Shown here: one piece after another, positions 1 to 57,229 of the stretch
How positions within the stretch are numbered: position 1 is the first letter of the stretch
Layout of the letters: every line of letters begins with the position of its first letter
DNA from: a virus
Reading direction: 5' to 3' (one strand)
IMG/VR virus record: IMGVR_UViG_3300017783_000023
Span: 1 to 57,229 of that record
DNA length: 57,229 bases
Notes under the pieces: generated by a model
What the model was told of the DNA's origin: nothing
Seen by the model: the letters and a program-made list of their open reading frames with translations, nothing else
Databases searched by the model: none
Translations under genes and position numbers: made by a program

Positions 1-75
1 GAGCAGGTAGATATCATTGCTCATGAGGAGGAGCGTATTGCAGTCCTTGCAAAGCACTTTGACGCTAATGAATAG
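1..75 (+). CDS. C-terminal fragment of an unidentified protein
   Basis: An open frame enters from the left edge of the window and stops at TAG (73-75). Only 24 residues are visible, ending HFDANE; they are charged and probably helical. I do not recognise the family. The gene is followed at once by an intrinsic terminator, so it is the last gene of the upstream transcription unit. Confidence 0.6.
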   Translation, partial: EQVDIIAHEEERIAVLAKHFDANE

Positions 76-130
76 AGGATGTTGTGGTGCTGGATGTCCA
101 GACTGTCCATTCAGACCACCTCCTAGACCG

Positions 131-160
131 ACCACCACTCCTTGACGGGGGTGGTTTTTT
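131..160 (+). terminator. Intrinsic terminator before the pur operon
   Basis: ACCACTCC (134-141) pairs with GGGGTGGT (148-155), including one G-T pair, around the loop TTGACG, and a run of six T follows (155-160). An alternative outer pairing uses ACCACC at 131-136. It closes the unit upstream. Its loop is at the same time the -35 element of the next promoter. Confidence 0.8.
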
Positions 161-170
161 ATTGTATGAT
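142..170 (+). promoter_or_regulatory. sigma70-type promoter of the pur operon
   Basis: TTGACG (142-147), a 17-nt spacer and TATGAT (165-170) each match the bacterial -35/-10 consensus at five of six bases. The predicted start near 177 leaves a leader of only about 15 nt before purS. This suggests early expression by host RNA polymerase. Confidence 0.7.
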
Positions 171-191
171 GTCTTCAGGTAAATCAAACCA

Positions 192-467
192 ATGAAATTC
201 AAAGCATTAGTATTTGTCCGACTGAGATCACAGGTAGATGACTCACCAGGCAATGCCGTGAGAGATGCCTGCAAGAGATTGTCTGACTTAGACATCAAGA
301 AACTTAGACTTGGTAAGGTGATTGATGTCTGGTTGGAAGCAGAGTGTAGAGAGGAAGCAATCAAAGAGTTGAGTATGCTATCTGATAGATTCCTTGCTAA
401 CACAGTCATGGAAGACTGGGACTATGAATTGACCGAGATTAAAACTTTCCCTAAAGGTATTGAATAA
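192..467 (+). CDS. purS: PurS, phosphoribosylformylglycinamidine synthase small subunit
   Basis: This 91-residue protein has the length and pattern of PurS: an N-terminal strand, a helix with GNAVRDA, a central LGKVIDVWLEA strand and a C-terminal LLANTVMEDW segment. PurS is known to bridge PurL and PurQ in the FGAM synthase complex, fourth step of purine synthesis. No PurL or PurQ is visible here, so it presumably works with host subunits or with genes outside the window. It is the first gene behind the 142-170 promoter. Its stop overlaps the next ATG (TAATG). Cyanophages often carry pur genes, probably to raise nucleotide supply. Confidence 0.8.
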   Translation: MKFKALVFVRLRSQVDDSPGNAVRDACKRLSDLDIKKLRLGKVIDVWLEAECREEAIKELSMLSDRFLANTVMEDWDYELTEIKTFPKGIE

Positions 468-661
468 TGGATGATTTTAACACACCAGGATCCAATAAGT
501 CTTGGATGGATGATGGGTTTAAAAAGTATGCTGCTGAATGGCAACTTAATAATGTTGTGAGTTTATTGAATGCTGATGTAAAACGTTGTCGTGTATATAA
601 TAGTGACAACCGAGATGAAGTATATAATCAGGTTACTATTACATACAAACAGGAGGATTAA
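467..661 (+). CDS. Small hypothetical protein in the pur operon
   Basis: A 64-residue soluble protein whose ATG overlaps the purS stop and whose TAA overlaps the purC ATG. It is acidic in its N-terminal half (MDDFNTPGSNKSWMDDG) and ends with a likely beta segment, VYNQVTITYKQED. I do not recognise it. The stop/start overlaps on both sides imply coupled translation with purS and purC. Confidence 0.6.
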   Translation: MDDFNTPGSNKSWMDDGFKKYAAEWQLNNVVSLLNADVKRCRVYNSDNRDEVYNQVTITYKQED

Positions 662-1359
662 TGGAAGTAATTATTGAAGGCAAGGTCAAGACTGTTTACC
701 AAGGTGACGATGCTGATCGTGTTATCATTGAGTATCATGATAAGGTGACTGCTGGCAACGGTGAGATGGTTGATCATCCACTGGGTAAGGGATCACTATG
801 CTGCAGTATCTCATCAATCATCTTTGAGAAACTTGCCAAGGAGCACATCCCAACTCACTATATCAATATGGTTGGTGCCAACAAGATGATCTGCAAGAAG
901 GTAGACATCGTTCCACTGGAGGTTATCTGTAGGAATCGTGCTGCTGGATCTATTGTTCGTGAGACAACTCTTCAAGAAGGTACTCCACTACCACAACCTA
1001 TTGTGGAGTTTTTTCTGAAGGATGATAGTAAGCACGACCCTCTCCTCACGAAGGATCGTGTGAAACTAATGGGTTATAATCCTGATCCTTTCATTGAGAT
1101 GACACTACGGATCAATGATTACCTTCGTAGTATGTTTTACATCATGGGCATTGATCTGGTTGACTTCAAGATTGAGTACGGTTATGATGCTCATGGTGAT
1201 CTGTATCTTGCTGATGAGATCAGTCCTGATAGTATGAGACTGTGGAAGATTGGTAGTGATGAGAGGTTTGATAAGGATCTATTCAGAAATGATGAGGGGG
1301 ATATCGTCCCTGCCTATCGTGAGATCCTTGACCGACTACAACCACTGGCAATCCAATGA
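661..1359 (+). CDS. purC: PurC, SAICAR synthetase
   Basis: This 232-residue protein is close to the usual bacterial length of about 240. It shows the family signatures: GKVKTVYQG at the N-terminus, VTAGNGE, a PTHYI segment and LADEISPDSMRLW near residue 190. The enzyme condenses CAIR with aspartate using ATP to make SAICAR. It is preceded by a strong ribosome site (aggagg at 650-656) and overlaps the next gene by ATGA. Assignment is by motif and is firm. Confidence 0.9.
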   Translation: MEVIIEGKVKTVYQGDDADRVIIEYHDKVTAGNGEMVDHPLGKGSLCCSISSIIFEKLAKEHIPTHYINMVGANKMICKKVDIVPLEVICRNRAAGSIVRETTLQEGTPLPQPIVEFFLKDDSKHDPLLTKDRVKLMGYNPDPFIEMTLRINDYLRSMFYIMGIDLVDFKIEYGYDAHGDLYLADEISPDSMRLWKIGSDERFDKDLFRNDEGDIVPAYREILDRLQPLAIQ

Positions 1360-1625
1360 AGCACCACGTCCCTGATATCATTAAGAAGAATGCATTTGCT
1401 TGCTTCACCAGTTTGAATCAAGCAGAGCGAGCAGTTGTTATGTTTGGTGATGAAGCATACCGTGAATCACTAGACCTTGACAATGATGATGCTGAGTGTT
1501 GGAAGATACCCAGCAGAGAGTCCACAACCTTTGTTGGTTGGAATCCTATGTGTGTCCCTACCATGGACTACATCGTATGGAAATTAAAAAACCGTGAAGG
1601 TATTATCAAAGGAGAAATTTATTAA
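1356..1625 (+). CDS. Hypothetical protein between purC and purM
   Basis: An 89-residue soluble protein overlapping purC by ATGA and the next gene by TAATG. It has an aromatic segment, GWNPMCVPTMDYIVWKLKNR, and an N-terminal helix around SLNQAERAVVMFGDEAYRES. I do not recognise the family, and there is no membrane or signal segment. Its place inside the pur operon suggests the same early expression. Confidence 0.6.
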   Translation: MKHHVPDIIKKNAFACFTSLNQAERAVVMFGDEAYRESLDLDNDDAECWKIPSRESTTFVGWNPMCVPTMDYIVWKLKNREGIIKGEIY

Positions 1626-1816
1626 TGGCACTATCTAATTCAGTTCAAGAATCGCTTGATGAAGCGGCAGGATCACTACGCAATGCCCTAGCATTTGCTG
1701 CTAGACAAGAGCGTCCTCTTGTTTGCAAAACAATTGCCAACTTGCTTAGTGAAGTTGAAAGCATTGGATCTTTTGACGAACTCCTTGATTCACTTACTGA
1801 TATTAAAAAGCAATGA
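1625..1816 (+). CDS. Small helical hypothetical protein
   Basis: A 63-residue protein that looks entirely helical, for example SLDEAAGSLRNALAFAARQ followed by SEVESIGSFDELLDSLTDI. Its start overlaps the previous stop (TAATG) and its stop overlaps the purM start (ATGA). I do not recognise it. Confidence 0.6.
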   Translation: MALSNSVQESLDEAAGSLRNALAFAARQERPLVCKTIANLLSEVESIGSFDELLDSLTDIKKQ

Positions 1817-2751
1817 TGGACTATAAAACTTCTGGGGTTGATATTGTTAAAGGCCGATCCTTTACAGAGTATCTCAAGGTATTAGCACCTAGGATTGGTG
1901 GTTTCAATGGAATGATTCATGTCCCACCAGGATATGATCAACCCGTGTTAGTATCTGGTGCTGATGGCGTCGGCACTAAAATTAATATCTGTAGGATTGC
2001 TGATGATTACTCCACTATTGGTCAGGATCTCGTTGCTATGTGCGTCAATGACGTTATATGTTCTGGCGCTAAACCATTATATTTTCTAGACTATATCTCT
2101 ACCAAAACACTTGATGCTAATGTCAGTGACATTGTGTATGGTGTGGTTACTGGTTGTGGACTTTCTGGAATGGAATTGTTGGGTGGAGAAACTGCCGAGC
2201 ATTTTAGAACTAATGACTATGACCTTGCTGGTTTCTGCACTGGTGTTGTAGAGAAGAATGATATTGTTGATGGCAGTAACATCAGAGCAGGTGATGTAGT
2301 CATCGGCATTGAGAGTAGTGGACTTCATAGTAATGGATACACACTCATCAATGATATGCTGTGGAGAAATTATATTTACTACAAGGAGATGCCTGAGTTG
2401 CTAACACCAACCACCATCTATGCTGGTCTAATCCAACACCTATTAGATGAGGTTCCTATCCTAGGCATGGCACACATCACAGGTGGAGGACTGCCTGAGA
2501 ATCTCCCACGATGCCTTCCACATCATATGAATGTTGATGTTGATTGGTCTGCTTGGGAAAGACCAGAAGTATTTAATAAGATCCAGCAGGCAGGAGACAT
2601 TGCTGAGGAAGAGATGCGTAATGTATTCAATCTTGGGATTGGATTTTGTTTGGTGGTGCCACCAGACGTAGTAACATTAACTCAAGAATTGATTGCTGAT
2701 ACTCCACATGGCATGAGATCATGGGTCATTGGAGAAGTTGAGGTTTTATAA
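1813..2751 (+). CDS. purM: PurM, AIR synthetase (phosphoribosylformylglycinamidine cyclo-ligase)
   Basis: This 312-residue protein carries the PurM hallmarks in order: GVDIVKG at the N-terminus, DGVGTK, GQDLVAMCVNDVICSGA, FLDYI, GGETAEH and SGLHSNGYTLI. It makes AIR from FGAM with ATP. It is about 30 residues shorter than typical bacterial PurM (about 345), mainly at the C-terminus. The stop TAA (2749-2751) lies inside the TATAAATA of the next late promoter, so early purine transcription and late structural transcription meet here. Confidence 0.9.
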   Translation: MMDYKTSGVDIVKGRSFTEYLKVLAPRIGGFNGMIHVPPGYDQPVLVSGADGVGTKINICRIADDYSTIGQDLVAMCVNDVICSGAKPLYFLDYISTKTLDANVSDIVYGVVTGCGLSGMELLGGETAEHFRTNDYDLAGFCTGVVEKNDIVDGSNIRAGDVVIGIESSGLHSNGYTLINDMLWRNYIYYKEMPELLTPTTIYAGLIQHLLDEVPILGMAHITGGGLPENLPRCLPHHMNVDVDWSAWERPEVFNKIQQAGDIAEEEMRNVFNLGIGFCLVVPPDVVTLTQELIADTPHGMRSWVIGEVEVL

Positions 2752-2754
2752 ATA
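2747..2754 (+). promoter_or_regulatory. T4-type late promoter TATAAATA
   Basis: An exact TATAAATA overlaps the purM stop codon, 87 nt upstream of the large structural gene at 2841. In T4-like phages this octamer is read by RNA polymerase with gp55, gp33 and the clamp. A small hairpin (ACTGG/CCAGT, 2781-2796) lies in the resulting leader. Confidence 0.75.
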
Positions 2755-2815
2755 AAGTATATCGTCGCCGCTAATAGTTTACTGGCAAAACCCAGTGGAC
2801 TGTGCTATCTAAATA

Positions 2816-2839
2816 GAGGAGCAACTGCTCCTCCTTTTT
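2816..2839 (+). terminator. Terminator-like hairpin abutting a start codon
   Basis: GAGGAGC (2816-2822) and GCTCCTC (2827-2833) form seven perfect pairs around AACT. The T run 2835-2839 ends one base before the A of the ATG at 2841. It would stop purM read-through. It also hides the only SD-like sequence (GAGGAG) upstream of the 2841 gene. Confidence 0.65.
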
Positions 2840-2840
2840 A

Positions 2841-5800
2841 ATGTCTGAGCACATTCGTAATTTAGTTGCTCGCTGCTACAATGTCACGGGTGTGGACATG
2901 GGTTTAGAACCCAACGCATTGGACGGACAGAATCCAGCGAGTGCTAACCTAGGCACTGGTGCATCTTCATCAGGTCCTGTCTCACCTGGTGGTGGTGATG
3001 GCACAGATCCAAATAATCAAGTAACACCAGCAGATATTATCCAACTGTTAGTTGGTAGATGTTACGCGCCTGATGCACCTATACCCAATGCACCTAACCC
3101 ACTAGACAAACTCTTCAGGACTACCCCAACTTTCCCAGCTGGTGGTGGTGATGGTGATGGTGATCCTGATGGTGGCGGTGGTGGACCAGGTGATGGTGGC
3201 GTCGGTAATCCTGACGGCACACTAGGAAACTATCCTCAACCCACTCCAGGAAGAGGAGATGGTGATCCCGATCCTGATACTACACCAAGGAGTCCTGCTG
3301 ATGTAATTGCAGGTCTGGTTGGTAGATGTTATCCTGACCTACCAAATCTAGAATTCCCAACGCCTGAAGTTACTGATACGTTTCCAGACACTACAACAAT
3401 AGAGATTGGCGTTGATCCTATTATATGTTACCTTACAGATGAGTTAGGTATAGAAATTCCTGGATTGGAGTGTAATCGCCAACCAGTGATTAAAATTCCA
3501 AATCCAACAACACCTGACGGACCATGGATTAGTAGTCCTGGTGATGATTGTGCAGAGATATTAAGACGTAAAGCAAAAGGTAAAGGATCTACTCTTAAGA
3601 AAGTCAAGAAGGGTAAGTACTTAATCAAAGGGAGCAAACCTAAGGAATATCTTTTCTGTGACGAAGGGGATCCCGACGATGATGGACCTGGTAAAAAATG
3701 GGAGAAGTGTGTAAGAGAAACCCTCAAGTGTACATTCACACCTTATATTGGTGGCGGGTGGCAACCTAGGAAAGCATCTTGTGAGGGGTATCATCCTCGT
3801 GGTTGGTCTGCTAATAAGACTCAGATCTGTGTTGATAACTGTTTCCCTGAGAGGGTAGCGATCTATGAGTCTGTTTCTGGCAGTGAATATAACTACCACC
3901 CTGGCAATCCTCCTAGTGGATATACTCTGACCAATTCTGATCCAGCATGGTATCTCCTGAAGGAAAAGATCTATGGATTTGATGGTGGTAAAGGTATCAA
4001 CGCTGAGATAGTCTGGGACATTGAGGAATTCTCATGTAGGTCTACTAACAGGTCAGGTGTTTGGAATGGAAATTATACTAGGTCTAAAGCAGGTAAGAAT
4101 TACTGGCCTGCTGGTGGTGTGAGTGCTAACAGTGGCACTGATGTCCTTGGTGATGAGTATACTGTCACTCTTCGCAGACAGAATTGTGAGATTGATGTAA
4201 GTGTCACCCCCATCTACTTTGCTGATGGACAGCAGAATGATGTTGATTCTAACTGGGCAATCACAGCATGGCGTGGTGAATTACCTACGGCAGGCACTAC
4301 GATCACACATACATTCAGTCCCTCAAGTGGAGGTAAACCAGCAAAATCAGACATAACTTTTAGTATTATCATCACTGGTCCTGGGCAAACTGATAAGACT
4401 ACAGGATTATTTAAGTATAAAGGAGACAACCCTCACGATTACTTCTTAACCACTAACCCTGGAGCACCTGATACTCCAGGTGCTGGTGAGCGATCTACTA
4501 TGGACGGTGCTGGAATGGTCTTCCATAGTATGTTAGGGTTCTGTTTCCAGCGTAAGGGTGATGGTATCTCATACCTTGGAGACCAGGAGAGGATGTGGGC
4601 ACTACATCGTTTCTATAATCCATCTACTGGAGACCATAGGTATACTATTGATGCTTGGTTTGGTGTCCCTGAGAGAATTTCTAGGAGTCGTTTTGGATAT
4701 CGTATACCTAAATCTATTAGTGTTGATCTGGTAGTCCGTCTGGATGTTGAGAAGGGATCAGCAGGATACGATAACTCTTTTGGATACTATCTTGCAAGTC
4801 CTGATGGTCCTCAGTGGGGCATGATTGTTGTGCCTAGTGCCAAGAGTGCGAAGGATTCTTTGGACGGTGGCAATGAGTATGCAACTGTCACTGTCCCTGC
4901 AGCAAAACTAGAACAGTATGCTGGTGGGACGATGGGATTTTTCCTCCTCCCTGATGGTAAAGGCCGGAACTCAGGGTTGAGTCAGAATCAGGAGATCGAC
5001 TTTAATTCTCATAGTAGTGGTTACGGTCCTGGTTTCCGTGGTAATGGGATTGGCACAGCAGAGAATGACTATACTCTCTTCTCCGATCGTGAATGGAATC
5101 CAGAAGATCAGAAGGACTTTACTAAGTGGAAGGGTGCCAATAGACAGATGTGGGAAGACCTCATCGATGGTGATGATGACTACGATGACTTGCATCTATG
5201 GCATCAAGTAGAGTGGTCAACATTCCCTGGATATATCTACGAGGGTGTGCAGTGTTGGGTCTATGATCAGGATCGTCCCGAGCCAATCAACATTAACATT
5301 AATCTAGAGCAGCAATGTGAGCAGAGAGATTTCAACACCAGTTTCGCTGATGTTACGATGACACGTCAGGGATGTGGTAGTGCATCTCCTGTTGTGTATG
5401 GTGAGTATGATCCAAACATAGACTGTAGTAAGTGCTCTGGTAGTGTCTCCCATGCTCAGGGTAGAAATCAAAAGATTACTTGTAAAACACCAGGCAAATA
5501 TAGAATTAAGTCTTACGGTGGCACTACAGGAGGGTCTTCAGGTGAAGGAATCCGATGGAGAATGACATTCAAAAAGAATGGTGTTGTGCTAACAAATCGT
5601 AGGTGGACTGGATCACATTGGCCAGCTATTGGTGGAGACATATATGATCAAGAGATTACTCTTGAGCGTGGGGATAAACTGCAGTTTAAATTGGATACTA
5701 TTATCAGTGGACCACCTACGGGGCAGGTGACACCTTACATCGGTATATTTAATGTTGATAAGGGTGAATTCTCATTCAACTTTGCTGTAACTTTAAACAC

Positions 5801-6959
5801 ACTTGCAGGTGATGATGCTCTGGCAGAGATATCTGCCCTCAGTGCCCTCCCTCAAACAGGTATTGGTACAGTGATGGGTCTAGACATGCAGTTTTATCCT
5901 ATGGCAGGTGCTGGTCAGGCTAGAGGTGGTGAGGGTAAACCTCGTGCTGGTAGTAATGTTGCTGACAGTTGGCATCAAAATGCCAAAGACAATAAGAAGT
6001 CACTCGGACCTAAGCAAGCAACAACTGAGGTAATAGTAAACGCTAATCCAGTAGCTATGCATGGGTTGCTGCAGCAAAATCCCTCAGTATTGGGTGGAAA
6101 TAATAGGAATCGACACAATCCATTGCTTCCTGACATCACTGGAGGTTATATTGACACAGGATATGTTGAAGATACTGAAGCATCTTATAGAAACGAAGGT
6201 AATAAGGGATTCCGTGTGCAGACATTTGGTGCTGACTATAGGGAGTTTCTCACTCGCCACTTGATTACTAAGTTTGAGACGGTTGGTGGCACACTTCCTC
6301 AGGCAGAAGAGTTTAAGAAGTCTTCTCCTATTCACTTCGCTAAGCAGGAACGTCCATGGTATATGGTAGGAGATCTTGAATCAACTGCAGCGTCAGTATA
6401 TGGAGGCACTGGTCAGAGTTTCTTCAGTCCTAATACATTCATACATGATTACTACCTAGATAATAATGCTGAAAGTGATAACATTACCGATGCTGCTGAG
6501 GCAGCTCAGTTAGCAAAGGTAAGAGTTGCATTCACATTCTATTCAACCAAAGGTGTGCCCGATGACAAAGATGATCCAGAAGGTGGTAATAAGTATGCCC
6601 CTAGATGGTTCTGTGCAATTTCTGTAATGAGTGTATTGCAATTCGGGACTGGGTATTCTAAGGGTCAGGAGTTTGATCTTCAATGGCCCCCTGAAAGATT
6701 GAGAAGTAATTCTAGGAGAGAAAACTATAGTCCATCAGAGGACGATGCAGTCTCTCCTTACTTCCCTGATCAGGTCCAGGATGAGCATGATCTTCCTAAG
6801 AAACTCAGAGCATTCTATGAGGGAAGTGAGGTCAAGAGGGTTGCTAAAGAATCTTTCTATCAGGAATCCCACAACAAAAACTCACCAGTATGGTATACTA
6901 GCTCTGTGCTTAACAAGCATCGTGTTAGATTTAAATTAATCATCAACCAAATAACGTAA
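2841..6959 (+). CDS. Very large putative virion structural protein
   Basis: This is a 1372-residue protein expressed from a late promoter. The first 170 residues are rich in Gly, Asp and Pro and hold three copies of a short motif, LV(A/G)RCY, near residues 8-13, 70-75 and 159-164. After that come beta-rich, Cys-containing segments with no signal peptide or obvious membrane span. The context and the Gly/Asp/Pro linkers fit a tail fibre or capsid-decoration protein of T4-like cyanophages. I cannot name a family. The start is the ATG directly after the hairpin at 2816-2839; no good ribosome site is visible. Confidence 0.7.
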   Translation: MSEHIRNLVARCYNVTGVDMGLEPNALDGQNPASANLGTGASSSGPVSPGGGDGTDPNNQVTPADIIQLLVGRCYAPDAPIPNAPNPLDKLFRTTPTFPAGGGDGDGDPDGGGGGPGDGGVGNPDGTLGNYPQPTPGRGDGDPDPDTTPRSPADVIAGLVGRCYPDLPNLEFPTPEVTDTFPDTTTIEIGVDPIICYLTDELGIEIPGLECNRQPVIKIPNPTTPDGPWISSPGDDCAEILRRKAKGKGSTLKKVKKGKYLIKGSKPKEYLFCDEGDPDDDGPGKKWEKCVRETLKCTFTPYIGGGWQPRKASCEGYHPRGWSANKTQICVDNCFPERVAIYESVSGSEYNYHPGNPPSGYTLTNSDPAWYLLKEKIYGFDGGKGINAEIVWDIEEFSCRSTNRSGVWNGNYTRSKAGKNYWPAGGVSANSGTDVLGDEYTVTLRRQNCEIDVSVTPIYFADGQQNDVDSNWAITAWRGELPTAGTTITHTFSPSSGGKPAKSDITFSIIITGPGQTDKTTGLFKYKGDNPHDYFLTTNPGAPDTPGAGERSTMDGAGMVFHSMLGFCFQRKGDGISYLGDQERMWALHRFYNPSTGDHRYTIDAWFGVPERISRSRFGYRIPKSISVDLVVRLDVEKGSAGYDNSFGYYLASPDGPQWGMIVVPSAKSAKDSLDGGNEYATVTVPAAKLEQYAGGTMGFFLLPDGKGRNSGLSQNQEIDFNSHSSGYGPGFRGNGIGTAENDYTLFSDREWNPEDQKDFTKWKGANRQMWEDLIDGDDDYDDLHLWHQVEWSTFPGYIYEGVQCWVYDQDRPEPINININLEQQCEQRDFNTSFADVTMTRQGCGSASPVVYGEYDPNIDCSKCSGSVSHAQGRNQKITCKTPGKYRIKSYGGTTGGSSGEGIRWRMTFKKNGVVLTNRRWTGSHWPAIGGDIYDQEITLERGDKLQFKLDTIISGPPTGQVTPYIGIFNVDKGEFSFNFAVTLNTLAGDDALAEISALSALPQTGIGTVMGLDMQFYPMAGAGQARGGEGKPRAGSNVADSWHQNAKDNKKSLGPKQATTEVIVNANPVAMHGLLQQNPSVLGGNNRNRHNPLLPDITGGYIDTGYVEDTEASYRNEGNKGFRVQTFGADYREFLTRHLITKFETVGGTLPQAEEFKKSSPIHFAKQERPWYMVGDLESTAASVYGGTGQSFFSPNTFIHDYYLDNNAESDNITDAAEAAQLAKVRVAFTFYSTKGVPDDKDDPEGGNKYAPRWFCAISVMSVLQFGTGYSKGQEFDLQWPPERLRSNSRRENYSPSEDDAVSPYFPDQVQDEHDLPKKLRAFYEGSEVKRVAKESFYQESHNKNSPVWYTSSVLNKHRVRFKLIINQIT

Positions 6960-6961
6960 TT

Positions 6962-7369
6962 ATGTCAGTAGGATTTGGAGAAGAGAGGGCAGCAAGATCA
7001 CTTGAGAAGTCCTCCCGTGAATTAAAAGCACTCCGTAGGGTCATCGAAAAATATAAGGATGATCCTAAAGGACGTATTAAAATGATGAAGAAGATGAAGA
7101 AGTATTGGAGATCTAATCTCTCGATTGTTGATGGCATGGACCACAAACCGCAGACTACTGAGGACTTTGGTGGTGGGTTTGTCCCTGTAGGTATGGTTGA
7201 TGATCTAGAATGGATCAAGAAGACCATGGGTGTGGATGTTGAAAGCGAGGAGAGAGGGGAAGAATATGAAGAAAGTCTAACGGATGAGCAAATATCAGGA
7301 GTCCGTGATATGATAATCAAGTCCAAGCAACCGATCGGGGAAGATGATCAACCTACACCAGAAGTATAA
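6962..7369 (+). CDS. Hypothetical charged protein
   Basis: A 135-residue protein starting 3 nt after the previous stop. The N-terminal half is very basic and helical (a run around KMMKKMKKYWRSN); the C-terminal half is acidic (EERGEEYEESLTDEQ). I do not recognise it. It is presumably cotranscribed with the large structural gene. Confidence 0.6.
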   Translation: MSVGFGEERAARSLEKSSRELKALRRVIEKYKDDPKGRIKMMKKMKKYWRSNLSIVDGMDHKPQTTEDFGGGFVPVGMVDDLEWIKKTMGVDVESEERGEEYEESLTDEQISGVRDMIIKSKQPIGEDDQPTPEV

Positions 7370-7562
7370 TCACTATCTAAAAACTGATAAGATTCTGGAT
7401 GAAGGTGGTGTCCACGAGAAGGTTATCACCTACGGGTGGACGGACGATGGTAAAGAGTTAACTGGTTACTATGTCTTGACAGAATGCCACGCTCTATACT
7501 ATAATTTAAAGGAAGAGTTGATCGATAAGGAAAACCGTTGTCCAACTGGCACAAGGCGTTGA
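7344..7562 (+). CDS. Small hypothetical protein
   Basis: A 72-residue soluble protein starting 26 nt inside the previous gene. It has an aromatic middle (VITYGWTDDGKELTGYYVL). No family is recognised. The overlap is larger than is usual here, so a downstream start cannot be excluded. It is the last gene before the late promoter at 7582. Confidence 0.45.
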   Translation: MINLHQKYNHYLKTDKILDEGGVHEKVITYGWTDDGKELTGYYVLTECHALYYNLKEELIDKENRCPTGTRR

Positions 7563-7581
7563 CCTTTTAAAGAAAAACTCT

Positions 7582-7589
7582 TATAAATA
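7582..7589 (+). promoter_or_regulatory. T4-type late promoter TATAAATA
   Basis: An exact TATAAATA lies 100 nt upstream of the secreted protein gene at 7689. The leader holds a hairpin, TGCGG (7648-7652) with CCGCA (7662-7666), and a purine-rich ribosome site (aaaggtaaaaaa, 7675-7686). Confidence 0.75.
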
Positions 7590-7688
7590 AATCGCTCTGG
7601 TCTTTACAGAGTGTAACAAACGGGACAAGTCGATGTCTCTATTCATCTGCGGGTAACCATTCCGCAAGTAACTAAAGGTAAAAAACTA

Positions 7689-8060
7689 ATGATCAAATCT
7701 GTATTCGCAGCAACCGCTGCTCTGTCCATGTCCGCTGGCGCTGCCCTTGCAGGTCCTTATGTTAACGTGGAAGCCAACTCTGGTTTCACGGGATCGGATT
7801 ACAACGGAACAAATACTGACCTTCACGTAGGTTATGAAGGCGCTCTGGGTGAGTCTGCTTCTTACTACGTCCAAGCAGGCGCTACTGTGCTCTCCCCTGA
7901 CACTGGCGAAGGCGAGACTGTCCCTTCTGGTAAGGCAGGCGTTGGCGTTGCCCTTACGGACGCTCTGGGTGCCTATGGCGAGATCAGTTTCGTTGGCAGT
8001 GGTGACAGCAACATCGACCGTGGATACGGTACGAAGTTGGGTGTGAAGTATTCCTTCTGA
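7689..8060 (+). CDS. Secreted beta-barrel-like protein with signal peptide
   Basis: A 123-residue protein begins with a clear signal peptide (MIKSVFAATAALSMSAGAALA, likely cut before GPYVNVE). The mature part alternates Gly and aromatic strand residues and ends GYGTKLGVKYSF; a C-terminal Phe is typical of outer-membrane beta-barrels. At about 100 residues it is too short for a complete classical barrel, so it may oligomerise or bind the outer membrane. The gene has its own late promoter and its own terminator, so it is monocistronic. Codons look more GC-rich than in its neighbours (many GGC, GCT, CTC). Function is unknown. Confidence 0.7.
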   Translation: MIKSVFAATAALSMSAGAALAGPYVNVEANSGFTGSDYNGTNTDLHVGYEGALGESASYYVQAGATVLSPDTGEGETVPSGKAGVGVALTDALGAYGEISFVGSGDSNIDRGYGTKLGVKYSF

Positions 8061-8091
8061 TATATAATATACGGAATCTGATGCTTTCGTT

Positions 8092-8113
8092 GGGTCCTTA
8101 GGGACCCTTTTTT
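8092..8113 (+). terminator. Intrinsic terminator
   Basis: GGGTCC (8092-8097) pairs with GGACCC (8102-8107) around TTAG, followed by six T (8108-8113). It ends the single-gene transcript of the secreted protein. Confidence 0.85.
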
Positions 8114-8134
8114 ATTCAGCAATTTTAAAACATT

Positions 8135-8383
8135 ATGGCAGCGCCAAAATCAACAGCAATTTACTCACGTCCTGGGTGTCCTTTCTGCACAAAGATTAAA
8201 GAAGTATATCGAATGAAGGGATGGTCCTTCTCAGAGTTTGTTTTGAATGTTAACTTTACTAGGCAGCAATTCTATGCTGAGTTTGGTAATGGAGCAACCT
8301 TCCCACAGGTAATCATTAACGGACAGAAGATGGGAGGAGCAACTGAAACAGTCAAGTATCTGAGAGAATCAAAACTACTGTGA
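8135..8383 (+). CDS. Dithiol glutaredoxin
   Basis: An 82-residue protein with the glutaredoxin fold pattern. The active site CPFC is at residues 15-18 (SRPGCPFCTK), followed by a cis-Pro segment TFPQVIING and the GG motif MGGATE. In T4-like phages the equivalent (NrdC) supplies electrons to ribonucleotide reductase or reduces other disulfides. It starts just after the 8092-8113 terminator. Confidence 0.85.
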   Translation: MAAPKSTAIYSRPGCPFCTKIKEVYRMKGWSFSEFVLNVNFTRQQFYAEFGNGATFPQVIINGQKMGGATETVKYLRESKLL

Positions 8384-8398
8384 AGGATCACACAACCC

Positions 8399-8406
8399 AC
8401 TAAATA
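8399..8406 (+). promoter_or_regulatory. Late-promoter-like octamer ACTAAATA
   Basis: ACTAAATA lies 21 nt upstream of the gene at 8428 and differs from the NATAAATA late consensus at one base. Similar CTAAATA octamers precede several genes in this window (12780, 19076, 29209). Confidence 0.4.
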
Positions 8407-8427
8407 GTTTCAATATCGGAGGCATCA

Positions 8428-8664
8428 ATGGCTGATCTTACGTTTCTATACATTGCCTTCTTCCTTACTCTAGGAGCATTCCTCCTAGGGTTTATCTCAT
8501 CCTGGAATCTGAAGTCAATTTTTGACGAGTGGAAAGAGCGAGCAGAGTATGCTGCTGTCGTCATGCATCCTGAGATGTATGATGATGACGGTGAGTTGAC
8601 AGATCAACCACTCTACTACTTGCGCTTCCACGAAGAAGATGATATGATTGATGATGAGGACTAA
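8428..8664 (+). CDS. Single-pass membrane protein
   Basis: A 78-residue protein with one strong transmembrane helix at residues 4-25 (FLYIAFFLTLGAFLLGF). A cytoplasmic amphipathic segment (KSIFDEWKERAEYAAVVM) and a very acidic C-terminus (HEEDDMIDDED) follow. The ribosome site is aggag-like (ggaggcatca, 8419). Small proteins of this type recur in cyanophage genomes; the function is unknown. Confidence 0.65.
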   Translation: MADLTFLYIAFFLTLGAFLLGFISSWNLKSIFDEWKERAEYAAVVMHPEMYDDDGELTDQPLYYLRFHEEDDMIDDED

Positions 8665-8682
8665 ACTCTACCTGAAATAACT

Positions 8683-9120
8683 ATGAAACTGATGATTTCT
8701 GAGGTGCTTCAGAAAGCACATAATGCAAAGACCAAAGCAGAGAAAGTACAAATCCTGAAGGATAACAACAGTCAGACACTACGCTCTATCTTCATCGTCA
8801 ACTTTGATGACTCGGTGGTACCTCGTGTGCCACCAGGTGAAGATGTCCCTTACCGTCCTAACGAGGCACCTAAGGGCACAGAGCACACACTGCTAGAGAA
8901 AGAAGGACGTAAGTTGTATCGCTTCTTTGAAGGTGGTGACGATACGTTGTCTACAATGAAGATCGAGAGCATGTTTATTCAAATGCTTGAAGGACTTCAT
9001 GTGTCTGAAGCAGAGGTGCTTGTTAAAGCAATCAATAAGACTCTTCACAAGAAGTATCGAGTCACCTTGGCGGTGGTCAAGGAAGCATTTCCAACTATCG
9101 ATTGGGGCGGTAGGTCTTGA
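8683..9120 (+). CDS. DUF6433-like conserved phage protein
   Basis: A 145-residue soluble protein. Its N-terminal helix (SEVLQKAHNAKTKAEKVQIL), central motif RPNEAPKGTEHTLLEKEGRK and C-terminal FPTIDWGG match, from memory, the DUF6433 family of T4-like cyanophages. Function is unknown. Its TGA overlaps a TTG start of the next gene. Confidence 0.6.
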   Translation: MKLMISEVLQKAHNAKTKAEKVQILKDNNSQTLRSIFIVNFDDSVVPRVPPGEDVPYRPNEAPKGTEHTLLEKEGRKLYRFFEGGDDTLSTMKIESMFIQMLEGLHVSEAEVLVKAINKTLHKKYRVTLAVVKEAFPTIDWGGRS

Positions 9121-9377
9121 GTAAGATTAAAGTCCTACAAGAAAAGTGTGATGCATCTGCTGCTGAAGATAGATCTTTACCCTACACAGCATACCTTGTA
9201 TGTTATGAAGTAGATGGTCAAGAGACTTACGATCTCGTTACGAGTGTTAAAAACGTAGATATCTTTGACCACTACTGGGACTTGTATAAGTCAGGTTTCA
9301 AGTGGTATAAGCAATCTGAAGGTAGAGTGTCACCTAAGTTGTGGAATAACCCTAACGCAGTAACCAAATCGAAATGA
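9117..9377 (+). CDS. Hypothetical protein with TTG start
   Basis: An 86-residue soluble alpha/beta protein. No ATG is available before residue 1, so the start is TTG at 9117, overlapping the previous TGA (TTGA). It contains AYLVCYEVDGQETYDLVTS and the aromatic stretch DHYWDLYKSGFKWYKQ. No family recognised. Confidence 0.6.
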   Translation: MSKIKVLQEKCDASAAEDRSLPYTAYLVCYEVDGQETYDLVTSVKNVDIFDHYWDLYKSGFKWYKQSEGRVSPKLWNNPNAVTKSK

Positions 9378-9649
9378 CAAACAACGAAGTATATCTAGAC
9401 CCTCGAAGGGTAAACCAATCTCAACAACCTCAAGAAGAACCTAGATTGACAGCAGAGCAGCAAGAGATTGAGTCCAACGTTGAGATGGGTAAGGCAGTTG
9501 CCATTGCCCTGACCTCATTAGTGGTGACCCCATTTGTGTTGATGATCGTATGGAATGCAATTGTGCCTGGACTTTTTGCACTCTCTGGGTTAAACTACTT
9601 ACAGTCCATGGGAATTATTGTAATTTCCAAATTGATTAGAGGAAAATGA
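9374..9649 (+). CDS. Membrane-associated hypothetical protein
   Basis: A 91-residue protein with a polar N-terminal half rich in Gln (SQQPQEEPRLTAEQQEIE). A hydrophobic transmembrane segment follows (VAIALTSLVVTPFVLMIVW, about residues 42-60) and then a second, weaker one. It overlaps its neighbours by ATGA-type junctions. Function unknown. Confidence 0.6.
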   Translation: MTNNEVYLDPRRVNQSQQPQEEPRLTAEQQEIESNVEMGKAVAIALTSLVVTPFVLMIVWNAIVPGLFALSGLNYLQSMGIIVISKLIRGK

Positions 9650-10374
9650 TGACAAAACCAACGGTAACTATATCAACACCAGAAGTCTGTTATGTGTCGT
9701 CTACCCCAGATGCAGAGAAGCACATGGGGTATGTTGCTAGAGTAAGTAACCCCAAGAATCAGAGAAACCCCGAGGTAGCAGGTCTCTTACGATACTGTAT
9801 CAAGCATGGTCACTGGTCAGTATTTGAGCAGGCATTCATGACTCTTGAAATCAATACCACGAGGGGATTGGCGGCTCAGATCTTGAGGCATAGGTCCTTC
9901 ACGTATCAAGAGTTTTCACAGCGGTATGCCGACACAAACCTACTCGCAGAGACCATCCCTGTCCCTGACCTTCGCTCTCAGGACACTAAGAATCGTCAGA
10001 ATTCTAATGATGACGTTGATGAGCAGGAGAAAGCGTTTCTCCAGGGTAGAATCTCACAATATTTTAATGAAGGTATGGATCTCTACAACGAGTTATTGTC
10101 TCGTGGTATTGCTAAAGAGTGCGCTCGTTTTGTGTTGCCTCTTGCTACGCCTACCAAAATCTTTATGACAGGTTCTGTGCGTTCATGGATCCATTATATA
10201 GAATTAAGATCTGCTCACGGCACACAGAAAGAGCACATGGAGATTGCTGAGTTATGTAAGGGACACTTCAGTTGTAAGTTTCCTATCGTTGCCAAAGCAA
10301 TGGACTGGTGTGAAGACTGTGACTGTCCTGATGATTATGCAGACTGTCTACAACCCGCACTGAGGATTGATTAA
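9646..10374 (+). CDS. thyX: ThyX, flavin-dependent thymidylate synthase
   Basis: A 242-residue protein with the ThyX signature RHRSFTYQEFSQRY at residues 81-94 and the C-terminal WIHYIELRSAHGTQKEH substrate-binding segment. It methylates dUMP to dTMP using methylene-tetrahydrofolate, FAD and NADPH. ThyX is common in cyanophages and supports phage DNA synthesis. The gene starts ATGATG at 9646, overlapping the previous stop; the second ATG is equally possible. Confidence 0.92.
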   Translation: MMTKPTVTISTPEVCYVSSTPDAEKHMGYVARVSNPKNQRNPEVAGLLRYCIKHGHWSVFEQAFMTLEINTTRGLAAQILRHRSFTYQEFSQRYADTNLLAETIPVPDLRSQDTKNRQNSNDDVDEQEKAFLQGRISQYFNEGMDLYNELLSRGIAKECARFVLPLATPTKIFMTGSVRSWIHYIELRSAHGTQKEHMEIAELCKGHFSCKFPIVAKAMDWCEDCDCPDDYADCLQPALRID

Positions 10375-10604
10375 TGCCTACATATAACGTAGTAAATAAG
10401 ACTACGGGAGAGAAACAAGAGTTTAATATGTCAATGGTCAAGTATGATCAATGGCGTAAAGATAACCCTGACTGGGACAAAGACTGGCAGGCAGGAGTCG
10501 CAGGCACAACCTACGGCGAGCCTAAGCAGTCGGATGGTTTCAAAGAGGTTATGCAGAAGATGCAAGCCCAACACCCAGTAGCAAATCTATCCCGTTACAC
10601 CTAA
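10374..10604 (+). CDS. Small conserved hypothetical protein
   Basis: A 76-residue protein starting MPTYNVVNKTTGEKQEF, a beta-hairpin-like start, followed by a Trp-rich helix (YDQWRKDNPDWDKDWQAG) and a C-terminal helix with KEVMQKMQ. Its start overlaps the thyX stop (TAATG). Proteins of this kind occur between thyX and phoH in cyanophages as far as I recall. Function unknown. Confidence 0.55.
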   Translation: MPTYNVVNKTTGEKQEFNMSMVKYDQWRKDNPDWDKDWQAGVAGTTYGEPKQSDGFKEVMQKMQAQHPVANLSRYT

Positions 10605-10607
10605 AGT

Positions 10608-11366
10608 ATGACCTCAACTCCAAAGACCAAGACTCGACGCCGCTCGACTAAGGCTATGACTGCAAAGCAGATGAGAAGAAAGAAACCTATTAACCTTGAT
10701 CACCTGAAGGATATCAATCCTCTTACTGATAATCAGGAAAGAATCTTTAACTCATATAGTGAGGGTAAGAATCTGGTCTTACATGGTGCTGCTGGCACAG
10801 GTAAGACTTTCATTAGTCTTTACCTAGCATTGCGTGAGGTTATGGACATTGAGTCTCCATACGAGAAAGTATACATGGTCCGATCTCTTGTGCCTACTAG
10901 AGAGATTGGTTTCCTACCTGGTGACCATGAAGATAAGAGTAACCTTTACCAGATTCCTTATAAGAATATGGTGAAGTATATGTTTGAGATGCCTGATGAC
11001 AATGCATTTGAGGCACTGTATGACAACCTCAGGGCACAAGAAACCATCTCATTCTGGTCCACCTCATTCATTCGTGGTGTGACCCTTGACAAGTGCATTA
11101 TAATAGTAGATGAATTCAGTAACCTAAACTTCCACGAGCTTGATTCAATCATCACTCGTGTTGGTGACGACGCTAAGATCATCTTCTCAGGTGACTACAC
11201 CCAGTCCGATCTCGTTAAGAGCAATGAAAGGAATGGTGTGCTAGACTTCATGAAGATCCTTGACTCCATGCCATCATTCGACTGTGTTGAATTTGGTATT
11301 GAAGACATCGTTAGATCTGGTTTGGTTAAAGAGTATCTTGTATCTAAAATCAACATGGGAATGTGA
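10608..11366 (+). CDS. phoH: PhoH-like P-loop ATPase
   Basis: A 252-residue protein with a Walker A motif GAAGTGKT at residues 60-67, the PhoH-typical segment MVRSLVPTREIGFLPGD and a Walker B CIIIVDEFSN near 162-171. The basic N-terminal tail (KTKTRRRSTKAM) may bind nucleic acid. phoH is one of the most frequent auxiliary genes in marine phages; its exact role, whether in phosphate stress or RNA metabolism, is unsettled. It abuts the exonuclease gene. Confidence 0.9.
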   Translation: MTSTPKTKTRRRSTKAMTAKQMRRKKPINLDHLKDINPLTDNQERIFNSYSEGKNLVLHGAAGTGKTFISLYLALREVMDIESPYEKVYMVRSLVPTREIGFLPGDHEDKSNLYQIPYKNMVKYMFEMPDDNAFEALYDNLRAQETISFWSTSFIRGVTLDKCIIIVDEFSNLNFHELDSIITRVGDDAKIIFSGDYTQSDLVKSNERNGVLDFMKILDSMPSFDCVEFGIEDIVRSGLVKEYLVSKINMGM

Positions 11367-12038
11367 ATGTTTAATTATGTCGGTCCTGCTTCTCCACTCG
11401 AAGAGTTAGAAAGTAGGACATTGAATCATGGAAGATTCTATAAGACCGATATCGGTTGGATGCCTAGCGTCACAACTGTTGTCGGTCATCATACTAAGCA
11501 GGGTATTCTTGCTTGGGAAAAGCGTGTAGGTTTCACTGAAGCAGAAAGAATCCGACGTGCTGCGTCGTGGCGTGGCACAAAGTATCATCACATTGTGGAG
11601 CACTATCTTAAGAATGAATTGGAAGAAGTTAAAAAAAGCGAGGGTCTTCCCTCGTACCTTTTTAGGTTTGCTCGTAAGGACCTTGATCGTATTGGTAATA
11701 TCCATGCTATTGAAGCCCCTCTTCATTCTAATAAGCTCGGCATTGCTGGTCGTGTTGATTGTATTGCTGAGTTTGACAACGAATTAGCAATCATTGACTT
11801 CAAAACTACTACTCAATTGAAGAAAGAAGAGTATCTTGAGTCATACTTCGTCCAAGAGTCAGCGTATGCATACATGTATTACGAGATGACTGGTGTTGAA
11901 GTTGATAAACTTGTAACAATCTCAGTATCTGAGCAAGGTGACATGCAAGTGGTCCAAAAGTATGATAAGATACCATACATCAATACACTCATCGATTGGA
12001 TTGAAGACTACCGTTACTACGTGGAGGGCACCAAGTGA
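11367..12038 (+). CDS. PD-(D/E)XK exonuclease (RecB/Cas4-like)
   Basis: A 223-residue nuclease-like protein. It has the RecB-type residues in order: G70 to H74 (GTKYHH), D131 in GRVDCIAEF, D144-F-K146 in AIIDFKTTT, and Q163 to Y167 (QESAY). This is the metal-binding core of the PD-(D/E)XK superfamily. It starts directly after the phoH stop. In cyanophages such proteins are annotated as exonucleases of DNA replication, recombination or host DNA breakdown. Polarity and substrate cannot be read from sequence. Confidence 0.75.
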   Translation: MFNYVGPASPLEELESRTLNHGRFYKTDIGWMPSVTTVVGHHTKQGILAWEKRVGFTEAERIRRAASWRGTKYHHIVEHYLKNELEEVKKSEGLPSYLFRFARKDLDRIGNIHAIEAPLHSNKLGIAGRVDCIAEFDNELAIIDFKTTTQLKKEEYLESYFVQESAYAYMYYEMTGVEVDKLVTISVSEQGDMQVVQKYDKIPYINTLIDWIEDYRYYVEGTK

Positions 12039-12283
12039 TGAAAGAAATTGAAGAAAAGTTTATGACTCAGGGTAAATTTACCTCTCTTGTTGAGTCAAGA
12101 GTTAAACAAAGTCAAGGACTTATAAATTATATTGAAGCAGTCACATCTATTTGTGAAGAGTTTGAGATTGAGGTTGAAATTGTTAGTAAACTCATCTCAA
12201 AACCTCTAAAGGATAAGATTAAGTGGGATGCACAGCAACTTAATTACATAAAACGAACAAGCAGAGGAATACTGCCACTATGA
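12035..12283 (+). CDS. 33: gp33-like late-transcription coactivator
   Basis: An 82-residue, mostly helical protein. The segment LINYIEAVTSICEEFEIEVE and the position between the exonuclease and DUF1825 genes match gp33 of T4-like cyanophages. T4 gp33 links RNA polymerase to the sliding clamp at late promoters. This fits the TATAAATA promoters found through the window. It overlaps its neighbours by ATGA-type junctions. The assignment rests on a pattern from memory. Confidence 0.6.
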   Translation: MMKEIEEKFMTQGKFTSLVESRVKQSQGLINYIEAVTSICEEFEIEVEIVSKLISKPLKDKIKWDAQQLNYIKRTSRGILPL

Positions 12284-12645
12284 CTAACGATTTTTTCAAG
12301 AGTGATGTCGTCCACAAAGAGATAGAAGAGATCCAAGAGGTTTATACAGACCTCTTGAAGATGTCTGCTGGTCTTCAGGACTTCGATCCAGCACAGAGAC
12401 TAGAGCATGTGGAGAAGACACTAGAGTTGATTGCCAAGCAGAAAGTATTTTACTCTCGTTTGGCATTGGCATCTCATGGTGTCAATCCTGATGATGAAGA
12501 GAATGAGGATGCTAAATTAGTCAAGGATCGTATCGATCTATTGTCTGAGCAATACTCTGGCGGAATGAATCTGATGATGATTCTCCAACAGATGGAAGAC
12601 AAACTACAAGTATGGCGTAAGGAGTTACGAAATGACGAATCCTAA
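12280..12645 (+). CDS. DUF1825 family protein
   Basis: A 121-residue helical protein. FFKSDVVHKEIEEIQEVY at the start and QKVFYSRLALAS in the middle fit DUF1825, a family I know from cyanobacteria and their phages. Function is unknown, but its restriction to that lineage supports a cyanobacterial host. Confidence 0.6.
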   Translation: MTNDFFKSDVVHKEIEEIQEVYTDLLKMSAGLQDFDPAQRLEHVEKTLELIAKQKVFYSRLALASHGVNPDDEENEDAKLVKDRIDLLSEQYSGGMNLMMILQQMEDKLQVWRKELRNDES

Positions 12646-12784
12646 TGCACTCTATGAGGACATGCAGCGTCTGGATGACCTCTATGAGGAGTTGTGCTGG
12701 AGTCCAGACGATGACCTTCAATTCACCCATGACGGTGAGCGTGTGCTGATTATAAACCGCACACAGCAGGTTGACAAGACCTAA
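12632..12784 (+). CDS. Short conserved acidic protein upstream of gp32
   Basis: A 50-residue ORF beginning MTNPNALYEDMQRLDDLYEE and ending INRTQQVDKT, overlapping the DUF1825 gene by 14 nt. It is acidic and partly helical. Short proteins of this kind precede gp32 in cyanophages as far as I recall. Its stop lies inside the CTAAATA motif upstream of gp32. Confidence 0.55.
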   Translation: MTNPNALYEDMQRLDDLYEELCWSPDDDLQFTHDGERVLIINRTQQVDKT

Positions 12785-12787
12785 ATA
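12780..12787 (+). promoter_or_regulatory. Late-promoter-like octamer CCTAAATA upstream of gp32
   Basis: CCTAAATA lies 62 nt before the gp32 start, one mismatch from NATAAATA. A TTGACA at 12771-12776 is adjacent but has no convincing -10 at 16-18 nt. Confidence 0.35.
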
Positions 12788-12849
12788 CTATGCCATCATA
12801 CGTTGGTGGCACACAAACATACCACAATACAAACACAACGGAGAAACAC

Positions 12850-13770
12850 ATGTCATTCGCAAGTCTCAAGAAGAAGTCAGGCACATTTGATAAACTGACT
12901 CAGCAAATTGAGAAGATGTCCAAGCCACAGGGTGCAGGTCCTGATGAGCGTCTCTGGAAACCTGGAGTGGACAAGTCTGGAAACGGTTATGCCGTTATCC
13001 GATTCCTGCCTGAGCCTGATGGTGAAGACCTTCCATGGGCACAAGTGTGGAGCCACGCATTTCAAGGTCCTGGTGGTTGGTATATTGAAAACTCTCTCAC
13101 CACTATGAATCAAAAAGATCCAGTCGGTGAGTTGAATCGCACCCTGTGGAATAGTGGGATTGATTCTGATAAAGAGATTGCACGTAAGCAGAAGCGTAAG
13201 CTCTCTTACTACAGCAACATCTATGTTGTGAAGGATCAACTGAATCCTCAAAACGAGGGTAAAGTATTCCTTTATAAGTATGGTAAGAAGATCCACGACA
13301 AGGTGGTCTCTTCCATGCAACCACAGTTTGAGGATGAGACTCCTGTCAATCCTTTTGATATGTGGCAAGGATCAGATTTCCGTATCAAGATCCAAACCAT
13401 TGGTGGATACTGGAATTATGATAAGTCTGACTTCGCAGCACCTGCTACTCTTGGTGGGTTTGATGATGAGCGACTTGAAGAAATCTGGAAGTCACAGTAT
13501 TCTCTCAAAGAGTTTACTGATCCAGGTGCATTTAAGTCCTATGAGAAGTTGGAAGAGCGTCTGAATATGGTCCTTAACAAGGGTCGCACTCAGGTCCGTG
13601 GTCGTGATGAGTCTGAAGAAGCAGTGTATGCTGACTCTCTTGTGACAGCTGAAACTCCGTCATATTCTACCCCCACACCCAGTGGGTTTGGTGATAAGAT
13701 TGAAGAGTTAAACAAGGCAGATGATGGTCCTGACCTTGACTATTTCGCTGCTCTCGCCGCTGAAGATTGA
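12850..13770 (+). CDS. 32: gp32, single-stranded DNA-binding protein
   Basis: A 306-residue protein (T4 gp32 has 301). The start is placed at ATG 12850, giving MSFASLKKKSG, because it has a good ribosome site (acggag, 12838-12843) and matches the usual N-terminus. An in-frame ATG at 12790 would add 20 unusual residues. The N-terminal helix is basic, the core holds the OB-fold (YAVIRFLPEPDGEDLPW, YSNIYVVKD, FRIKIQTIGGYWNYD) and the tail is acidic (DDGPDLDYFAALAAED), as required for protein recruitment. The core has no Cys, so the T4 zinc site is absent. It coats ssDNA in replication and recombination. Confidence 0.88.
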   Translation: MSFASLKKKSGTFDKLTQQIEKMSKPQGAGPDERLWKPGVDKSGNGYAVIRFLPEPDGEDLPWAQVWSHAFQGPGGWYIENSLTTMNQKDPVGELNRTLWNSGIDSDKEIARKQKRKLSYYSNIYVVKDQLNPQNEGKVFLYKYGKKIHDKVVSSMQPQFEDETPVNPFDMWQGSDFRIKIQTIGGYWNYDKSDFAAPATLGGFDDERLEEIWKSQYSLKEFTDPGAFKSYEKLEERLNMVLNKGRTQVRGRDESEEAVYADSLVTAETPSYSTPTPSGFGDKIEELNKADDGPDLDYFAALAAED

Positions 13771-14051
13771 TGAAACTACTGGTCGCCGCTACTGCTCTGC
13801 TACTTGCAGCAACGCCTGCTCAAGCAATTACCTGGAAAGAATTCTGGGAGCCGTTTGATGGCGACCAGCATCATCATTATCACCATGGTTACCCAGCACC
13901 TCGCAGGTGCCAGGTAACTAAGACAAGAAGAGTATGGATCCCTGGGCATTACACAGGATTCTATACTGCTCCTGGTCAACCTGACTGGATACCTGGCAGG
14001 TGGTCAACACGGACAAGGACTCGGTGGGTTCCATGCCGCCCCTATCGCTGA
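13770..14051 (+). CDS. Small secreted His/Trp-rich protein
   Basis: A 93-residue protein with a signal peptide (KLLVAATALLLAATPAQA, cut before ITWKEF), a His cluster (QHHHYHHGY) and repeated WIPG segments (VWIPGHYTG, DWIPGRWST, RWVP) like the WxPGxW repeats of small periplasmic proteins. The start ATG overlaps the gp32 TGA; a TTG three bases earlier is possible. It has two Cys. It is probably exported to the periplasm; function unknown. Confidence 0.65.
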   Translation: MKLLVAATALLLAATPAQAITWKEFWEPFDGDQHHHYHHGYPAPRRCQVTKTRRVWIPGHYTGFYTAPGQPDWIPGRWSTRTRTRWVPCRPYR

Positions 14052-14137
14052 TCCTATATATTATTTGACTTTTCGTTCACAGGAAGGTCGGAAAAAAACT
14101 CGGGGTATTTTTTCCCCCTCAGGGATTTTTACAAGTT

Positions 14138-14452
14138 ATGCTATCAACCGCTTACCGACTCCGATTAGAGTTTATTTGCAAAAAGATCGCCAATGGCGAA
14201 GAAGTCAAATTAGACGATATGGTATGGGCACAAAAGCTTGCCAAAGCAAATACATCTGCTAATGAGATGTTAAAAATGGCCAGAAGGCAAGCAGCACAAG
14301 ATATTCAAGAAGGCAGCACAGACGATTTTCTGAATAGGATGGGTTTAGGTGATCCCGACCCATCCAATCATAAGAAGGGATTCACTGATGCTGATGATAT
14401 TAAGGATTGGTTTCAGCAAGACAAACCTAGTGATTGGAGGCAACGTGACTAA
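14138..14452 (+). CDS. Conserved phage protein downstream of gp32
   Basis: A 104-residue soluble protein: helical N-terminus (YRLRLEFICKKIANGEEV), a middle rich in Ala/Lys (MLKMARRQAAQDIQ) and the end DIKDWFQQDKPSDWRQRD. This pattern recurs after gp32 in cyanophages as far as I recall. Function unknown. The 86 nt before it hold a weak hairpin (GGGG/CCCC around 14101-14117) but no clear promoter. Confidence 0.6.
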   Translation: MLSTAYRLRLEFICKKIANGEEVKLDDMVWAQKLAKANTSANEMLKMARRQAAQDIQEGSTDDFLNRMGLGDPDPSNHKKGFTDADDIKDWFQQDKPSDWRQRD

Positions 14453-14573
14453 AACTGAGTGTAAAGACAAAATACTCAAATACGTCAAAATACAACTGAA
14501 TAAGTTAAACTTAGAACAACTGAATAACCTTGCTGACAAACATACATGCAAGAAGAAAAAAAAGACCACTTAA
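14445..14573 (+). CDS. Small helical protein, GTG start
   Basis: A 42-residue ORF from GTG 14445, overlapping the previous gene by 8 nt behind a ribosome site (ggaggcaac, 14436). It reads VTKTECKDKILKYV then a Leu-rich helix and a Lys-rich tail (CKKKKKTT). Plausible but unrecognised. Confidence 0.5.
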   Translation: MTKTECKDKILKYVKIQLNKLNLEQLNNLADKHTCKKKKKTT

Positions 14574-14701
14574 ACGATTATGTGGGTGTCCAAACATGGG
14601 ACCCCATTTTCGAGATGATGCGGTATCATTGGGTACATAAGTCTGAGAAGGATCCTGTGCAATTCGTGAAAAACCTCAACCCAGAGCAAGAAGTGCTATG
14701 A
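14546..14701 (+). CDS. Small hypothetical protein
   Basis: A 51-residue ORF starting MQEEKKDHLNDYVGVQTWD and ending NLNPEQEVL. Its TGA overlaps the next ATG (ATGA). It is soluble, acidic at the start and aromatic in the middle (MMRYHWVHK). No family known. Confidence 0.5.
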   Translation: MQEEKKDHLNDYVGVQTWDPIFEMMRYHWVHKSEKDPVQFVKNLNPEQEVL

Positions 14702-14997
14702 GCAGTAAGATGCTATTTCTGGTTGATGCTGGCAACGGCAGATGTATCAGTCACGATGGATACATTCAACTCGGCAGTTTCTCTCATAGCGTAGAGAAGC
14801 ATCTTGAGTTGTGTCCAGATCAGGAATGGCAGGTTACTTATTGGATGCCTGATCCATTCTGTATTAGATATCCAAGAGCAAACTATCAGCATACGATGAA
14901 GGCAAATGAAGGATCGCCCAAGACTGATAATGCACTAGACAATCGTCCAAGAGACTTCCCAGATCAACCCACACAGAGACTTGAAAGGACATTATGA
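14698..14997 (+). CDS. Hypothetical protein
   Basis: A 99-residue soluble protein. An N-terminal segment (KMLFLVDAGNGRCISHDGY) and QEWQVTYWMPDPFCIRYP suggest a small beta domain; the C-terminal third is disordered and rich in Pro, Asp and Arg. It overlaps both neighbours by ATGA. No family recognised. Confidence 0.55.
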   Translation: MSSKMLFLVDAGNGRCISHDGYIQLGSFSHSVEKHLELCPDQEWQVTYWMPDPFCIRYPRANYQHTMKANEGSPKTDNALDNRPRDFPDQPTQRLERTL

Positions 14998-15206
14998 CCA
15001 ATGTGATTGTCCCTATGAGGATATTAGGTAGCGGTCTCGTGATCATTGCCTATTTTATTATTATTCATGTCGATTTAATGTCTGGAGTGCTAACTCAGTT
15101 TGTAGCAGATCTTATTTCAATTCCTTATTTTATTAAGACAAAATCTTGGGATGTTGTTATGATGCTATCATTCCTACTTATAATTTCGGTGTCTAAATTG
15201 TTATGA
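14994..15206 (+). CDS. Two-pass membrane protein
   Basis: A 70-residue protein with two hydrophobic spans (about residues 9-27, ILGSGLVIIAYFIIIHVDL, and 52-68, VVMMLSFLLIISVSKLL) joined by a loop with FIKTKSWD. This pattern occurs in cyanophages as far as I recall. It overlaps its neighbours by ATGA. Function unknown. Confidence 0.6.
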   Translation: MTNVIVPMRILGSGLVIIAYFIIIHVDLMSGVLTQFVADLISIPYFIKTKSWDVVMMLSFLLIISVSKLL

Positions 15207-15349
15207 AAATGTGGGAAACGCAGTGTACTGGATGTGGAAAGATGATTCCCGCCAATCAATGTCCTCAGGTTGGGTGTTATATCCCATCTAAGGGAAAATA
15301 CGAAAACTCTCTATGTAAACCCTGTTGGTTAAAGAAATGCAAGCAGTAA
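15203..15349 (+). CDS. Zinc-ribbon-like microprotein
   Basis: A 48-residue ORF with seven Cys. CxxC pairs lie at residues 8-11 (CTGC) and 38-41 (CKPC), with further Cys at 20, 25 and 46. The spacing suggests a zinc ribbon. The start overlaps the preceding TGA (ATGA). The size and charge suggest a small nucleic-acid- or protein-binding factor; no function can be named. Confidence 0.55.
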   Translation: MKMWETQCTGCGKMIPANQCPQVGCYIPSKGKYENSLCKPCWLKKCKQ

Positions 15350-15597
15350 TCTATTCAAATGGCAGTCAAGAGTGTGAAAGACTGCAAATGCTCCTAAAGT
15401 CGATTTCTACTGAATATTTGCAATATAACATCGGTGAAGACTTTACACAAACCCAATTTCAACAAGAATTTGGAGCAGATGCAGAATACCCCCAATGCGC
15501 TTTAGATAACAAGCACATCGGGGGTTTAAAAGATACTCTACATTTTCTAGACAAACTTGGAGCGATTAATAACCTCCGCCCGACTGCTGTCCAGTAG
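15337..15597 (+). CDS. Glutaredoxin-like protein with a single active-site Cys
   Basis: An 86-residue thioredoxin-fold protein. ATG 15337 gives MQAVIYSNGSQECERL, so the usual CxxC is replaced by SQEC. The cis-Pro segment EYPQCALDN and the GG motif KHIGGLKDTL are kept. It is distinct from the dithiol glutaredoxin at 8135. Its 3' end overlaps the 3' end of gp53 on the other strand by 32 nt. Confidence 0.65.
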   Translation: MQAVIYSNGSQECERLQMLLKSISTEYLQYNIGEDFTQTQFQQEFGADAEYPQCALDNKHIGGLKDTLHFLDKLGAINNLRPTAVQ

Positions 15598-16501
15598 AAG
15601 ATCCAGCACTACCATATTGGTTACCAGTTGAAGAAGAGTCTTCAGCAGCAGTTGTATTCCCTGCCAGTGCTGTCACTGCAGTGCCTGATGCTGAAGTAAC
15701 TGCAACGGTAGATCCGTCAGCAAGCACATCACCTGCAGATATGGTAGCAGCATTACTACCAAATGATCTGGAGGTGTATTCTGCTTTAGAAGCAAATTCA
15801 ATAGATGGTGTTTGTCCCACAAGTGTAGTATATGTGGGTTTGACACTTCTGAATGCCTCGGATACAATACCAACAGATCTCTTGACACCTGTTTGTGTAT
15901 CAACCTCATTAGAAGGAAGATACTCTGTAAGATTTTCAAATTCTTCAACAAACTGAGTCAAGAACTCAGATTTGAGTATATAGATGTTTCTTCTATATTC
16001 ATTTAACTGCATTTCATACTGATAGTTAGATACTGGAGCAACTAACTGATCTGTGGGTATTAGAGTGCCATCAGGACGAGAATATTCAAAGTTTTCGTTG
16101 ACTTGGAGTCCTGCTTTTAGTAGTAAAGATCCCTTAGTGCTTCTGATTTCTTGAGTTTCCCAATGATGAATCTCATCAGTTGACCCATACTTTCTCATAA
16201 TATACCTAAACAACTCACCCTCTTCTAGGGGCCAGTCATCATAAATGTTTGTTATATTATTACACAGCAAAATTACCCAGTCATACTCAGGATCATTATA
16301 GAATTTGTCAGCAACTTGATCAGGTCTCTCATTATTCTGAATAGAATAGGATTCAAATCCTAAAGCAGTTTGCAGTATTCCATCACGTAATTTAATACGA
16401 CGGAATAGATTCTTTGCCATCACATAGGGATCATTGCCACCTACGCGATAACTACTGGTCCTGACAAATACATCAGGTAAATAAGAGAAGTAATTTGACA
16501 T
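15566..16501 (-). CDS. 53: gp53, baseplate wedge protein
   Basis: A 311-residue protein whose first 120 residues fit the gp53 family: SYLPDVFVRTSSY, NLFRRIKLRDGI, DPEYDWVILLCNNI and FRYIMRKYG. T4 gp53 (196 residues) joins the wedges around the hub. Here the protein is longer, with a Ser/Thr/Gly/Gln-rich C-terminus (SAGSSTGQQSGGGY). It lies directly downstream of gp48 on the - strand (1 nt apart) and is probably cotranscribed from the late promoter at 17511-17504. Confidence 0.85.
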   Translation of the reverse strand: MSNYFSYLPDVFVRTSSYRVGGNDPYVMAKNLFRRIKLRDGILQTALGFESYSIQNNERPDQVADKFYNDPEYDWVILLCNNITNIYDDWPLEEGELFRYIMRKYGSTDEIHHWETQEIRSTKGSLLLKAGLQVNENFEYSRPDGTLIPTDQLVAPVSNYQYEMQLNEYRRNIYILKSEFLTQFVEEFENLTEYLPSNEVDTQTGVKRSVGIVSEAFRSVKPTYTTLVGQTPSIEFASKAEYTSRSFGSNAATISAGDVLADGSTVAVTSASGTAVTALAGNTTAAEDSSSTGNQYGSAGSSTGQQSGGGY

Positions 16502-17440
16502 TTAACTATCCAGAAAATCTTCGCGAGTGCGGTATTTCGTCTCTTGGAAACTAAGAGACATGTTATAGATCACAAAACCAAAGTCTTCATTCTCCATACC
16601 TGGGGTATGAGTCCTAATAGCAGTAGAATCGCCAAAATCAATATTCATATTCTTAAGGACCATTTTATTTGGGAAACGCAGTAATGCAGTCATAAAACCA
16701 CCTGCTCCCGTATCACCCTTTTTAGGTTTTAACTTTTCCCTACCTTTTTTAGCTTCATATCTAACGATCTCTGCTTCAAACTTATCAGGAATAGTCAACC
16801 ACTGATTGTTATCTGATGAGGGGTGCATCGCTTGCCTAAGTTCGCTGATAATATCATAGATTACTTTCACATCCTGAGCACTCTTTGGTTGCATAGTAAA
16901 TTTAAAATTATGATCCATGAAACCAGTGCTCTGAAACAGAGTTTCTTCGTAAGGGTTGAATACCTTACCATCTGTTAACTGAGCAAGATCATTAGCATCG
17001 ACGCTGAAACCATAGGGCGATACTTTACCAACAACGTTACTCAGAGCACTCGATGCCATCTTGTAACCAAGTGCTGGTTTGGCAGCATCAGCTGCCGCTG
17101 ATACGTTAGCGGCAAAGCTGTCACCTGGTCCATCAGGACCAATATCTCCTACTGCAGCAATTGCTGCTGCTCCAACACCACCTAGATTTACACCTTTATA
17201 TCGTGCAGCATAGGATTCATTCAATCCTGGTGGCAGATATAGAAAGATAGTATTTCTGATCGATCCACCACTCTTTTTCTTACCCCCACCAGTATTAATT
17301 CCCTTCTTCTTTTCATGCTTATAAATAGTCAACTTAAGGTAGTCAACTACTTCTGTGGCATATTCTGCGTCCTTTCTAATAGAATTTCGGGATTGAGATG
17401 ATTCGCCAAGAGGTTTGACACGGGGAAAAACTAGCGTCAT
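16502..17440 (-). CDS. 48: gp48, baseplate tail tube cap protein
   Basis: A 312-residue protein upstream of gp53 on the - strand. The start MTLVFPRVKPLG, the motif TIYKHEKKKG, the middle FQSTGFMDHNFKFTMQPKSAQ and the end YNMSLSFQETKYRTREDF fit the gp48 family of T4-like phages. It caps the baseplate so that the gp54-initiated tail tube can polymerise. Its start codon shares CATG (17438-17441) with the gp4 start on the other strand. It has its own late promoter inside gp4. Confidence 0.75.
   Translation of the reverse strand: MTLVFPRVKPLGESSQSRNSIRKDAEYATEVVDYLKLTIYKHEKKKGINTGGGKKKSGGSIRNTIFLYLPPGLNESYAARYKGVNLGGVGAAAIAAVGDIGPDGPGDSFAANVSAAADAAKPALGYKMASSALSNVVGKVSPYGFSVDANDLAQLTDGKVFNPYEETLFQSTGFMDHNFKFTMQPKSAQDVKVIYDIISELRQAMHPSSDNNQWLTIPDKFEAEIVRYEAKKGREKLKPKKGDTGAGGFMTALLRFPNKMVLKNMNIDFGDSTAIRTHTPGMENEDFGFVIYNMSLSFQETKYRTREDFLDS
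17320..17327 (+). promoter_or_regulatory. Late promoter TATAAATA for gp4, inside gp48
   Basis: An exact + strand TATAAATA lies within the antisense gp48 gene, 112 nt before the gp4 ATG. It would drive gp4 and the following tail genes, with a 5' leader antisense to gp48. Confidence 0.7.
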
Positions 17441-17873
17441 GAGTTATTCTGGTAAGTATAGGCCATCAAATAGACATAAGTATAGAGGTGATTCCACCAA
17501 TATTATTTATAGGTCTTTGTGGGAAAGAAAATTTATGGTCTGGTGTGACAAGAATGAAAATGTCATGGAATGGGGCAGTGAAGAGATAGTTATCCCATAC
17601 ATCAGTCCCGTAGACAATAGAATTCATCGGTATTTCCCTGATTTCTATGTGAAAGCAAGGACTAAGGCGGATCGAGTTAAAAAATATATCATTGAGGTAA
17701 AACCTAAGGCACAATGTCTCCCCCCAAAGAGACAACGCAAAGTTACAAAAAGTTATCTCACTGAGGTAAAGACCTTTGGTGTGAATCAGGCAAAGTGGAA
17801 AGCTGCCAAAGAGTATTGTAAGGACCGAAGAATGGAGTTTCTTATTCTCACAGAAAAAGAGTTAAACGTATGA
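17439..17873 (+). CDS. 4: gp4, head completion protein
   Basis: A 144-residue protein (T4 gp4 has 150). The start is ATG 17439, giving MSYSGKYRPSN; a further-upstream frame exists but reads poorly. It has YRSLWERKFMVWCD, ENVMEWGSEE, RYFPDFYVK and the ExK-type IIEVKPKAQ, the nuclease-like fold expected for gp4. It completes DNA-filled heads before tail joining. Its start overlaps the gp48 start on the opposite strand. Confidence 0.8.
   Translation: MSYSGKYRPSNRHKYRGDSTNIIYRSLWERKFMVWCDKNENVMEWGSEEIVIPYISPVDNRIHRYFPDFYVKARTKADRVKKYIIEVKPKAQCLPPKRQRKVTKSYLTEVKTFGVNQAKWKAAKEYCKDRRMEFLILTEKELNV
17504..17511 (-). promoter_or_regulatory. Late promoter TATAAATA for gp48-gp53, inside gp4
   Basis: The - strand reads TATAAATA here (TATTTATA on +), 64 nt upstream of the gp48 start. 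It coincides with the IIYR codons of gp4. It gives the two - strand genes a late promoter embedded in the divergent gene. Confidence 0.7.
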
Positions 17874-18340
17874 GCATCTTTACTGATGTTAAAGATCTTG
17901 CCGAGGGCAAGAAAAAGTCTAAAGACTGGTATCGAAGTCAGGTAATGTATGGACTTGAGCCGTATACAGGCACATTTGAGGTAGGTGACATCATATTCTT
18001 TGCCTATTCTGCTGCAACAGAAAAGTTACAGTATTATGATAGATTTCCAATGGTCCAGATAGGTGATCAAGACGTTAAGAATCATCAATTTTCAGGAGGG
18101 AATGTACATTATCTACGTCCTTCTGCTAGAAGAAGTATATGCAATCAGTGGGCAGTAGGGTCTCCAGCATATCCTGCCCGTTGTCACCATAAATACTTTA
18201 TGTCAAATGCTACTAATGTATATACTGTTAAACCCATTGACCTTCAAAACATGACACCATTGCCATTAGAGCAATTCATGTTTAACGCAGCAGGAAGGTG
18301 GATGGAAGTTCCTAGCAGTTTTATCTGGAGTCGATCTTAA
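17870..18340 (+). CDS. Putative virion protein between gp4 and gp54
   Basis: A 156-residue protein. It contains YDRFPMVQI and GGNVHYLRPSARRS, reminiscent of a YDxxP...GxNxHYLP pattern seen in small phage structural proteins. The sequence is conserved-looking, beta-rich and lacks a signal peptide. It overlaps gp4 by ATGA and abuts gp54. It is probably a baseplate or neck component. I cannot give a T4 gene number. Confidence 0.6.
   Translation: MSIFTDVKDLAEGKKKSKDWYRSQVMYGLEPYTGTFEVGDIIFFAYSAATEKLQYYDRFPMVQIGDQDVKNHQFSGGNVHYLRPSARRSICNQWAVGSPAYPARCHHKYFMSNATNVYTVKPIDLQNMTPLPLEQFMFNAAGRWMEVPSSFIWSRS
18188..18195 (+). promoter_or_regulatory. Possible late promoter CATAAATA
   Basis: CATAAATA lies 145 nt before gp54, inside the preceding gene. 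It matches the NATAAATA late consensus, but its internal position makes a chance occurrence possible. Confidence 0.35.
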
Positions 18341-19072
18341 ATGTCGTTTAGAAATCCGAATAGTTTTACCAGATTTGCGGACTTGGTAACAAGTGGTGCA
18401 AAAGAACCAGCAAGGAATAATTTATACTCAGTAGATATTAGTATGCCAGCAATGCTTTTTGCTACAGGCAAAAATCCTGATTATAAAGAGCATTTTGAAT
18501 CAATTAATTACTTTGCAGATAATGTAACTCTGCCTGCCAGAAGAATTAAAACCGAATCTGTAAAAGATATCGGTATGCCTCGTGACTTTGCATATGGTCA
18601 GCAAAAGCAAGAGGTTAGATTCTCATTTATCATGACAAAAGACATGTATCATCGTGCTTTCTTTGAGACTTGGATGAATATGACTACTAATGATGCAGAG
18701 AATAGAGTCACATTTTATGATGAGTATACTGCCAATATCCAAATCCTGAAGTGGGAGTTAGGATCAAATGTTGTCCTTCAGAAAGAAGGAAAGAAAGGGA
18801 ATGTCAAATATAGAGCTAGACTGAATCAGTCTACTGCTGTATGGCAGATGTATGGTGCATATCCATTTGATATCTCTGCAATGACATTGAATAATGGTCC
18901 TGCAGATCTACTAAAGATTGATGTTGATTTTAAGTATGAAAGATTTAGATTCGATACTGTCAGCGTGGGTAGTTTCAAAAAGAATGCCAAGGATAAGATA
19001 ATTGGCAATTTAAACAAATTTGATCAACTGATCAAGAAGAGTCAAGTGGACGCACAATTCTATGGTATCTAA
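18341..19072 (+). CDS. 54: gp54, baseplate tail tube initiator
   Basis: A 243-residue protein with tail-tube features: NPNSFTRFADLVTSGAKEPA, NLYSVDISMP, NVTLPARRIKT and AFFETWMNMTT...NRVTFYDEY. T4 gp54 (320 residues) is a tail tube homologue that starts tube assembly on the gp48 cap. Its place among the baseplate genes favours gp54 over gp19. It comes just before the gp26/gp51 chaperone-like pair and the tape-measure genes, the usual tail-operon order. Confidence 0.75.
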   Translation: MSFRNPNSFTRFADLVTSGAKEPARNNLYSVDISMPAMLFATGKNPDYKEHFESINYFADNVTLPARRIKTESVKDIGMPRDFAYGQQKQEVRFSFIMTKDMYHRAFFETWMNMTTNDAENRVTFYDEYTANIQILKWELGSNVVLQKEGKKGNVKYRARLNQSTAVWQMYGAYPFDISAMTLNNGPADLLKIDVDFKYERFRFDTVSVGSFKKNAKDKIIGNLNKFDQLIKKSQVDAQFYGI

Positions 19073-19075
19073 GTG

Positions 19076-19083
19076 ACTAAATA
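19076..19083 (+). promoter_or_regulatory. Late-promoter-like octamer ACTAAATA
   Basis: ACTAAATA sits 22 nt upstream of gp26 in the short gap after gp54. It is one mismatch from NATAAATA. Confidence 0.4.
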
Positions 19084-19105
19084 ATTTCAATAGTCATGGA
19101 GTATT

Positions 19106-19810
19106 ATGCCTTTACCATCACTCGCTATTCCCGAGTATGATCTGAAACTTCCTATCACAGGAACTGAAGTTAAGTATCGCCCCTTCCTCGTTAAGGAAGA
19201 AAAACTGTTGTATCTCGCTATGGAGTCGCAAGACGACAAGCAGATGATTAAGGCAGTCAAGACCATCATCAAAAACTGCACCAATCTGAAAGGTAAGGTT
19301 GAAGATCTCGCAACATTTGAGATTGAATACATCTTCCTTCGCATTCGTGCTACTGCTGTTGGTGAAATTAGTGAATTTAAAGTCACTTGTCCTGATGATA
19401 ATGAAACTCAAGTAGAAGTCCAAGTGCCTCTACAATTAATTGAAGTCGTTATTCCTGCAGATCATGAGAAGAAAATTCTTCTGGATGGTAATGTGGGTAT
19501 CGTTATGAAATATCCATCAATTGATGTGTTTATCAGTCAGAATATGTCGGATGAACCTGGTATTGAGGACATCTTTGAGTTGGCAGCAGGTTGTATACAA
19601 AGTGTATACGACAAAGAGGAAGTTTATGACAACTTCACTAAAAAAGAAGCACTCGACTTCTTAGAAACTCTCAATTCTGAGCAGTTTGGTAAGGTGCAGA
19701 AATTCTTTGAAACCATGCCTAAACTGTCATACACTTTGGAAATTGTTAATCCAAATACAAAAGTTGTATCTGATGTCGTATTAGAAGGACTTGCAAGTTT
19801 TTTCGCATAG
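19106..19810 (+). CDS. 26: gp26, baseplate hub / tail assembly protein
   Basis: A 234-residue protein with the gp26 family features: LAIPEYDLKLPITGTEVKYR, FLVKEEKLLYLAMES and FEIEYIFLRIRATAVGE. T4 gp26 (208 residues) acts in hub assembly. The gene lies between the tube-like gp54 and the tape-measure genes, the slot held by tail assembly chaperones in many phages. Just before its TAG the reading frame crosses the slippery heptamer T_TTT_TTC (19798-19804). A fraction of ribosomes may therefore continue into the gp51-like frame, giving a product of about 298 residues. Confidence 0.8.
   Translation: MPLPSLAIPEYDLKLPITGTEVKYRPFLVKEEKLLYLAMESQDDKQMIKAVKTIIKNCTNLKGKVEDLATFEIEYIFLRIRATAVGEISEFKVTCPDDNETQVEVQVPLQLIEVVIPADHEKKILLDGNVGIVMKYPSIDVFISQNMSDEPGIEDIFELAAGCIQSVYDKEEVYDNFTKKEALDFLETLNSEQFGKVQKFFETMPKLSYTLEIVNPNTKVVSDVVLEGLASFFA
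19798..19804 (+). other. Candidate -1 programmed ribosomal frameshift site, gp26/gp51
   Basis: Zero-frame codons read AGT TTT TTC, which is the canonical X_XXY_YYZ heptamer U_UUU_UUC, two codons before the gp26 stop. An SD-like AGAAGGA (19783-19789) lies 8 nt upstream, a known stimulator position. Downstream stems are short (ATAGT/ACTAT and GTCTT/AAGAC near 19823-19847). Confidence 0.7.
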
Positions 19811-20001
19811 CCCTCCTGCACGATAGTCTTGAAAACTACTATAAGACCAACTTTGCCTTAATGCAGCACCACAAGTATTCACTAACCGAGTTGGAGAATA
19901 TGATACCGTGGGAAAGAGATGTATACGTGAATCTCCTCTTAGCTTTCATAGCAGAAGAGGAGAGAAGGCAAAAAAACGATGAATCACGCATGTCTCTCTA
20001 A
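19804..20001 (+). CDS. 51: gp51-like C-terminal extension, probably made by -1 frameshift
   Basis: The -1 frame stays open from the slippery site to TAA at 19999-20001 and encodes 65 residues. The part before the first ATG (19861) already looks like conserved coding sequence (LLHDSLENYYKTNFAL), continuing with HHKYSLTELENMIPWERD. No ATG or GTG start with a ribosome site precedes it. An ATG start would give only 46 residues and lose the conserved N-terminus. T4 gp51 is a hub assembly catalyst. As a gp26-gp51 fusion this would mirror the G/GT chaperones of lambda. The stop overlaps the next ATG. Confidence 0.65.
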   Translation, partial: RIALLHDSLENYYKTNFALMQHHKYSLTELENMIPWERDVYVNLLLAFIAEEERRQKNDESRMSL

Positions 20002-21035
20002 TGGCAAATATCCGCACATTTGTTAAAATTAGACCTATCAAAACTAAATCCTCAACAGGATTAGGTTTTAATAAGATTAGATTGTCTATCAATCGTCTGG
20101 GGACGGCAACAAATAGCATTGCTGACAGTTTTCATCAGACAACAGAGTTAATTAGATTTGAAAATGAATTCTTATCTAAATCTTCTAGAACTCAAATAGA
20201 AGATGTTGAAGAGGAAGGTAAAGAGAAAAAGTCACTTTTTGCCAGGGCAGCAACTAAACTTCGTAAAAAGTTTAGAAAAACTAAACGAGATAAGCAAGAG
20301 ACCTCATCAGAGGCAGAAAAAGGTAGCAAAAAAGGAGAAAAAGACGCAAAGAAAAGGTTTGAGGAAATAAAGAAACCTTTTGAAGGATTTCTGCAAGGAA
20401 TTGCGGGTCTTTTTGGAAACTTGATCATGTTTGCCATAACTTATGGTGCTCTTGATTGGTTAAGTAACAAACAAAATGCCGAAAATGCCACAAAGGTGGT
20501 CAGACTAATATGGCATATTGGTAAGTTTGGTTATTGGTTAGCAAAGAATAGTATTGGTTTAATACTAGACGGTCTGACTAATGTTATCGGAGATTTCGGT
20601 AATGAAGGTGCAATTAGGCGATCGTTTAGATTCATGCTTGGTGCCTTCCAAATGTTGGGGGGTATTGCTGCGCTGAGGACAGCACAGTATTTAATTATGC
20701 CTTGGAAGTTGATGAAGGACATCAACTTACTGAGAACTGTATTTGGAGCACAAGCACAGACTCAGGCAGAGGTAGAAGAAAGCACTAGGATAAGAAAGAC
20801 TGGATATAGAGATACTAAGACAGGTGTAATATATTCAGAAGAAGAATATAAACAAATGAAGAAGTCTGCCGCAAAGGCAGACGCTAAGAGAGCACGTAAA
20901 GCAGGTAAGGGGATGTCCTCTGACCTGTATCAAGGTGAAGTTGATAAGAGATTTGTAAGTCAGTTTGATGGGAAGAAGAAGAATAAACTAGCACAACGTG
21001 CCCGTATTGGGATGAAGCGTGCGGGAAACCCATGA
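20001..21035 (+). CDS. N-terminal part of a split tape-measure-like protein
   Basis: A 344-residue protein with a basic, charged segment (residues 60-125) and a hydrophobic block near 141-195 (FAITYGALDWLSNK, IGKFGYWLAKNSIGL). That block matches residues 165-220 of the protein encoded at 23777 (FIAFGVLDWVSKN, LGKFFFNIAGFL). The two are paralogs, but here the gene stops where the other continues. The stop TGA overlaps the next ATG, and the heptamer G_GGA_AAC lies four bases before the TGA, so a fused product is likely. Probable role: tail length determination or hub (T4 gp29 slot). Confidence 0.65.
   Translation: MANIRTFVKIRPIKTKSSTGLGFNKIRLSINRLGTATNSIADSFHQTTELIRFENEFLSKSSRTQIEDVEEEGKEKKSLFARAATKLRKKFRKTKRDKQETSSEAEKGSKKGEKDAKKRFEEIKKPFEGFLQGIAGLFGNLIMFAITYGALDWLSNKQNAENATKVVRLIWHIGKFGYWLAKNSIGLILDGLTNVIGDFGNEGAIRRSFRFMLGAFQMLGGIAALRTAQYLIMPWKLMKDINLLRTVFGAQAQTQAEVEESTRIRKTGYRDTKTGVIYSEEEYKQMKKSAAKADAKRARKAGKGMSSDLYQGEVDKRFVSQFDGKKKNKLAQRARIGMKRAGNP
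21023..21029 (+). other. Candidate -1 programmed ribosomal frameshift site in the tape-measure gene
   Basis: Zero-frame codons GCG GGA AAC form the heptamer G_GGA_AAC, close to the lambda G/GT site GGGAAAG. After slipping, ribosomes read CCC ATG AAG in the frame of the next ORF. A perfect 6-bp hairpin (GTTTGC/GCAAAC, loop TAAG, 21061-21076) lies 31 nt downstream, farther than usual. Confidence 0.6.
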
Positions 21036-23773
21036 AGGGTGCTTTCCGCAAGATTGGTAAGTTTGCTAAGGCAAACCCTGGTAAGGTAGCGGGTGGACTT
21101 AGTGTCCTTGGTGGAGGTATGAGAATTGCCTCAGGTCTTGCCATGGGTGAAAGTGCTGGCACTGCTGTCGGTGCTGGTGTGGGTCAGGCAGCTGGTGGTA
21201 TCATCGGTGGCATTGCTGGCACAGCACTACTAGGACCATTCCTTGGACCATTTGCGCCCATTGTAGGTAATGCAATTGGTGGTTTCCTGGGTGAATTTGT
21301 TGGTAGTAAGATAGGTCCAATTATAGAACCTATCTTCGAACCTATTGGAAGATACTTCCAGATGATATTCAAGGTTATTGGTGGTGCCTTTGGACCACTA
21401 TTCAATGACTTTGGAGAGATGTTTGGAGCACTCTTTGACTTCATTGGGCAACTTGCCAAGATGTTGTTTAAAGTTGCTGATATATTCTTCCAATTCCATA
21501 AGTTTGTATTCGGTCTTGCTGCTAATGCTCTTGGTAAAACAATTGGTTTCATTGTTAACAATGTTAAACGATTAACAAATCCTGCTAGCGTTGGTAAAGG
21601 TATTGCCGATGCCCTCACATTAAACCTATTTGACTTTGATGGTGAGAATAAGAAAGCAGCAGGTGGACCTGTTGAGATGAAATCTGGTGGTGCTCTATCA
21701 TTTGGTAGTCACCCTGATATGCTGGCAGCAACTGGAGGAATTCTACTCCAATCAATTGTCGGTGGATTTAAGAATTTTGGATTTGTTGGCAGTAAAGTCC
21801 TACAATTGATGTCAGGTGATGTCAATAAGATTAGTGGAATACTTGGAACTAAAGTCAATTCAAGCAGTGGATCAGGATCAAAACTTGGCAATAGTTTATC
21901 ACTAGATACATCTACATCATCTACAACTAAGGTTGCTGCTGTTGCTAACAATCTGTCGTATAAGAAGAATGTCCATGATGCTATTAAGAAGGGTCTAAAT
22001 GGTGTCCTGATAGCAGGAATCAAACTATTTGATCCTGAGGCAGCAAAAGCAATAGAGCAGAGAGTTAGCCCTGGTGGTGGCGGTGGCACTGGCGGTGGTG
22101 GTGGCACTGGCGGTGGTGGTGGAGGAGGTACATCACCATCTGGTCCTAGTGGATTTACAGGTAGTAATGGTGCAACAGGTAGTGAGAATGAGAAGGCATT
22201 ACTGAATGCTATTGCAGATGCTGAGGGCACAACTAAGTATCCCAATGATGGATATAATACTCAGTATACTGGTAAGCAATTTTCAGGCGATAACCATCCT
22301 AGAGAGATTCTTGGTCCCTCTCGTCTAAGGTCTGACGCTGCTGGTAGATATCAATTCTTATCTACTACTTGGGATAGTGTAATGGGTGATCCTATTACAC
22401 CACAAAGACAAGACCAAGGTGCCCTGAAACTTGCCAGTGGACGTGGTGTTGATATTAGTGGTGGTCTCTCACTCTCAGAGATCTATAAATTAGGTGGTGA
22501 GTGGGCATCTATTGAAGGTGGACCACAAATGAGGAAGGGTGGTGGATACGGTGGTCAAGCAAAGTATTCCGCTGAAACCTTCCTTGGGATGTATGAAAAG
22601 TATGGTGGTAAACCTGCTGAGATGTCTAAGGGTGGGATCGTCTACCAACTGTTGGATGCTGGTGGTGAAGTAGATGAGAATGGTTTACCTAAAGATCCTA
22701 AGATGCTTGAGCGTCTGAAAAGATCTAAAGAAGGGATGCAGAAAATGGCATCTGGTGGTCAATTAGATAAACTTGACTTTGCTAAAGGTGCAAAAACTGC
22801 AAACACTGCACGAGGAATGTGTGTTGCTGGTGTTATCTACACTGCTGAAGCAAACGGTGCCATGCTTGGAGCACCTGAAGTATCTGGTGGTGTAGATCCA
22901 AACAACCACCCAAGAGGTTTGATGGCATGGGCAGTTAAGAAAGGATATGGATCTGTCCCTGGCACTAAAGGTAAACCAAGAAACATCAATGGTGCGTTTG
23001 GTAACTTTGGTGTAACCTCTATGTCGGAGAGTGAATGGGGAGATGCTGTAGTTGAAGGTAAGATTCCTAATGGATCTCTGATCTTTAACACTAGACATGG
23101 TTGGGATTGGAATGGTGGATCTAGCGGTAATGATGCTGCTATTGCTCAAGATGGCGGGTCAAAGCTTTGGAGTGGTCACTGGCAATATGATTTCCAACAT
23201 AAAGGAAAAACAGTTGGTGGTGTCTATAGTGATGTAAAAGAGATTGTTGCCCTTACACACCCCCAAGGTAATACTGCAGCACATGACGGATTAGCGTCTT
23301 CTGCTGGTGCTGAAAATGCTAATAATTCAGGTAGTCCTAAGCGTGGTGCTGCAGGCGGTGATGCTGGTGGTGCTGAGGCTAAACCAAAGACTATTGACGA
23401 GATGCTAGCAGACTTTAAGACTGGTTTAGCAGCTGCACTAACTAAGTTTGGTAAGGTAAGGAATGCTTCAAGCAGTCCTCCAGTACCTGCTCCTGCATCT
23501 GATACAGTAACTAAAATTGATCCTAGCACCGCACCAATAAGTGGTGCCACACCAGTTAGTGCCAGTAACTTAGAGCAACTCTCTGCAATTAGAGACAAAG
23601 CGACTAAAGATCTAACTGTTATTGCTGATAAGGCAAGACGTGATGAGGAGAAGAATCAGATTCTTCCCATAGTTAAGATTCAACCAGTAGTCCAAAAGAT
23701 TAGTCAACCTATAAATACTGGTGGGGGATCTCAGGCAGTATATGCTAAACCTTCCCAACTGCTGACTCAGTGA
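21032..23773 (+). CDS. Tape-measure-like protein with two peptidoglycan-hydrolase-like domains
   Basis: A 913-residue ORF. Residues 10-140 are Gly/Ala-rich and hydrophobic and match the 23777 paralog (VGSKIGPI...FEPIGRYFQMIFKV against VGSKAGGAI...FDPIGRFFNMVGKV). A poly-Gly linker (347-366) leads to a lambda R-like (GH104-type) muralytic domain at 386-525, with likely catalytic E398 (ADAEGT), YNTQYTGKQF, HPRE and SDAAGRYQF. Residues 590-750 resemble a CHAP or NlpC-type domain, with C597 (ARGMCVAG) and H689 (FNTRHGWDW). It would locally digest peptidoglycan during DNA entry. It is translated by ATGA restart or by frameshift from 20001-21035. Confidence 0.7.
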   Translation: MKGAFRKIGKFAKANPGKVAGGLSVLGGGMRIASGLAMGESAGTAVGAGVGQAAGGIIGGIAGTALLGPFLGPFAPIVGNAIGGFLGEFVGSKIGPIIEPIFEPIGRYFQMIFKVIGGAFGPLFNDFGEMFGALFDFIGQLAKMLFKVADIFFQFHKFVFGLAANALGKTIGFIVNNVKRLTNPASVGKGIADALTLNLFDFDGENKKAAGGPVEMKSGGALSFGSHPDMLAATGGILLQSIVGGFKNFGFVGSKVLQLMSGDVNKISGILGTKVNSSSGSGSKLGNSLSLDTSTSSTTKVAAVANNLSYKKNVHDAIKKGLNGVLIAGIKLFDPEAAKAIEQRVSPGGGGGTGGGGGTGGGGGGGTSPSGPSGFTGSNGATGSENEKALLNAIADAEGTTKYPNDGYNTQYTGKQFSGDNHPREILGPSRLRSDAAGRYQFLSTTWDSVMGDPITPQRQDQGALKLASGRGVDISGGLSLSEIYKLGGEWASIEGGPQMRKGGGYGGQAKYSAETFLGMYEKYGGKPAEMSKGGIVYQLLDAGGEVDENGLPKDPKMLERLKRSKEGMQKMASGGQLDKLDFAKGAKTANTARGMCVAGVIYTAEANGAMLGAPEVSGGVDPNNHPRGLMAWAVKKGYGSVPGTKGKPRNINGAFGNFGVTSMSESEWGDAVVEGKIPNGSLIFNTRHGWDWNGGSSGNDAAIAQDGGSKLWSGHWQYDFQHKGKTVGGVYSDVKEIVALTHPQGNTAAHDGLASSAGAENANNSGSPKRGAAGGDAGGAEAKPKTIDEMLADFKTGLAAALTKFGKVRNASSSPPVPAPASDTVTKIDPSTAPISGATPVSASNLEQLSAIRDKATKDLTVIADKARRDEEKNQILPIVKIQPVVQKISQPINTGGGSQAVYAKPSQLLTQ
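23710..23717 (+). promoter_or_regulatory. Late promoter TATAAATA upstream of the second tape-measure gene
   Basis: An exact TATAAATA lies inside the end of the previous gene, 60 nt before the ATG at 23777. It may give the second paralog separate late expression. Confidence 0.55.
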
Positions 23774-23776
23774 TAG

Positions 23777-26700
23777 ATGGCAAACACACCTACAGTTAAC
23801 GTAACAAGGGCAAAACTCTATAAGATGGTCTCTTTTAAAGGGACTACGAAGGGAGGTAAGACGAAATACACAGCACTGACTGTAGCAAATGAGTTTGGAG
23901 ACTATGTAGAGTCTCAAAATGAAGGTTTCTCTGCAGTTATTAGAGGTATTAACTCTCTAGGTGCATCTATTAATGGCATCAGTCTCCAAGTGCAGGAGAT
24001 GGCAAATGCAATGAAGAGTAAGATCTCTTCAGGGATTGCTGCTGAAGCATTACTTGACAAGGCAAAACAAAAAGAGAAGCAAGCAGAAAATCAACGAAAG
24101 AAGATAGAAGAGGCAGCACTAAAAAGAAAAGAAGCAAAAGAGAAGAGAGGAGAAAAAGAAGATAACTCCGAAAAGAAAGAGGGAAAAGAAAAGCAGAGTG
24201 TTGCTAAAACATTTAGGGAGAATACTAAGAAAGCATTTGGTGGACTATTCTCAGGTCTAGTTAAGATCGCGGGGATGTTGTTTAAACTCTTCATTGCGTT
24301 TGGTGTCTTAGATTGGGTATCTAAAAATCCAGATAAGGTGGAGAAAATTGCCAAGGGGTTATTCTCTTTAGGTAAGTTTTTCTTTAATATTGCAGGATTC
24401 TTAGCAGGAAATGCTCTGGATGGACTGATTAGTTTCTTAGAGAATCCTATCTCGCTAAAAGGATTCCTAGGTGCAGTGCAATTTGTGCTCGCTGCTGCCC
24501 CAATATTCATTGGATTAGCATTCCTCAAGAATCCTCTAGCAACTGCTAAGGCAGTCGGTTGGGTTGTTAGTTCCTTAGCGAAAGGCATCCTAAACATCAA
24601 AGCAGCGGCGCTGTTTGGTGATAAGATAAAGAAATTTGCAGGCACTAAATTAGGTAAGGTTGCCTTTGCTGGCGGTGCTGGAATAGCATCGTTTGCAGCA
24701 AGTAAAGCAAGTGGTGCTGATACTGGGGAAGCACTTAGTGCTGGTGTTGGTGGTGCTGCTGGTTTTGCTGCTGGAGCTGCTCTTGGTGAGGCAACTGGGA
24801 TCCCTGGTGCTGGTGCTATCGCAGGTGCCGCAGGTGCATTTGTAGGAAGTAAAGCGGGTGGTGCTATTGGTGGGTTTATGAAACCCATCTTTGATCCCAT
24901 CGGTAGATTCTTCAATATGGTGGGAAAGGTCTTCAATGACGTTTTAGCACCAATTAAAGATAGTCTCAGTGAATTCTTTGAGGCACTTGGTAGTGTAATG
25001 AATGGGGTGCTTGATGTAGTCGAGCCTCACCTCCCATTGATTACAAATATCCTTGGGGTTGGACTTAAGGTAATGTTTGCGCCATTGTGGTTAGGCATCA
25101 AAGCATTAACTACTGTCTTAAGATTCTTCGCACCAAAAGAAAGCGATACCCCTGAGAAGAAAGATGATGCTCCTGGGAAGTCTGCAGGAGGGAAAGTAAG
25201 GACTTCTGCTCGTGGGAGTCGTGGGAGAGCAGCAGGAGGACCTGTAAGAAGTCCTAAACGTGTTACCCCTAAGATGGCATCTGGAGGGTCTTTCAACCTC
25301 CAAGGAGAGATGCAGAAGCAACTGCAAAGGACTGTCAAAGTTAGTAAAGCATTTGGTAGTCTGATGCTGTTGCCATTTAAGGCAATGGGTATCGGAATCC
25401 TTACTGCTATCGGAATGATTGGTAAGGTGTTTGGTAGATTTATTCCAGCACCAATGAAGACATTGATGGGAGCAATGATTGCCCCTCTTGCCAATATTTT
25501 TGGCATTCCAATGTCTGTTGTTGGTGGAAGCGGTGGTGGTGAAGATGTAGCAACAGAGGATAAGAAAGATCCTGCCAAACTAGGCAAGAAGATGTCTTGG
25601 GAAGACAAGATATTTGAGGCAATCGCTGGTGATGACGGCACTATTGCACTGTTTGGTAAACTATTTGAAGCAATTACTAATCACCCAATCTTTAAGGGAG
25701 TTTCCGCAGTTGCTTCAGGATTCTTAGGTTTCTTAGGTTTCTCTGAAGGTGGTCAAGTGCCACAACCATTTCCATCACATGGTAGATCTCCAGGTAGAGC
25801 AAGTGGTGGATGGATCAGTGGACCTCAATCTGGTTATCCAGTATCACTTGATGGTGGTGCTTCAACATCATTTATTGGTCATGGCACTGAGTGGGTTGGA
25901 ATGAAAGGATTCGCAGGCGGTGGTGCATTTGTTGTGCCATTTGATACTCCTGCAACTAAACAGAATCCGAATCTAACTTCAAAGAGAATGGGAGAAGCAT
26001 CAGCAGGTGGATATGCAATGCCATTCAGTGTAGGTGGACCTGTTAATCAACCTATTCACCATTCATTCAGTGTACCTAGACCATTCAGTGTAGGTGGACC
26101 TGTAACATCGATTTCTAATGCGGTGTATCTACCTAAGTTTTCTGAGGGTGGCGAATTAAAACCAACTGGAAAGTTTGATCCTGAAGAGTATGCTAAAAAT
26201 TCATTCCAGGCAAACCGAGTCGTCCTAAATGATAAGTCATACTATACAACATATGCGTATGATGATAAGACTAAGGAAGTCGCTATCAAGTCAATGTCTA
26301 AGAGGACAAAGGCAGCGAATCTATTCGGGCAAGGTGAGGAAAGAGTTCCCATTCAACCAGGTAGTCCTGAATTTGAGTCAGTGATGAAGAGTGGCGGTCT
26401 TAAGTTAGACATTCAAGAGCGTCATGGCAAGAGAGGACTTCAAGGAGAGAAATCACTTGCAAATATTACAAAGATAAATGTCCACCCTGAAGCAGAGCGA
26501 GCATTTTACTACCGTAAATCTTTCAAAGATCACAAAGCAGAGTGGTTGAAGAAGGGTGTTAGTGAAGATAAAGCTAATCAATTAGCAGCAAGTGCTGCTG
26601 CTACAGGTGTGCAGATTGATCCTAAGAAGAAACAATCAGTTAAGGCAGGCGTAGAAGACAATCCATACTCAGCACCTGCAAGTATGGAAAATAATGTTGT

Positions 26701-27097
26701 AACTGCGAAAGAACGCGAGCAGGAAAAGGCAAAGGACGAGGATGGAGAGAAAGAAGATCCTATTGCAGCATTCAAAAAGAGTCTTACGAAAATTGGCGAA
26801 GATTTTGCCAAAGTTAAGGCAATGCCTGCCAGTTCTGCTGCTTCTACTGGTGCTAAAATAGATGAAAGTAAGCAGAAGGAATCTACTGATAGAAACGCAA
26901 AATTAGAGGCAATGGTAAGTGAGAGAGATGTCTCGATGGCACCAATCATAAAGGAAAGTCAAGCGTCTCCTGTAGGTGGAGGTGATACAACTCCTGTGCT
27001 TATACCTAATTATGGGGGCAATGATGCTGATGATTGGTTACTACCGAAATTCGGTCTCGTTTCAGAATTTAGTCAAGATCTAGTAGACTTCATGTAA
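23777..27097 (+). CDS. Tape-measure-like protein, unsplit paralog
   Basis: A 1106-residue protein paralogous to the 20001-23773 pair. It has an N-terminal segment, a charged coiled-coil (residues 95-140, KAKQKEKQAENQRKK), hydrophobic spans (165-260) and a Gly/Ala-rich block (IASFAASKASGADTGEAL). The tail is repetitive and Gly/Ser/Pro-rich, with PFSVGGPV twice (26019-26103). No hydrolase domain is visible. The long helices, membrane-compatible segments and position after the chaperone-like pair suggest tail length control and contact with the host membrane. Its TAA overlaps the next ATG. Confidence 0.65.
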   Translation: MANTPTVNVTRAKLYKMVSFKGTTKGGKTKYTALTVANEFGDYVESQNEGFSAVIRGINSLGASINGISLQVQEMANAMKSKISSGIAAEALLDKAKQKEKQAENQRKKIEEAALKRKEAKEKRGEKEDNSEKKEGKEKQSVAKTFRENTKKAFGGLFSGLVKIAGMLFKLFIAFGVLDWVSKNPDKVEKIAKGLFSLGKFFFNIAGFLAGNALDGLISFLENPISLKGFLGAVQFVLAAAPIFIGLAFLKNPLATAKAVGWVVSSLAKGILNIKAAALFGDKIKKFAGTKLGKVAFAGGAGIASFAASKASGADTGEALSAGVGGAAGFAAGAALGEATGIPGAGAIAGAAGAFVGSKAGGAIGGFMKPIFDPIGRFFNMVGKVFNDVLAPIKDSLSEFFEALGSVMNGVLDVVEPHLPLITNILGVGLKVMFAPLWLGIKALTTVLRFFAPKESDTPEKKDDAPGKSAGGKVRTSARGSRGRAAGGPVRSPKRVTPKMASGGSFNLQGEMQKQLQRTVKVSKAFGSLMLLPFKAMGIGILTAIGMIGKVFGRFIPAPMKTLMGAMIAPLANIFGIPMSVVGGSGGGEDVATEDKKDPAKLGKKMSWEDKIFEAIAGDDGTIALFGKLFEAITNHPIFKGVSAVASGFLGFLGFSEGGQVPQPFPSHGRSPGRASGGWISGPQSGYPVSLDGGASTSFIGHGTEWVGMKGFAGGGAFVVPFDTPATKQNPNLTSKRMGEASAGGYAMPFSVGGPVNQPIHHSFSVPRPFSVGGPVTSISNAVYLPKFSEGGELKPTGKFDPEEYAKNSFQANRVVLNDKSYYTTYAYDDKTKEVAIKSMSKRTKAANLFGQGEERVPIQPGSPEFESVMKSGGLKLDIQERHGKRGLQGEKSLANITKINVHPEAERAFYYRKSFKDHKAEWLKKGVSEDKANQLAASAAATGVQIDPKKKQSVKAGVEDNPYSAPASMENNVVTAKEREQEKAKDEDGEKEDPIAAFKKSLTKIGEDFAKVKAMPASSAASTGAKIDESKQKESTDRNAKLEAMVSERDVSMAPIIKESQASPVGGGDTTPVLIPNYGGNDADDWLLPKFGLVSEFSQDLVDFM

Positions 27098-28470
27098 TGG
27101 CAAATCAACAATCAAGACAATTTAAACTCAAGAAGATCGAAGTTACTTCGATGGTAGAGGAGGAGAAAACTTTCGACATTCGAGATGTTGTGCTGGATTT
27201 TAGTTACAGGGAATCTATTGAAGCAGCATTTACTAGCGTAGAATTGACTATTGCTGACTCAGTTGACTTCAACTTGCAATTAACTGGTGGCGAAACAGTT
27301 AAGATTGATCTAGAGACCAACTCATCGAAAGATGGTGCGTTGAAGATGAAATTTAGAATCTATAAGATTGGTAAGATTATTAAATCTGAGAGAGGACAGA
27401 TCTACATTCTGTATTGCTGCTCTCCAGAGATGTATAATAATGAGATCAATAAGGTATTCAAAGCATTTGGTGCCATCTCTGAGGGATCTTCAAAAGATGC
27501 TGAAAACATTCCAAAATATATCTGTAAGAAATACTTAAAGGCAAAAAATAATAGACTTGACGAGAAGAATTTTGAGGGTCATTCAAATCTTACTTTCGTA
27601 TCACCAAATTGGCGTCCTGCTGATGCAATAGCATATGTCAGTGACAAGGTAACCAGACTGAGTAGCGGTAAGGGATCGGCAAAACAATCTGGATTTCTAT
27701 TCTATGAGAATAGGAGAGGGTTTCAATTTCGATCTATTGATGGGTTATGTGAGCAAGGATTTGATATAACATTTACTTATAAGCAGCAAGGTCAACTGGG
27801 TGAGGATGATGACGGTTACTATGTTATTGAATCTATTCAGTATCCAGACAAAGCAAACCATCTCAGACATATGAGAATGGGCACTTATAAGACAGTTACT
27901 ACTGGTATCTCATTAGCAGTGCCTACCGATAATAATGTAACTGACTCTGGTGGTGGTAATAATAAGAAGAAATCACCCTCAGGCACGATATATCCTGCCA
28001 GGGAGACTGCTTTCGATGCTATCTTTGGTAGAGCAACCCCTCTTGAAAAGAACCCTCCATTTAACATGCCTGAAGAAGTTGAGGGGGAGGGAGCACCACC
28101 AACTAGACAGAAGATGAGAGTGCTCCACACGCTAAAAAACGAGCAAAAAGCAGAAGGTGGTACGAATGCAACAGGAAATCCTAACAATGGGACCGATCCT
28201 TTTGATAATTTGGCAGTTGCAGAATATGCAGCGGCTAGATATAATTTAATGAAAGCAATTCAGTTACAAATTATTGTCCCTGGAAATACTGGTATTTGTG
28301 CTGGTGATGTTGTAAACCTCATCATACCTGCTTCTCAGGAAAAAGGTAAAAATGTCCAGAAAGACAAAAAGTTTAGCGGTAAGTATATAATTGCTGCTCA
28401 CACTTTTGTCTATAGTAAAAATGGATGTAATTCAGAATTGCTTTTAATCAGAGACAGTCTACCAAAGTAA
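27097..28470 (+). CDS. 27: gp27-like baseplate hub protein
   Basis: A 457-residue protein (T4 gp27 has 391). The N-terminus (FKLKKIEVTSMVEEEKTFDI) is followed by the barrel-type segments VELTIADSVDFN and GGETVKIDLET, then the helical ENIPKYICKKYLKA and the hub-like FVSPNWRPADAIAYVSDK. T4 gp27 forms the trimeric hub ring that holds gp5. The order tape measure, gp27, gp5 supports this. Identity to T4 appears low, so the call rests on pattern and synteny. Confidence 0.65.
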   Translation: MANQQSRQFKLKKIEVTSMVEEEKTFDIRDVVLDFSYRESIEAAFTSVELTIADSVDFNLQLTGGETVKIDLETNSSKDGALKMKFRIYKIGKIIKSERGQIYILYCCSPEMYNNEINKVFKAFGAISEGSSKDAENIPKYICKKYLKAKNNRLDEKNFEGHSNLTFVSPNWRPADAIAYVSDKVTRLSSGKGSAKQSGFLFYENRRGFQFRSIDGLCEQGFDITFTYKQQGQLGEDDDGYYVIESIQYPDKANHLRHMRMGTYKTVTTGISLAVPTDNNVTDSGGGNNKKKSPSGTIYPARETAFDAIFGRATPLEKNPPFNMPEEVEGEGAPPTRQKMRVLHTLKNEQKAEGGTNATGNPNNGTDPFDNLAVAEYAAARYNLMKAIQLQIIVPGNTGICAGDVVNLIIPASQEKGKNVQKDKKFSGKYIIAAHTFVYSKNGCNSELLLIRDSLPK

Positions 28471-28477
28471 AAACCAA

Positions 28478-28705
28478 ATGGAAAGTATCGAGCAACACAT
28501 CGCCAAGGACAAAGAAATCCTTGACAATCCTATGATTTCACCCAATCAACGTCGCCACATTGAAGGTGAGTTGCATGAATTAGAAGATTATGCAGAGCAT
28601 CATAAGGAAGAGATTGAAGCAGGTGATCATCACGATCCTAGTTACATAGAACTCTTCTGTGATCAAAATCCTTCAGAACCAGAGTGTTTAGTTTACGAAG
28701 ATTGA
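28478..28705 (+). CDS. cp12: CP12-like Calvin cycle inhibitor
   Basis: A 75-residue, acidic, helical protein whose C-terminus ELFCDQNPSEPECLVYED carries the CP12 signature CxxNPxxxEC, the redox disulfide that binds GAPDH. The N-terminal Cys pair of plant CP12 is absent, as in cyanophage versions I know. In cyanobacteria CP12 locks GAPDH and phosphoribulokinase in an inactive complex. Phages are thought to use it to divert carbon from the Calvin cycle to the pentose phosphate pathway and nucleotide synthesis, which fits the pur and thyX genes here. It sits between hub genes, just after gp27. Confidence 0.75.
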   Translation: MESIEQHIAKDKEILDNPMISPNQRRHIEGELHELEDYAEHHKEEIEAGDHHDPSYIELFCDQNPSEPECLVYED

Positions 28706-28730
28706 CAGATCAACAAATAATTATTATAAT
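28702..28730 (+). promoter_or_regulatory. Perfect-consensus sigma70 promoter of cpeT
   Basis: TTGACA (28702-28707), exactly 17 nt, then TATAAT (28725-28730): all twelve bases match consensus. The cp12 stop TGA lies within the -35. The predicted start near 28737 gives a short leader with ribosome site GAAGG (28746-28750) before ATG 28756. Confidence 0.8.
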
Positions 28731-28755
28731 AACCATGTAAGGGTTGAAGGTTAAT

Positions 28756-29217
28756 ATGAATAACTTTGAGAGCTTAATTGAGGGACATTATCGAAATCAA
28801 CGTCAAGCAATGTCTAACCCCTCTCAATGGCCTCAGATAGACATCAGGATCTGGAAAACGGATTCTGGTGTTTTTGAGTCTAAGTCCTGGTACAAGTATC
28901 AGGGTGAGGAGAAAGCATACAATTGGTTGAGATATCGTGTCATGTATATGGACGAAACCACAGTTAAGACTGATATCTTCAATTACATTAAGAATGAAGA
29001 TTCCTGTCCCTTTATATGGACATGGGATGGTAAATGGTGGACAGGTATACCTGATGGATGGTGCCAAGTAGATAAGTATCTTATCAAATCTTGTATTAGA
29101 TTTAATGGATTAGATTACAGATCCCTGGACCAGGGGTGGAATACTGAGACAAATGAGCAAGCATGGGGTAAACCTGAGGAAGAGGGTGAATTCCAATTCA
29201 CATTACTCGCTAAATAA
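28756..29217 (+). CDS. cpeT: CpeT-like phycobiliprotein lyase
   Basis: A 153-residue protein. Start ATG 28756 is chosen for its ribosome site; a TTG at 28744 is also in frame. LIEGHYRNQRQAMSNPSQWP, IRIWKTDSGVFESKSWY, RYRVMY and IFNYIKN fit the CpeT/CpcT lyase pattern, in which a beta-barrel binds bilins and attaches them to phycobiliproteins. Cyanophages of Synechococcus are known to carry cpeT, presumably to maintain light harvesting. It has its own strong early-type promoter although it sits inside the late baseplate cluster. Confidence 0.65.
   Translation: MNNFESLIEGHYRNQRQAMSNPSQWPQIDIRIWKTDSGVFESKSWYKYQGEEKAYNWLRYRVMYMDETTVKTDIFNYIKNEDSCPFIWTWDGKWWTGIPDGWCQVDKYLIKSCIRFNGLDYRSLDQGWNTETNEQAWGKPEEEGEFQFTLLAK
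29209..29216 (+). promoter_or_regulatory. Late-promoter-like octamer GCTAAATA
   Basis: GCTAAATA overlaps the cpeT stop, 26 nt upstream of the gp5-like gene, and could restore late expression after the early cpeT unit. One mismatch from NATAAATA. Confidence 0.4.
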
Positions 29218-29242
29218 TCACACAAGATAATTATTTTTCCCC

Positions 29243-31981
29243 ATGAGAGAGAGGACTGACTACCTAGGAAGAGACGGATACACTTGGTGGGTTGGTGAGG
29301 TTGAGGACAATGCTGACCCTTCAAAACTCGGACGTGTAAAGGTAAGAATTCTAGGTTGGTATACTGGACATAAGAAAAAGCAGGCATATACTAAAGAATT
29401 GCCTACTGAAGTATTGCCATGGGCAAGTGTATTGCTCCCTACTGATCAACCTCAAATTAAAGCAACAGGTACAACCACACAGTTGCAACCTGGTGCATGG
29501 GTGATGGGATTTTTCCTAGATGGTGATGAGGCACAAATGCCTGTCGTCATGGGAGCATTCCGTGGATTCCAAGTAAAGGAAGATACTGAGAAGAAAACCA
29601 CTGCTGCTGATGGCACTGTTGCTCTTGAAAAAGATACTGTCAGTCCACAGAAACAGACTCTTGCAGGTCAAGAGAATAATGCTGGCAACTCATTTGTTAT
29701 CCGTCAACAAACTACACCTACAGCAGTAGGATCTACTGAGATTGATGAGTCTCGTGGTGCTATCTCAGTAGCAGAAGAGACACTGCCAGGTAATGCTGTT
29801 ACTAATCCAATCAAACCTCCTACAGAGAAGCAATCGGTTGCTGATGGTGTGAGTGGATCTGGTGGTGGTGGTTTTGAGACCGATGTCACTCGTATGCTCA
29901 CAGAGTTGGGCACCATGGCAGCGACTCTTGCTAGTGGTCCTGGTGGATTCATCTCCCTTGTAACGGGTAAGAAGGTTGCAGGCGATAAGGTGATGGAGCA
30001 CATGGGTAAGATCATGAGTTTCCTTGCTGGTGGTATATCTGGCATTCTTGCACCAATTAAAGAAGTCCTTGCTGCAGCAATTGCTGAGGTTGTTGGCGCA
30101 CTGGTTGCAATTATCTCCAGTTTTGTGCCTCTAATTGTGATCACTACGATCCTGAAATTTCTTGAGATGATCTTTGGTATCTTCTGCATGGATACTCCAA
30201 TGTGGTTGGGGTTAGTGCAGGCAGCAATATCGGATGTCAGTGCGTTCGCAAATAATATTGCAACGCAAATTGTAGATAAGATTGCAGACAAACTTAAGAA
30301 GGTTGATTCTGCTGTTAAGGGCGTCACCAATCGCATCCTTGAAGGTATCAGCACGACAATGAATCGTGTGAAGGATATCGCAGGAGATATTATTAGTGCC
30401 ATTACTACTGCTAGAGGTGTTGCTGCTGCAGCAGGTGCAGCAAGTGGTGTTGTGGATATGATTTTCAAGATCGATTTTACTTCTCTTAATTGGTCAGGAC
30501 TGATCGCATTGATCTTTGGTATCCTTCAGGCATTCTTCCAGAAAGATTGTGGGAGGAAAATTAAGAAACCAGAGGTTGCAGCGTGGTTCCCGCTTATAGG
30601 AACCACAACATGTAGTAACATCACTGATGCTGTACAGGGGTCACCATATAAAAACTATAAAGGTGGTCTTGATTCGGGAGAGAAGGCTGGAAGTTACATC
30701 GATCAGATGTTTGCTGTAGTTGACTCTGACTTAGCACAAGTCACTGTTGCATTGAATGGTGCCAAAGAAATCTTTGATGCCACTCCTGGTGTCGAGAAAC
30801 AAATTAAGCAGGGTCCTGGTGGTGTTACTAACTTCCAAGATGGTTGGGGTAATGAGCACAATAATATCCCTAACAATACTACTAAGATTGTTGGTGGCGA
30901 TAAGTGTGAGACTATTAAAGGTAACTATGTCTTGACAGTTGAAGGTGACTTCTATCTGAAGGTCATGGGTAACATGCACGAAGAGGTTACTGGAGCAAAG
31001 AATAGTAATCAAGCACAAGGACCACAAGCAGCAGGTAAAGGATCAAGTAAATCACCTGATGCAACTCAAGCAAAGAGTGATCTCAATTTCCAGTCAAAGG
31101 CAGTGAAGAATCAGTATTCTAAAGGCAACAATTCTACTTCTTTAACTAACATCAAGGACCAAGGCAAAGATGCTACTGCTGCATACAATGCATCGCAGAA
31201 TGCTAAGGACAATAAGAAGAATAACATGGTAAACATGGTCCATATTCAACAGACTGAAAGAGATCAATTCTTCAAGGCATTGCCTGGTGGTCACTTCTAT
31301 CCTGTTGCTGAGATTCCTTTCCACCCAGAATCTGACCAGTTTGGACGCACTCCATGGGGTCCACAATTGTCAGGTGAGTTGAAGGAAGAGAAAGAGCAGA
31401 AGGGTGCTAGTAGGACAGAAGGTGACCATGAGATTGCATATACTGGAGATGTTACTATTCAGGGTGCAAAAGTTAAGATCACTGGAATTAACTCGCTATC
31501 ATTAAACGCTCAGACTATCAAGACTGAGGCAAATACTATTGAAAACATTGCCTCTGGTGAGATTACTAATGAAGCAAACTGGATCTCTTCTTTCCTTAAC
31601 AGTGGAAGATTTGAAATCATTGCTGTATTTAATCCACTCAAAGCATTGTCTGGTCAATTCACCTTTGTGAATGGTGCTATCATTGATATTACATCAGATG
31701 TGCCTATTCCTGGAGTGGCACCACCAACTCAGACTAGAATTTGCCTGGGTACTTCCATGCCTGCATCGATGAATGATATCTTGATGGGATCCACATCTGC
31801 TGTCCACTCCACATTCATCGCATCACCTACTGGTGTGATTGCTGAGTTTGTGCCCACTGGTGCCCTGCTGAATCAGGTTGCAACAGGCATGATTCACACG
31901 GGTGTTGGCACAGGGTATATGGCAACTGGTTGCGGTCTAGGACCCCATCAGGTCTACGGCTTGCCATTGCTGCTGAATTGA
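29243..31981 (+). CDS. 5: gp5-like baseplate hub protein with OB-fold
   Basis: A 912-residue protein. The first 110 residues form the gp5/VgrG OB-fold: GYTWWVGEVEDNADPSKLGRV, KVRILGWYTGHKK, LPWASVLLPT, QPGAWVMGFFLDGDEAQMPVVMG. A hydrophobic Ala-rich middle (about 240-400) follows. Further on come needle-like VxG segments (KIVGGDKCETIKGNYVLTVE, DFYLKVMGN). No T4-type lysozyme domain is visible; muralytic activity is instead in the tape-measure-like protein at 21032. It forms the membrane-piercing spike on the gp27 hub. Confidence 0.75.
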   Translation: MRERTDYLGRDGYTWWVGEVEDNADPSKLGRVKVRILGWYTGHKKKQAYTKELPTEVLPWASVLLPTDQPQIKATGTTTQLQPGAWVMGFFLDGDEAQMPVVMGAFRGFQVKEDTEKKTTAADGTVALEKDTVSPQKQTLAGQENNAGNSFVIRQQTTPTAVGSTEIDESRGAISVAEETLPGNAVTNPIKPPTEKQSVADGVSGSGGGGFETDVTRMLTELGTMAATLASGPGGFISLVTGKKVAGDKVMEHMGKIMSFLAGGISGILAPIKEVLAAAIAEVVGALVAIISSFVPLIVITTILKFLEMIFGIFCMDTPMWLGLVQAAISDVSAFANNIATQIVDKIADKLKKVDSAVKGVTNRILEGISTTMNRVKDIAGDIISAITTARGVAAAAGAASGVVDMIFKIDFTSLNWSGLIALIFGILQAFFQKDCGRKIKKPEVAAWFPLIGTTTCSNITDAVQGSPYKNYKGGLDSGEKAGSYIDQMFAVVDSDLAQVTVALNGAKEIFDATPGVEKQIKQGPGGVTNFQDGWGNEHNNIPNNTTKIVGGDKCETIKGNYVLTVEGDFYLKVMGNMHEEVTGAKNSNQAQGPQAAGKGSSKSPDATQAKSDLNFQSKAVKNQYSKGNNSTSLTNIKDQGKDATAAYNASQNAKDNKKNNMVNMVHIQQTERDQFFKALPGGHFYPVAEIPFHPESDQFGRTPWGPQLSGELKEEKEQKGASRTEGDHEIAYTGDVTIQGAKVKITGINSLSLNAQTIKTEANTIENIASGEITNEANWISSFLNSGRFEIIAVFNPLKALSGQFTFVNGAIIDITSDVPIPGVAPPTQTRICLGTSMPASMNDILMGSTSAVHSTFIASPTGVIAEFVPTGALLNQVATGMIHTGVGTGYMATGCGLGPHQVYGLPLLLN

Positions 31982-31989
31982 GGTAGAAT
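31961..31989 (+). promoter_or_regulatory. sigma70-type promoter for the 32013 gene block
   Basis: TTGCCA (31961-31966), 17 nt, TAGAAT (31984-31989): each hexamer matches consensus at five of six bases. The -35 lies in the end of the gp5-like gene. It would start a leader of about 17 nt before ATG 32013. Confidence 0.55.
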
Positions 31990-32012
31990 ACGGGGGCACC
32001 AATCATGCCTCC

Positions 32013-32204
32013 ATGCAAAACGAGACCTACCTTGAGCACATCTGGGTCAACATCCCCACGCGCACTGTCAAAATCCTCGATAGTGAGGGATATGACGAGG
32101 TGATCAATTGGAAATTCGATGAAGAAGGATCTGAAGGGTTTGCTGAAACTCTTGCTACCTTCTCTGAAAACGTCCCATCAGAAATTATTACATACCTATC
32201 ATGA
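32013..32204 (+). CDS. Small conserved hypothetical protein
   Basis: A 63-residue acidic protein (YLEHIWVNIPTRTVKILDSE, then NWKFDEEGSEGFAETLATF). Similar short proteins occur in cyanophages as far as I recall. Its TGA overlaps the next gene's ATG. Function unknown. Confidence 0.55.
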   Translation: MQNETYLEHIWVNIPTRTVKILDSEGYDEVINWKFDEEGSEGFAETLATFSENVPSEIITYLS

Positions 32205-32449
32205 GTCAAATCATCACACTTGACGTTGCAGAAGTTTCAGAAAACTTTGAATTCGTAATGAATCTAGTATCCAAAGGACACACAATTAAGATCCAATCTG
32301 CAAATGGTGTAGCAATGTTAACTCCATTGGTTACTGCAACACGAGGGTCGGAAATAAATATTCCAGACCCTGAAGAGTTTGTGCCTGACCCAGCAATGGT
32401 AAATGCATATGTTTCAGAGCAGTTAGCAGACATGACTAGGAATTTCTAG
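32201..32449 (+). CDS. Phd/YefM antitoxin-like protein
   Basis: An 82-residue protein whose first 45 residues follow the Phd/YefM layout: beta strand ITLDVAEVSENF, helix FVMNLVSKGHT, then IKIQSANGVAMLTPL. In that family this fold binds DNA, and the C-terminus (here PDPAMVNAYVSEQLADMTRNF) binds a toxin. No toxin gene is evident next to it, so it may neutralise a host toxin or act as a repressor. The match is by pattern only. Confidence 0.4.
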   Translation: MSQIITLDVAEVSENFEFVMNLVSKGHTIKIQSANGVAMLTPLVTATRGSEINIPDPEEFVPDPAMVNAYVSEQLADMTRNF

Positions 32450-32722
32450 ATGCAAAAGATTCGGATAACAAATGGTTTTCATCACCTAGAGAATGCAGGC
32501 ATAGTCCAAATGTATTTTATACAGGGGATGCCATTTACGTTTGAAGAATTGCCCCTTGGTGCCCAACAAATTGAAGAAGTAAAACTTGACGCAGACACCG
32601 CAAAGGTGTATACTATGGAAGATCTATTCAAAGCAAGTGACTACCTAGTCCTTGAAGGATGCCATCCAATTTTGTATGATCTCTCCGAATGGATTGAAAA
32701 CTATGAAGAAGTCCCAGACTAA
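32450..32722 (+). CDS. Hypothetical protein
   Basis: A 90-residue soluble acidic protein starting directly after the preceding stop. It has the N-terminal segment RITNGFHHLENAGIVQMYFI and the end SEWIENYEEVPD. No family recognised. Confidence 0.55.
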   Translation: MQKIRITNGFHHLENAGIVQMYFIQGMPFTFEELPLGAQQIEEVKLDADTAKVYTMEDLFKASDYLVLEGCHPILYDLSEWIENYEEVPD

Positions 32723-32912
32723 TCCATACCATTTCGGAGGACTTGAAAGGTGTCCCCCTAACATACTGAGATTAATTAGTGAGTTAGAGGGATCCTATCA
32801 ACTTTGTAAGTATATGGGTTTTGAAGAGGATATGAAAATCCTTGATGAAATGAAAAAACCCTACTATAAACTCTATTTTAAGACTAAAAAAGAGTACGAT
32901 AATCCTTCTTAG
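32703..32912 (+). CDS. Small hypothetical protein ending inside a tRNA gene
   Basis: A 69-residue protein from ATG 32703, overlapping the previous gene by 20 nt; an earlier in-frame ATG at 32652 would overlap much more. FGGLERCPPNILRLISELEG and KYMGFEEDMKILDEMKKPYYKL (in part) look helical. The stop TAG (32910-32912) lies within the first ten bases of the tRNA-Asn gene. Confidence 0.5.
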   Translation: MKKSQTNPYHFGGLERCPPNILRLISELEGSYQLCKYMGFEEDMKILDEMKKPYYKLYFKTKKEYDNPS

Positions 32913-32974
32913 CTCAGCGGTAGAGCGAGCGACTGTTAATCGCTTGGTCCCTGGTTCGAATCCAGGAGAGGGAG
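32903..32974 (+). tRNA. tRNA-Asn (anticodon GTT)
   Basis: A 72-nt cloverleaf. The acceptor TCCTTCT pairs with AGAGGGA (one G-T pair). The D arm is GCTC...GAGC, the anticodon stem GCGA/TCGC encloses CTGTTAA, and the T arm is CCTGG-TTCGAAT-CCAGG. The discriminator is G and CCA is not encoded. A phage tRNA probably supplements the host for Asn AAC/AAT codons. Its 5' end overlaps the stop of the gene before it. Confidence 0.9.
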
Positions 32975-32991
32975 TTGGTCACTAAATTATT

Positions 32992-33132
32992 ATGCCAAAA
33001 AAACAACTAATCAGCAAATCAGGCGACACATGGGAATGGGAGGAGACTCCTGAAACTGTGAAAGCACTCAAAGACCTGCATATCTCCGCTTTAAGAGTAA
33101 ATGAGACCAAGAGTAAAAAGACAAGAGGTTGA
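32992..33132 (+). CDS. Small basic hypothetical protein
   Basis: A 46-residue ORF after the tRNA (MPKKQLISKSGDTWEWEETP, ending SKKTRG), with Lys-rich ends. It overlaps the next gene by 32 nt. Plausible but not recognised. Confidence 0.4.
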   Translation: MPKKQLISKSGDTWEWEETPETVKALKDLHISALRVNETKSKKTRG

Positions 33133-33586
33133 TGTCTCAGGTATTACTTGGGAAGACATCTTAAAAAAATTAGCATATGATGTCCAGACAGGAACATTTA
33201 CTCAAATTTCTCATCACATTGAGTCTGATGATGTACTGAATGAAAATGATGAGATAGTATTGACCAAAAATGCCCCTCCCACTATCATATGTGAAGGGCA
33301 TAAGTCACCTTTTGTTTTCAATAAAATTATCACAGCAATGAAAAAACTGGGTATGAGCGAGTATCATACTTACATTTCATTTTGTGAGGACGCTCCTACC
33401 TTTGGGAGGCATAACGATGACTCTGATGTAATGATTGTCCCAGTAATTGGGACAGTAAGTTATGATGTTGAGGGGTTGGGATTAGGGAATGTGGATTTAT
33501 ATCCAGGGGACCTATTATACATACCTAAGTATTGCTACCATGCCCCTAGAGTGTATGGACCAAGAGCAACTCTCAGTTTTTCATGA
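33101..33586 (+). CDS. JmjC/cupin-like 2-oxoglutarate oxygenase
   Basis: A 161-residue compact protein with a double-stranded beta-helix iron site: H104-N-D106 (GRHNDDSD) and H147 (IPKYCYHAPR), followed by R155 as a possible 2OG ligand. LYPGDLLYIP is the typical strand before the distal His of JmjC hydroxylases. It is short for a JmjC protein. Substrate unknown; such enzymes often hydroxylate proteins. It lies apart from the larger oxygenase cluster at 49482-53976. Confidence 0.6.
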   Translation: MRPRVKRQEVDVSGITWEDILKKLAYDVQTGTFTQISHHIESDDVLNENDEIVLTKNAPPTIICEGHKSPFVFNKIITAMKKLGMSEYHTYISFCEDAPTFGRHNDDSDVMIVPVIGTVSYDVEGLGLGNVDLYPGDLLYIPKYCYHAPRVYGPRATLSFS

Positions 33587-33595
33587 GAATTTAGT

Positions 33596-33925
33596 ATGCA
33601 TGACACCATATATTGTAGTTACGATCTTGGATCTGGGTTTTGGAATAAAACACTCAGCACTGAAGACTTACAAAAATTGTGTCTAACATACTGGTTAGAT
33701 CCTGCAGGTAAGTTTTGGGAAATTGACTACACTGATACCCAAGACTTTTGTAGAGATGATCCTAGAGGATACGTTAAGAATGGGTTGCATGGTAAGGTGA
33801 GACCGTGTATACTAACAAAGGTAATTGAAGTATCACCTTTAAAGTGGGATGTGAAATATGCTCCTTTCCCACGTCTATCGCTTCAAATATCGAATGGTTA
33901 CCTAACAAGCATTGACACATTATGA
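33596..33925 (+). CDS. Hypothetical protein
   Basis: A 109-residue soluble protein, rich in aromatic residues and Asp (YCSYDLGSGFWNKTL, WEIDYTDTQDFCRDDPRGY). Its stop overlaps the following ATG. No family recognised. Confidence 0.5.
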   Translation: MHDTIYCSYDLGSGFWNKTLSTEDLQKLCLTYWLDPAGKFWEIDYTDTQDFCRDDPRGYVKNGLHGKVRPCILTKVIEVSPLKWDVKYAPFPRLSLQISNGYLTSIDTL

Positions 33926-34587
33926 AACTCAAACTACTCGCAGCAATCGTTGCTGCTGCATCATTAGTATTGCCTGTTAAAGCAGATCCAATTGGACCAG
34001 AAGATTGGTTTACTCCCCATGCTATGGGATGTATGCTCCTGGGTGAATGCACTGATGATGTAGAACCTATCTGGGGTGTTGATTACCTGGCACAGGAATA
34101 TCCTGAATCCGACTGGAATGTAATTGCAGAGGAGTTTCAACGTATTTTGAATGCTCTGACTATGGTTGATGTGCAAGTCTATCTTGCTGATGAAAAGTAT
34201 TTTGAAGTAGGACAACGTGGTGTCTATCACACTGTAAGTAATAACTTCTATCTCAACCGAGCATACATGCATCGTCCTGGTGTGTTGATGAGTGTTATGC
34301 GTCATGAAGGATGGCACGCTGCTCAGGATTGCATGGCAGGCACACTCAATAATAGTATGATTGCTATCATCAAACCCGAAGAAGAAGTGCCAATGATGTG
34401 GCGTGAAATGGTGGAGCGCACCTATCCTAAGTCAGCATGGCCCTGGGAGAAGGAAGCAACCTGGGCAGGTAAGACAGAAGGAATGACCATGAGAGCACTA
34501 GAAGCGTGTGAGCGTGGTCGTATGTGGGAGGTTTATCCCCCAACCCCCATGACTAATGAATGGTTGGTTGAAAATGGTTATAAATAA
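33922..34587 (+). CDS. Secreted HExxH-motif putative metalloprotease
   Basis: A 221-residue protein with a signal peptide (KLKLLAAIVAAASLVLPVKA, cut before DPIGPE). HEGWH is at residues 128-132 (VMRHEGWHAAQDC), preceded by a beta strand with NNFYLNRAY. HExxH is the zinc site of many metallopeptidases; a third ligand may be E or H further on, for example in WEKEATWAG. The mature protein has Cys pairs suited to the periplasm. Its target could be host envelope proteins or peptidoglycan cross-links; no substrate can be read. Confidence 0.55.
   Translation: MKLKLLAAIVAAASLVLPVKADPIGPEDWFTPHAMGCMLLGECTDDVEPIWGVDYLAQEYPESDWNVIAEEFQRILNALTMVDVQVYLADEKYFEVGQRGVYHTVSNNFYLNRAYMHRPGVLMSVMRHEGWHAAQDCMAGTLNNSMIAIIKPEEEVPMMWREMVERTYPKSAWPWEKEATWAGKTEGMTMRALEACERGRMWEVYPPTPMTNEWLVENGYK
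34579..34586 (+). promoter_or_regulatory. T4-type late promoter TATAAATA
   Basis: An exact TATAAATA overlaps the stop of the metalloprotease-like gene, 28 nt before the GTG start of the first fibre gene. It begins the late tail fibre block. Confidence 0.75.
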
Positions 34588-34614
34588 AACTGTAGCAAAT
34601 CGTGTTGAGATTTC

Positions 34615-35949
34615 GTGGCAACTAAACGTATATCCCAATTAGATACGATTGCAGACGCACTCGTTACTGGCGAGGCAATTCTGCCCATCGTTATCTCTGA
34701 CCCTCTAATTCCTAACAGGAAGGCGAAGGTAAATCAATTATTTCGTGGAGTAACGGCAGGATCGGCGGCAGCGCCTGGTCTTGCCTTTGACTTGGATCGT
34801 GATACTGGTATCTACCAGTCTGCGATTAACGAAATTGGGATGACATTTGGTAGTGCTTCTCTTTATAATACGAGAAGATTAAATACTGACGGATCATCAA
34901 CTCTTGTTATTCGTGCTATTGATACAGCATCTGCAACATCTAGTATTGAGATGACACCCCAAGGTAGTGGATACTTCACTATCAATGGTCCTATCATTCA
35001 AACTGATGCACAATTCTTCTTGCAGGGGGATCAAAATCCCGCAAAGAGGGTGCAATTTAACGTTGATACGATTTCTACACAGTCTGGCACACGTAGGTTT
35101 GATTTGCCTAATGTAGGCACAAACACAAGTACAACAGTACTTGCTAACGATACATTCCAGACTATTACAAATAAAACGATCATCATTAAGGACGCAGAAT
35201 TACAGATCACAGGATCTACTGCTACTGATAAGATCGCTAAGTTTGAGTGTGACGCCTGGGAATCACCAGGTCAGCATACTTATAAGTTGCCTGATTTTGG
35301 CGCTGCTGTGACTCAATCCACATTGCTGGATGACATCACAGATCAGAATGTGTTTAACAAGAATATGGTTAACCCCACATTCTCTAACACACCATCTACT
35401 GATGAGCAAAATGATCCTACTCGTTATGTAATCTTTGATTCGGCATTGCTTACCAATAATCGCACGGTAACATTCCCCGACTTAAATATTAAAGTTGTTG
35501 GTGAAGCATCAACCCAAACTCTTACTAACAAAGTTTATAAGGGTGCAGTTTTTGCTGACATTGGAGATGAAACTAGAAAGATTCAACTGGATCTATCTAA
35601 CATTGCAGATAACCAAACCTATGCGTTTGAGTTTCCCAATGATGATGTAGCAGCACCATTGAATACTTCAGGGACTAATACCCTCGTATCAGAGAGAAAG
35701 ACTCAGACTCTCTATAATAAAACTCTAGAATTGGCAAAGATAAATAATCCTAACGATGCGAATGGCATCATTAGTATTGATGCTACTAACCTAACAGGTA
35801 GTCGCACTATCCAATTCCCCGACGCTGACGCTACATTGCTGTCTACTAATAACATTAGTAACGTTGCAATTAGTTTCGGTGGCGCACTCGCCGCTCCTGT
35901 ATTGGGCGGATCAATTAGACTACAATCATTTTTCCAAGCAGGTTGGTAA
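34615..35949 (+). CDS. Putative tail fibre / virion structural protein
   Basis: A 444-residue protein starting at GTG 34615 (ATKRISQLDTIADALVTGE). It has PGLAFDLDRDTGIYQS and repeated TLTNK-type turns (TITNKTIIIKDAELQ, TLTNKVYKGAVFAD, TLYNKTLELAKIN), a repeat style common in phage fibre shafts. It has no signal or membrane segment. It begins a run of large late structural genes. Role: fibre or baseplate-attached structural protein; exact position unknown. Confidence 0.65.
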   Translation: MATKRISQLDTIADALVTGEAILPIVISDPLIPNRKAKVNQLFRGVTAGSAAAPGLAFDLDRDTGIYQSAINEIGMTFGSASLYNTRRLNTDGSSTLVIRAIDTASATSSIEMTPQGSGYFTINGPIIQTDAQFFLQGDQNPAKRVQFNVDTISTQSGTRRFDLPNVGTNTSTTVLANDTFQTITNKTIIIKDAELQITGSTATDKIAKFECDAWESPGQHTYKLPDFGAAVTQSTLLDDITDQNVFNKNMVNPTFSNTPSTDEQNDPTRYVIFDSALLTNNRTVTFPDLNIKVVGEASTQTLTNKVYKGAVFADIGDETRKIQLDLSNIADNQTYAFEFPNDDVAAPLNTSGTNTLVSERKTQTLYNKTLELAKINNPNDANGIISIDATNLTGSRTIQFPDADATLLSTNNISNVAISFGGALAAPVLGGSIRLQSFFQAGW

Positions 35950-35956
35950 TTAACAA

Positions 35957-38191
35957 ATGACAGCAGGAAGACTCGCAGCAAAGAAACCAGGAGCAACCAC
36001 GAATGCGGTGCTCTATAGATGTCCTACTACTGTAACTGGCAGCACAGTTGTTAATGTGTGCAACCAGTCTGGCAGTGGTGCGACATATCGTATGGCACTC
36101 CGTGATTATGATCAGGTGCTCCATTTAAATGGACCTGAATCAGAAAACGGTGGACTAGCATCTTCGTATGACTTTACGAAAGGAAATCCAATTTCAGCAT
36201 ATAGGGTGAAGTTGAATCCTGGTTTCCAATATTCGGATGCAATCCCTGGTACAAACTTCACCACAACTAATGGTGCTAAAGGTACGATCCTAGACATCTA
36301 TAAAGATAGTAGTGATCTCACCTATTACACTAAAGTTATTGATATTTCTTCCACAGCACTTACTGCAGACAGTCTTGCTGGTGTATTTACCGCTGGTGAA
36401 ACTGTTACAGGTGGTGGATCTGGATATACTGCAACTTTCCGTGGGATGGAGGGAAATACTGGCGCATTCCTTGAGTTTGGGTCATATGCTACTGGTGTAA
36501 CTACCATGGCATTCTCTCGCACTACAGGTCTTGCTGATGGGATGTATGTTACTTTAGGTACTACTGATGAAGTAGGTGCTGAAGTTGTATCCATTGATGC
36601 ATCTGGTATTGATGATGCTCTTGCTCAGGTAACTGTTTCACGTAGTGCATTAGGCACAACTGCTCGCGTAGTTCCTGCTGGTTTGGCAGCAAATGCCTGG
36701 TCTGCCTCTGCAACTGTAACCACTATTAACGAAGGTGCAGTATACATTGGCGGTGATGTAACACTAACTGTTACTGACTCTACTGGATTTGTTTCTGGTG
36801 GTGTCGTGCTGATCGACAATGAGTTAGCATCTATTGAGCAAGTTAATGGTAATGACCTAACCCTTACTCGTGGTGTATATGGTACTGCTGATGTTGATCA
36901 CAATGATGGCGTCAATGTCACATTGTTAGTTGATAACGGTGTATATCTAGTCAACTACTTCCAGGAAGGAGAGACTATCACTGGCACAAACTCTAACGCA
37001 TCTGCTGGAATGGGTTTTGATGCTGCTACCAGCGCACTTATCCAATCAAAATTTGTCACTACTACCACAAACGCTGGTGCTGATCATGTTTACAATGCTA
37101 ACTTTACGCTAGACATTGATAGGACTTTCATCTTTGACTTGTCGGATGCTACTTGTAGTAACTATCCTCTAAAGTTCTCTGCTGATTCTCCAGAAGGCAC
37201 CAACGGATCACCTCCAGGCACTGAGTATACTCAAGGAGTTAGTAAAGTGGGCACAGCAGGTACTGCTGGTGCATATACTTCTATTCTAATTGATGATAAC
37301 ACTGCAATTAACATGTTTGCTTATGCAGACGGACTAGATGGCAGTAGCAATCCTGGCACTACACAAAACGTTGGTTTTGGAATCAATGTCTCTACCGACC
37401 CAGTATATACTGATATTTACATCTATGATGTTACTGGTGAGGCATTAGTGGCAGCAGATTCTTTCACAATCAACAATGTTACTCAGACTGTAGAACCTTC
37501 GGGTGTTTATCCTGGTCCATATGGTTATGTGATGGATTGGGATCCTGCAAAAGCACACCTTAAAGTTGCTTTGGGTGAAGGATCTGCAGTATTTGCAGAT
37601 AACACTGAGTTTTACGATACGCCAACACTTAATAATGGCACTCGTATCATGTCTAAGGCAGTTACTGGTAAGATCTTGTCACTTACTGCTATCGGTGCTG
37701 CTGATGCTGGTCGTGTTGCAGGCACATATACAAACCTAACTGCTGATGCTACTGGTGCTTCAGGTGATATTGCTACAGCAAAATTCACTGTAGTTGTTGA
37801 TGGATCAGGTGCTGCAACTGTTACTATTGTTGATGGTGGTGAAGACTTCGCTGCTGCTGAAACTGTACAGATCAATGATGGTCAGTTGGGTAATGGTGGC
37901 GGTGCTGCATTGACATTTGATGTTAATACTATCTCTACTGCAGAAACTACCAGTCAAACTGGATTGTATTCTGCTGAAGATTACATGTATTATGATGCTG
38001 CTGTTGCAGCAAATACCACTGCTAAAGTAACTGGTGTTGTAGTTGGACCAGGACAAAACGTCCTTGTGTATTCATCTGCTGCAGACTTGAGTTATGTTGT
38101 TGATGGTTTTGAATCTCCATCTGAAGATTACACTGTAGTCCAGATGACTAAGATTACTACTGACGACGGCGGCGGCGGTGTTGCTCCGTAA
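35957..38191 (+). CDS. Putative virion structural protein, beta-rich
   Basis: A 744-residue protein rich in Thr, Gly, Ala and Asp with many short beta segments, for example VVNVCNQSGSGATYRMALRD near the start and repeated SGxGTAT-like stretches near the end (DGSGAATVTIVDGGEDFAAA). It is likely a fibre or decoration component. It starts 7 nt after the previous stop. No catalytic motif seen. Confidence 0.6.
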   Translation: MTAGRLAAKKPGATTNAVLYRCPTTVTGSTVVNVCNQSGSGATYRMALRDYDQVLHLNGPESENGGLASSYDFTKGNPISAYRVKLNPGFQYSDAIPGTNFTTTNGAKGTILDIYKDSSDLTYYTKVIDISSTALTADSLAGVFTAGETVTGGGSGYTATFRGMEGNTGAFLEFGSYATGVTTMAFSRTTGLADGMYVTLGTTDEVGAEVVSIDASGIDDALAQVTVSRSALGTTARVVPAGLAANAWSASATVTTINEGAVYIGGDVTLTVTDSTGFVSGGVVLIDNELASIEQVNGNDLTLTRGVYGTADVDHNDGVNVTLLVDNGVYLVNYFQEGETITGTNSNASAGMGFDAATSALIQSKFVTTTTNAGADHVYNANFTLDIDRTFIFDLSDATCSNYPLKFSADSPEGTNGSPPGTEYTQGVSKVGTAGTAGAYTSILIDDNTAINMFAYADGLDGSSNPGTTQNVGFGINVSTDPVYTDIYIYDVTGEALVAADSFTINNVTQTVEPSGVYPGPYGYVMDWDPAKAHLKVALGEGSAVFADNTEFYDTPTLNNGTRIMSKAVTGKILSLTAIGAADAGRVAGTYTNLTADATGASGDIATAKFTVVVDGSGAATVTIVDGGEDFAAAETVQINDGQLGNGGGAALTFDVNTISTAETTSQTGLYSAEDYMYYDAAVAANTTAKVTGVVVGPGQNVLVYSSAADLSYVVDGFESPSEDYTVVQMTKITTDDGGGGVAP

Positions 38192-38199
38192 ATATTGAT

Positions 38200-38207
38200 C
38201 ATAAATA
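38200..38207 (+). promoter_or_regulatory. Late promoter variant CATAAATA
   Basis: CATAAATA lies 24 nt upstream of the 38232 ATG in the short intergenic gap, with a ribosome site (aagaagga, 38212-38219) between. Confidence 0.6.
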
Positions 38208-38231
38208 CTCAAGAAGAAGGATTCCTGAAGA

Positions 38232-41200
38232 ATGGCACTTACTCGTCTTAAGAATATCATCACATCTAGGACTGGACGTATTATATACGTCAACCCTGAT
38301 GATTTTGATGCATCGGACGCATACGATAATAGAGGTAACTCCGCACTGCGTCCCTTTAAGTCGTTGCAACGTGCATTCCTTGAAGTGTCAAGATTTTCGT
38401 ATCGCGTTGGTCTAAGTAATGACGAATTCGATGCATTCTCGATCTATCTGTATCCTTCTGAGTATGTAATCGATAATCGTCCAGGTCTTGCTGACTATAA
38501 TCAGATTCAACCATTTAATGAAAACACTAATTTTGATCTGACATCTGCCAGTAATGAACTTTATAAATTTAATTCAACTCGTGGCGGTGTTATCTGTCCT
38601 CGTGGTGTCTCTGTTGTTGGTTCGGACCTACGTCGAACCAAGATCATTCCGAAATATGTCCCTTATCCCACAGTACAGGGTAGTCTCGGTATTACTGCTG
38701 CTAACGAACCTGGTCCTGCTGCTATTTTTAGGTTAACAGGTGGTTGTTACTTCTGGCAGATGTCATTCTTTGATGGTGACAATACTGGGGTATACTATCG
38801 CGATGATTTGTCCCAAATTGCCCCTAATTTCTCTCATCACAAACTAACTTGTTTTGAGTATGCTAATGGTGCAGATCTAGAGTTATATTACCAGAAAATC
38901 TCTAAAGGTTACGCAGTTATTCCTGATACTTCAGGTTTGCCTGCACAAGACCAGTTGCAAGCAAGGGTTGAGGAAAATAGGATCGTTGGTCCTATCTCTG
39001 ATGAATTTGCTGTATCCCAGATCATTAGAAATGGACAAACTGCCACAGCATTTACGGTTGATGAACTTGGTAACCCGAAGAATCATGGATTCTCCGTGGG
39101 TGTCGCTGTTAATATTTCTGGCGTTACAGGTCCTACTGACCAAGATGCTCTCCTCTACAATGGATCATTCCTGGTAACATCTGCACAAGGTAACCAGTTT
39201 ACTTATCAGATGTCATCTGAACCGTCAGGTAATGCATTAGGTAGTAATGTCCTGGTTAAAGTTGAGATCGATACTGTTGACTCTGCATCACCATATTGTT
39301 TCAACCTCTCACTGAGATCAGTTTGGGGCATCAATGGAATGCACGCTGATGGTAGTGAAGCAACTGGATTTAAGTCGATGGTTGTGGCTCAATTCACTGG
39401 AATTAGCCTTCAAAAAGATGATAGAGCGTTTGTATTGTATAACCCCAACACGGGAGCATATGAAGCACAAGCAGCAGGGTCTGGCGCACACATTAACGGA
39501 CTATGTAAATACCGTAAAGGGTGGCGTCACGTCCATATTCATGCATCAAACGATGCATTCATTCAGGTTGTGTCTGTTTTCGCTGTGGGATTTGGTGACC
39601 ATTTCTTTAGTGATAGTGGCGGTGACCTTTCCATTACTAACTCTAACTCTAACTTCGGAAACACATCCTTACGATCTAAAGGTTTTAAAGCGGCATCTTT
39701 TACAAAGGATAAAGCAGGGCAGATAACACACGTTATCCCTCCTAAGTCCTTGAGTGATGTTGATGAGATTTCAATCAACTGGGTTACAATTGATATTACC
39801 AAGACTAAATCAGTTGCTGATCCTACCAAACTATTCATATATGGTTACACCACTGAGACTGGAAGACCACCAAGTAAGGTCCAAGGTTATACAATTGGTG
39901 CAAGAAGAGACGATGTAAACACACCTGATCGTTTATATGTCCTCCTAGTTGCATCTGGAGCAGAAGAACCCACACCACATTTCGCTGACATCAATCCTTC
40001 TGGTAAGGAGGTAACTGGCACTCGTGGTGGTGATGATGAATCCCCACTGAAGTGGGATAGTGGTAATGGACAGTGGTATATTCAGGTTGATAGTAGTGCT
40101 AACACAATCTATACAACTTTACAAGCAAATAGCGTATACAGTAACCTAGGATTCACACCTACGACATATATCCGTCGTGTGCCTGATGCACGTAACCTGG
40201 TTGACAGAGTATATCGTTACCGTTATGTGCTGGACAAAGATGCATTCCCAGTGCCTAGAGAACCTATCACTGGTTTCGTATTACAACCTAGATCTAGTGA
40301 GACAAACTCCCCTGCATATAGTAAGTCATACTATGTGTATTCAACGGAAACCTATCAGACATTTGAAAGAGGTGTTACCGATGGTATCTACTATCTGACA
40401 CTGTTGAATGCGTCAGTATCACCATCTACCTCTAACTTCAACGACTTCTTCTTCTCACAGCAGACAGTTGACCTCTATCCTGCATTCGATAGAGATAACC
40501 CTGTTGCTGATCCTGCTGCATCAGTATCTGTTGCAGATAATGAGATCTTGGGACTTGTTACTACTACCGATGGTGCTTCTCCTGTTGCTAATGAGGATAC
40601 AGAGAGATCTATTACGAAAGAGACATCCCAATTCTTCTTGCTGGAGAGTGAGAATAACCTAGGTTATAACACTACATCCAACGTGCTGAATGGTATTTCT
40701 GTTACTGCACGCCTCGGTGAAGCAGAAGATCGTAAGATCCCACTGAAACTTAACGCTGACAATAGTGTCCAACCTATTCTTTGTGAGTTGAGAAGATACT
40801 CTATTCTTAGAGCATCTGGTCACACGTTTGAGTATCTTGGTTTTGGTCCTGGTAACTATTCAACTGCATTCCCATCTACACAGGTGGAAGTGCTCAGTCC
40901 TGCCATGGTTAGACTATCACAGTCACTGAAAGAAGCAGCAGGTGTTGCATACTATTCAGGTGTTAACTCTGATGGTGAACTGTTTGTTGGTAACCAGGTT
41001 ATTAACCCAGTTACAGGTCAGATCACTAACGAGGATATTGCACAACTTAACGTGTTGGGTGAGGAAGGTACAACTATTGAGACATTCTCTGAGTTGGTGC
41101 TGACTGATAAACTAACTGTTATTGGTGGTGCATCTAACCAATTGGAATCAGTATTCTCTGGTCCAGTGACTTTCCAGAAGAAGTTAACATCGCAGGATAC

Positions 41201-41804
41201 AGTCCAGACGGTTAACTTCACACTATCTAATGAAGATGGCACCGTGTTGAGAAACATGTTGATGGCAGAAGAGGATTCTTCAGGTAACCCTGAAGTTGAC
41301 GCTACATTGGCATATAATAGTGGTGATATCTGCTATAACATTGATTGGGTGCCTGGTGTTGCTATTGGTTGGATTTATGACGCAGGCACTTGGTATAAAT
41401 TTGGTCTGAGTGATACTACTCCTATTACATCTAACAGATTTAGTGGTGTAACACATTATGGTATTGGCATCGCTCCTGATGCTGCAAATAGAATGAGAAT
41501 CTCTGGTAACGTCGAAGTTACTGGTGATATTGATGTTACTGGTAAGTATGGTTGCGCTGATAAATACTCTTTAGCAACTGGTATTAATAACGGTAACAAT
41601 GGTGTGATGTATACTGGTAATGCATCAACTACATCATTTGCTATCTCTCCAGGTCACACTGCATATTCATTATTGGTATTCTTGAATGGTGTTTGTCAAC
41701 GTCCAGGTGTAGACTATACAGTTACTGCTAACGCTGTAGACTTCTCCATCGGCACTGTCCCTCAGACAGGAGACAACATTCAGATTCGTGAATTGGTTAT
41801 CTAA
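38232..41804 (+). CDS. Large tail fibre-like protein
   Basis: A 1190-residue protein. The N-terminus (GRIIYVNPDDFDASDAYDN, then RPFKSLQRAFLEVSRF) resembles the start of parallel beta-helix fibre or depolymerase proteins of cyanophages. VICPRGVSVVGSDLRRTKII and later Asn/Ser-rich turns fit a beta-helix. The C-terminal 120 residues (NGVCQRPGVDYTV, DFSIGTVPQTGDNIQIREL) form a typical fibre receptor-tip domain. It is probably a long tail fibre or tailspike. Confidence 0.65.
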   Translation: MALTRLKNIITSRTGRIIYVNPDDFDASDAYDNRGNSALRPFKSLQRAFLEVSRFSYRVGLSNDEFDAFSIYLYPSEYVIDNRPGLADYNQIQPFNENTNFDLTSASNELYKFNSTRGGVICPRGVSVVGSDLRRTKIIPKYVPYPTVQGSLGITAANEPGPAAIFRLTGGCYFWQMSFFDGDNTGVYYRDDLSQIAPNFSHHKLTCFEYANGADLELYYQKISKGYAVIPDTSGLPAQDQLQARVEENRIVGPISDEFAVSQIIRNGQTATAFTVDELGNPKNHGFSVGVAVNISGVTGPTDQDALLYNGSFLVTSAQGNQFTYQMSSEPSGNALGSNVLVKVEIDTVDSASPYCFNLSLRSVWGINGMHADGSEATGFKSMVVAQFTGISLQKDDRAFVLYNPNTGAYEAQAAGSGAHINGLCKYRKGWRHVHIHASNDAFIQVVSVFAVGFGDHFFSDSGGDLSITNSNSNFGNTSLRSKGFKAASFTKDKAGQITHVIPPKSLSDVDEISINWVTIDITKTKSVADPTKLFIYGYTTETGRPPSKVQGYTIGARRDDVNTPDRLYVLLVASGAEEPTPHFADINPSGKEVTGTRGGDDESPLKWDSGNGQWYIQVDSSANTIYTTLQANSVYSNLGFTPTTYIRRVPDARNLVDRVYRYRYVLDKDAFPVPREPITGFVLQPRSSETNSPAYSKSYYVYSTETYQTFERGVTDGIYYLTLLNASVSPSTSNFNDFFFSQQTVDLYPAFDRDNPVADPAASVSVADNEILGLVTTTDGASPVANEDTERSITKETSQFFLLESENNLGYNTTSNVLNGISVTARLGEAEDRKIPLKLNADNSVQPILCELRRYSILRASGHTFEYLGFGPGNYSTAFPSTQVEVLSPAMVRLSQSLKEAAGVAYYSGVNSDGELFVGNQVINPVTGQITNEDIAQLNVLGEEGTTIETFSELVLTDKLTVIGGASNQLESVFSGPVTFQKKLTSQDTVQTVNFTLSNEDGTVLRNMLMAEEDSSGNPEVDATLAYNSGDICYNIDWVPGVAIGWIYDAGTWYKFGLSDTTPITSNRFSGVTHYGIGIAPDAANRMRISGNVEVTGDIDVTGKYGCADKYSLATGINNGNNGVMYTGNASTTSFAISPGHTAYSLLVFLNGVCQRPGVDYTVTANAVDFSIGTVPQTGDNIQIRELVI

Positions 41805-41807
41805 AAA

Positions 41808-41815
41808 AATAAATA
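41808..41815 (+). promoter_or_regulatory. Late promoter variant AATAAATA
   Basis: AATAAATA lies 22 nt upstream of the 41838 ATG in the intergenic gap and fits NATAAATA. Confidence 0.5.
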
Positions 41816-41837
41816 GTTACACTAATCGGGGTCTAGA

Positions 41838-42692
41838 ATGTCCACTAAGATTATAGGAAACCAGATTGATCAGGTTACCCGTGCCATTGTTGAGGCATTA
41901 CAGGTAACCGAGCAGATCAATCTTCCTGCACTCAATCAAGCAGCAGTTACCGCCTTAGGTACTCCTGCCTTTGGTACTTTGGTTTATAATGAAACCGAAG
42001 ACATGGCGCAGATCTATAAGCAAGATGCTGCCCAAGGTGCTGCTGGATGGACTGATGTTGGTGGCGGTGGTCCTTCATTGGGTGAAGGATCTATTATCAG
42101 GACTAACGGTAAGAATATCCAAGAGAATATTACTGTTGGTGTGACTGCTAATGGTGCGCCCGAATTTGCCAACGGATTTACTGCTGGTCCAGTTTCTATC
42201 GATAATGGTTTCACGGTTACTGTTGAATCAGGAGCAACGTGGAATATTATTGGTGAAGAAGATGCAGCAACTGCACAATTTACTGAGATTACCTCAGGTA
42301 ATATAACATCGACAGGCACACTGCACTTTAGCGAAACTAAAGAAAGTATTACATTCTATAATACTACTAGCACTGTTACTCACGACTTTAATAATAACAA
42401 CTGCATCTTTGTCACTAAGACAGGTGGTGGTAACTTTACATTGAATCTACTCAATGTCCCCACAGATAATGCTGGATATAGTATTACTGTTATTGTCAAT
42501 AATAAAGGTGGTGCTGGTGTGCCTTCTACATTAAATATTGATGGTGTGACACAGGATATTCACTGGGCAGGAGCATCACAACCAGGACAGAATCAACCCA
42601 TTATTGTAGTTAGTTTTGCTCTGATTGCATTCAATACTGGTCAGGAAGGTGGTCAGTATACAGTATTAGGTAGTGGAGCAAATTACGGATGA
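41838..42692 (+). CDS. Putative tail fibre-associated structural protein
   Basis: A 284-residue protein. It begins IIGNQIDQVTRAIVEALQVT and has LVYNETEDMAQIYKQDAAQG, a motif of fibre-associated proteins, then Thr-rich beta repeats (SGNITSTGTLHFSETKES) and NNKGGAGVPSTLNIDGV at the C-terminus. It overlaps the next gene by ATGA. It probably forms part of the distal fibre. Confidence 0.6.
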   Translation: MSTKIIGNQIDQVTRAIVEALQVTEQINLPALNQAAVTALGTPAFGTLVYNETEDMAQIYKQDAAQGAAGWTDVGGGGPSLGEGSIIRTNGKNIQENITVGVTANGAPEFANGFTAGPVSIDNGFTVTVESGATWNIIGEEDAATAQFTEITSGNITSTGTLHFSETKESITFYNTTSTVTHDFNNNNCIFVTKTGGGNFTLNLLNVPTDNAGYSITVIVNNKGGAGVPSTLNIDGVTQDIHWAGASQPGQNQPIIVVSFALIAFNTGQEGGQYTVLGSGANYG

Positions 42693-43651
42693 GTATTGGT
42701 GTTACTGGTATTAATTCTGCTATTGGTCAGACTTTAGGTAAATTTGGTGCTGATGGTGGTACTGGTGGATCTAGTAGTGGTGGCGGCGGTGGTGGTGGAC
42801 CAACGGTTTCTGTTAGAAACATAGGTGCTACTACCAGCGTTTATGAAGCAAGTGCTGGCACTACTATATCAATGAGTGGTGAATCATCACAAACAGGAGT
42901 TATATATGATGTAGTTGTTACTGCTCCTATTAATGCCACTATTAAAGCATGGGGTGGTGGCGGTGGTGGCACAAAGAGATCTTCTGGCGTAACTGGTGGT
43001 AATGGTGGTTATTCCACAGGATCATATACTTTCCAACCAGGTAGTTATATTTTTTATATTGGTGGTGCTGGAGAAGGTGGAAGTGAAAATCCAGCATCAA
43101 ATACTGCATATGGTGCAGTAGCAACTGGTGGTGGTAAATCTGGTAGTTCTACATCTTCAGATTTTGATGGTGCTGGTGGTGGAGGATTTACTGGAGTAAT
43201 TGCAGGTAGTGTTACTTCCCCAGCACAATCAAATTCTGTCATAATTGCAGGCGGTGGTGGCGGTGGATCTGGTGATACTGCTACAGGTGGCAATGGCGGC
43301 GGCAGTACAGGCGGAAATGCCTCTAATTGCTGCTCTCGTGGCGGTGGCGGTGGATCACAAACTGGTGGCGGCAGTGCTGGATCAGGTGCTGGTGGTGGTA
43401 GTGCTCTGATAGGTGGTAACGGCAGTGGTGTCGGTGCTGGCGGCGGTGGCGGTTACTACGGCGGTGGCGGTGGTGGTTCTTCAGGTCCAGGCGGCGGTGC
43501 TGGCGGGTCAGGATATATTGGGGGTGTTACAGGTGGATCCACGAGTACAACTCTAAATACAAGTGACAGTGCTTATGTTAGTCCTTGTGGCGGTGGTGGT
43601 GCTAATGGTCAACGAGGCAGTTGTGGATTACTTGTCATTGTTTTTTCATAA
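42689..43651 (+). CDS. Glycine-rich fibre tip protein
   Basis: A 320-residue protein with a short N-terminal anchor (SIGVTGINSAIGQTLGKFG), a beta domain and then a domain composed mostly of Gly with Ser, Asn and Thr. Segments such as GGGGGYYGGGGGGSSGPGG and a final CGGGGANGQRGSCGLLVIVFS resemble the polyglycine-type tips of phage adhesins. A Cys pair lies near the C-terminus. Likely role: receptor recognition. It differs in N-terminus from the three tandem paralogs that follow. Confidence 0.65.
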   Translation: MSIGVTGINSAIGQTLGKFGADGGTGGSSSGGGGGGGPTVSVRNIGATTSVYEASAGTTISMSGESSQTGVIYDVVVTAPINATIKAWGGGGGGTKRSSGVTGGNGGYSTGSYTFQPGSYIFYIGGAGEGGSENPASNTAYGAVATGGGKSGSSTSSDFDGAGGGGFTGVIAGSVTSPAQSNSVIIAGGGGGGSGDTATGGNGGGSTGGNASNCCSRGGGGGSQTGGGSAGSGAGGGSALIGGNGSGVGAGGGGGYYGGGGGGSSGPGGGAGGSGYIGGVTGGSTSTTLNTSDSAYVSPCGGGGANGQRGSCGLLVIVFS

Positions 43652-43654
43652 ATA
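43647..43654 (+). promoter_or_regulatory. Late promoter variant CATAAATA
   Basis: CATAAATA spans the stop codon (TAA 43649-43651) of the preceding gene, 22 nt before the first tandem adhesin gene. Confidence 0.6.
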
Positions 43655-43676
43655 TAGAGGATAGGAACCGAGTAAG

Positions 43677-44486
43677 ATGGCACAATTAACTGTAAACGCT
43701 GTTAAAGACTTAGGTGGTATTGGTGGATTCACCTTATCAAGTAGTGGTTTGACTGCAAACGGCACATTAACAGTGTCGAATTTGGATATTTCTGGCACTC
43801 TTGCAGGATCATCAAACTATATTGTTCCCAACCCATCAGGAAACGTTGGTAAGTTTTTAACTAACAATGGGTCTAGTCTCACTTGGGGTGACTTGAGTGG
43901 TGCCGCTGGTGTTAGATCTATGCAGGTCTGGACATCTAATGGCACTTGGACTAAACCATCAGGTGTTAAAACTATTATGGTTACTGTTACTGGTGCTGGC
44001 GGAGGAGGATCAGGTCACTGTGAATCTGGTGGTGCTGGAGGTACTTCACAAAGACAGATTGATGTTACTAATGTATCATCAGTGTCAGTCACTATTGGTA
44101 ATCCTGGCGGTGGCACAAACTACTCTGGATGTGGTGGCAGTGGCAATACTTCATCGTTTGGATCATACTGTTCTGGATCAGGTGGTCTTGGTGCAAACTG
44201 TAATCAACAGCACGCAGGTGGATATGGTGGCAACGGATCAGGTGGTACTTTAAATATTTACGGTGGTGGCGGTAATGGTCACGGATCGCACTATTCATAT
44301 GGTAACCACACATCAGGAGTAAGTTACTTCGGTGGATCTCAACCATCATCACATAGAGGATCAAACTATTCTCATAGACATCAATCTCATGCTGCATGGG
44401 GTGCTGGTGGCAATGGTGCTCAACACTCTAATAGGGGTGCTAGAGGGCGTGAAGGTGTTGTCGTAGTCCACGAATTCTACGGATAA
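43677..44486 (+). CDS. Gly/His-rich adhesin, tandem copy 1
   Basis: A 269-residue protein. Residues 1-75 are an attachment domain (LTVNAVKDLGGIGGFTLSS, LTVSNLDISGTLAGSSNYI). Then comes SMQVWTSNGTWTKPSG, the usual entry to Gly-rich tip domains, and a Gly/Ser/His-rich body with conserved Cys (GHCESGG, SGCGGSGN, GANC) and HRHQSHAAWGAGGNG. It ends GREGVVVVHEFYG. It is a paralog of the next two genes and probably a receptor-binding tip like Gly-rich gp38-type adhesins. Confidence 0.65.
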   Translation: MAQLTVNAVKDLGGIGGFTLSSSGLTANGTLTVSNLDISGTLAGSSNYIVPNPSGNVGKFLTNNGSSLTWGDLSGAAGVRSMQVWTSNGTWTKPSGVKTIMVTVTGAGGGGSGHCESGGAGGTSQRQIDVTNVSSVSVTIGNPGGGTNYSGCGGSGNTSSFGSYCSGSGGLGANCNQQHAGGYGGNGSGGTLNIYGGGGNGHGSHYSYGNHTSGVSYFGGSQPSSHRGSNYSHRHQSHAAWGAGGNGAQHSNRGARGREGVVVVHEFYG

Positions 44487-44489
44487 ATA
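44482..44489 (+). promoter_or_regulatory. Late promoter variant GATAAATA
   Basis: GATAAATA spans the stop codon of adhesin copy 1, 17 nt before copy 2. Confidence 0.55.
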
Positions 44490-44506
44490 AAACTAAAGAG
44501 ACTATT

Positions 44507-45316
44507 ATGTCACAGATTAGAGTATCATCTATTAAAGACTTATCTGATACCTCTGGATTCTTACTTTCCACGGGTAAGATTCATGCGATCGGAACTTTGA
44601 CAGTCTCTAATATTGTCATCAATGGTAAGATCACAGGTAATGCTGATTATGTGATCCCAAATGTATCAGGTAATGCTGAGAAATTTCTAAGAGCAGGTGC
44701 ATCTGGTCTTGAATGGGCAGTTGCTGGTGGTGCCTCTGGTACCAGATCGCTTCAAGTGTGGACATCTAATGGCACTTGGACTAAACCATCTGATTGTAAA
44801 TCTATCATCGTTACTGTTACAGGTGCTGGTGGAGGAGGATCAGGTCACTGTGAATCAGCAGGTGCAGGTGGTACATCTGAAAGAGTTATTGATGTGACTA
44901 ATGTTAGTAACGTAACAGTTACCATTGGTAATCCTGGTGGTGGCACAAACTATGCAGGATGTGGTGGCAGTGGCAATACTTCATCGTTTGGTAGTTATTG
45001 CTCTGCATCTGGTGGATATGGCGCTAACTGTCGTCAACAACACGCTGGAGGTGTTGGTGGTAATGGGTCAGGTGGTGATCTAAATGTATATGGTGGTGGT
45101 GGCAATGGTCATGGATCACACTACAGTTATGGTAACCATTCCTCTGGTAGATCTTATTGGGGCGGTGGACAACCATCATCTCATGGTCAAGTAAACTATG
45201 CTCATAGACATCAATCTCATGCTGCATGGGGTGCTGGCGGTAATGGTTCTCAGCACGGCAATAGAGGTGCTAGGGGGCGTGAAGGTGTTGTTGTAGTCCA
45301 AGAGTTCTACGGATAA
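44507..45316 (+). CDS. Gly/His-rich adhesin, tandem copy 2
   Basis: A 269-residue paralog of copy 1, the same length and the same architecture: an attachment domain (SSIKDLSDTSGFLLSTGKI), SLQVWTSNGTWTKPSD, the Cys-containing Gly body (GHCESAGAGG, GANCRQQHAGG) and the end REGVVVVQEFYG. Differences from copies 1 and 3 concentrate in the N-terminal domain and in short surface-like loops (SGRSYWGGGQPSSHGQ). Probably a receptor-binding tip. Confidence 0.65.
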   Translation: MSQIRVSSIKDLSDTSGFLLSTGKIHAIGTLTVSNIVINGKITGNADYVIPNVSGNAEKFLRAGASGLEWAVAGGASGTRSLQVWTSNGTWTKPSDCKSIIVTVTGAGGGGSGHCESAGAGGTSERVIDVTNVSNVTVTIGNPGGGTNYAGCGGSGNTSSFGSYCSASGGYGANCRQQHAGGVGGNGSGGDLNVYGGGGNGHGSHYSYGNHSSGRSYWGGGQPSSHGQVNYAHRHQSHAAWGAGGNGSQHGNRGARGREGVVVVQEFYG

Positions 45317-45319
45317 ATA
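45312..45319 (+). promoter_or_regulatory. Late promoter variant GATAAATA
   Basis: GATAAATA spans the stop codon of adhesin copy 2, 19 nt before copy 3. Confidence 0.55.
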
Positions 45320-45338
45320 CTAAGTCAGGTCAAACAAA

Positions 45339-46142
45339 ATGAGCGTCTTAAGAGTAAATAACGTATACGATCCTTCTGGTGTTGGTGGATTCACCCTCAA
45401 CAGTGGATCTATCGTTGCAAATGGTGAATTAAAAGTAACCAATTTGAATATTAATGGATCGATTACTGGATCGTCCAACTATATTATCCCATCATTTTCT
45501 AGTGGTCAGTATCTATCAAACGATGGAACTAACTTGACCTGGATTGAAGCAGGTTCATCAGGTGGGTTTAGATCTATGCAGGTCTGGACATCTAATGGCA
45601 CTTGGAGTAAACCAAGCAATTGTAAATCGATTAAAGTCGTCGTAATTGGCGCTGGTGGCGGGGGATCGGGTTATTGTGAATCTGGTGGTGCTGGTGGTTC
45701 TGCTCATAAAGTTATCGATGTAACCAATATTAGTAGCGTAACAGTTACTATTGGCAATCCAGGTGGTGGCACAAACTATTCTGGATGTGGTGGAGGTGGT
45801 AATACTTCGTCCTTCGGTAGTTATTGCTCAGGTGGTGGTGGCACTGGCGCTAACTGTCGCCAAAGTAGAGCGGGAGGTACTGGTGGTAATGGATCAGGTG
45901 GTAATCTAAATGTATACGGTGGTGGTGGAAACGGTCACGGATCTAATCACTCATACGGCAATCATGCTGGCGGATCAGGATTTTTTGGTGGATCACAACC
46001 ATCATCCCACAGACAAACTAATTATTCACACAGACATCAATCTCATGCTGCATGGGGTGCTGGTGGAAACGGTGCTAGAAATAGTAACCGTGGAGCAAGA
46101 GGACGCGAAGGTGTGTGTGTAGTTTACGAATATTATTCTTGA
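45339..46142 (+). CDS. Gly/His-rich adhesin, tandem copy 3
   Basis: A 267-residue third paralog (VNNVYDPSGVGGFTLNSGSI, then SMQVWTSNGTWSKPSN). It keeps the Cys pattern (GYCESGG, SGCGGGGN, GANC) and HRHQSHAAWGAGGNG, and ends REGVCVVYEYYS. It varies most in the loop after the Gly body (GGSGFFGGSQPSSHRQT). The three copies could allow alternative tips or serve as recombination donors. Confidence 0.65.
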   Translation: MSVLRVNNVYDPSGVGGFTLNSGSIVANGELKVTNLNINGSITGSSNYIIPSFSSGQYLSNDGTNLTWIEAGSSGGFRSMQVWTSNGTWSKPSNCKSIKVVVIGAGGGGSGYCESGGAGGSAHKVIDVTNISSVTVTIGNPGGGTNYSGCGGGGNTSSFGSYCSGGGGTGANCRQSRAGGTGGNGSGGNLNVYGGGGNGHGSNHSYGNHAGGSGFFGGSQPSSHRQTNYSHRHQSHAAWGAGGNGARNSNRGARGREGVCVVYEYYS

Positions 46143-46148
46143 TAAATA
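46141..46148 (+). promoter_or_regulatory. Late promoter variant GATAAATA
   Basis: GATAAATA begins within the stop codon of adhesin copy 3, 24 nt before the 46173 gene; a ribosome site (gaagga) follows at 46154. Confidence 0.5.
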
Positions 46149-46172
46149 ACAACGAAGGAGACTTAATCTATC

Positions 46173-46601
46173 ATGGCTAAATGGGCAATCTGCAATGCAA
46201 ATAATGGACAATTGTCTGATATTTGCGAAGAAGAAGATAAATTTGAGATCTACGAAGGTGTAGATGCTAACATTAAGTGGGTACCAGTCCCTGATGATTG
46301 TACCTATGAGCACACCATGATTAATGGAGTTGCGGTGCATAGATCTGATACTGAAGATCTCAGAGAAGAAGCAGTGGTTGATAGAACTCTTGCATATGGT
46401 CCAATTGGTGATCAACTTGATATGCAGTATCAAGATCTCCAAGATGGTGGCACACGTTGGAAGGATCACGTTGCTAATGTTAAAGGGTCTACAACAAAAC
46501 CCAGTGACATTGCTGAATATGTGCATAATGAAAAGCATACTCAACTAGAAGGACGCAAACCATGGGATGCATGGGTTGACAATTGGACGCCCCCAGCATA
46601 G
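46173..46601 (+). CDS. Putative tail fibre accessory protein
   Basis: A 142-residue soluble acidic protein (KWAICNANNGQLSDICEEED; later LAYGPIGDQLDMQYQDLQDG and RWKDHVANVK). The motif GDQLDxxY occurs in short phage proteins encoded next to tail fibres, possibly assembly helpers. It is expressed from the late promoter at 46141 and ends before a terminator. Role inferred from context. Confidence 0.5.
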   Translation: MAKWAICNANNGQLSDICEEEDKFEIYEGVDANIKWVPVPDDCTYEHTMINGVAVHRSDTEDLREEAVVDRTLAYGPIGDQLDMQYQDLQDGGTRWKDHVANVKGSTTKPSDIAEYVHNEKHTQLEGRKPWDAWVDNWTPPA

Positions 46602-46620
46602 ACTAACAATACAACTACAT

Positions 46621-46645
46621 AGAGCAGAATAACTGCTCTTTTTTT
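46621..46645 (+). terminator. Intrinsic terminator abutting the halogenase start codon
   Basis: AGAGCAG (46621-46627) pairs perfectly with CTGCTCT (46633-46639) around AATAA, followed by six T that end exactly before ATG 46646. It closes the fibre operon. It leaves no room for a ribosome site between the hairpin and the start. Confidence 0.8.
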
Positions 46646-48262
46646 ATGCGTGTCGAGTCTATTGTTATTGTTGGTGGTGGTAGTAGTGGGTGGATGTCAG
46701 CGGCAATGCTGTCTAAAACTTTCCCCAACATGCAGATTGGTTTAATTGAGAGTGATCAAGGTCCCATTGGTGTAGGTGAGTCTACATTAGGTCATTTTAA
46801 TCGATTTCTAAAAAGATTGGGATTGAAAGATGAAGATTGGATGCCATATTGCAACGCAACTTATAAGACATCAATTGCATTTAAAAACTTCAGACATGGT
46901 AAGGGTGAGAGATTCCAATACCCATTTGGGGAGTTTGATCTAGTTGATTATAAAGACACTGGATTGCAACGATACTTTGAGTTGGGATGTAAGTATGGTC
47001 TTGACAAGTATGGTCCTGATGAGTTTGCTAACTATGTAAACAATCAGACATACTTAGCAGATAAATGTAAGATCTCAAAGGAACCGATTGGTGACAGCAC
47101 CTTTGACTTTGATCTTGATACAGCATATCATTTTGATGCAGGATTGTTTGGTAACTATCTAAGAGATAACATCTGTATTCCTAATGGAGTGATGCACTTC
47201 AAAGGTAGTATTGAAAGGGTAGTAAAGAATCCTGATGGCACCATTGATTCGCTAATTACTGATAAAGATGGATTAATCAAAGCAGATCTTTACATTGATT
47301 GCACAGGTTTCAAGTCACTGTTACTTGAGCAGCACATGGGTAGTAAGTTTATCTCATTCAAAGATAAACTATTCAATGACACAGCATTAGCAACACAGAT
47401 TCCATACTCTGATCGTGAGAATCAGATGGAAACATATACTGACTGTGTTGCAATGGATGCAGGGTGGGTATGGAATATCCCACTATGGAATCGTGTTGGC
47501 ACAGGATATGTTTACTCATCAGATTATATCAATGAGTGTGAGGCAGAGGTAGAGTTTAGGAAGTATCTCAGTGAGAGATATACGCCTGAAATTGCCCAAG
47601 AATGCCAGTTAAGAAAGATAGATATTAGACATGGTAAACGTGAGAAAGCATGGGTTAAGAATGTCATAGGTATTGGATTGTCTTTTGGATTCTTAGAACC
47701 TCTAGAATCTACTGGGTTGATGACAACTCATGAATGTATTCTATTGCTATGTGATTTCTTACAACGTCGCCAAGGATTCTACTCTGGATTTGAAATTGAC
47801 TCATATAATTATCAGTGTGACAATATGATTGAGTCGATGAAGAATTTCATTGCCATTCATTATGCATTGAGTCAACGTGATGATAATCAATACTGGAGAG
47901 ACTGCACTAATATAAATTTTGATATTGATCCAACGTGGTGCCAATCCACCAGATCAGCACACTCTAGCGTAGTTACACTGATTGACAATCCAGAGGATGC
48001 ATTCTATAATCTAGAGAAGCACAGTGGATCAATTTACATTGCTGCTGGTCAAGGTTATAGACCTTTCTCCGAAGGTTTATTCTCTGAGAGACTAAATGCT
48101 TATGCTCAACGAGAAGAGCATGAGGAGTTGCTTGAAGAAATACACACTAAATATCAACAAGACCGAAAAGTCTTAATGGAATGGGTAGACAAACTACCAT
48201 CACACTATGAGTACTTAAGAGACAACATTTATGATCTTCAAGAAGAAGAAACCGTGGGTTAG
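46646..48262 (+). CDS. FAD-dependent (tryptophan-type) halogenase
   Basis: A 538-residue protein with the flavin halogenase motifs in order: the FAD-binding GGGSSGWM (residues 10-17), GVGEST (42-47), NATYK with the likely catalytic lysine K74, the signature WVWNIP (WxWxIP, residues 274-279) and FLEPLESTG (349-357). The enzyme uses FADH2 and O2 to make HOCl or HOBr, which halogenates an aromatic substrate through the lysine. A flavin reductase is needed and none is seen here. The start is fixed by the FAD motif at the N-terminus. It heads the oxygenase island. The substrate could be tryptophan, a peptide or a pigment. Confidence 0.85.
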   Translation: MRVESIVIVGGGSSGWMSAAMLSKTFPNMQIGLIESDQGPIGVGESTLGHFNRFLKRLGLKDEDWMPYCNATYKTSIAFKNFRHGKGERFQYPFGEFDLVDYKDTGLQRYFELGCKYGLDKYGPDEFANYVNNQTYLADKCKISKEPIGDSTFDFDLDTAYHFDAGLFGNYLRDNICIPNGVMHFKGSIERVVKNPDGTIDSLITDKDGLIKADLYIDCTGFKSLLLEQHMGSKFISFKDKLFNDTALATQIPYSDRENQMETYTDCVAMDAGWVWNIPLWNRVGTGYVYSSDYINECEAEVEFRKYLSERYTPEIAQECQLRKIDIRHGKREKAWVKNVIGIGLSFGFLEPLESTGLMTTHECILLLCDFLQRRQGFYSGFEIDSYNYQCDNMIESMKNFIAIHYALSQRDDNQYWRDCTNINFDIDPTWCQSTRSAHSSVVTLIDNPEDAFYNLEKHSGSIYIAAGQGYRPFSEGLFSERLNAYAQREEHEELLEEIHTKYQQDRKVLMEWVDKLPSHYEYLRDNIYDLQEEETVG

Positions 48263-49106
48263 ATTCTATTCAATAGACCCTGGAGTTGCAGACTTACAAC
48301 CATGGACTCATGCAAGTAAATTGCATAGAAAGTGGCGCACTGATGCAATCAAAGCAGGTAATGATAAAGAGAAACGTTGTCCATATCTTAGAGTAAAGAA
48401 ACTCTGGGATAGAATGTCAGCAGAGTTAAATGGTCAGGAGTCTATTCCTGAGTTATATTCTCATGCAGTGACATGTCCTGCATTGAAAGATGTAATGGAT
48501 TCTGGTTATATTCTCCATGCCCCTGCTGATATTCTAATCAAGACTGATGGCACTGGTGTAAACTTTGAGTGGATATCTCAAATGAGATTCTGCACACAGA
48601 CTGGATCAGGTAAGTATGTCAGTGCTCATATTCCTCAGCAAACAGAGGGTGTGCGAGAGTTAGTTGATCAGACTAAAGATGTATTAGACTGGACAATCAA
48701 ACTAGAATTGCCATGGCGTGTGCAGGCACATCCTGACCTAGTGCTTATGCAGATGCCTATTCCATACTGGGATGAAGATAGATTCACCCCTCCAGTTGGT
48801 GTAGTTGATCCAGCATATTCCTATGAGATTAACTTACAACTATTCTGGCATAAAATAGAAGAGGGTGAATATTTAATTAAGGCAGGTACACCACTATGCC
48901 AGTGGGTGCCAATGCGTCGTGACTACTTAAACAAGAGAAATATTGATTTCTATTGTGAGACAGCAAATGAGGCAGACTTTGAAAACAATGCTATCATGGA
49001 ATACCAACGCCATAAATCTTTTATGGAGATGGAAACATTGAAGGAGCGTATTGAATCTCATCGTCTAATTCTTGCACTAAATAAAAACATTAAGAGGTTT
49101 ATGTGA
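48231..49106 (+). CDS. Unknown protein coupled to the halogenase
   Basis: A 291-residue soluble protein overlapping the halogenase by 32 nt. It has RFYSIDPGVADLQPWTHASK at the start, then ILHAPADILIKTDG and a beta-rich middle. Near residue 220 it has WHKIEEGEYLIKAGTPLCQWVPM, followed by a helical C-terminus. The pattern recalls DUF6065-like proteins, but I am not certain. The strong overlap suggests it works with the halogenase, for example as a substrate-presenting or processing partner. Confidence 0.55.
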   Translation: MIFKKKKPWVRFYSIDPGVADLQPWTHASKLHRKWRTDAIKAGNDKEKRCPYLRVKKLWDRMSAELNGQESIPELYSHAVTCPALKDVMDSGYILHAPADILIKTDGTGVNFEWISQMRFCTQTGSGKYVSAHIPQQTEGVRELVDQTKDVLDWTIKLELPWRVQAHPDLVLMQMPIPYWDEDRFTPPVGVVDPAYSYEINLQLFWHKIEEGEYLIKAGTPLCQWVPMRRDYLNKRNIDFYCETANEADFENNAIMEYQRHKSFMEMETLKERIESHRLILALNKNIKRFM

Positions 49107-49492
49107 CCATGGCAAATGAAGAAGTGACAGTTGTTGATCTTGCAGAAATTGCAGGTGTTAGCAAAGAGACTACAGCAAATCCTATTGATGGTCTGATTAG
49201 TTTTGATCAGTTGGTAATGAATTTCCTTCAGCAATATGAAGATACTAAAGACGAGTATCGTAAATTGCAAGAAGCATTAGATAACATGCATTATACTTCC
49301 ACGATCACCAAAATCTCACTGGAAGAGTTGCAAACTAAGAGAGATACTTTGAATAAGTTGAGTGGTGCTGTTGAAGCAATGTCACTCTATAAGAGACATG
49401 TTGATCCTAATTGCACTGAGAGAGAGTTTACTTTTCAGGAAGATGTTCCAGCACCAGTAGAGGAAGCACTACCTGCATCTGATGAAAACTGA
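49103..49492 (+). CDS. Coiled-coil hypothetical protein
   Basis: A 129-residue acidic, helical protein with a probable coiled coil (residues 50-95, YEDTKDEYRKLQEALDNMHY). GTG 49103 is preferred because AGAGG (49092-49096) sits at ideal distance and it overlaps the previous stop (GTGA); ATG 49109 is the alternative. It overlaps the next oxygenase gene by 11 nt. Function unknown. Confidence 0.55.
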   Translation: MTMANEEVTVVDLAEIAGVSKETTANPIDGLISFDQLVMNFLQQYEDTKDEYRKLQEALDNMHYTSTITKISLEELQTKRDTLNKLSGAVEAMSLYKRHVDPNCTEREFTFQEDVPAPVEEALPASDEN

Positions 49493-50132
49493 GTTAATAT
49501 TTCCAACACCAATTTGGAAGTTTGATAATGTTGGTATCGATAGAGAAAAACTCATCGATTTCGTTGATGTTGTGAGAACTGAGGATCCCAAAGGTAGAAA
49601 ATCATCTAACGAGGGTGGATGGCAATCGTGGGACTTCATCGATTCAGTGATGGATAACAATCCATTGAAACAACTTAGAAACTCAATCATGGAGCGAGCA
49701 TATGCTGCTGCCGATGAGTTTGGGTTTAATAATTATAGTCTAGGCATGATCAATCTATGGATCAATGTCAATAATAAGGGAGACTTCAACCAACTTCATA
49801 CTCACCCTGGTGGTGTATTGTCTGGTGTATACTATTTAAAACTCCCATCATGCTGTCATGGTAATCTTACATTCGTAAGAGATCTTCAATATACTTTCAT
49901 GAAAGAATTTTGGGGTGACGGTACAAATGTCCATCATTGGGAGGATATGAATAAAGTCGAGCATGATATCTTTCCAGAAGAAGATCAGATGGTGATCTTT
50001 CCAGCATGGTTACCACATACCGTGGGCAAGTCTGCTGGTGAAGGAGATAGAATCTCCATATCATTTAATATAACCGCCTATTCTGATTATTATCATGAGA
50101 TATATCCAAGTAGAAAATCTACTAAGTCCTAG
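49482..50132 (+). CDS. 2OG-Fe(II) oxygenase (PF13759-type)
   Basis: A 216-residue oxygenase. It starts with FPTPIWKFD and has H106-T-H108 (QLHTHPGGVLSG), H179 (AWLPHTVG) and R190 (GDRISISFN), the iron and 2OG ligands of the double-stranded beta-helix. TELIFPTPIW and SGVYYL are typical of the 2OG-FeII_Oxy_5 family, in which the first metal pair reads HxH or HxHP. It uses 2-oxoglutarate and O2 to hydroxylate an unknown substrate. Confidence 0.75.
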   Translation: MKTELIFPTPIWKFDNVGIDREKLIDFVDVVRTEDPKGRKSSNEGGWQSWDFIDSVMDNNPLKQLRNSIMERAYAAADEFGFNNYSLGMINLWINVNNKGDFNQLHTHPGGVLSGVYYLKLPSCCHGNLTFVRDLQYTFMKEFWGDGTNVHHWEDMNKVEHDIFPEEDQMVIFPAWLPHTVGKSAGEGDRISISFNITAYSDYYHEIYPSRKSTKS

Positions 50133-50763
50133 TTATCTCAAGAGATTGCAAGATCTCACGGGTGGTATGAATGGATTCCCATGGTTTTTCTTATCGGAAG
50201 ATATTAGTTTCAGCACTAAAGATAAGTTTGATTCTGATGGCACGTTAGACATACCTCGTGAAATGCCTATACCTGAAGAGCATAAGACTGTGGGGTTTAC
50301 GCATGTGTTAATGGACCAAGATGGGGTGGAGAGTCCATTCTTGCCCACATTCGCCCCACTATTAGACATCGTTGCTGATGCACTTCCTTACCCTGTAGAA
50401 TTCTTTCGAGTGAGACTGGCACTACAGTTAGCAAACGGGAAAGATGCATATAATGGTCCACATACTGATCATGAGACTGATCATTATGCAGCATTATTCT
50501 ATCTCAACGATTCAAGTGGTGATACTGTTTTCTTCCATGAATATGATGATCCTAGTTATGGATCAGTTGATGAGAGATGGGTCAAAGCAACATCTCAACC
50601 ATATAATAAGTTGATGGGTGTAACACCTGAAGCAAATAAGTTGTTTGTATTCAATGGTCATAGATTCCACTCGTCATCTAATCCAACGACTAATCCTTAC
50701 AGGATTATATTAAACCTCAACTTTAGGTGTGAGCATGATTTATTCGATTTTGCAACAACTTGA
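50095..50763 (+). CDS. 2OG-Fe(II) oxygenase, prolyl 4-hydroxylase-like
   Basis: A 222-residue oxygenase overlapping the previous one by 38 nt. The iron and 2OG ligands are H123-T-D125 (GPHTDHETDHYAALFYL), H192 (NGHRFHSSSN) and R203. GDTVFFHE and the C-terminal YRIILNLNFR are typical of the P4H-like fold. Substrate unknown. Confidence 0.7.
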   Translation: MRYIQVENLLSPSYLKRLQDLTGGMNGFPWFFLSEDISFSTKDKFDSDGTLDIPREMPIPEEHKTVGFTHVLMDQDGVESPFLPTFAPLLDIVADALPYPVEFFRVRLALQLANGKDAYNGPHTDHETDHYAALFYLNDSSGDTVFFHEYDDPSYGSVDERWVKATSQPYNKLMGVTPEANKLFVFNGHRFHSSSNPTTNPYRIILNLNFRCEHDLFDFATT

Positions 50764-51427
50764 CAAAGACTGGGCTATTGATGACTCTCCACAATATTGG
50801 GAGGGTATAATTGATGATCCATCATACTATGCCACATGGAAAGATGTTGAGTATTGTATTAACAACCCACAATTCTTCGATCTGCAATTTATAGACAGAA
50901 TTTCTAATGTTTATATAGAGTATCCTATTCATGAAAGGTGTTGGTCACGTCCCACACCTGATGTTAAAGTATTGATGGAAGTCTTTAATGATGGTCACAA
51001 TATTATCATTAATAATTTTGATCAGATTGATACTAAGCGACAGAATATAATGAAGAGTGTTGAAGAAACATTCCCAGAAATTAGATCAGCAATGCACATA
51101 TATGCAGGTCTTAAAGATACCAAATCATTCAAAGTGCATGAAGATTGTGCTAACAACTTTATTATTCAAGTAGAAGGACAAACTCACTGGAGAGTATATA
51201 ATAACAGATGTAGCAATATTGTCGGCAAACGCTTTGATTATCCTGAGCATGACTTTCTAGATTGTGCGATTGATGTTATAATGTCACCAGGTGATATGCT
51301 CTACATTCCTGCTAGATGTTATCATCAAGCACAACCTCATGAGAAGAGACTATCAGTAAGTATACCTATGCAACACATGTATCCCCATTTGAAACCTATG
51401 GATCGGCATTATTATGAAATCAATTAA
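50735..51427 (+). CDS. JmjC-like (cupin) oxygenase
   Basis: A 230-residue protein. ATG 50735 is preferred over GTG 50729 because of AGG at 50725-50727. The site is H135-E-D137 (FKVHEDCANNFIIQVEG) and H197 (IPARCYHQAQP), preceded by IMSPGDMLYIP as in JmjC and ribosomal-protein hydroxylases. It shares its fold with the 33101 protein. It overlaps its neighbours on both sides. It probably hydroxylates a protein or small molecule. Confidence 0.7.
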   Translation: MIYSILQQLDKDWAIDDSPQYWEGIIDDPSYYATWKDVEYCINNPQFFDLQFIDRISNVYIEYPIHERCWSRPTPDVKVLMEVFNDGHNIIINNFDQIDTKRQNIMKSVEETFPEIRSAMHIYAGLKDTKSFKVHEDCANNFIIQVEGQTHWRVYNNRCSNIVGKRFDYPEHDFLDCAIDVIMSPGDMLYIPARCYHQAQPHEKRLSVSIPMQHMYPHLKPMDRHYYEIN

Positions 51428-52028
51428 TCCATTTCCTATCATTCACCGTTGCAAGTATGAGTTTGACTTCAATGAAGTCTTGCAAGGTAAAGTAGATGGA
51501 CATCTTGCTGCGGCAAAGCAACGTATTGAAGAGAATGGTTATAACACACACGAGAAAGGTGGTGGCACTACGAGTGTAGTTATCAATAAGATTGTGCCTC
51601 CTCATGTATGGGATGAGTTTGAAGATTTCAGACCATGGTTATACGAGCGTATCAATCGTGTGTGGGATATGTGGCACTTAGCACCCATGACTAAACATCT
51701 ATCAGACTCATGGATTAATGTACATCCACCAGGTGCATGGACAGCAGAGCATCATCATCAAAATGTCACAGTTGCCATCGCTGCCTATCTGAATGTCCCT
51801 AAAGATAGTGGTAAGTTTATGGTAAAGAATCCATATTCAATGTATAAACTGGGAGAACCACTTGACTATAACTATTATGATCAGAATATGGATTGGGAGT
51901 ATATTGAGGTGAAGACTGGAGATGTGTTATTCTTTCCAGGATGGTTAACACATAAGACTGAAGTTAACAACGGAACTAAAGATAGATATGTTATGAGTAT
52001 GAATGTAATGGGTAACTATGTCACTTAA
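51414..52028 (+). CDS. 2OG-Fe(II) oxygenase (PF13759-like)
   Basis: A 204-residue oxygenase with INVHPPGAWTAEHHHQN (HHH at 113-115), H180 (PGWLTHKTEV) and R191 (DRYVMSMN). KTGDVLFFPGW is the strand before the distal His. It starts inside the previous gene and overlaps the next by 11 nt, so the series is translationally coupled. Confidence 0.7.
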   Translation: MKSINPFPIIHRCKYEFDFNEVLQGKVDGHLAAAKQRIEENGYNTHEKGGGTTSVVINKIVPPHVWDEFEDFRPWLYERINRVWDMWHLAPMTKHLSDSWINVHPPGAWTAEHHHQNVTVAIAAYLNVPKDSGKFMVKNPYSMYKLGEPLDYNYYDQNMDWEYIEVKTGDVLFFPGWLTHKTEVNNGTKDRYVMSMNVMGNYVT

Positions 52029-52725
52029 GATAATCGATACTAATCTCATGAGTTGGGATATGTATGAGCATATTGTACATTTACCTTACAAATTTACTAG
52101 GGTCGATGTGCCACCTACCAAAAATATGCCTGAGATTGACGAGGGTGGATTATATTGGACACATCAATTATATAATTACTGTCCAATTGAAGACCCTGAA
52201 TACTATCAAAACGCAGGACTAGAAGGCAGCGAAGATCCTATCTACAAAGATATACTCTCATATCTTGAAGCGACAATCAGGGATTTCCCACCTAGAGAGA
52301 ATCTCTACTCGGCATATATCAATGTGCTTAGATCAAGAGATGATCCAGGTATTCATTGTGATGCTCCATACTTTGTAGAAGATAATCAGACGGTTGTTGT
52401 ATACTTAAATCATTACTGGAATCCACAATTTGGTGGTGAAACTATATTCTTTGATGAAGATCTAGATGCTCAGCGTATAGTACAACCAAGACCTGGTAGA
52501 GTTATCATCTTTGATGGTAGAATACCACACACAGGTAGACCACCAACGCCCAAGTTTAGACATAATAGATATATTATGTCATTCAAATATATGGATCCAG
52601 CATCACGTAAGAAATTGTTTGTTGACCATGAGATTAACAACATGCCACCAATTGAAGATAGTGGAATAGCAGGATTTCACCCACCTACAGTTAAACAGAT
52701 TTGGAAGAAGATGAATGAAACTTAA
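52018..52725 (+). CDS. 2OG-Fe(II) oxygenase
   Basis: A 235-residue oxygenase with H113-C-D115 (PGIHCDAPYF), H171 (DGRIPHTGRP) and R184 (RYIMSFK). GGETIFFDEDLDAQRIVQP and PGRVIIFDG form the usual beta strands. YLNHYWNPQFGGET resembles the WxxxxGGET motif of P4H-like phage oxygenases. Fourth 2OG-type member of the cluster. Confidence 0.72.
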   Translation: MSLKIIDTNLMSWDMYEHIVHLPYKFTRVDVPPTKNMPEIDEGGLYWTHQLYNYCPIEDPEYYQNAGLEGSEDPIYKDILSYLEATIRDFPPRENLYSAYINVLRSRDDPGIHCDAPYFVEDNQTVVVYLNHYWNPQFGGETIFFDEDLDAQRIVQPRPGRVIIFDGRIPHTGRPPTPKFRHNRYIMSFKYMDPASRKKLFVDHEINNMPPIEDSGIAGFHPPTVKQIWKKMNET

Positions 52726-53233
52726 AGAATGGTTTGATAGAACTGAAGGTCACTGGTTGAGTGAGCGCAGATATATTTTCAATAGTCGTCCTTCAATGAT
52801 GACTAGCAGGATTTATACAGGTCCATTAGAAGAAGAGAGAGTGTCATTAATTCCTGACACTTTTAATGCTGATCTTTTCCTCAAATTCAAGTGGACCACT
52901 ACACATTATGACACCTTGAAGGAAGTTTCTGGTGGTGAAATGTTAGTTGGTGTAAATACTACAGATCACACGATTTACAGGTCTGTCGGTTACATGACTG
53001 ACAAACCAACTGTTACTAACGTAACCATGGTTGATGATGACACAGTTGTGTTGATTACCGAATATGATAATCAACAATTTCGAGAAGAAATTAGACTTTT
53101 GCATAATGATACGGTAAGATTACGTCAGACCGTTGGTTTCTCTGGAGACAGAGTAACTGTCGTTGGTCAGTATTATGAGACTCGCACGGATGATTACGAT
53201 GTTCAACAAGTCAGCAATCCTATCCTCCAATGA
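52715..53233 (+). CDS. cpeS: CpeS/CpcS-like phycobiliprotein lyase
   Basis: A 172-residue lipocalin-like protein: WFDRTEGHWLSERRYIFNS, SRIYTGPLEEERV, LFLKFKWTTTH, VGVNTTDHTIYRSVGYM, EIRLLHNDTVRLRQTVGF and VGQYYETR. The start and the closing RLRQTxGF/VGQYxE segments fit S-type lyases of cyanophages, which attach phycoerythrobilin to phycobiliproteins. It sits between two oxygenases. Together with the CpeT-like gene at 28756 it suggests a phycobilisome-bearing Synechococcus host. The call is by pattern only. Confidence 0.55.
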   Translation: MKLKEWFDRTEGHWLSERRYIFNSRPSMMTSRIYTGPLEEERVSLIPDTFNADLFLKFKWTTTHYDTLKEVSGGEMLVGVNTTDHTIYRSVGYMTDKPTVTNVTMVDDDTVVLITEYDNQQFREEIRLLHNDTVRLRQTVGFSGDRVTVVGQYYETRTDDYDVQQVSNPILQ

Positions 53234-53240
53234 AAAGGGG

Positions 53241-53354
53241 ATGATTAAACAAGCATTGTTTTTATATCAAAAAAACATGTATGAACGGAATGGTGAGTTG
53301 ACACCAACCCAAAAAGATACGATACAAACCATAGTTAATACATTGCATCTATAA
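53241..53354 (+). CDS. Short helical protein
   Basis: A 37-residue ORF from ATG 53241 behind AAAGGGG (53233-53239), an unusually good ribosome site. It reads IKQALFLYQKNMYERNG then LTPTQKDTIQTIVNTL. Helical; unrecognised. Confidence 0.45.
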   Translation: MIKQALFLYQKNMYERNGELTPTQKDTIQTIVNTLHL

Positions 53355-53355
53355 T

Positions 53356-53976
53356 ATGGAAATCTTGCCCCTCTTTGCTCAACCAGTTTATATCGACGTT
53401 GTTGATATGCCAACGGATATAGTAAAGAGAGCAAGCAAGACTGCCATGCAGGATATGGAGTTAGACTCACACTATTCTAAGAATGGTTCAATGTCTGACG
53501 ATACTCAATGGTTATCACACAATCTAGATGTTAAAGACATTGTTGATACTCACATGGACATATATGTGCATGAAGCATTATCAATCAGTCGTAGACATAC
53601 AATACAACATCAATCGTCATGGATTAATTATCATGGCATTGGTGATAGTGCCGCTGAGCATACTCACCCCAACAGTATGTTTAGCGGTTGTTTGTATATT
53701 AAGGTGCCACCCAACTGTGGTGAGTTTCGTCTGAGAATGCCAACAATGTTTCCAACCTACTTGACGAGCACTGTGCAACCTGATATCATGGAGAGCAACT
53801 ACCTCAATCAAAGGGAGTTTCCGATCGAACCATGTGATGGCACTATTATTATCTTTCCTTCACATCTACCTCACTATGTCTCACCCTCAGAGACTGAAGA
53901 TGATAGATACTCATGCGCCTTTAATTATTTCCTAAAAGGCACATTTGGAAGGGAAGACACTGCTTTGACTCTATGA
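53356..53976 (+). CDS. 2OG-Fe(II) oxygenase (PF13759-type)
   Basis: A 206-residue oxygenase starting MEILPLFAQPVYIDV. It has H102-T-H104 (AEHTHPNSMFSGCLYI), H173 (SHLPHYVSP) and R184 (DDRYSCAFNYF). The layout matches the 49482 protein, so the two may be distant paralogs. It ends the oxygenase run and overlaps the next gene by ATGA. Confidence 0.72.
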   Translation: MEILPLFAQPVYIDVVDMPTDIVKRASKTAMQDMELDSHYSKNGSMSDDTQWLSHNLDVKDIVDTHMDIYVHEALSISRRHTIQHQSSWINYHGIGDSAAEHTHPNSMFSGCLYIKVPPNCGEFRLRMPTMFPTYLTSTVQPDIMESNYLNQREFPIEPCDGTIIIFPSHLPHYVSPSETEDDRYSCAFNYFLKGTFGREDTALTL

Positions 53977-54305
53977 CTATTCCACTATTACTCTCAGAAT
54001 CTGTGCCAAAAGAAGTAAGCAACATTTTGAAGTCTCTCCAACTGGGGATGACTGCTAGATACAAGAACATGACTGGGACTATTGAATTCGTTGATGATTC
54101 TTACATCACGTTGTGTATTAGTAAGAGACCTAACAATGATCCCAATGCAAGACAACAATTCACTAAATGTTGCTTATGCATATATCCTCACCAGTGGGAT
54201 GACTTAGAGATCGAAGATTCTCACTTTTATGATCACAAAGCATTTAGGGGAAAAACTAACGATCACCCAGGAAACGACATGCTCCCACCGATCGACGAGC
54301 GATAG
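53973..54305 (+). CDS. Hypothetical protein after the oxygenase cluster
   Basis: A 110-residue soluble protein. The segment ARYKNMTGTIEFVDDSYITL looks like a small beta-barrel with an N-terminal helix, and the second half has KCCLCIYPHQWDDL. It has several Cys, two adjacent. No family recognised. A weak hairpin and T run follow. Confidence 0.55.
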   Translation: MTIPLLLSESVPKEVSNILKSLQLGMTARYKNMTGTIEFVDDSYITLCISKRPNNDPNARQQFTKCCLCIYPHQWDDLEIEDSHFYDHKAFRGKTNDHPGNDMLPPIDER

Positions 54306-54309
54306 TGTG

Positions 54310-54336
54310 ACAGTTGGTCAAAGTGTCCACTGTTTT
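54310..54336 (+). terminator. Weak terminator-like hairpin
   Basis: ACAG (54310-54313) pairs with CTGT (54330-54333), and TGG with CCA, around a bulged T and a 9-nt loop; TTTT follows. It lies between the oxygenase island and the next promoter. The stem is short, so confidence is low. Confidence 0.35.
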
Positions 54337-54364
54337 GCCACTACATGCAAAAATGCTCTATATT
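54335..54364 (+). promoter_or_regulatory. sigma70-type promoter for the endonuclease-methylase pair
   Basis: TTGCCA (54335-54340), 18 nt, TATATT (54359-54364): five of six matches in each hexamer. A start near 54371 would exclude the in-frame ATG at 54345 and supports ATG 54393. Confidence 0.6.
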
Positions 54365-54392
54365 AAGGGAGTTGAAAGCACTGCACCCAATC

Positions 54393-55073
54393 ATGGACAA
54401 CACTATTTCCTTTGAGCGTTGCGTCGAAATCATCAATAACGAAATCTATGCTGAAGTGCAACTAACTGTTGATGACTATCGTACATCAGCACGTCGCCCT
54501 ACTGCACTTCGTAAATCTGATATTACGTTTGAATCATATCTAAAATCATTTGAAACTGACGAGAAGCAGAAGACACAAACAGTCACTAAGTTTCTCCAGT
54601 ATTGGTTTGCTGAAGCATTATCAATCATCATCGATCGTTATAACTTACCGATTGTTGATGGTTGTGGTGCTGGTCAGGATTATGCCTACGTTGGTAACTC
54701 ATACCAAGGCAAAACAATCACTAAACCTATGCCAATTGAGTATAAGTCTGCTGGCGGTAAGGATGGGTCATCAGCATGTCTTGGCAACCTAGGTGTTAAT
54801 GTGAAATGCGAATTGACCCTTGTTTGTCGTTACAAACTCGAAGGCAATCGTATCAGTGAGCGTCAGACTCTCACGATTGAAAACTCTGCTTACAAGTGGA
54901 AAGCATACAACAAAGGTAAGTTTGATCCTAAGACTGGTGAGTCTAAGTCTTCTAACTTCAGTGGATTGCGCTGCATGACTAACAGTGACTATCAGGATAT
55001 TGTGTGCTATTCTGGTAGACTGAAGAAGAATTCTACTTGGGTCAAATTCATTAAAGAAACAATCAATGCTTGA
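54393..55073 (+). CDS. Candidate restriction endonuclease (PD-(D/E)XK type)
   Basis: A 226-residue protein from ATG 54393; an ATG at 54345 is in frame but lies upstream of the predicted transcription start. Helices around FLQYWFAEALSIIIDRY precede GAGQDYAYV with D96, and E116-Y-K118 (MPIEYKSA) completes a D-(20)-ExK active site as in type II restriction enzymes. GSSACLGN and a beta-rich C-terminal half follow. It overlaps the methyltransferase gene by 8 nt under one early-type promoter. I do not recognise a specific restriction family. A different nuclease, or a non-nuclease partner of the methylase, is possible. Confidence 0.5.
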   Translation: MDNTISFERCVEIINNEIYAEVQLTVDDYRTSARRPTALRKSDITFESYLKSFETDEKQKTQTVTKFLQYWFAEALSIIIDRYNLPIVDGCGAGQDYAYVGNSYQGKTITKPMPIEYKSAGGKDGSSACLGNLGVNVKCELTLVCRYKLEGNRISERQTLTIENSAYKWKAYNKGKFDPKTGESKSSNFSGLRCMTNSDYQDIVCYSGRLKKNSTWVKFIKETINA

Positions 55074-55905
55074 TATTAACACCACACACTTGATGAGTTG
55101 TATTGATGGGATGCAACTCATGGACGCTGAGAGTGTCGATCTAGTCGTCACATCTCCTCCCTACGATGATCTCAGGACTTACAATGACAGCAGTCAATGG
55201 GATCACAACGTCTTTAAAGAGGTTGCTACTTGTCTAGTAAGGGTGCTAAAACCTGGTGGTGTTATTATGTGGAATGTCAATGATTCCACAGTCAAAGGAT
55301 CAGAGACTGGTAGTAGTTTCAGACAATGCTTACATTTTATGGACGCACATGGTCTGAGACTACATGACACCATGATATATGAGAAGACAGGCACTGCCTT
55401 CGCATCTGGTCCTAATAGTGTTAGATATACTCAAATCTTTGAGTATTGTTTCATACTATCCAAAGGCAAACCTAAGACGATTAATCTTATTCAAGACAAG
55501 AAGAATAAGTGGGCAGGGTATACCTCGTTTGGCAATGCTGTGACGAGGAAGAAAGATGGCACCTTCTTGGACCCTGGTAAGAAGAGCAAAGAGATCAAAG
55601 AATGGGGTGTCAGGACTAACATATGGAGGATCAAAAATAGTGGTGGATTCGGTCAATCATCCAAGGTAAGTTACAAACATCCTGCCACTATGCCTGAAGA
55701 GTTAGCAACAGGGCACGTATTAACGTGGTCTGATGAGAAAGACTTAATTCTTGATCCTTTCATGGGTGCTGGCACTACTGCCCAGGTCTGCTGCGAAAAC
55801 AATCGCAATTTTATCGGTTTTGAGATAGATGACACATACCACCAAATGTGTGTCGATCGTGTGCTACCATGGCAAGACAACGTACTCACCAGACTCAATG
55901 ATTGA
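55066..55905 (+). CDS. DNA methyltransferase, N4-cytosine/N6-adenine beta-class
   Basis: A 279-residue methylase. Motif IV TSPPYDDL is at residues 29-36, the SAM-binding motif I DPFMGAGTT at 230-238, and HPATMPEELA (205-214) lies between. The order IV before I marks the beta group (PF01555); SPPY is common in N4-cytosine and some N6-adenine enzymes. It would protect phage DNA or methylate host sites. It is coupled to the preceding nuclease-like gene (8-nt overlap) and to the next gene (8-nt overlap). Confidence 0.85.
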   Translation: MLDINTTHLMSCIDGMQLMDAESVDLVVTSPPYDDLRTYNDSSQWDHNVFKEVATCLVRVLKPGGVIMWNVNDSTVKGSETGSSFRQCLHFMDAHGLRLHDTMIYEKTGTAFASGPNSVRYTQIFEYCFILSKGKPKTINLIQDKKNKWAGYTSFGNAVTRKKDGTFLDPGKKSKEIKEWGVRTNIWRIKNSGGFGQSSKVSYKHPATMPEELATGHVLTWSDEKDLILDPFMGAGTTAQVCCENNRNFIGFEIDDTYHQMCVDRVLPWQDNVLTRLND

Positions 55906-56176
55906 AGACTTCCCACACTCACCCCCAAAAGGTTATTCCTATGAATTTAAACAATTCAAACAAAATGTTACTAGCATTTGGATCAGGAATCATGCTTGCT
56001 TTGCTTACACCTCTGATCCTGTCATCTGTATCTGGGGATTCTACAACTCCAAGAAAAAGTGCTACTATTCGCCCATCAATGCCAAGAAGTGTGGTAAACT
56101 CGTTAACATCAGAGACACATCACCTTTTAGTGCAATGATTATAGATAGAGGACCACTAGCAGCAATGCTATGTTAA
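55898..56176 (+). CDS. Conserved small phage protein
   Basis: A 92-residue protein from ATG 55898 (MIEDFPHSPPKGYSYEF), overlapping the methylase by 8 nt. IWIRNHACFAYTSDPVICIW and YYSPINAKKCGKLVNI form a small beta domain with several Cys. I recall similar proteins in cyanophages. Function unknown. Confidence 0.55.
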   Translation: MIEDFPHSPPKGYSYEFKQFKQNVTSIWIRNHACFAYTSDPVICIWGFYNSKKKCYYSPINAKKCGKLVNIRDTSPFSAMIIDRGPLAAMLC

Positions 56177-56373
56177 GAGGCAAAGCAAAAGTCACTCCAA
56201 AGAGTGACAAAGCAAAGCAAATCTTCGCAGACAACCTAAACAGTAAATCTCTAGTTTATGTTGAGCATAAACGCCTAGATCGCTGGTTCTTTAGTTCCAT
56301 CGACAATGTTGATTACTGGTTTTGGGCAAACTATCCACATGACAATGACTGGGACTACCATGAAGTTAATTGA
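56170..56373 (+). CDS. Small basic hypothetical protein
   Basis: A 67-residue protein with a basic N-terminus (RGKAKVTPKSDKAKQIF) and an aromatic C-terminus (VDYWFWANYPHDNDWDYH). It overlaps both neighbours. No family recognised. Confidence 0.5.
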   Translation: MLRGKAKVTPKSDKAKQIFADNLNSKSLVYVEHKRLDRWFFSSIDNVDYWFWANYPHDNDWDYHEVN

Positions 56374-56578
56374 GAAGACTGACCCTCTCTATTTCACACA
56401 AACCTCTGATGCAATTTATGATCGACATTGGTATCAAATTCACTGCATTGACAAGAGTGTTAAAGTGGTAGAATCGTGGGAGGAAGCAATGACTGCCTTC
56501 TGGAATTTCAAACATTTCATTTCACATATAGAGGTAATTGATGCAAAACGAAGAAACAACGCCCTTGGATTCCAGTGA
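56360..56578 (+). CDS. Small hypothetical protein
   Basis: A 72-residue protein from ATG 56360 (MKLIEKTDPLYFTQTSDAIY), with a middle VVESWEEAMTAFWNFK and a basic C-terminus (IDAKRRNNALGF). An earlier in-frame ATG (56306) is less likely because of the long overlap. Confidence 0.5.
   Translation: MKLIEKTDPLYFTQTSDAIYDRHWYQIHCIDKSVKVVESWEEAMTAFWNFKHFISHIEVIDAKRRNNALGFQ
56448..56474 (+). promoter_or_regulatory. Possible sigma70 promoter with extended -10
   Basis: TTGACA (56448-56453) and TAGAAT (56469-56474) with TGG before the -10 (TGn type); the spacer is 15 nt, shorter than ideal. It would serve the gene at 56541. Confidence 0.4.
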
Positions 56579-56747
56579 TGGTCTAACAATCAAGGAAAAT
56601 CCTGATGGGTCAATGTCAATGGAATGGGACGAGAATGATCCCCGTTACAGTATGTTTAACGGCATGTCAAAGGAAGAGTTAAATCTTCTTATCTCACACG
56701 GACTACAAGAAATTATTACAAGAGAGGAAAACGATGGCATCATCTAA
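56541..56747 (+). CDS. Small acidic hypothetical protein
   Basis: A 68-residue acidic protein from ATG 56541 behind GAGGT (56531-56535); a TTG three bases earlier is in frame. SMSMEWDENDPRYSMFNGMS is followed by a helix (KEELNLLISHGLQEII). No family recognised. Confidence 0.5.
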   Translation: MQNEETTPLDSSDGLTIKENPDGSMSMEWDENDPRYSMFNGMSKEELNLLISHGLQEIITREENDGII

Positions 56748-57009
56748 TTTTGAAGATCACGCACCTAGTAGTGACATACGAACACACATGAAAGATCTTG
56801 ATCAATGCACAGCAGACATACTTGAGGTCATTAGTGGATGGATTGAGGAGGATCGTGTCACCCCTGGTGAGTTTATCTCATGCATGAAAAAGGCACTAAA
56901 TCAAACCTCAACATGGCATAAGACACGTTTGAATCTCATTCAAGACACTGAAGCATTGATCTCAGGTATCGGTAGAGCACCTCAACTATTAAACGAAAAT
57001 GGCAATTGA
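56734..57009 (+). CDS. Hypothetical helical protein
   Basis: A 91-residue acidic protein, helical (DQCTADILEVISGWIEEDR, then SCMKKALNQTSTWHKTRLN). It overlaps both neighbours by about 11-14 nt. No family recognised. Confidence 0.5.
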   Translation: MASSNFEDHAPSSDIRTHMKDLDQCTADILEVISGWIEEDRVTPGEFISCMKKALNQTSTWHKTRLNLIQDTEALISGIGRAPQLLNENGN

Positions 57010-57202
57010 TGGACGCGCTGAAGGCGACAAAGTAGCACGTAAACTTGAAGAATTGGATGCAGTATTTGCAAAATATGATACTGTAATTGATGGTGATCAA
57101 GTAACAAATAGTGTTATAGAAAAACTGAATAAATGTGAAGAACTAAAGGAGTTGTTATCAAATGCGGTTGCTGCCAGTAAAAGAAAAAATCAAGGTAGTT
57201 GA
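56999..57202 (+). CDS. Small helical hypothetical protein
   Basis: A 67-residue protein, almost entirely helical, with Lys/Glu heptad-like spacing (KVARKLEELDAVFAKYD, KLNKCEELKELLSNA). Possibly a short coiled coil. No family recognised. Confidence 0.5.
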   Translation: MAIDGRAEGDKVARKLEELDAVFAKYDTVIDGDQVTNSVIEKLNKCEELKELLSNAVAASKRKNQGS

Positions 57203-57229
57203 CAACTATTTCCCAGAATGGTTTGTCAC
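57162..57229 (+). CDS. N-terminal fragment, possibly another 2OG oxygenase
   Basis: An ORF from ATG 57162 runs off the right edge. The 22 visible residues (MRLLPVKEKIKVVDNYFPEW) resemble the start of short phage 2OG oxygenases of the VVDNFFP type. It overlaps the previous gene by 41 nt. Too little is visible for a firm call. Confidence 0.35.
   Translation, partial: MRLLPVKEKIKVVDNYFPEWFV

Follow-up and report, generated by a model that had tools for sequence, protein, structure and literature searches.

Results

Gene content of the island

The window analysed in this study is the whole stretch of viral DNA (57,229 nucleotides; IMG/VR record IMGVR_UViG_3300017783_000023), and its ORF list places an island of adhesin, halogenase and oxygenase genes at positions 43677-53976, on a T4-like cyanophage fragment. 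All of the island ORFs lie on the plus strand, and from the halogenase onward they overlap by 4-38 bp as far as position 53233. A preliminary description of this DNA reported a flavin halogenase, a tightly coupled protein of unknown kind, a coiled-coil protein and six oxygenases, joined by overlaps and following the adhesin genes. This island is real, and each of these ORFs was located. However, the overlaps end at 53233, where a gap extends to 53356, a CpeS-like lyase gene inside the run had been overlooked, and a conserved gene lies between the adhesins and the halogenase.

The glycine-rich tail adhesin is present in three copies. Copy 1 (43677..44486; phrog_863 tail, E = 3e-61; PF21722 Gly_rich_2, E = 8e-9), which we propose as the substrate of the enzymes, is followed by copy 2 (44507..45316) and copy 3 (45339..46142), which are 74% and 71% identical to it, respectively. 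Their neighbour on the same strand (42689..43651) encodes a glycine-rich protein of the ALK/LTK glycine-rich domain type (PF12810, E = 1e-7) that contains 35% Gly and zero His. The intervening conserved gene, gene p (46173..46601; phrog_1787), separates adhesin and halogenase in 107/107 islands. Comparison of the adhesin with the PDB by sequence alone found nothing, and its match comes from fold comparison only: the model of copy 1 (pLDDT 82.5) has the cyanophage Pam3 fibre (7YPX) as its best Foldseek match (E = 1e-7, TM 0.52), with weaker fold matches to ALK/LTK glycine-rich domains. The glycine-rich domain is therefore predicted to share the fold of the Pam3 fibre and the ALK/LTK domains, whereas a conserved His-rich segment is specific to the adhesin family.

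The next gene (46646..48262) encodes a flavin-dependent halogenase of the VirX1 type (PF04820, E = 4e-106, residues 6-473; phrog_2928, E = 3e-157). It is intact, as the preliminary description had stated from K74 and WVWNIP: the protein contains GGGSSGW (a GxGxxG-type flavin motif), K74, WVWNIP (W274...P279) and EPLESTG (E354), and K74, W274, P279, E351 and E354 are invariant in an alignment with nine relatives. The best PDB match is VirX1 of Syn10 (6QGM, E = 2e-154), with which the enzyme shares the catalytic Lys, the Glu and WxWxIP; judged by its sequence, it is a new VirX1-type member. The adhesin-U-JmjC context is also common to the window, Syn9 and Syn10. The halogenase is approximately 49% identical to its Syn9 orthologue, and Syn9 has two tandem halogenases compared with one in the window. 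VirX1 is a crystallised viral halogenase in use as a biocatalyst; it has no known natural substrate, and the review consulted names none. The PDB matches also include MibH (5UAO); this enzyme halogenates a peptide and provides a precedent for the modification proposed below.

The tightly coupled gene (48231..49106; phrog_7084) overlaps the halogenase gene by 32 bp, and its product is a distant DUF6065 relative; in Pfam the window protein has no match, and DUF6065 is matched by 4/51 relatives. Its model (pLDDT 93.4) matches dUTPases in Foldseek (E = 6e-4, TM up to 0.60 by target), and a dUTPase-like fold is predicted; segments resembling dUTPase motifs 3 and 4, judged by eye, are retained. Small gene s (49103..49492), a predicted coiled coil, follows and is found in 99/107 islands.

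The six oxygenases, five of the 2OG type and one of the JmjC type, all lie within 49482-53976. The claim that all of them have complete metal ligands stands for the three with a canonical H-x-D...H, namely the phrog_274 2OG oxygenase (50095..50763; H123-x-D125...H192...R203), the JmjC_2 oxygenase (50729..51427; PF08007, E = 9e-21; H137-x-D139...H199) and the PF13640 2OG oxygenase (52018..52725; H113-x-D115...H171), which bears a weak likeness to PHD2-type prolyl hydroxylases. The three PF13759 proteins (62.8-78 bits, cut-off 27) depart from the canonical 2-His-1-carboxylate triad H-x-D/E...H and instead have H-x-H...H...R: H106-x-H108...H179...R190 in 49482..50132, H113-x-H115...H180...R191 in 51414..52028 and H102-x-H104...H173...R184 in 53356..53976. 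The same arrangement is found in a solved PF13759-type relative, 3BVC. We rejected the label "DNA endonuclease V" carried by phrog_274 proteins because the H-x-D...H...R of 2OG oxygenases is present.

The JmjC_2 protein is a relative of ribosomal-protein hydroxylases. Its closest solved relatives are NO66 (E = 2e-12), MINA (E = 9e-10) and the L16 arginine hydroxylase (E = 1e-5), with which it shares a JmjC_2 domain with H-x-D...H, and H137, D139 and H199 are invariant in an alignment of eight. However, the phage protein, at 232 aa, is shorter than the listed chains (about 370-490 aa), it lacks their C-terminal dimerisation and winged-helix domains, and the NO66 and MINA matches span the JmjC region only. 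Because of this length and these confined matches, we do not class it as a ribosomal oxygenase, and its target is probably not a ribosomal protein.

The overlooked gene (52715..53233) encodes a CpeS-type phycobilin lyase-like protein (PF09367, E = 2e-12; 47.5 bits, cut-off 23.3) with a weak match to the solved phycoerythrin lyase 4TQ2. It is an occasional island member, found also in loci L102, L174-L176, L178 and L255. Few islands contain it, and its remaining phage relatives come from phages in which the island was not found; it therefore looks independently acquired, and a pigment pathway was rejected on the same grounds.

Conservation across phages

The preliminary description considered the clustering to exceed chance. 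The same order occurs in well over 100 further phage loci, and gene order in relatives is strongly conserved rather than random. Our main set comprised 107 non-redundant loci in which 9 kb or more of sequence follows the adhesin. The halogenase is present in 107/107 of these islands, and its association with 2OG oxygenases recurs in 106/107; JmjC is found in 94/107 and the DUF6065-like gene in 88/107. Successive enzyme genes overlap or directly adjoin at 576 of 682 junctions. Scans anchored on the adhesin alone recovered the halogenase in 75/75 and 73/73 assessable loci, and GenBank phage records with the adhesin contain it in 19/19 cases, including Syn10, the source of VirX1; among loci with enough DNA to judge, no adhesin occurs without a halogenase. 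In addition, the halogenase lies at most 8 kb upstream of JmjC in 108/108 groups. Singly, VirX1-type halogenases, 2OG oxygenases and phycobilin lyases were already known in cyanophages. The adhesin stands beside the halogenase in every checkable case in marine cyanobacterial viruses, usually with a run of hydroxylase genes, and VirX1 is a member of this adhesin cassette.

Bacterial halogenase loci are different: the adhesin, the DUF6065-like gene and the phage JmjC occur in 0/80 examined, and a bacterial origin of the module was rejected on this basis.

In islands that contain JmjC, 95% of the adhesin sequences have His at position 226. Among single-adhesin islands, this position is Trp in 5/5 without JmjC and His in 6/6 informative islands with JmjC. 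After phylogenetic control on the halogenase tree, this tracking is not significant (5 changes each, 4 independent pairs, median p 1), and we set the residue coupling aside as evidence because of the few independent changes.

Discussion

To the preliminary description, the genes looked like a tailoring pathway for a protein or peptide, adhesin residues being one example, or for a pigment or signal of the host. This interpretation is partly supported. The homology of JmjC to protein His/Arg hydroxylases, together with the adhesin linkage, favours a protein target over a pigment or signal. Furthermore, the exclusive linkage of the halogenase to one adhesin family provides a concrete candidate substrate for VirX1 and suggests a chemical decoration of the host-gripping tip. 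We infer the adhesin as substrate, the residues modified and the benefit from these observations, and we lean towards the view that enzymes of the cassette add halogen and hydroxyl groups to the glycine-rich adhesin after its translation. That the virus does so to its own receptor-binding adhesin, which would be the missing natural substrate of VirX1 and a halogenated protein in the virion, has in our judgement an even chance.

The island would be a late-gene cassette with which the phage covalently matures its own glycine-rich tail adhesin. The three adhesin copies, once synthesised, would be assembled onto the fibre by helpers, perhaps including gene p. Host enzymes would provide the reduced flavin with which the VirX1-type halogenase modifies aromatic residues (Trp/Tyr/His) exposed in the glycine-rich domain, and the dUTPase-fold protein may act as partner or substrate presenter of the halogenase. 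The JmjC and 2OG oxygenases would hydroxylate other side chains, with His, Arg, Asn or Pro expected. Metal binding is an alternative role for the conserved His run, which counts against this reading. The likely benefit would be a receptor-binding tip whose binding chemistry or stability in seawater is changed.

Phages are known to modify virion proteins, glycosylated tail proteins being an example. The present case would likewise alter the phage's own tail protein post-translationally, although by halogenation and hydroxylation, as predicted from the genes. The literature searched, which included few subscription papers and not the VirX1 paper, contained no report of a halogenated virion protein and no earlier proposal of a halogenase with a tail fibre or adhesin, of hydroxylated fibres or of an adhesin cassette. 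The candidate substrate can be checked by mass spectrometry on existing laboratory cyanophages. If it is correct, halogenated and hydroxylated tail tips would take part in host recognition by marine phages, the interpretation of this clade of cyanophage halogenases as antibiotic-type metabolic genes would have to be dropped, and a new collection of halogenases and hydroxylases that act on proteins would become available.

The cassette might instead act on a protein other than the adhesin: a further tail or fibre protein, or one on the host surface, for example in receptor masking or a superinfection block. Several fibre genes lie upstream of the island, and bacterial halogenase homologues are often beside long ORFs, 4/5 of which, when tested, were TonB-dependent receptors, so that there too a halogenase adjoins a surface-protein gene. 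We nevertheless consider this reading unlikely: the distance correlation with the halogenase is lower for the upstream fibre (0.45) than for the adhesin (0.71; 0.63 as a partial correlation with the fibre controlled for). In favour of adhesin modification, the enzyme trees match one another more closely than they match the trees of flanking genes, and the halogenase correlates at 0.87 with both JmjC and gene p. Against it, adjacency by itself lifts such correlations, and linked neighbours can persist without enzyme-substrate contact.

In the published view, such genes protect against antibiotics or alter host metabolites (PMC9964418, PMC10452541, PMC2984593). The halogenase would then be an auxiliary metabolic gene acting on free tryptophan, a host metabolite or a pigment, and the oxygenases would act on the same or other metabolites. 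VirX1 takes many small aromatics in vitro according to PMC8407142, in which no protein substrate is described, and the CpeS-like lyase of some islands touches pigment chemistry. However, the island contains no further gene recognised as biosynthetic, the relatives of JmjC hydroxylate proteins, and the exclusive linkage to one adhesin family would be left unexplained; we regard small-molecule tailoring as quite improbable.

It is also doubtful, to a slightly greater degree, that adhesin and enzymes are merely co-inherited without shared function at an insertion hot spot past the tail fibres. Gene-content hot spots occur in T4-like cyanophages (PMC3037559), and neighbouring genes recombine together. 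However, genes further downstream are much rarer than the halogenase (methylase, 41/107; phrog_8681, 52/107; shorter flanks contribute to these counts), gene order is kept at 31-50% protein identity, and at locus L101 the adjacency persists despite an inversion of the adhesin block with respect to the enzymes. A role in 2-oxoglutarate/nitrogen signalling or DNA repair has been suggested for cyanophage 2OG enzymes generally (PMC3037559, PMC9146016). That the island oxygenases serve such a role and adjoin the halogenase by accident is hardly credible: the island contains no gene recognised as a repair gene, and neither the conserved arrangement beside the adhesin nor the JmjC kinship to protein hydroxylases fits it.

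Other phage halogenase lineages are located away from adhesins, which counts against adhesin modification. In its favour, only 36 bp separate the gene of a distant halogenase (29% identity) from that of a glycine-rich "adhesin tip" in the freshwater phage S-SRM01.

Gene content of the island

The window, a virus record of 57,229 bases, comes from a T4-like cyanophage: its genes include gp32, gp53, PhoH, a gp5-type baseplate, members of cyanophage fibre families and genes for purine synthesis. The island genes form a single uninterrupted run on the + strand. A 1190-aa fibre (phrog_529) lies upstream of three glycine-rich proteins encoded in tandem (43677-44486, 44507-45316 and 45339-46142, + strand; 267-269 aa each, 71-74% identical), and an ALK/LTK glycine-rich protein (42689-43651, + strand) also precedes the island enzymes. 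The three adhesins are followed by gene p (46173-46601, phrog_1787), the halogenase (46646-48262), a 291-aa protein (48231-49106) whose gene overlaps the halogenase gene by 32 bp, a small gene for a predicted coiled coil (49103-49492) and then, in order, two 2OG oxygenases, a JmjC oxygenase, two 2OG oxygenases, a CpeS-like lyase and a final 2OG oxygenase.

The gene list of the preliminary description was right overall but overlooked the CpeS-like gene (52715-53233). Its statement that all of the oxygenases have complete metal ligands holds for the JmjC and two 2OG enzymes, which are canonical; the other three of the five 2OG enzymes, PF13759 "2OG-Fe(II)" proteins at 49482-50132, 51414-52028 and 53356-53976, have H-x-H...H...R and not H-x-D...H. 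Because the solved relative 3BVC aligns with the same residues at this motif, the pattern looks, at the level of sequence, like a family trait and not damage. The phrog_274 members at 50095-50763 and 52018-52725 carry 2OG-oxygenase motifs, and the "DNA endonuclease V" label of this family appears to be an error, one that has spread to several cyanophage records in GenBank. Further island copies of the CpeS-type phycobilin lyase-like gene occur in the comparison loci L102, L174, L175, L176, L178 and L255, and relatives occur in Synechococcus phages that were not found with the island. At 54345-55905, a 242-aa ORF overlaps an orphan-type DNA methyltransferase gene; it has no match in Pfam or PADLOC and could be a nuclease partner not yet recognised.

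Linkage of the adhesin and the halogenase

IMG/VR loci were collected via four separate anchors (halogenase, adhesin, JmjC and the DUF6065-like 291-aa protein), annotated cyanophage genomes were added, loci with identical proteins were grouped, and genes were labelled by profiles. The halogenase lies at most 4 kb downstream of the adhesin, on the same strand, in 132 of the 133 groups with an adhesin and enough DNA; in the remaining group (L101), the adhesin block is inverted and the enzymes still adjoin it. All 107 loci having at least 9 kb downstream of the adhesin contain the halogenase and gene p, and most contain 2OG enzymes (106/107), the small gene (99/107), JmjC (94/107) and the DUF6065-like gene (88/107); genes farther out are far rarer (41/107 and 52/107), a drop for which shorter flanks partly account. 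Because some anchors select for the enzymes, the adhesin-only scans are the fair test of linkage. The halogenase was present in 75/75 assessable loci in one such scan and in 73/73 in a second, with a divergent adhesin clade; the adhesin loci that lack a halogenase have DNA that stops before one could appear. The adhesin turned up in 19 of 50,697 phage records, all of which also carry the halogenase. The island observation is confirmed, in a stronger form than first described.

The converse linkage is looser, as other phage halogenase lineages sit elsewhere (S-H35, S-MbCM6, HTVC008M and Syn1). Several distant halogenases are nonetheless within 50 bp of glycine-rich ORFs (L097, L112 and S-SRM01). 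At 8881-11462 of Synechococcus phage S-SRM01 (L026), the distant halogenase is located between a tail-fibre gene and an annotated gp37-gp38 adhesin tip gene, so that the linkage has a counterpart in a freshwater phage. A possible minimal version of the island is seen in L044, L049, L050 and L057, which retain the adhesins, gene p and the halogenase but lack JmjC and the DUF6065-like gene. In a second phage lineage (L224, L231, L234-L243, L247, L248 and others), the island is directly followed, approximately 5 kb downstream of JmjC, by one to three extra halogenases and an oxygenase encoded on the opposite strand.

Pairwise protein distances across 54 common loci correlate at 0.87 for both halogenase-JmjC and halogenase-gene p, at 0.71 for halogenase-adhesin and 0.73 for adhesin-fibre, but at only 0.45 for halogenase-fibre; with the fibre controlled, the halogenase-adhesin partial correlation is 0.63. 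Such values would be expected if the enzymes travelled together and the adhesin were linked to the fibre as well as to the enzymes, although adjacency alone could contribute.

A possible target of the enzymes

By profile, the three glycine-rich proteins belong to PF21722 and to phrog_863, a tail family. Among solved structures, the AlphaFold model of the adhesin (pLDDT 82.5) is closest to the cyanophage Pam3 fibre (E 1e-7); next come the tail tip of mycobacteriophage Bxb1 (E 4e-6) and, at lower similarity, ALK/LTK glycine-rich domains. The fold therefore supports the name tail adhesin. A His/Tyr/Trp-rich segment (e.g., SHRHQSHAAWG) in the C-terminal part is kept across relatives. At residue 226 (numbering of 43677-44486), a His/Trp switch follows JmjC presence in raw counts, and this link is not significant once the tree is controlled.

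The solved relatives of JmjC are the NO66 and MINA histidyl hydroxylases, the L16 arginyl hydroxylase and JMJD5, and one island 2OG enzyme is weakly PHD2-like; these, PHD2 included, are protein hydroxylases. The nearest solved relative of the halogenase is VirX1 of cyanophage Syn10, which is reported to be trimeric, to have an active site that is open and accessible, and to prefer halides in the order I > Br > Cl (PMC8407142). The Syn9 orthologue and the Syn10 genes sit in the same kind of island, and the window halogenase is a new member of this known clade. The 291-aa protein, a distant relative of DUF6065, has a dUTPase-like fold (model pLDDT 93.4); our guess that it is a halogenase partner comes from the overlap of the two genes and the conservation of their order.

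Published readings assign the halogenase to free tryptophan/antibiotic or a host metabolite (PMC9964418, PMC10452541, PMC2984593) and the oxygenases to DNA repair or 2OG/nitrogen control (PMC9146016, PMC3037559). We propose instead that the island enzymes mature the adhesin, which we consider the best-supported mechanism and hold at slightly better than even odds. No proposal of adhesin modification was found in the literature searched. The new part is the conserved adhesin-halogenase-hydroxylase cassette.

None of the 80 best bacterial halogenase loci contains the adhesin, the phage JmjC or the DUF6065-like gene, and the cassette therefore appears to be phage-specific within the loci examined. 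Many of these bacterial halogenases adjoin a long ORF, and four of the five such ORFs tested are TonB-dependent receptors.

Follow-up and report, generated by a model that had tools for sequence, protein, structure and literature searches.

Chloroviruses are lytic viruses that encode type II restriction-modification (R-M) systems, each consisting of a nuclease and an adjacent methylase, and their R-M nucleases degrade host DNA (PMC7019647, PMC7253447). Phage T4 also relies on self/non-self discrimination that permits breakdown of host DNA, in this case using EndoII (denA), EndoIV (denB) and hydroxymethylcytosine. Cyanomyoviruses have no denA, denB or ndd and give no sign of such modified nucleotides, and a review leaves room for an 'as yet un-described method' by which these phages break down host DNA (PMC2984593).

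We analysed a 57-kb virus record (57,229 nt; 'the window' refers to this whole stretch of DNA) of the T4-like cyanophage type, with gp32-like, gp53-like and tail tube genes. The structural stretch of the window is matched by 171 records; the matches are to cyanophages only, the best being P-TIM40, P-RSM6, S-SZBM1 and S-WAM1. The window carries two overlapping genes that we consider, with a probability of about 0.8, to be a phage type II R-M system comprising an EcoRV-like PD-(D/E)XK nuclease and a beta-class, probably N4-cytosine, methylase. Catalysis, specificity, the methylated base and the role of the pair are presented below as we infer them. The pair is a putative recurrent and unnamed virus-borne type II R-M system that is analogous to those of chloroviruses, which infect eukaryotic algae and package their nucleases in virions. 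The comparison with T4 differs in that T4 uses base replacement, whereas the window pair is predicted to use site-specific methylation.

The same two-gene overlapping locus is present in Syn9 (gp61/gp62), Syn10, S-MbCM6, S-RIM4, S-H35, S-MS29 and P-TIM40, where the upstream proteins are ~17–25% identical to that of the window and are annotated as hypothetical or gp61. No R-M pair is claimed in the records of these phages, and we found no paper in the open-access literature that names the pair as R-M; Sullivan et al. list an N6A-methylase gene (PMC3037559). Another small gene of T4-like cyanophages, annotated as 'restriction endonuclease II' (S-H38, S-RSM4, ACG-2014e, ACG-2014i, P-SSM4 and P-SSM3), takes this name from RefSeq only, and its products are non-homologous to the window nuclease, whose family was not found in S-H38 or P-SSM4. 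In S-H38 (L183:9170-10736), the 'restriction endonuclease II' gene overlaps a weakly Eco57I methylase-like gene and has homologues in 16 phage records. S-H38 has 3 AGCT sites in 50 kb where 96 are expected, and P-SSM4 has 0 GCGC sites in 50 kb where 16 are expected; the scarcity of these words suggests that cyanophages may harbour several types of R-M system.

The gene pair and its promoter

The first gene (positions 54393–55073; all features described here are on the + strand) encodes a putative PD-(D/E)XK restriction endonuclease of 226 aa that is a remote homologue of Syn9 gp61 and phrog_11812. The longest possible ORF starts at 54345 (242 aa); however, the −10 box of the promoter described below lies downstream of the 54345 ATG, and we therefore favour the start at 54393. 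The codon of the presumed catalytic Asp, D96, is at 54678–54680, and the codons of the candidate (D/E)XK motif, E116-Y117-K118, span 54738–54746 (E116, 54738–54740; K118, 54744–54746). The nuclease stop and the methylase start overlap by 8 nt (55066–55073), and similar overlaps are found at most homologous loci, an arrangement that makes translational coupling likely. A preliminary description of this DNA had noted D96, E116-Y-K118 and the 8-nt overlap, and the ORF translations agree with it on each of these points. Immediately 5′ of the pair (positions 49482–53976 of the window) lies a series of genes of the 2OG-Fe(II) oxygenase and JmjC-like kinds, in which four ORFs have Pfam matches.

The second gene (55066–55905) encodes a complete DNA methyltransferase of 279 aa (P0002) that matches PF01555 (1.9e-38) and phrog_67. 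Motif IV, SPPY (residues 30–33; 55153–55164), precedes motif I, DPFMGAGTT (residues 230–238; 55753–55779), which is the beta-class order of N6_N4_Mtase enzymes; the match and the motif order confirm the earlier description of a complete beta-class enzyme. The methylase is 79–85% identical to Syn9 gp62 and its relatives, in 17 isolate records. The GenBank labels of these relatives read N6A or DNA methylase; the closest solved chains are named cytosine-N4 methyltransferase and, together with the SPPY motif, suggest that the enzyme probably modifies N4 of cytosine.

A sigma70-like early-type promoter, TTGCCA-18-TATATT (54335–54364; 10/12 match), lies upstream of the nuclease gene. Considered alone, this site does not exceed chance expectation (6 sites, compared with 6.8 expected). 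We therefore rely on the homologous loci, where sites matching at 10 or more of the 12 positions occur in 22 of 38 distinct regions upstream of the nuclease gene, as compared to 0.9 (maximum 4) in shuffled sequences, and most of these sites end 21–30 nt 5′ of the nuclease ATG. The conservation of both strength and position across homologous loci makes an early-type promoter credible. Hence, the promoter placed before the pair in the preliminary description is upheld by related loci and not by the single site.

Predicted fold and conservation of the nuclease

Single-sequence searches with the nuclease gave no match in Pfam, NCBIfam, PDB sequences or phage tblastn, and comparison with restriction-enzyme profiles (Pfam, NCBIfam, PADLOC) gave no credible match. 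The only profile match, obtained for 32 of 42 relatives, was phrog_11812, which carries a function-unknown label. Distant relatives were reached only by stepping from methylase homologues to the adjoining upstream gene: at every isolate methylase locus inspected, the upstream hypothetical gene, which mostly overlaps the methylase gene, is a remote nuclease homologue. An alignment of 42 mixed rows proved too diverse to be scanned for patterns and was set aside. Among 61 distinct homologues, with identities to the window protein as low as 17%, residues K66, G94, D96, E116, K118, G131, N132, K138 and G208 are invariant. Variation at D96, E116 or K118, which had been named earlier as evidence that would count against the nuclease, is thus not seen. 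dN/dS is 0.15–0.19 for the window copy compared with its relatives and 0.11–0.22 over all pairs, indicating purifying selection. The existence of homologues at other loci, the dN/dS of the window copy and the invariance of the catalytic residues indicate that the locus is more than a chance ORF beside a methylase.

AlphaFold models of the window protein (pLDDT 90.7) and the Syn9 protein (pLDDT 90.9) both show three core strands after a long helix, an arrangement that corresponds to the alpha-beta-beta-beta core of PD-(D/E)XK enzymes. In the window model, D96 opens the second core strand (residues 95–99), and E116 and K118 are on the third (residues 113–120). A Foldseek search of the PDB with the window model listed EcoRV, NaeI and PvuII; with the Syn9 model, the top 25 matches were nearly exclusively SwaI and EcoRV, with probabilities up to 0.94, and I-Ssp6803I appeared further down the list. 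None of the E-values was below 1e-3 (best ~7e-3) and TM-scores were low (~0.26–0.37), so we regard the matches as support rather than proof. EcoRV and SwaI, the best matches, are type IIP PD-(D/E)XK enzymes that are similar to the window nuclease in size and in their D...ExK site, although they have no detectable sequence similarity to it. Hence, the models support a PD-(D/E)XK-like fold for the 226-aa protein. A different fold had been proposed beforehand as grounds for abandoning the assignment, but the predicted models are PD-(D/E)XK-like and type II enzymes lead the Foldseek matches. The profile and structure search suggested at the same time gave a divided answer: its structural arm returned restriction enzymes (EcoRV, SwaI, NaeI and PvuII), whereas its profile arm did not. 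With the predicted fold, the invariant residues and the co-occurrence with a methylase described below, the nuclease call no longer depends on a motif only.

Co-occurrence of nuclease and methylase genes and possible exchange of nucleases

Of the 80 methylase loci that ranked best among viral contigs, 68 have a nuclease gene adjoining the methylase gene on its upstream side; BLAST connects these nucleases and the window protein into a single cluster. At 5 further loci the nuclease is elsewhere on the contig, ~8 kb away where measured; the 7 loci lacking a nuclease comprise four contigs of 4.9–30 kb and three distant methylases (56–61% identical). Conversely, the methylase adjoins the nuclease at 64 of 74 nuclease loci, and the remainder include one locus with the methylase 8 kb away and one at a contig end. 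The nuclease was found on all 35 of 35 carrier contigs, and the two genes occur in the same 17 isolate records, Syn9 (gp61/gp62) among them. The genes are co-located and co-inherited, as is required of a type II R-M system. The preliminary description had recognized that a methylase occurring mostly by itself would weaken its case, and the counts above show the opposite; its proposal of a type II R-M unit is supported by this co-occurrence together with the fold and the invariant residues. Its suggestion that such a unit would be unusual in a T4-like cyanophage did not survive, since no fewer than 17 isolate records, and many contigs from metagenomes, carry the pair.

The nucleases fall into three subtypes that are ~17–25% identical to one another: A (window), B (Syn9 and P-TIM40) and C (others). 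The methylase remains conserved across these subtypes, as does its target-recognition region (approximately 55423–55680 in the window). The nuclease subtypes are found with different methylase clades, and the nucleases of the window and locus L008 share 95% identity, with a dS of 0.18, whereas dS for the adjoining methylases is 0.94. Nucleases thus seem to have been swapped between phages, while the methylases of these phages retain a single specificity.

Several loci depart from the usual arrangement. In L091, the ORF 5′ of a 57% identical methylase encodes 231 aa, is not homologous to the nuclease and contains a GGDM...YEIKTG motif; it may represent a further nuclease family that partners this kind of methylase. 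A second beta-class methylase is found just 5′ of the nuclease (M2-R-M1) in six contigs (L102:3001-5430, L039, L043, L047, L048, L049 and L088; the full order was read in L102), and in the M2-R-M1 contigs avoidance of GAAC, described below, is weaker and that of GTAC is slight. In L162 (1461-1988), a nuclease homologue is apparently frameshifted, with GN changed to AN, and no methylase was found on the contig. A scan of genome contigs identified the nuclease in one contig only, from a Euryarchaeota MAG, and revealed no cellular ancestor; this contig (L092; PAZU01000043.1) encodes the nuclease together with a methylase of 79% identity, and is probably a mis-binned cyanophage contig.

Avoidance of GAAC and the proposed role of the pair

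Carriers of the pair avoid the tetranucleotide GAAC. The observed/expected ratio of GAAC/GTTC has a median of 0.21 and a maximum of 0.70 in 41 carriers, corresponding to ~fivefold depletion, as compared to a median of 0.98 (range 0.84–1.15) in 15 non-carriers; the carrier status of isolates was checked on whole records. GAAC is the sole tetranucleotide of 136 that fully separates carriers from non-carriers (p about 1e-8), but this p-value overstates the evidence, since 2–3 changes on the terminase tree suffice to explain low GAAC and only two contrasts are independent; both of these point the expected way. The loss is seen on both strands, with all flanking bases and in lineages with all three nuclease subtypes. 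GTAC is also reduced, to 0.29 in carriers versus 0.66 in non-carriers. GAAC has a bimodal distribution over 119 loci anchored on terminase (33 low and 86 high), and GTAC drops alongside GAAC, whereas GATC does not. GAAC is non-palindromic, and GATC, which is part of any GWWC site, is undepleted in most carriers. Reduction of both GAAC and GTAC in carriers suggests that the target most likely contains GAAC/GTTC, and is perhaps GWAC/GTWC or GWWC; these word counts also suggest self-restriction as the force behind the loss of GAAC.

Three other treatments of the word counts were abandoned. GTAC alone had emerged as the site from a palindrome-only scan, and was dropped because GAAC is stronger over all 136 tetranucleotides. 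Decay of methylcytosine by C-to-T change was rejected as the cause of GAAC loss, since GAAT is not specially enriched. A comparison of word bias between short R-M loci and terminase loci was set aside because their gene content differs.

GATC is nearly gone in carriers L068, L070 and L044 (1/68, 7/83 and 10/94, respectively) and less so in L064. The partial contigs of L068, L070 and L044 contain no Dam above the curated cut-off; Dam is present in all five of five carrier isolates tested. We speculate that the GATC loss in these carriers would fit a GWWC site if Dam shields GATC elsewhere.

The target assignment would be undermined if GAAC depletion were a mutational or codon-usage trait of particular clades, unrelated to the pair, a possibility that bears on the target and not on the identity of the R-M system. 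The small number of changes on the terminase tree is compatible with such a trait, but we think it unlikely, given a fivefold loss of one tetranucleotide on both strands, in all contexts and in lineages with three nuclease subtypes, with no concentration of the gain in GAAT of the kind that a C-to-T process would produce. Moreover, GAAC depletion is absent from P-RSM6, S-SZBM1 and S-WAM1, three of the four phages (the fourth being P-TIM40) that match the structural genes of the window best. Word avoidance also bears on whether the methylase is instead a shield against a host enzyme of the same specificity, with the upstream protein a non-nuclease accessory. Other phages commonly carry relatives of the methylase that stand alone, and the non-carrier Syn1 (L318, 60000-109999) has 0 GTAC sites where ~165 are expected, so that forces other than the pair must act on GTAC. 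Nevertheless, a shield should relax avoidance, yet GAAC is avoided most by carriers, and the D...ExK site of the upstream protein is invariant and its predicted fold resembles that of restriction enzymes; we consider a shield improbable. A PD-(D/E)XK homing or mobility nuclease similar to I-Ssp6803I, merely located beside a methylase, is more improbable still: the lower-ranked Foldseek match and the partly separate histories of the two genes would be accommodated, but the near-strict co-occurrence with one methylase family, even at ~8 kb, and the genome-wide loss of a 4-base word, which fits a frequent cutter rather than a long-site enzyme, would not.

We therefore return to a type II R-M system. 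The overlapping genes would form one early-type operon from which both enzymes are made. Virion DNA would arrive methylated from the previous round of infection, and the nuclease, made early, would cut unmethylated DNA, chiefly the host chromosome, while the methylase would mark new phage DNA and so spare the progeny. We infer that the nuclease-first gene order is tolerable because incoming phage DNA is already marked. Host DNA is broken down within hours by the carrier Syn9 and is also degraded by P-HM2 (PMC7852597). The pair was not found in the whole P-HM2 record, indicating that it is not the sole route to host DNA breakdown. Tentatively, and at somewhat less than even odds, we propose that this unnamed, widespread cyanophage R-M family replaces the endonuclease and hydroxymethylcytosine machinery of T4: it would methylate a GAAC-containing site, perhaps GWAC/GTWC or GWWC with GATC protected by phage Dam, and break down the host chromosome, and would act strongly enough to have purged its own site from the genomes that carry it.

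Alternatively, the pair may be a genuine R-M system that serves mainly to exclude competing phages from the infected cell rather than to destroy host DNA. A marseillevirus R-M system degrades the DNA of viruses that lack it and spares host DNA (PMC7253447), and the module is patchy among cyanophages, with 17 carrier records compared to 171 that match the structural stretch. If carriers were a common threat, however, non-carriers would be expected to avoid GAAC, and they do not; this argues mildly against a dominant role in competition, which we regard as possible but on the whole doubtful.

Under the R-M reading, phrog_11812 gains a likely function, and loss of GAAC provides a genome signature that would flag likely carriers in metagenomes. 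The presence of the pair in cultured lytic phages makes the question of how cyanophages break down host DNA testable.
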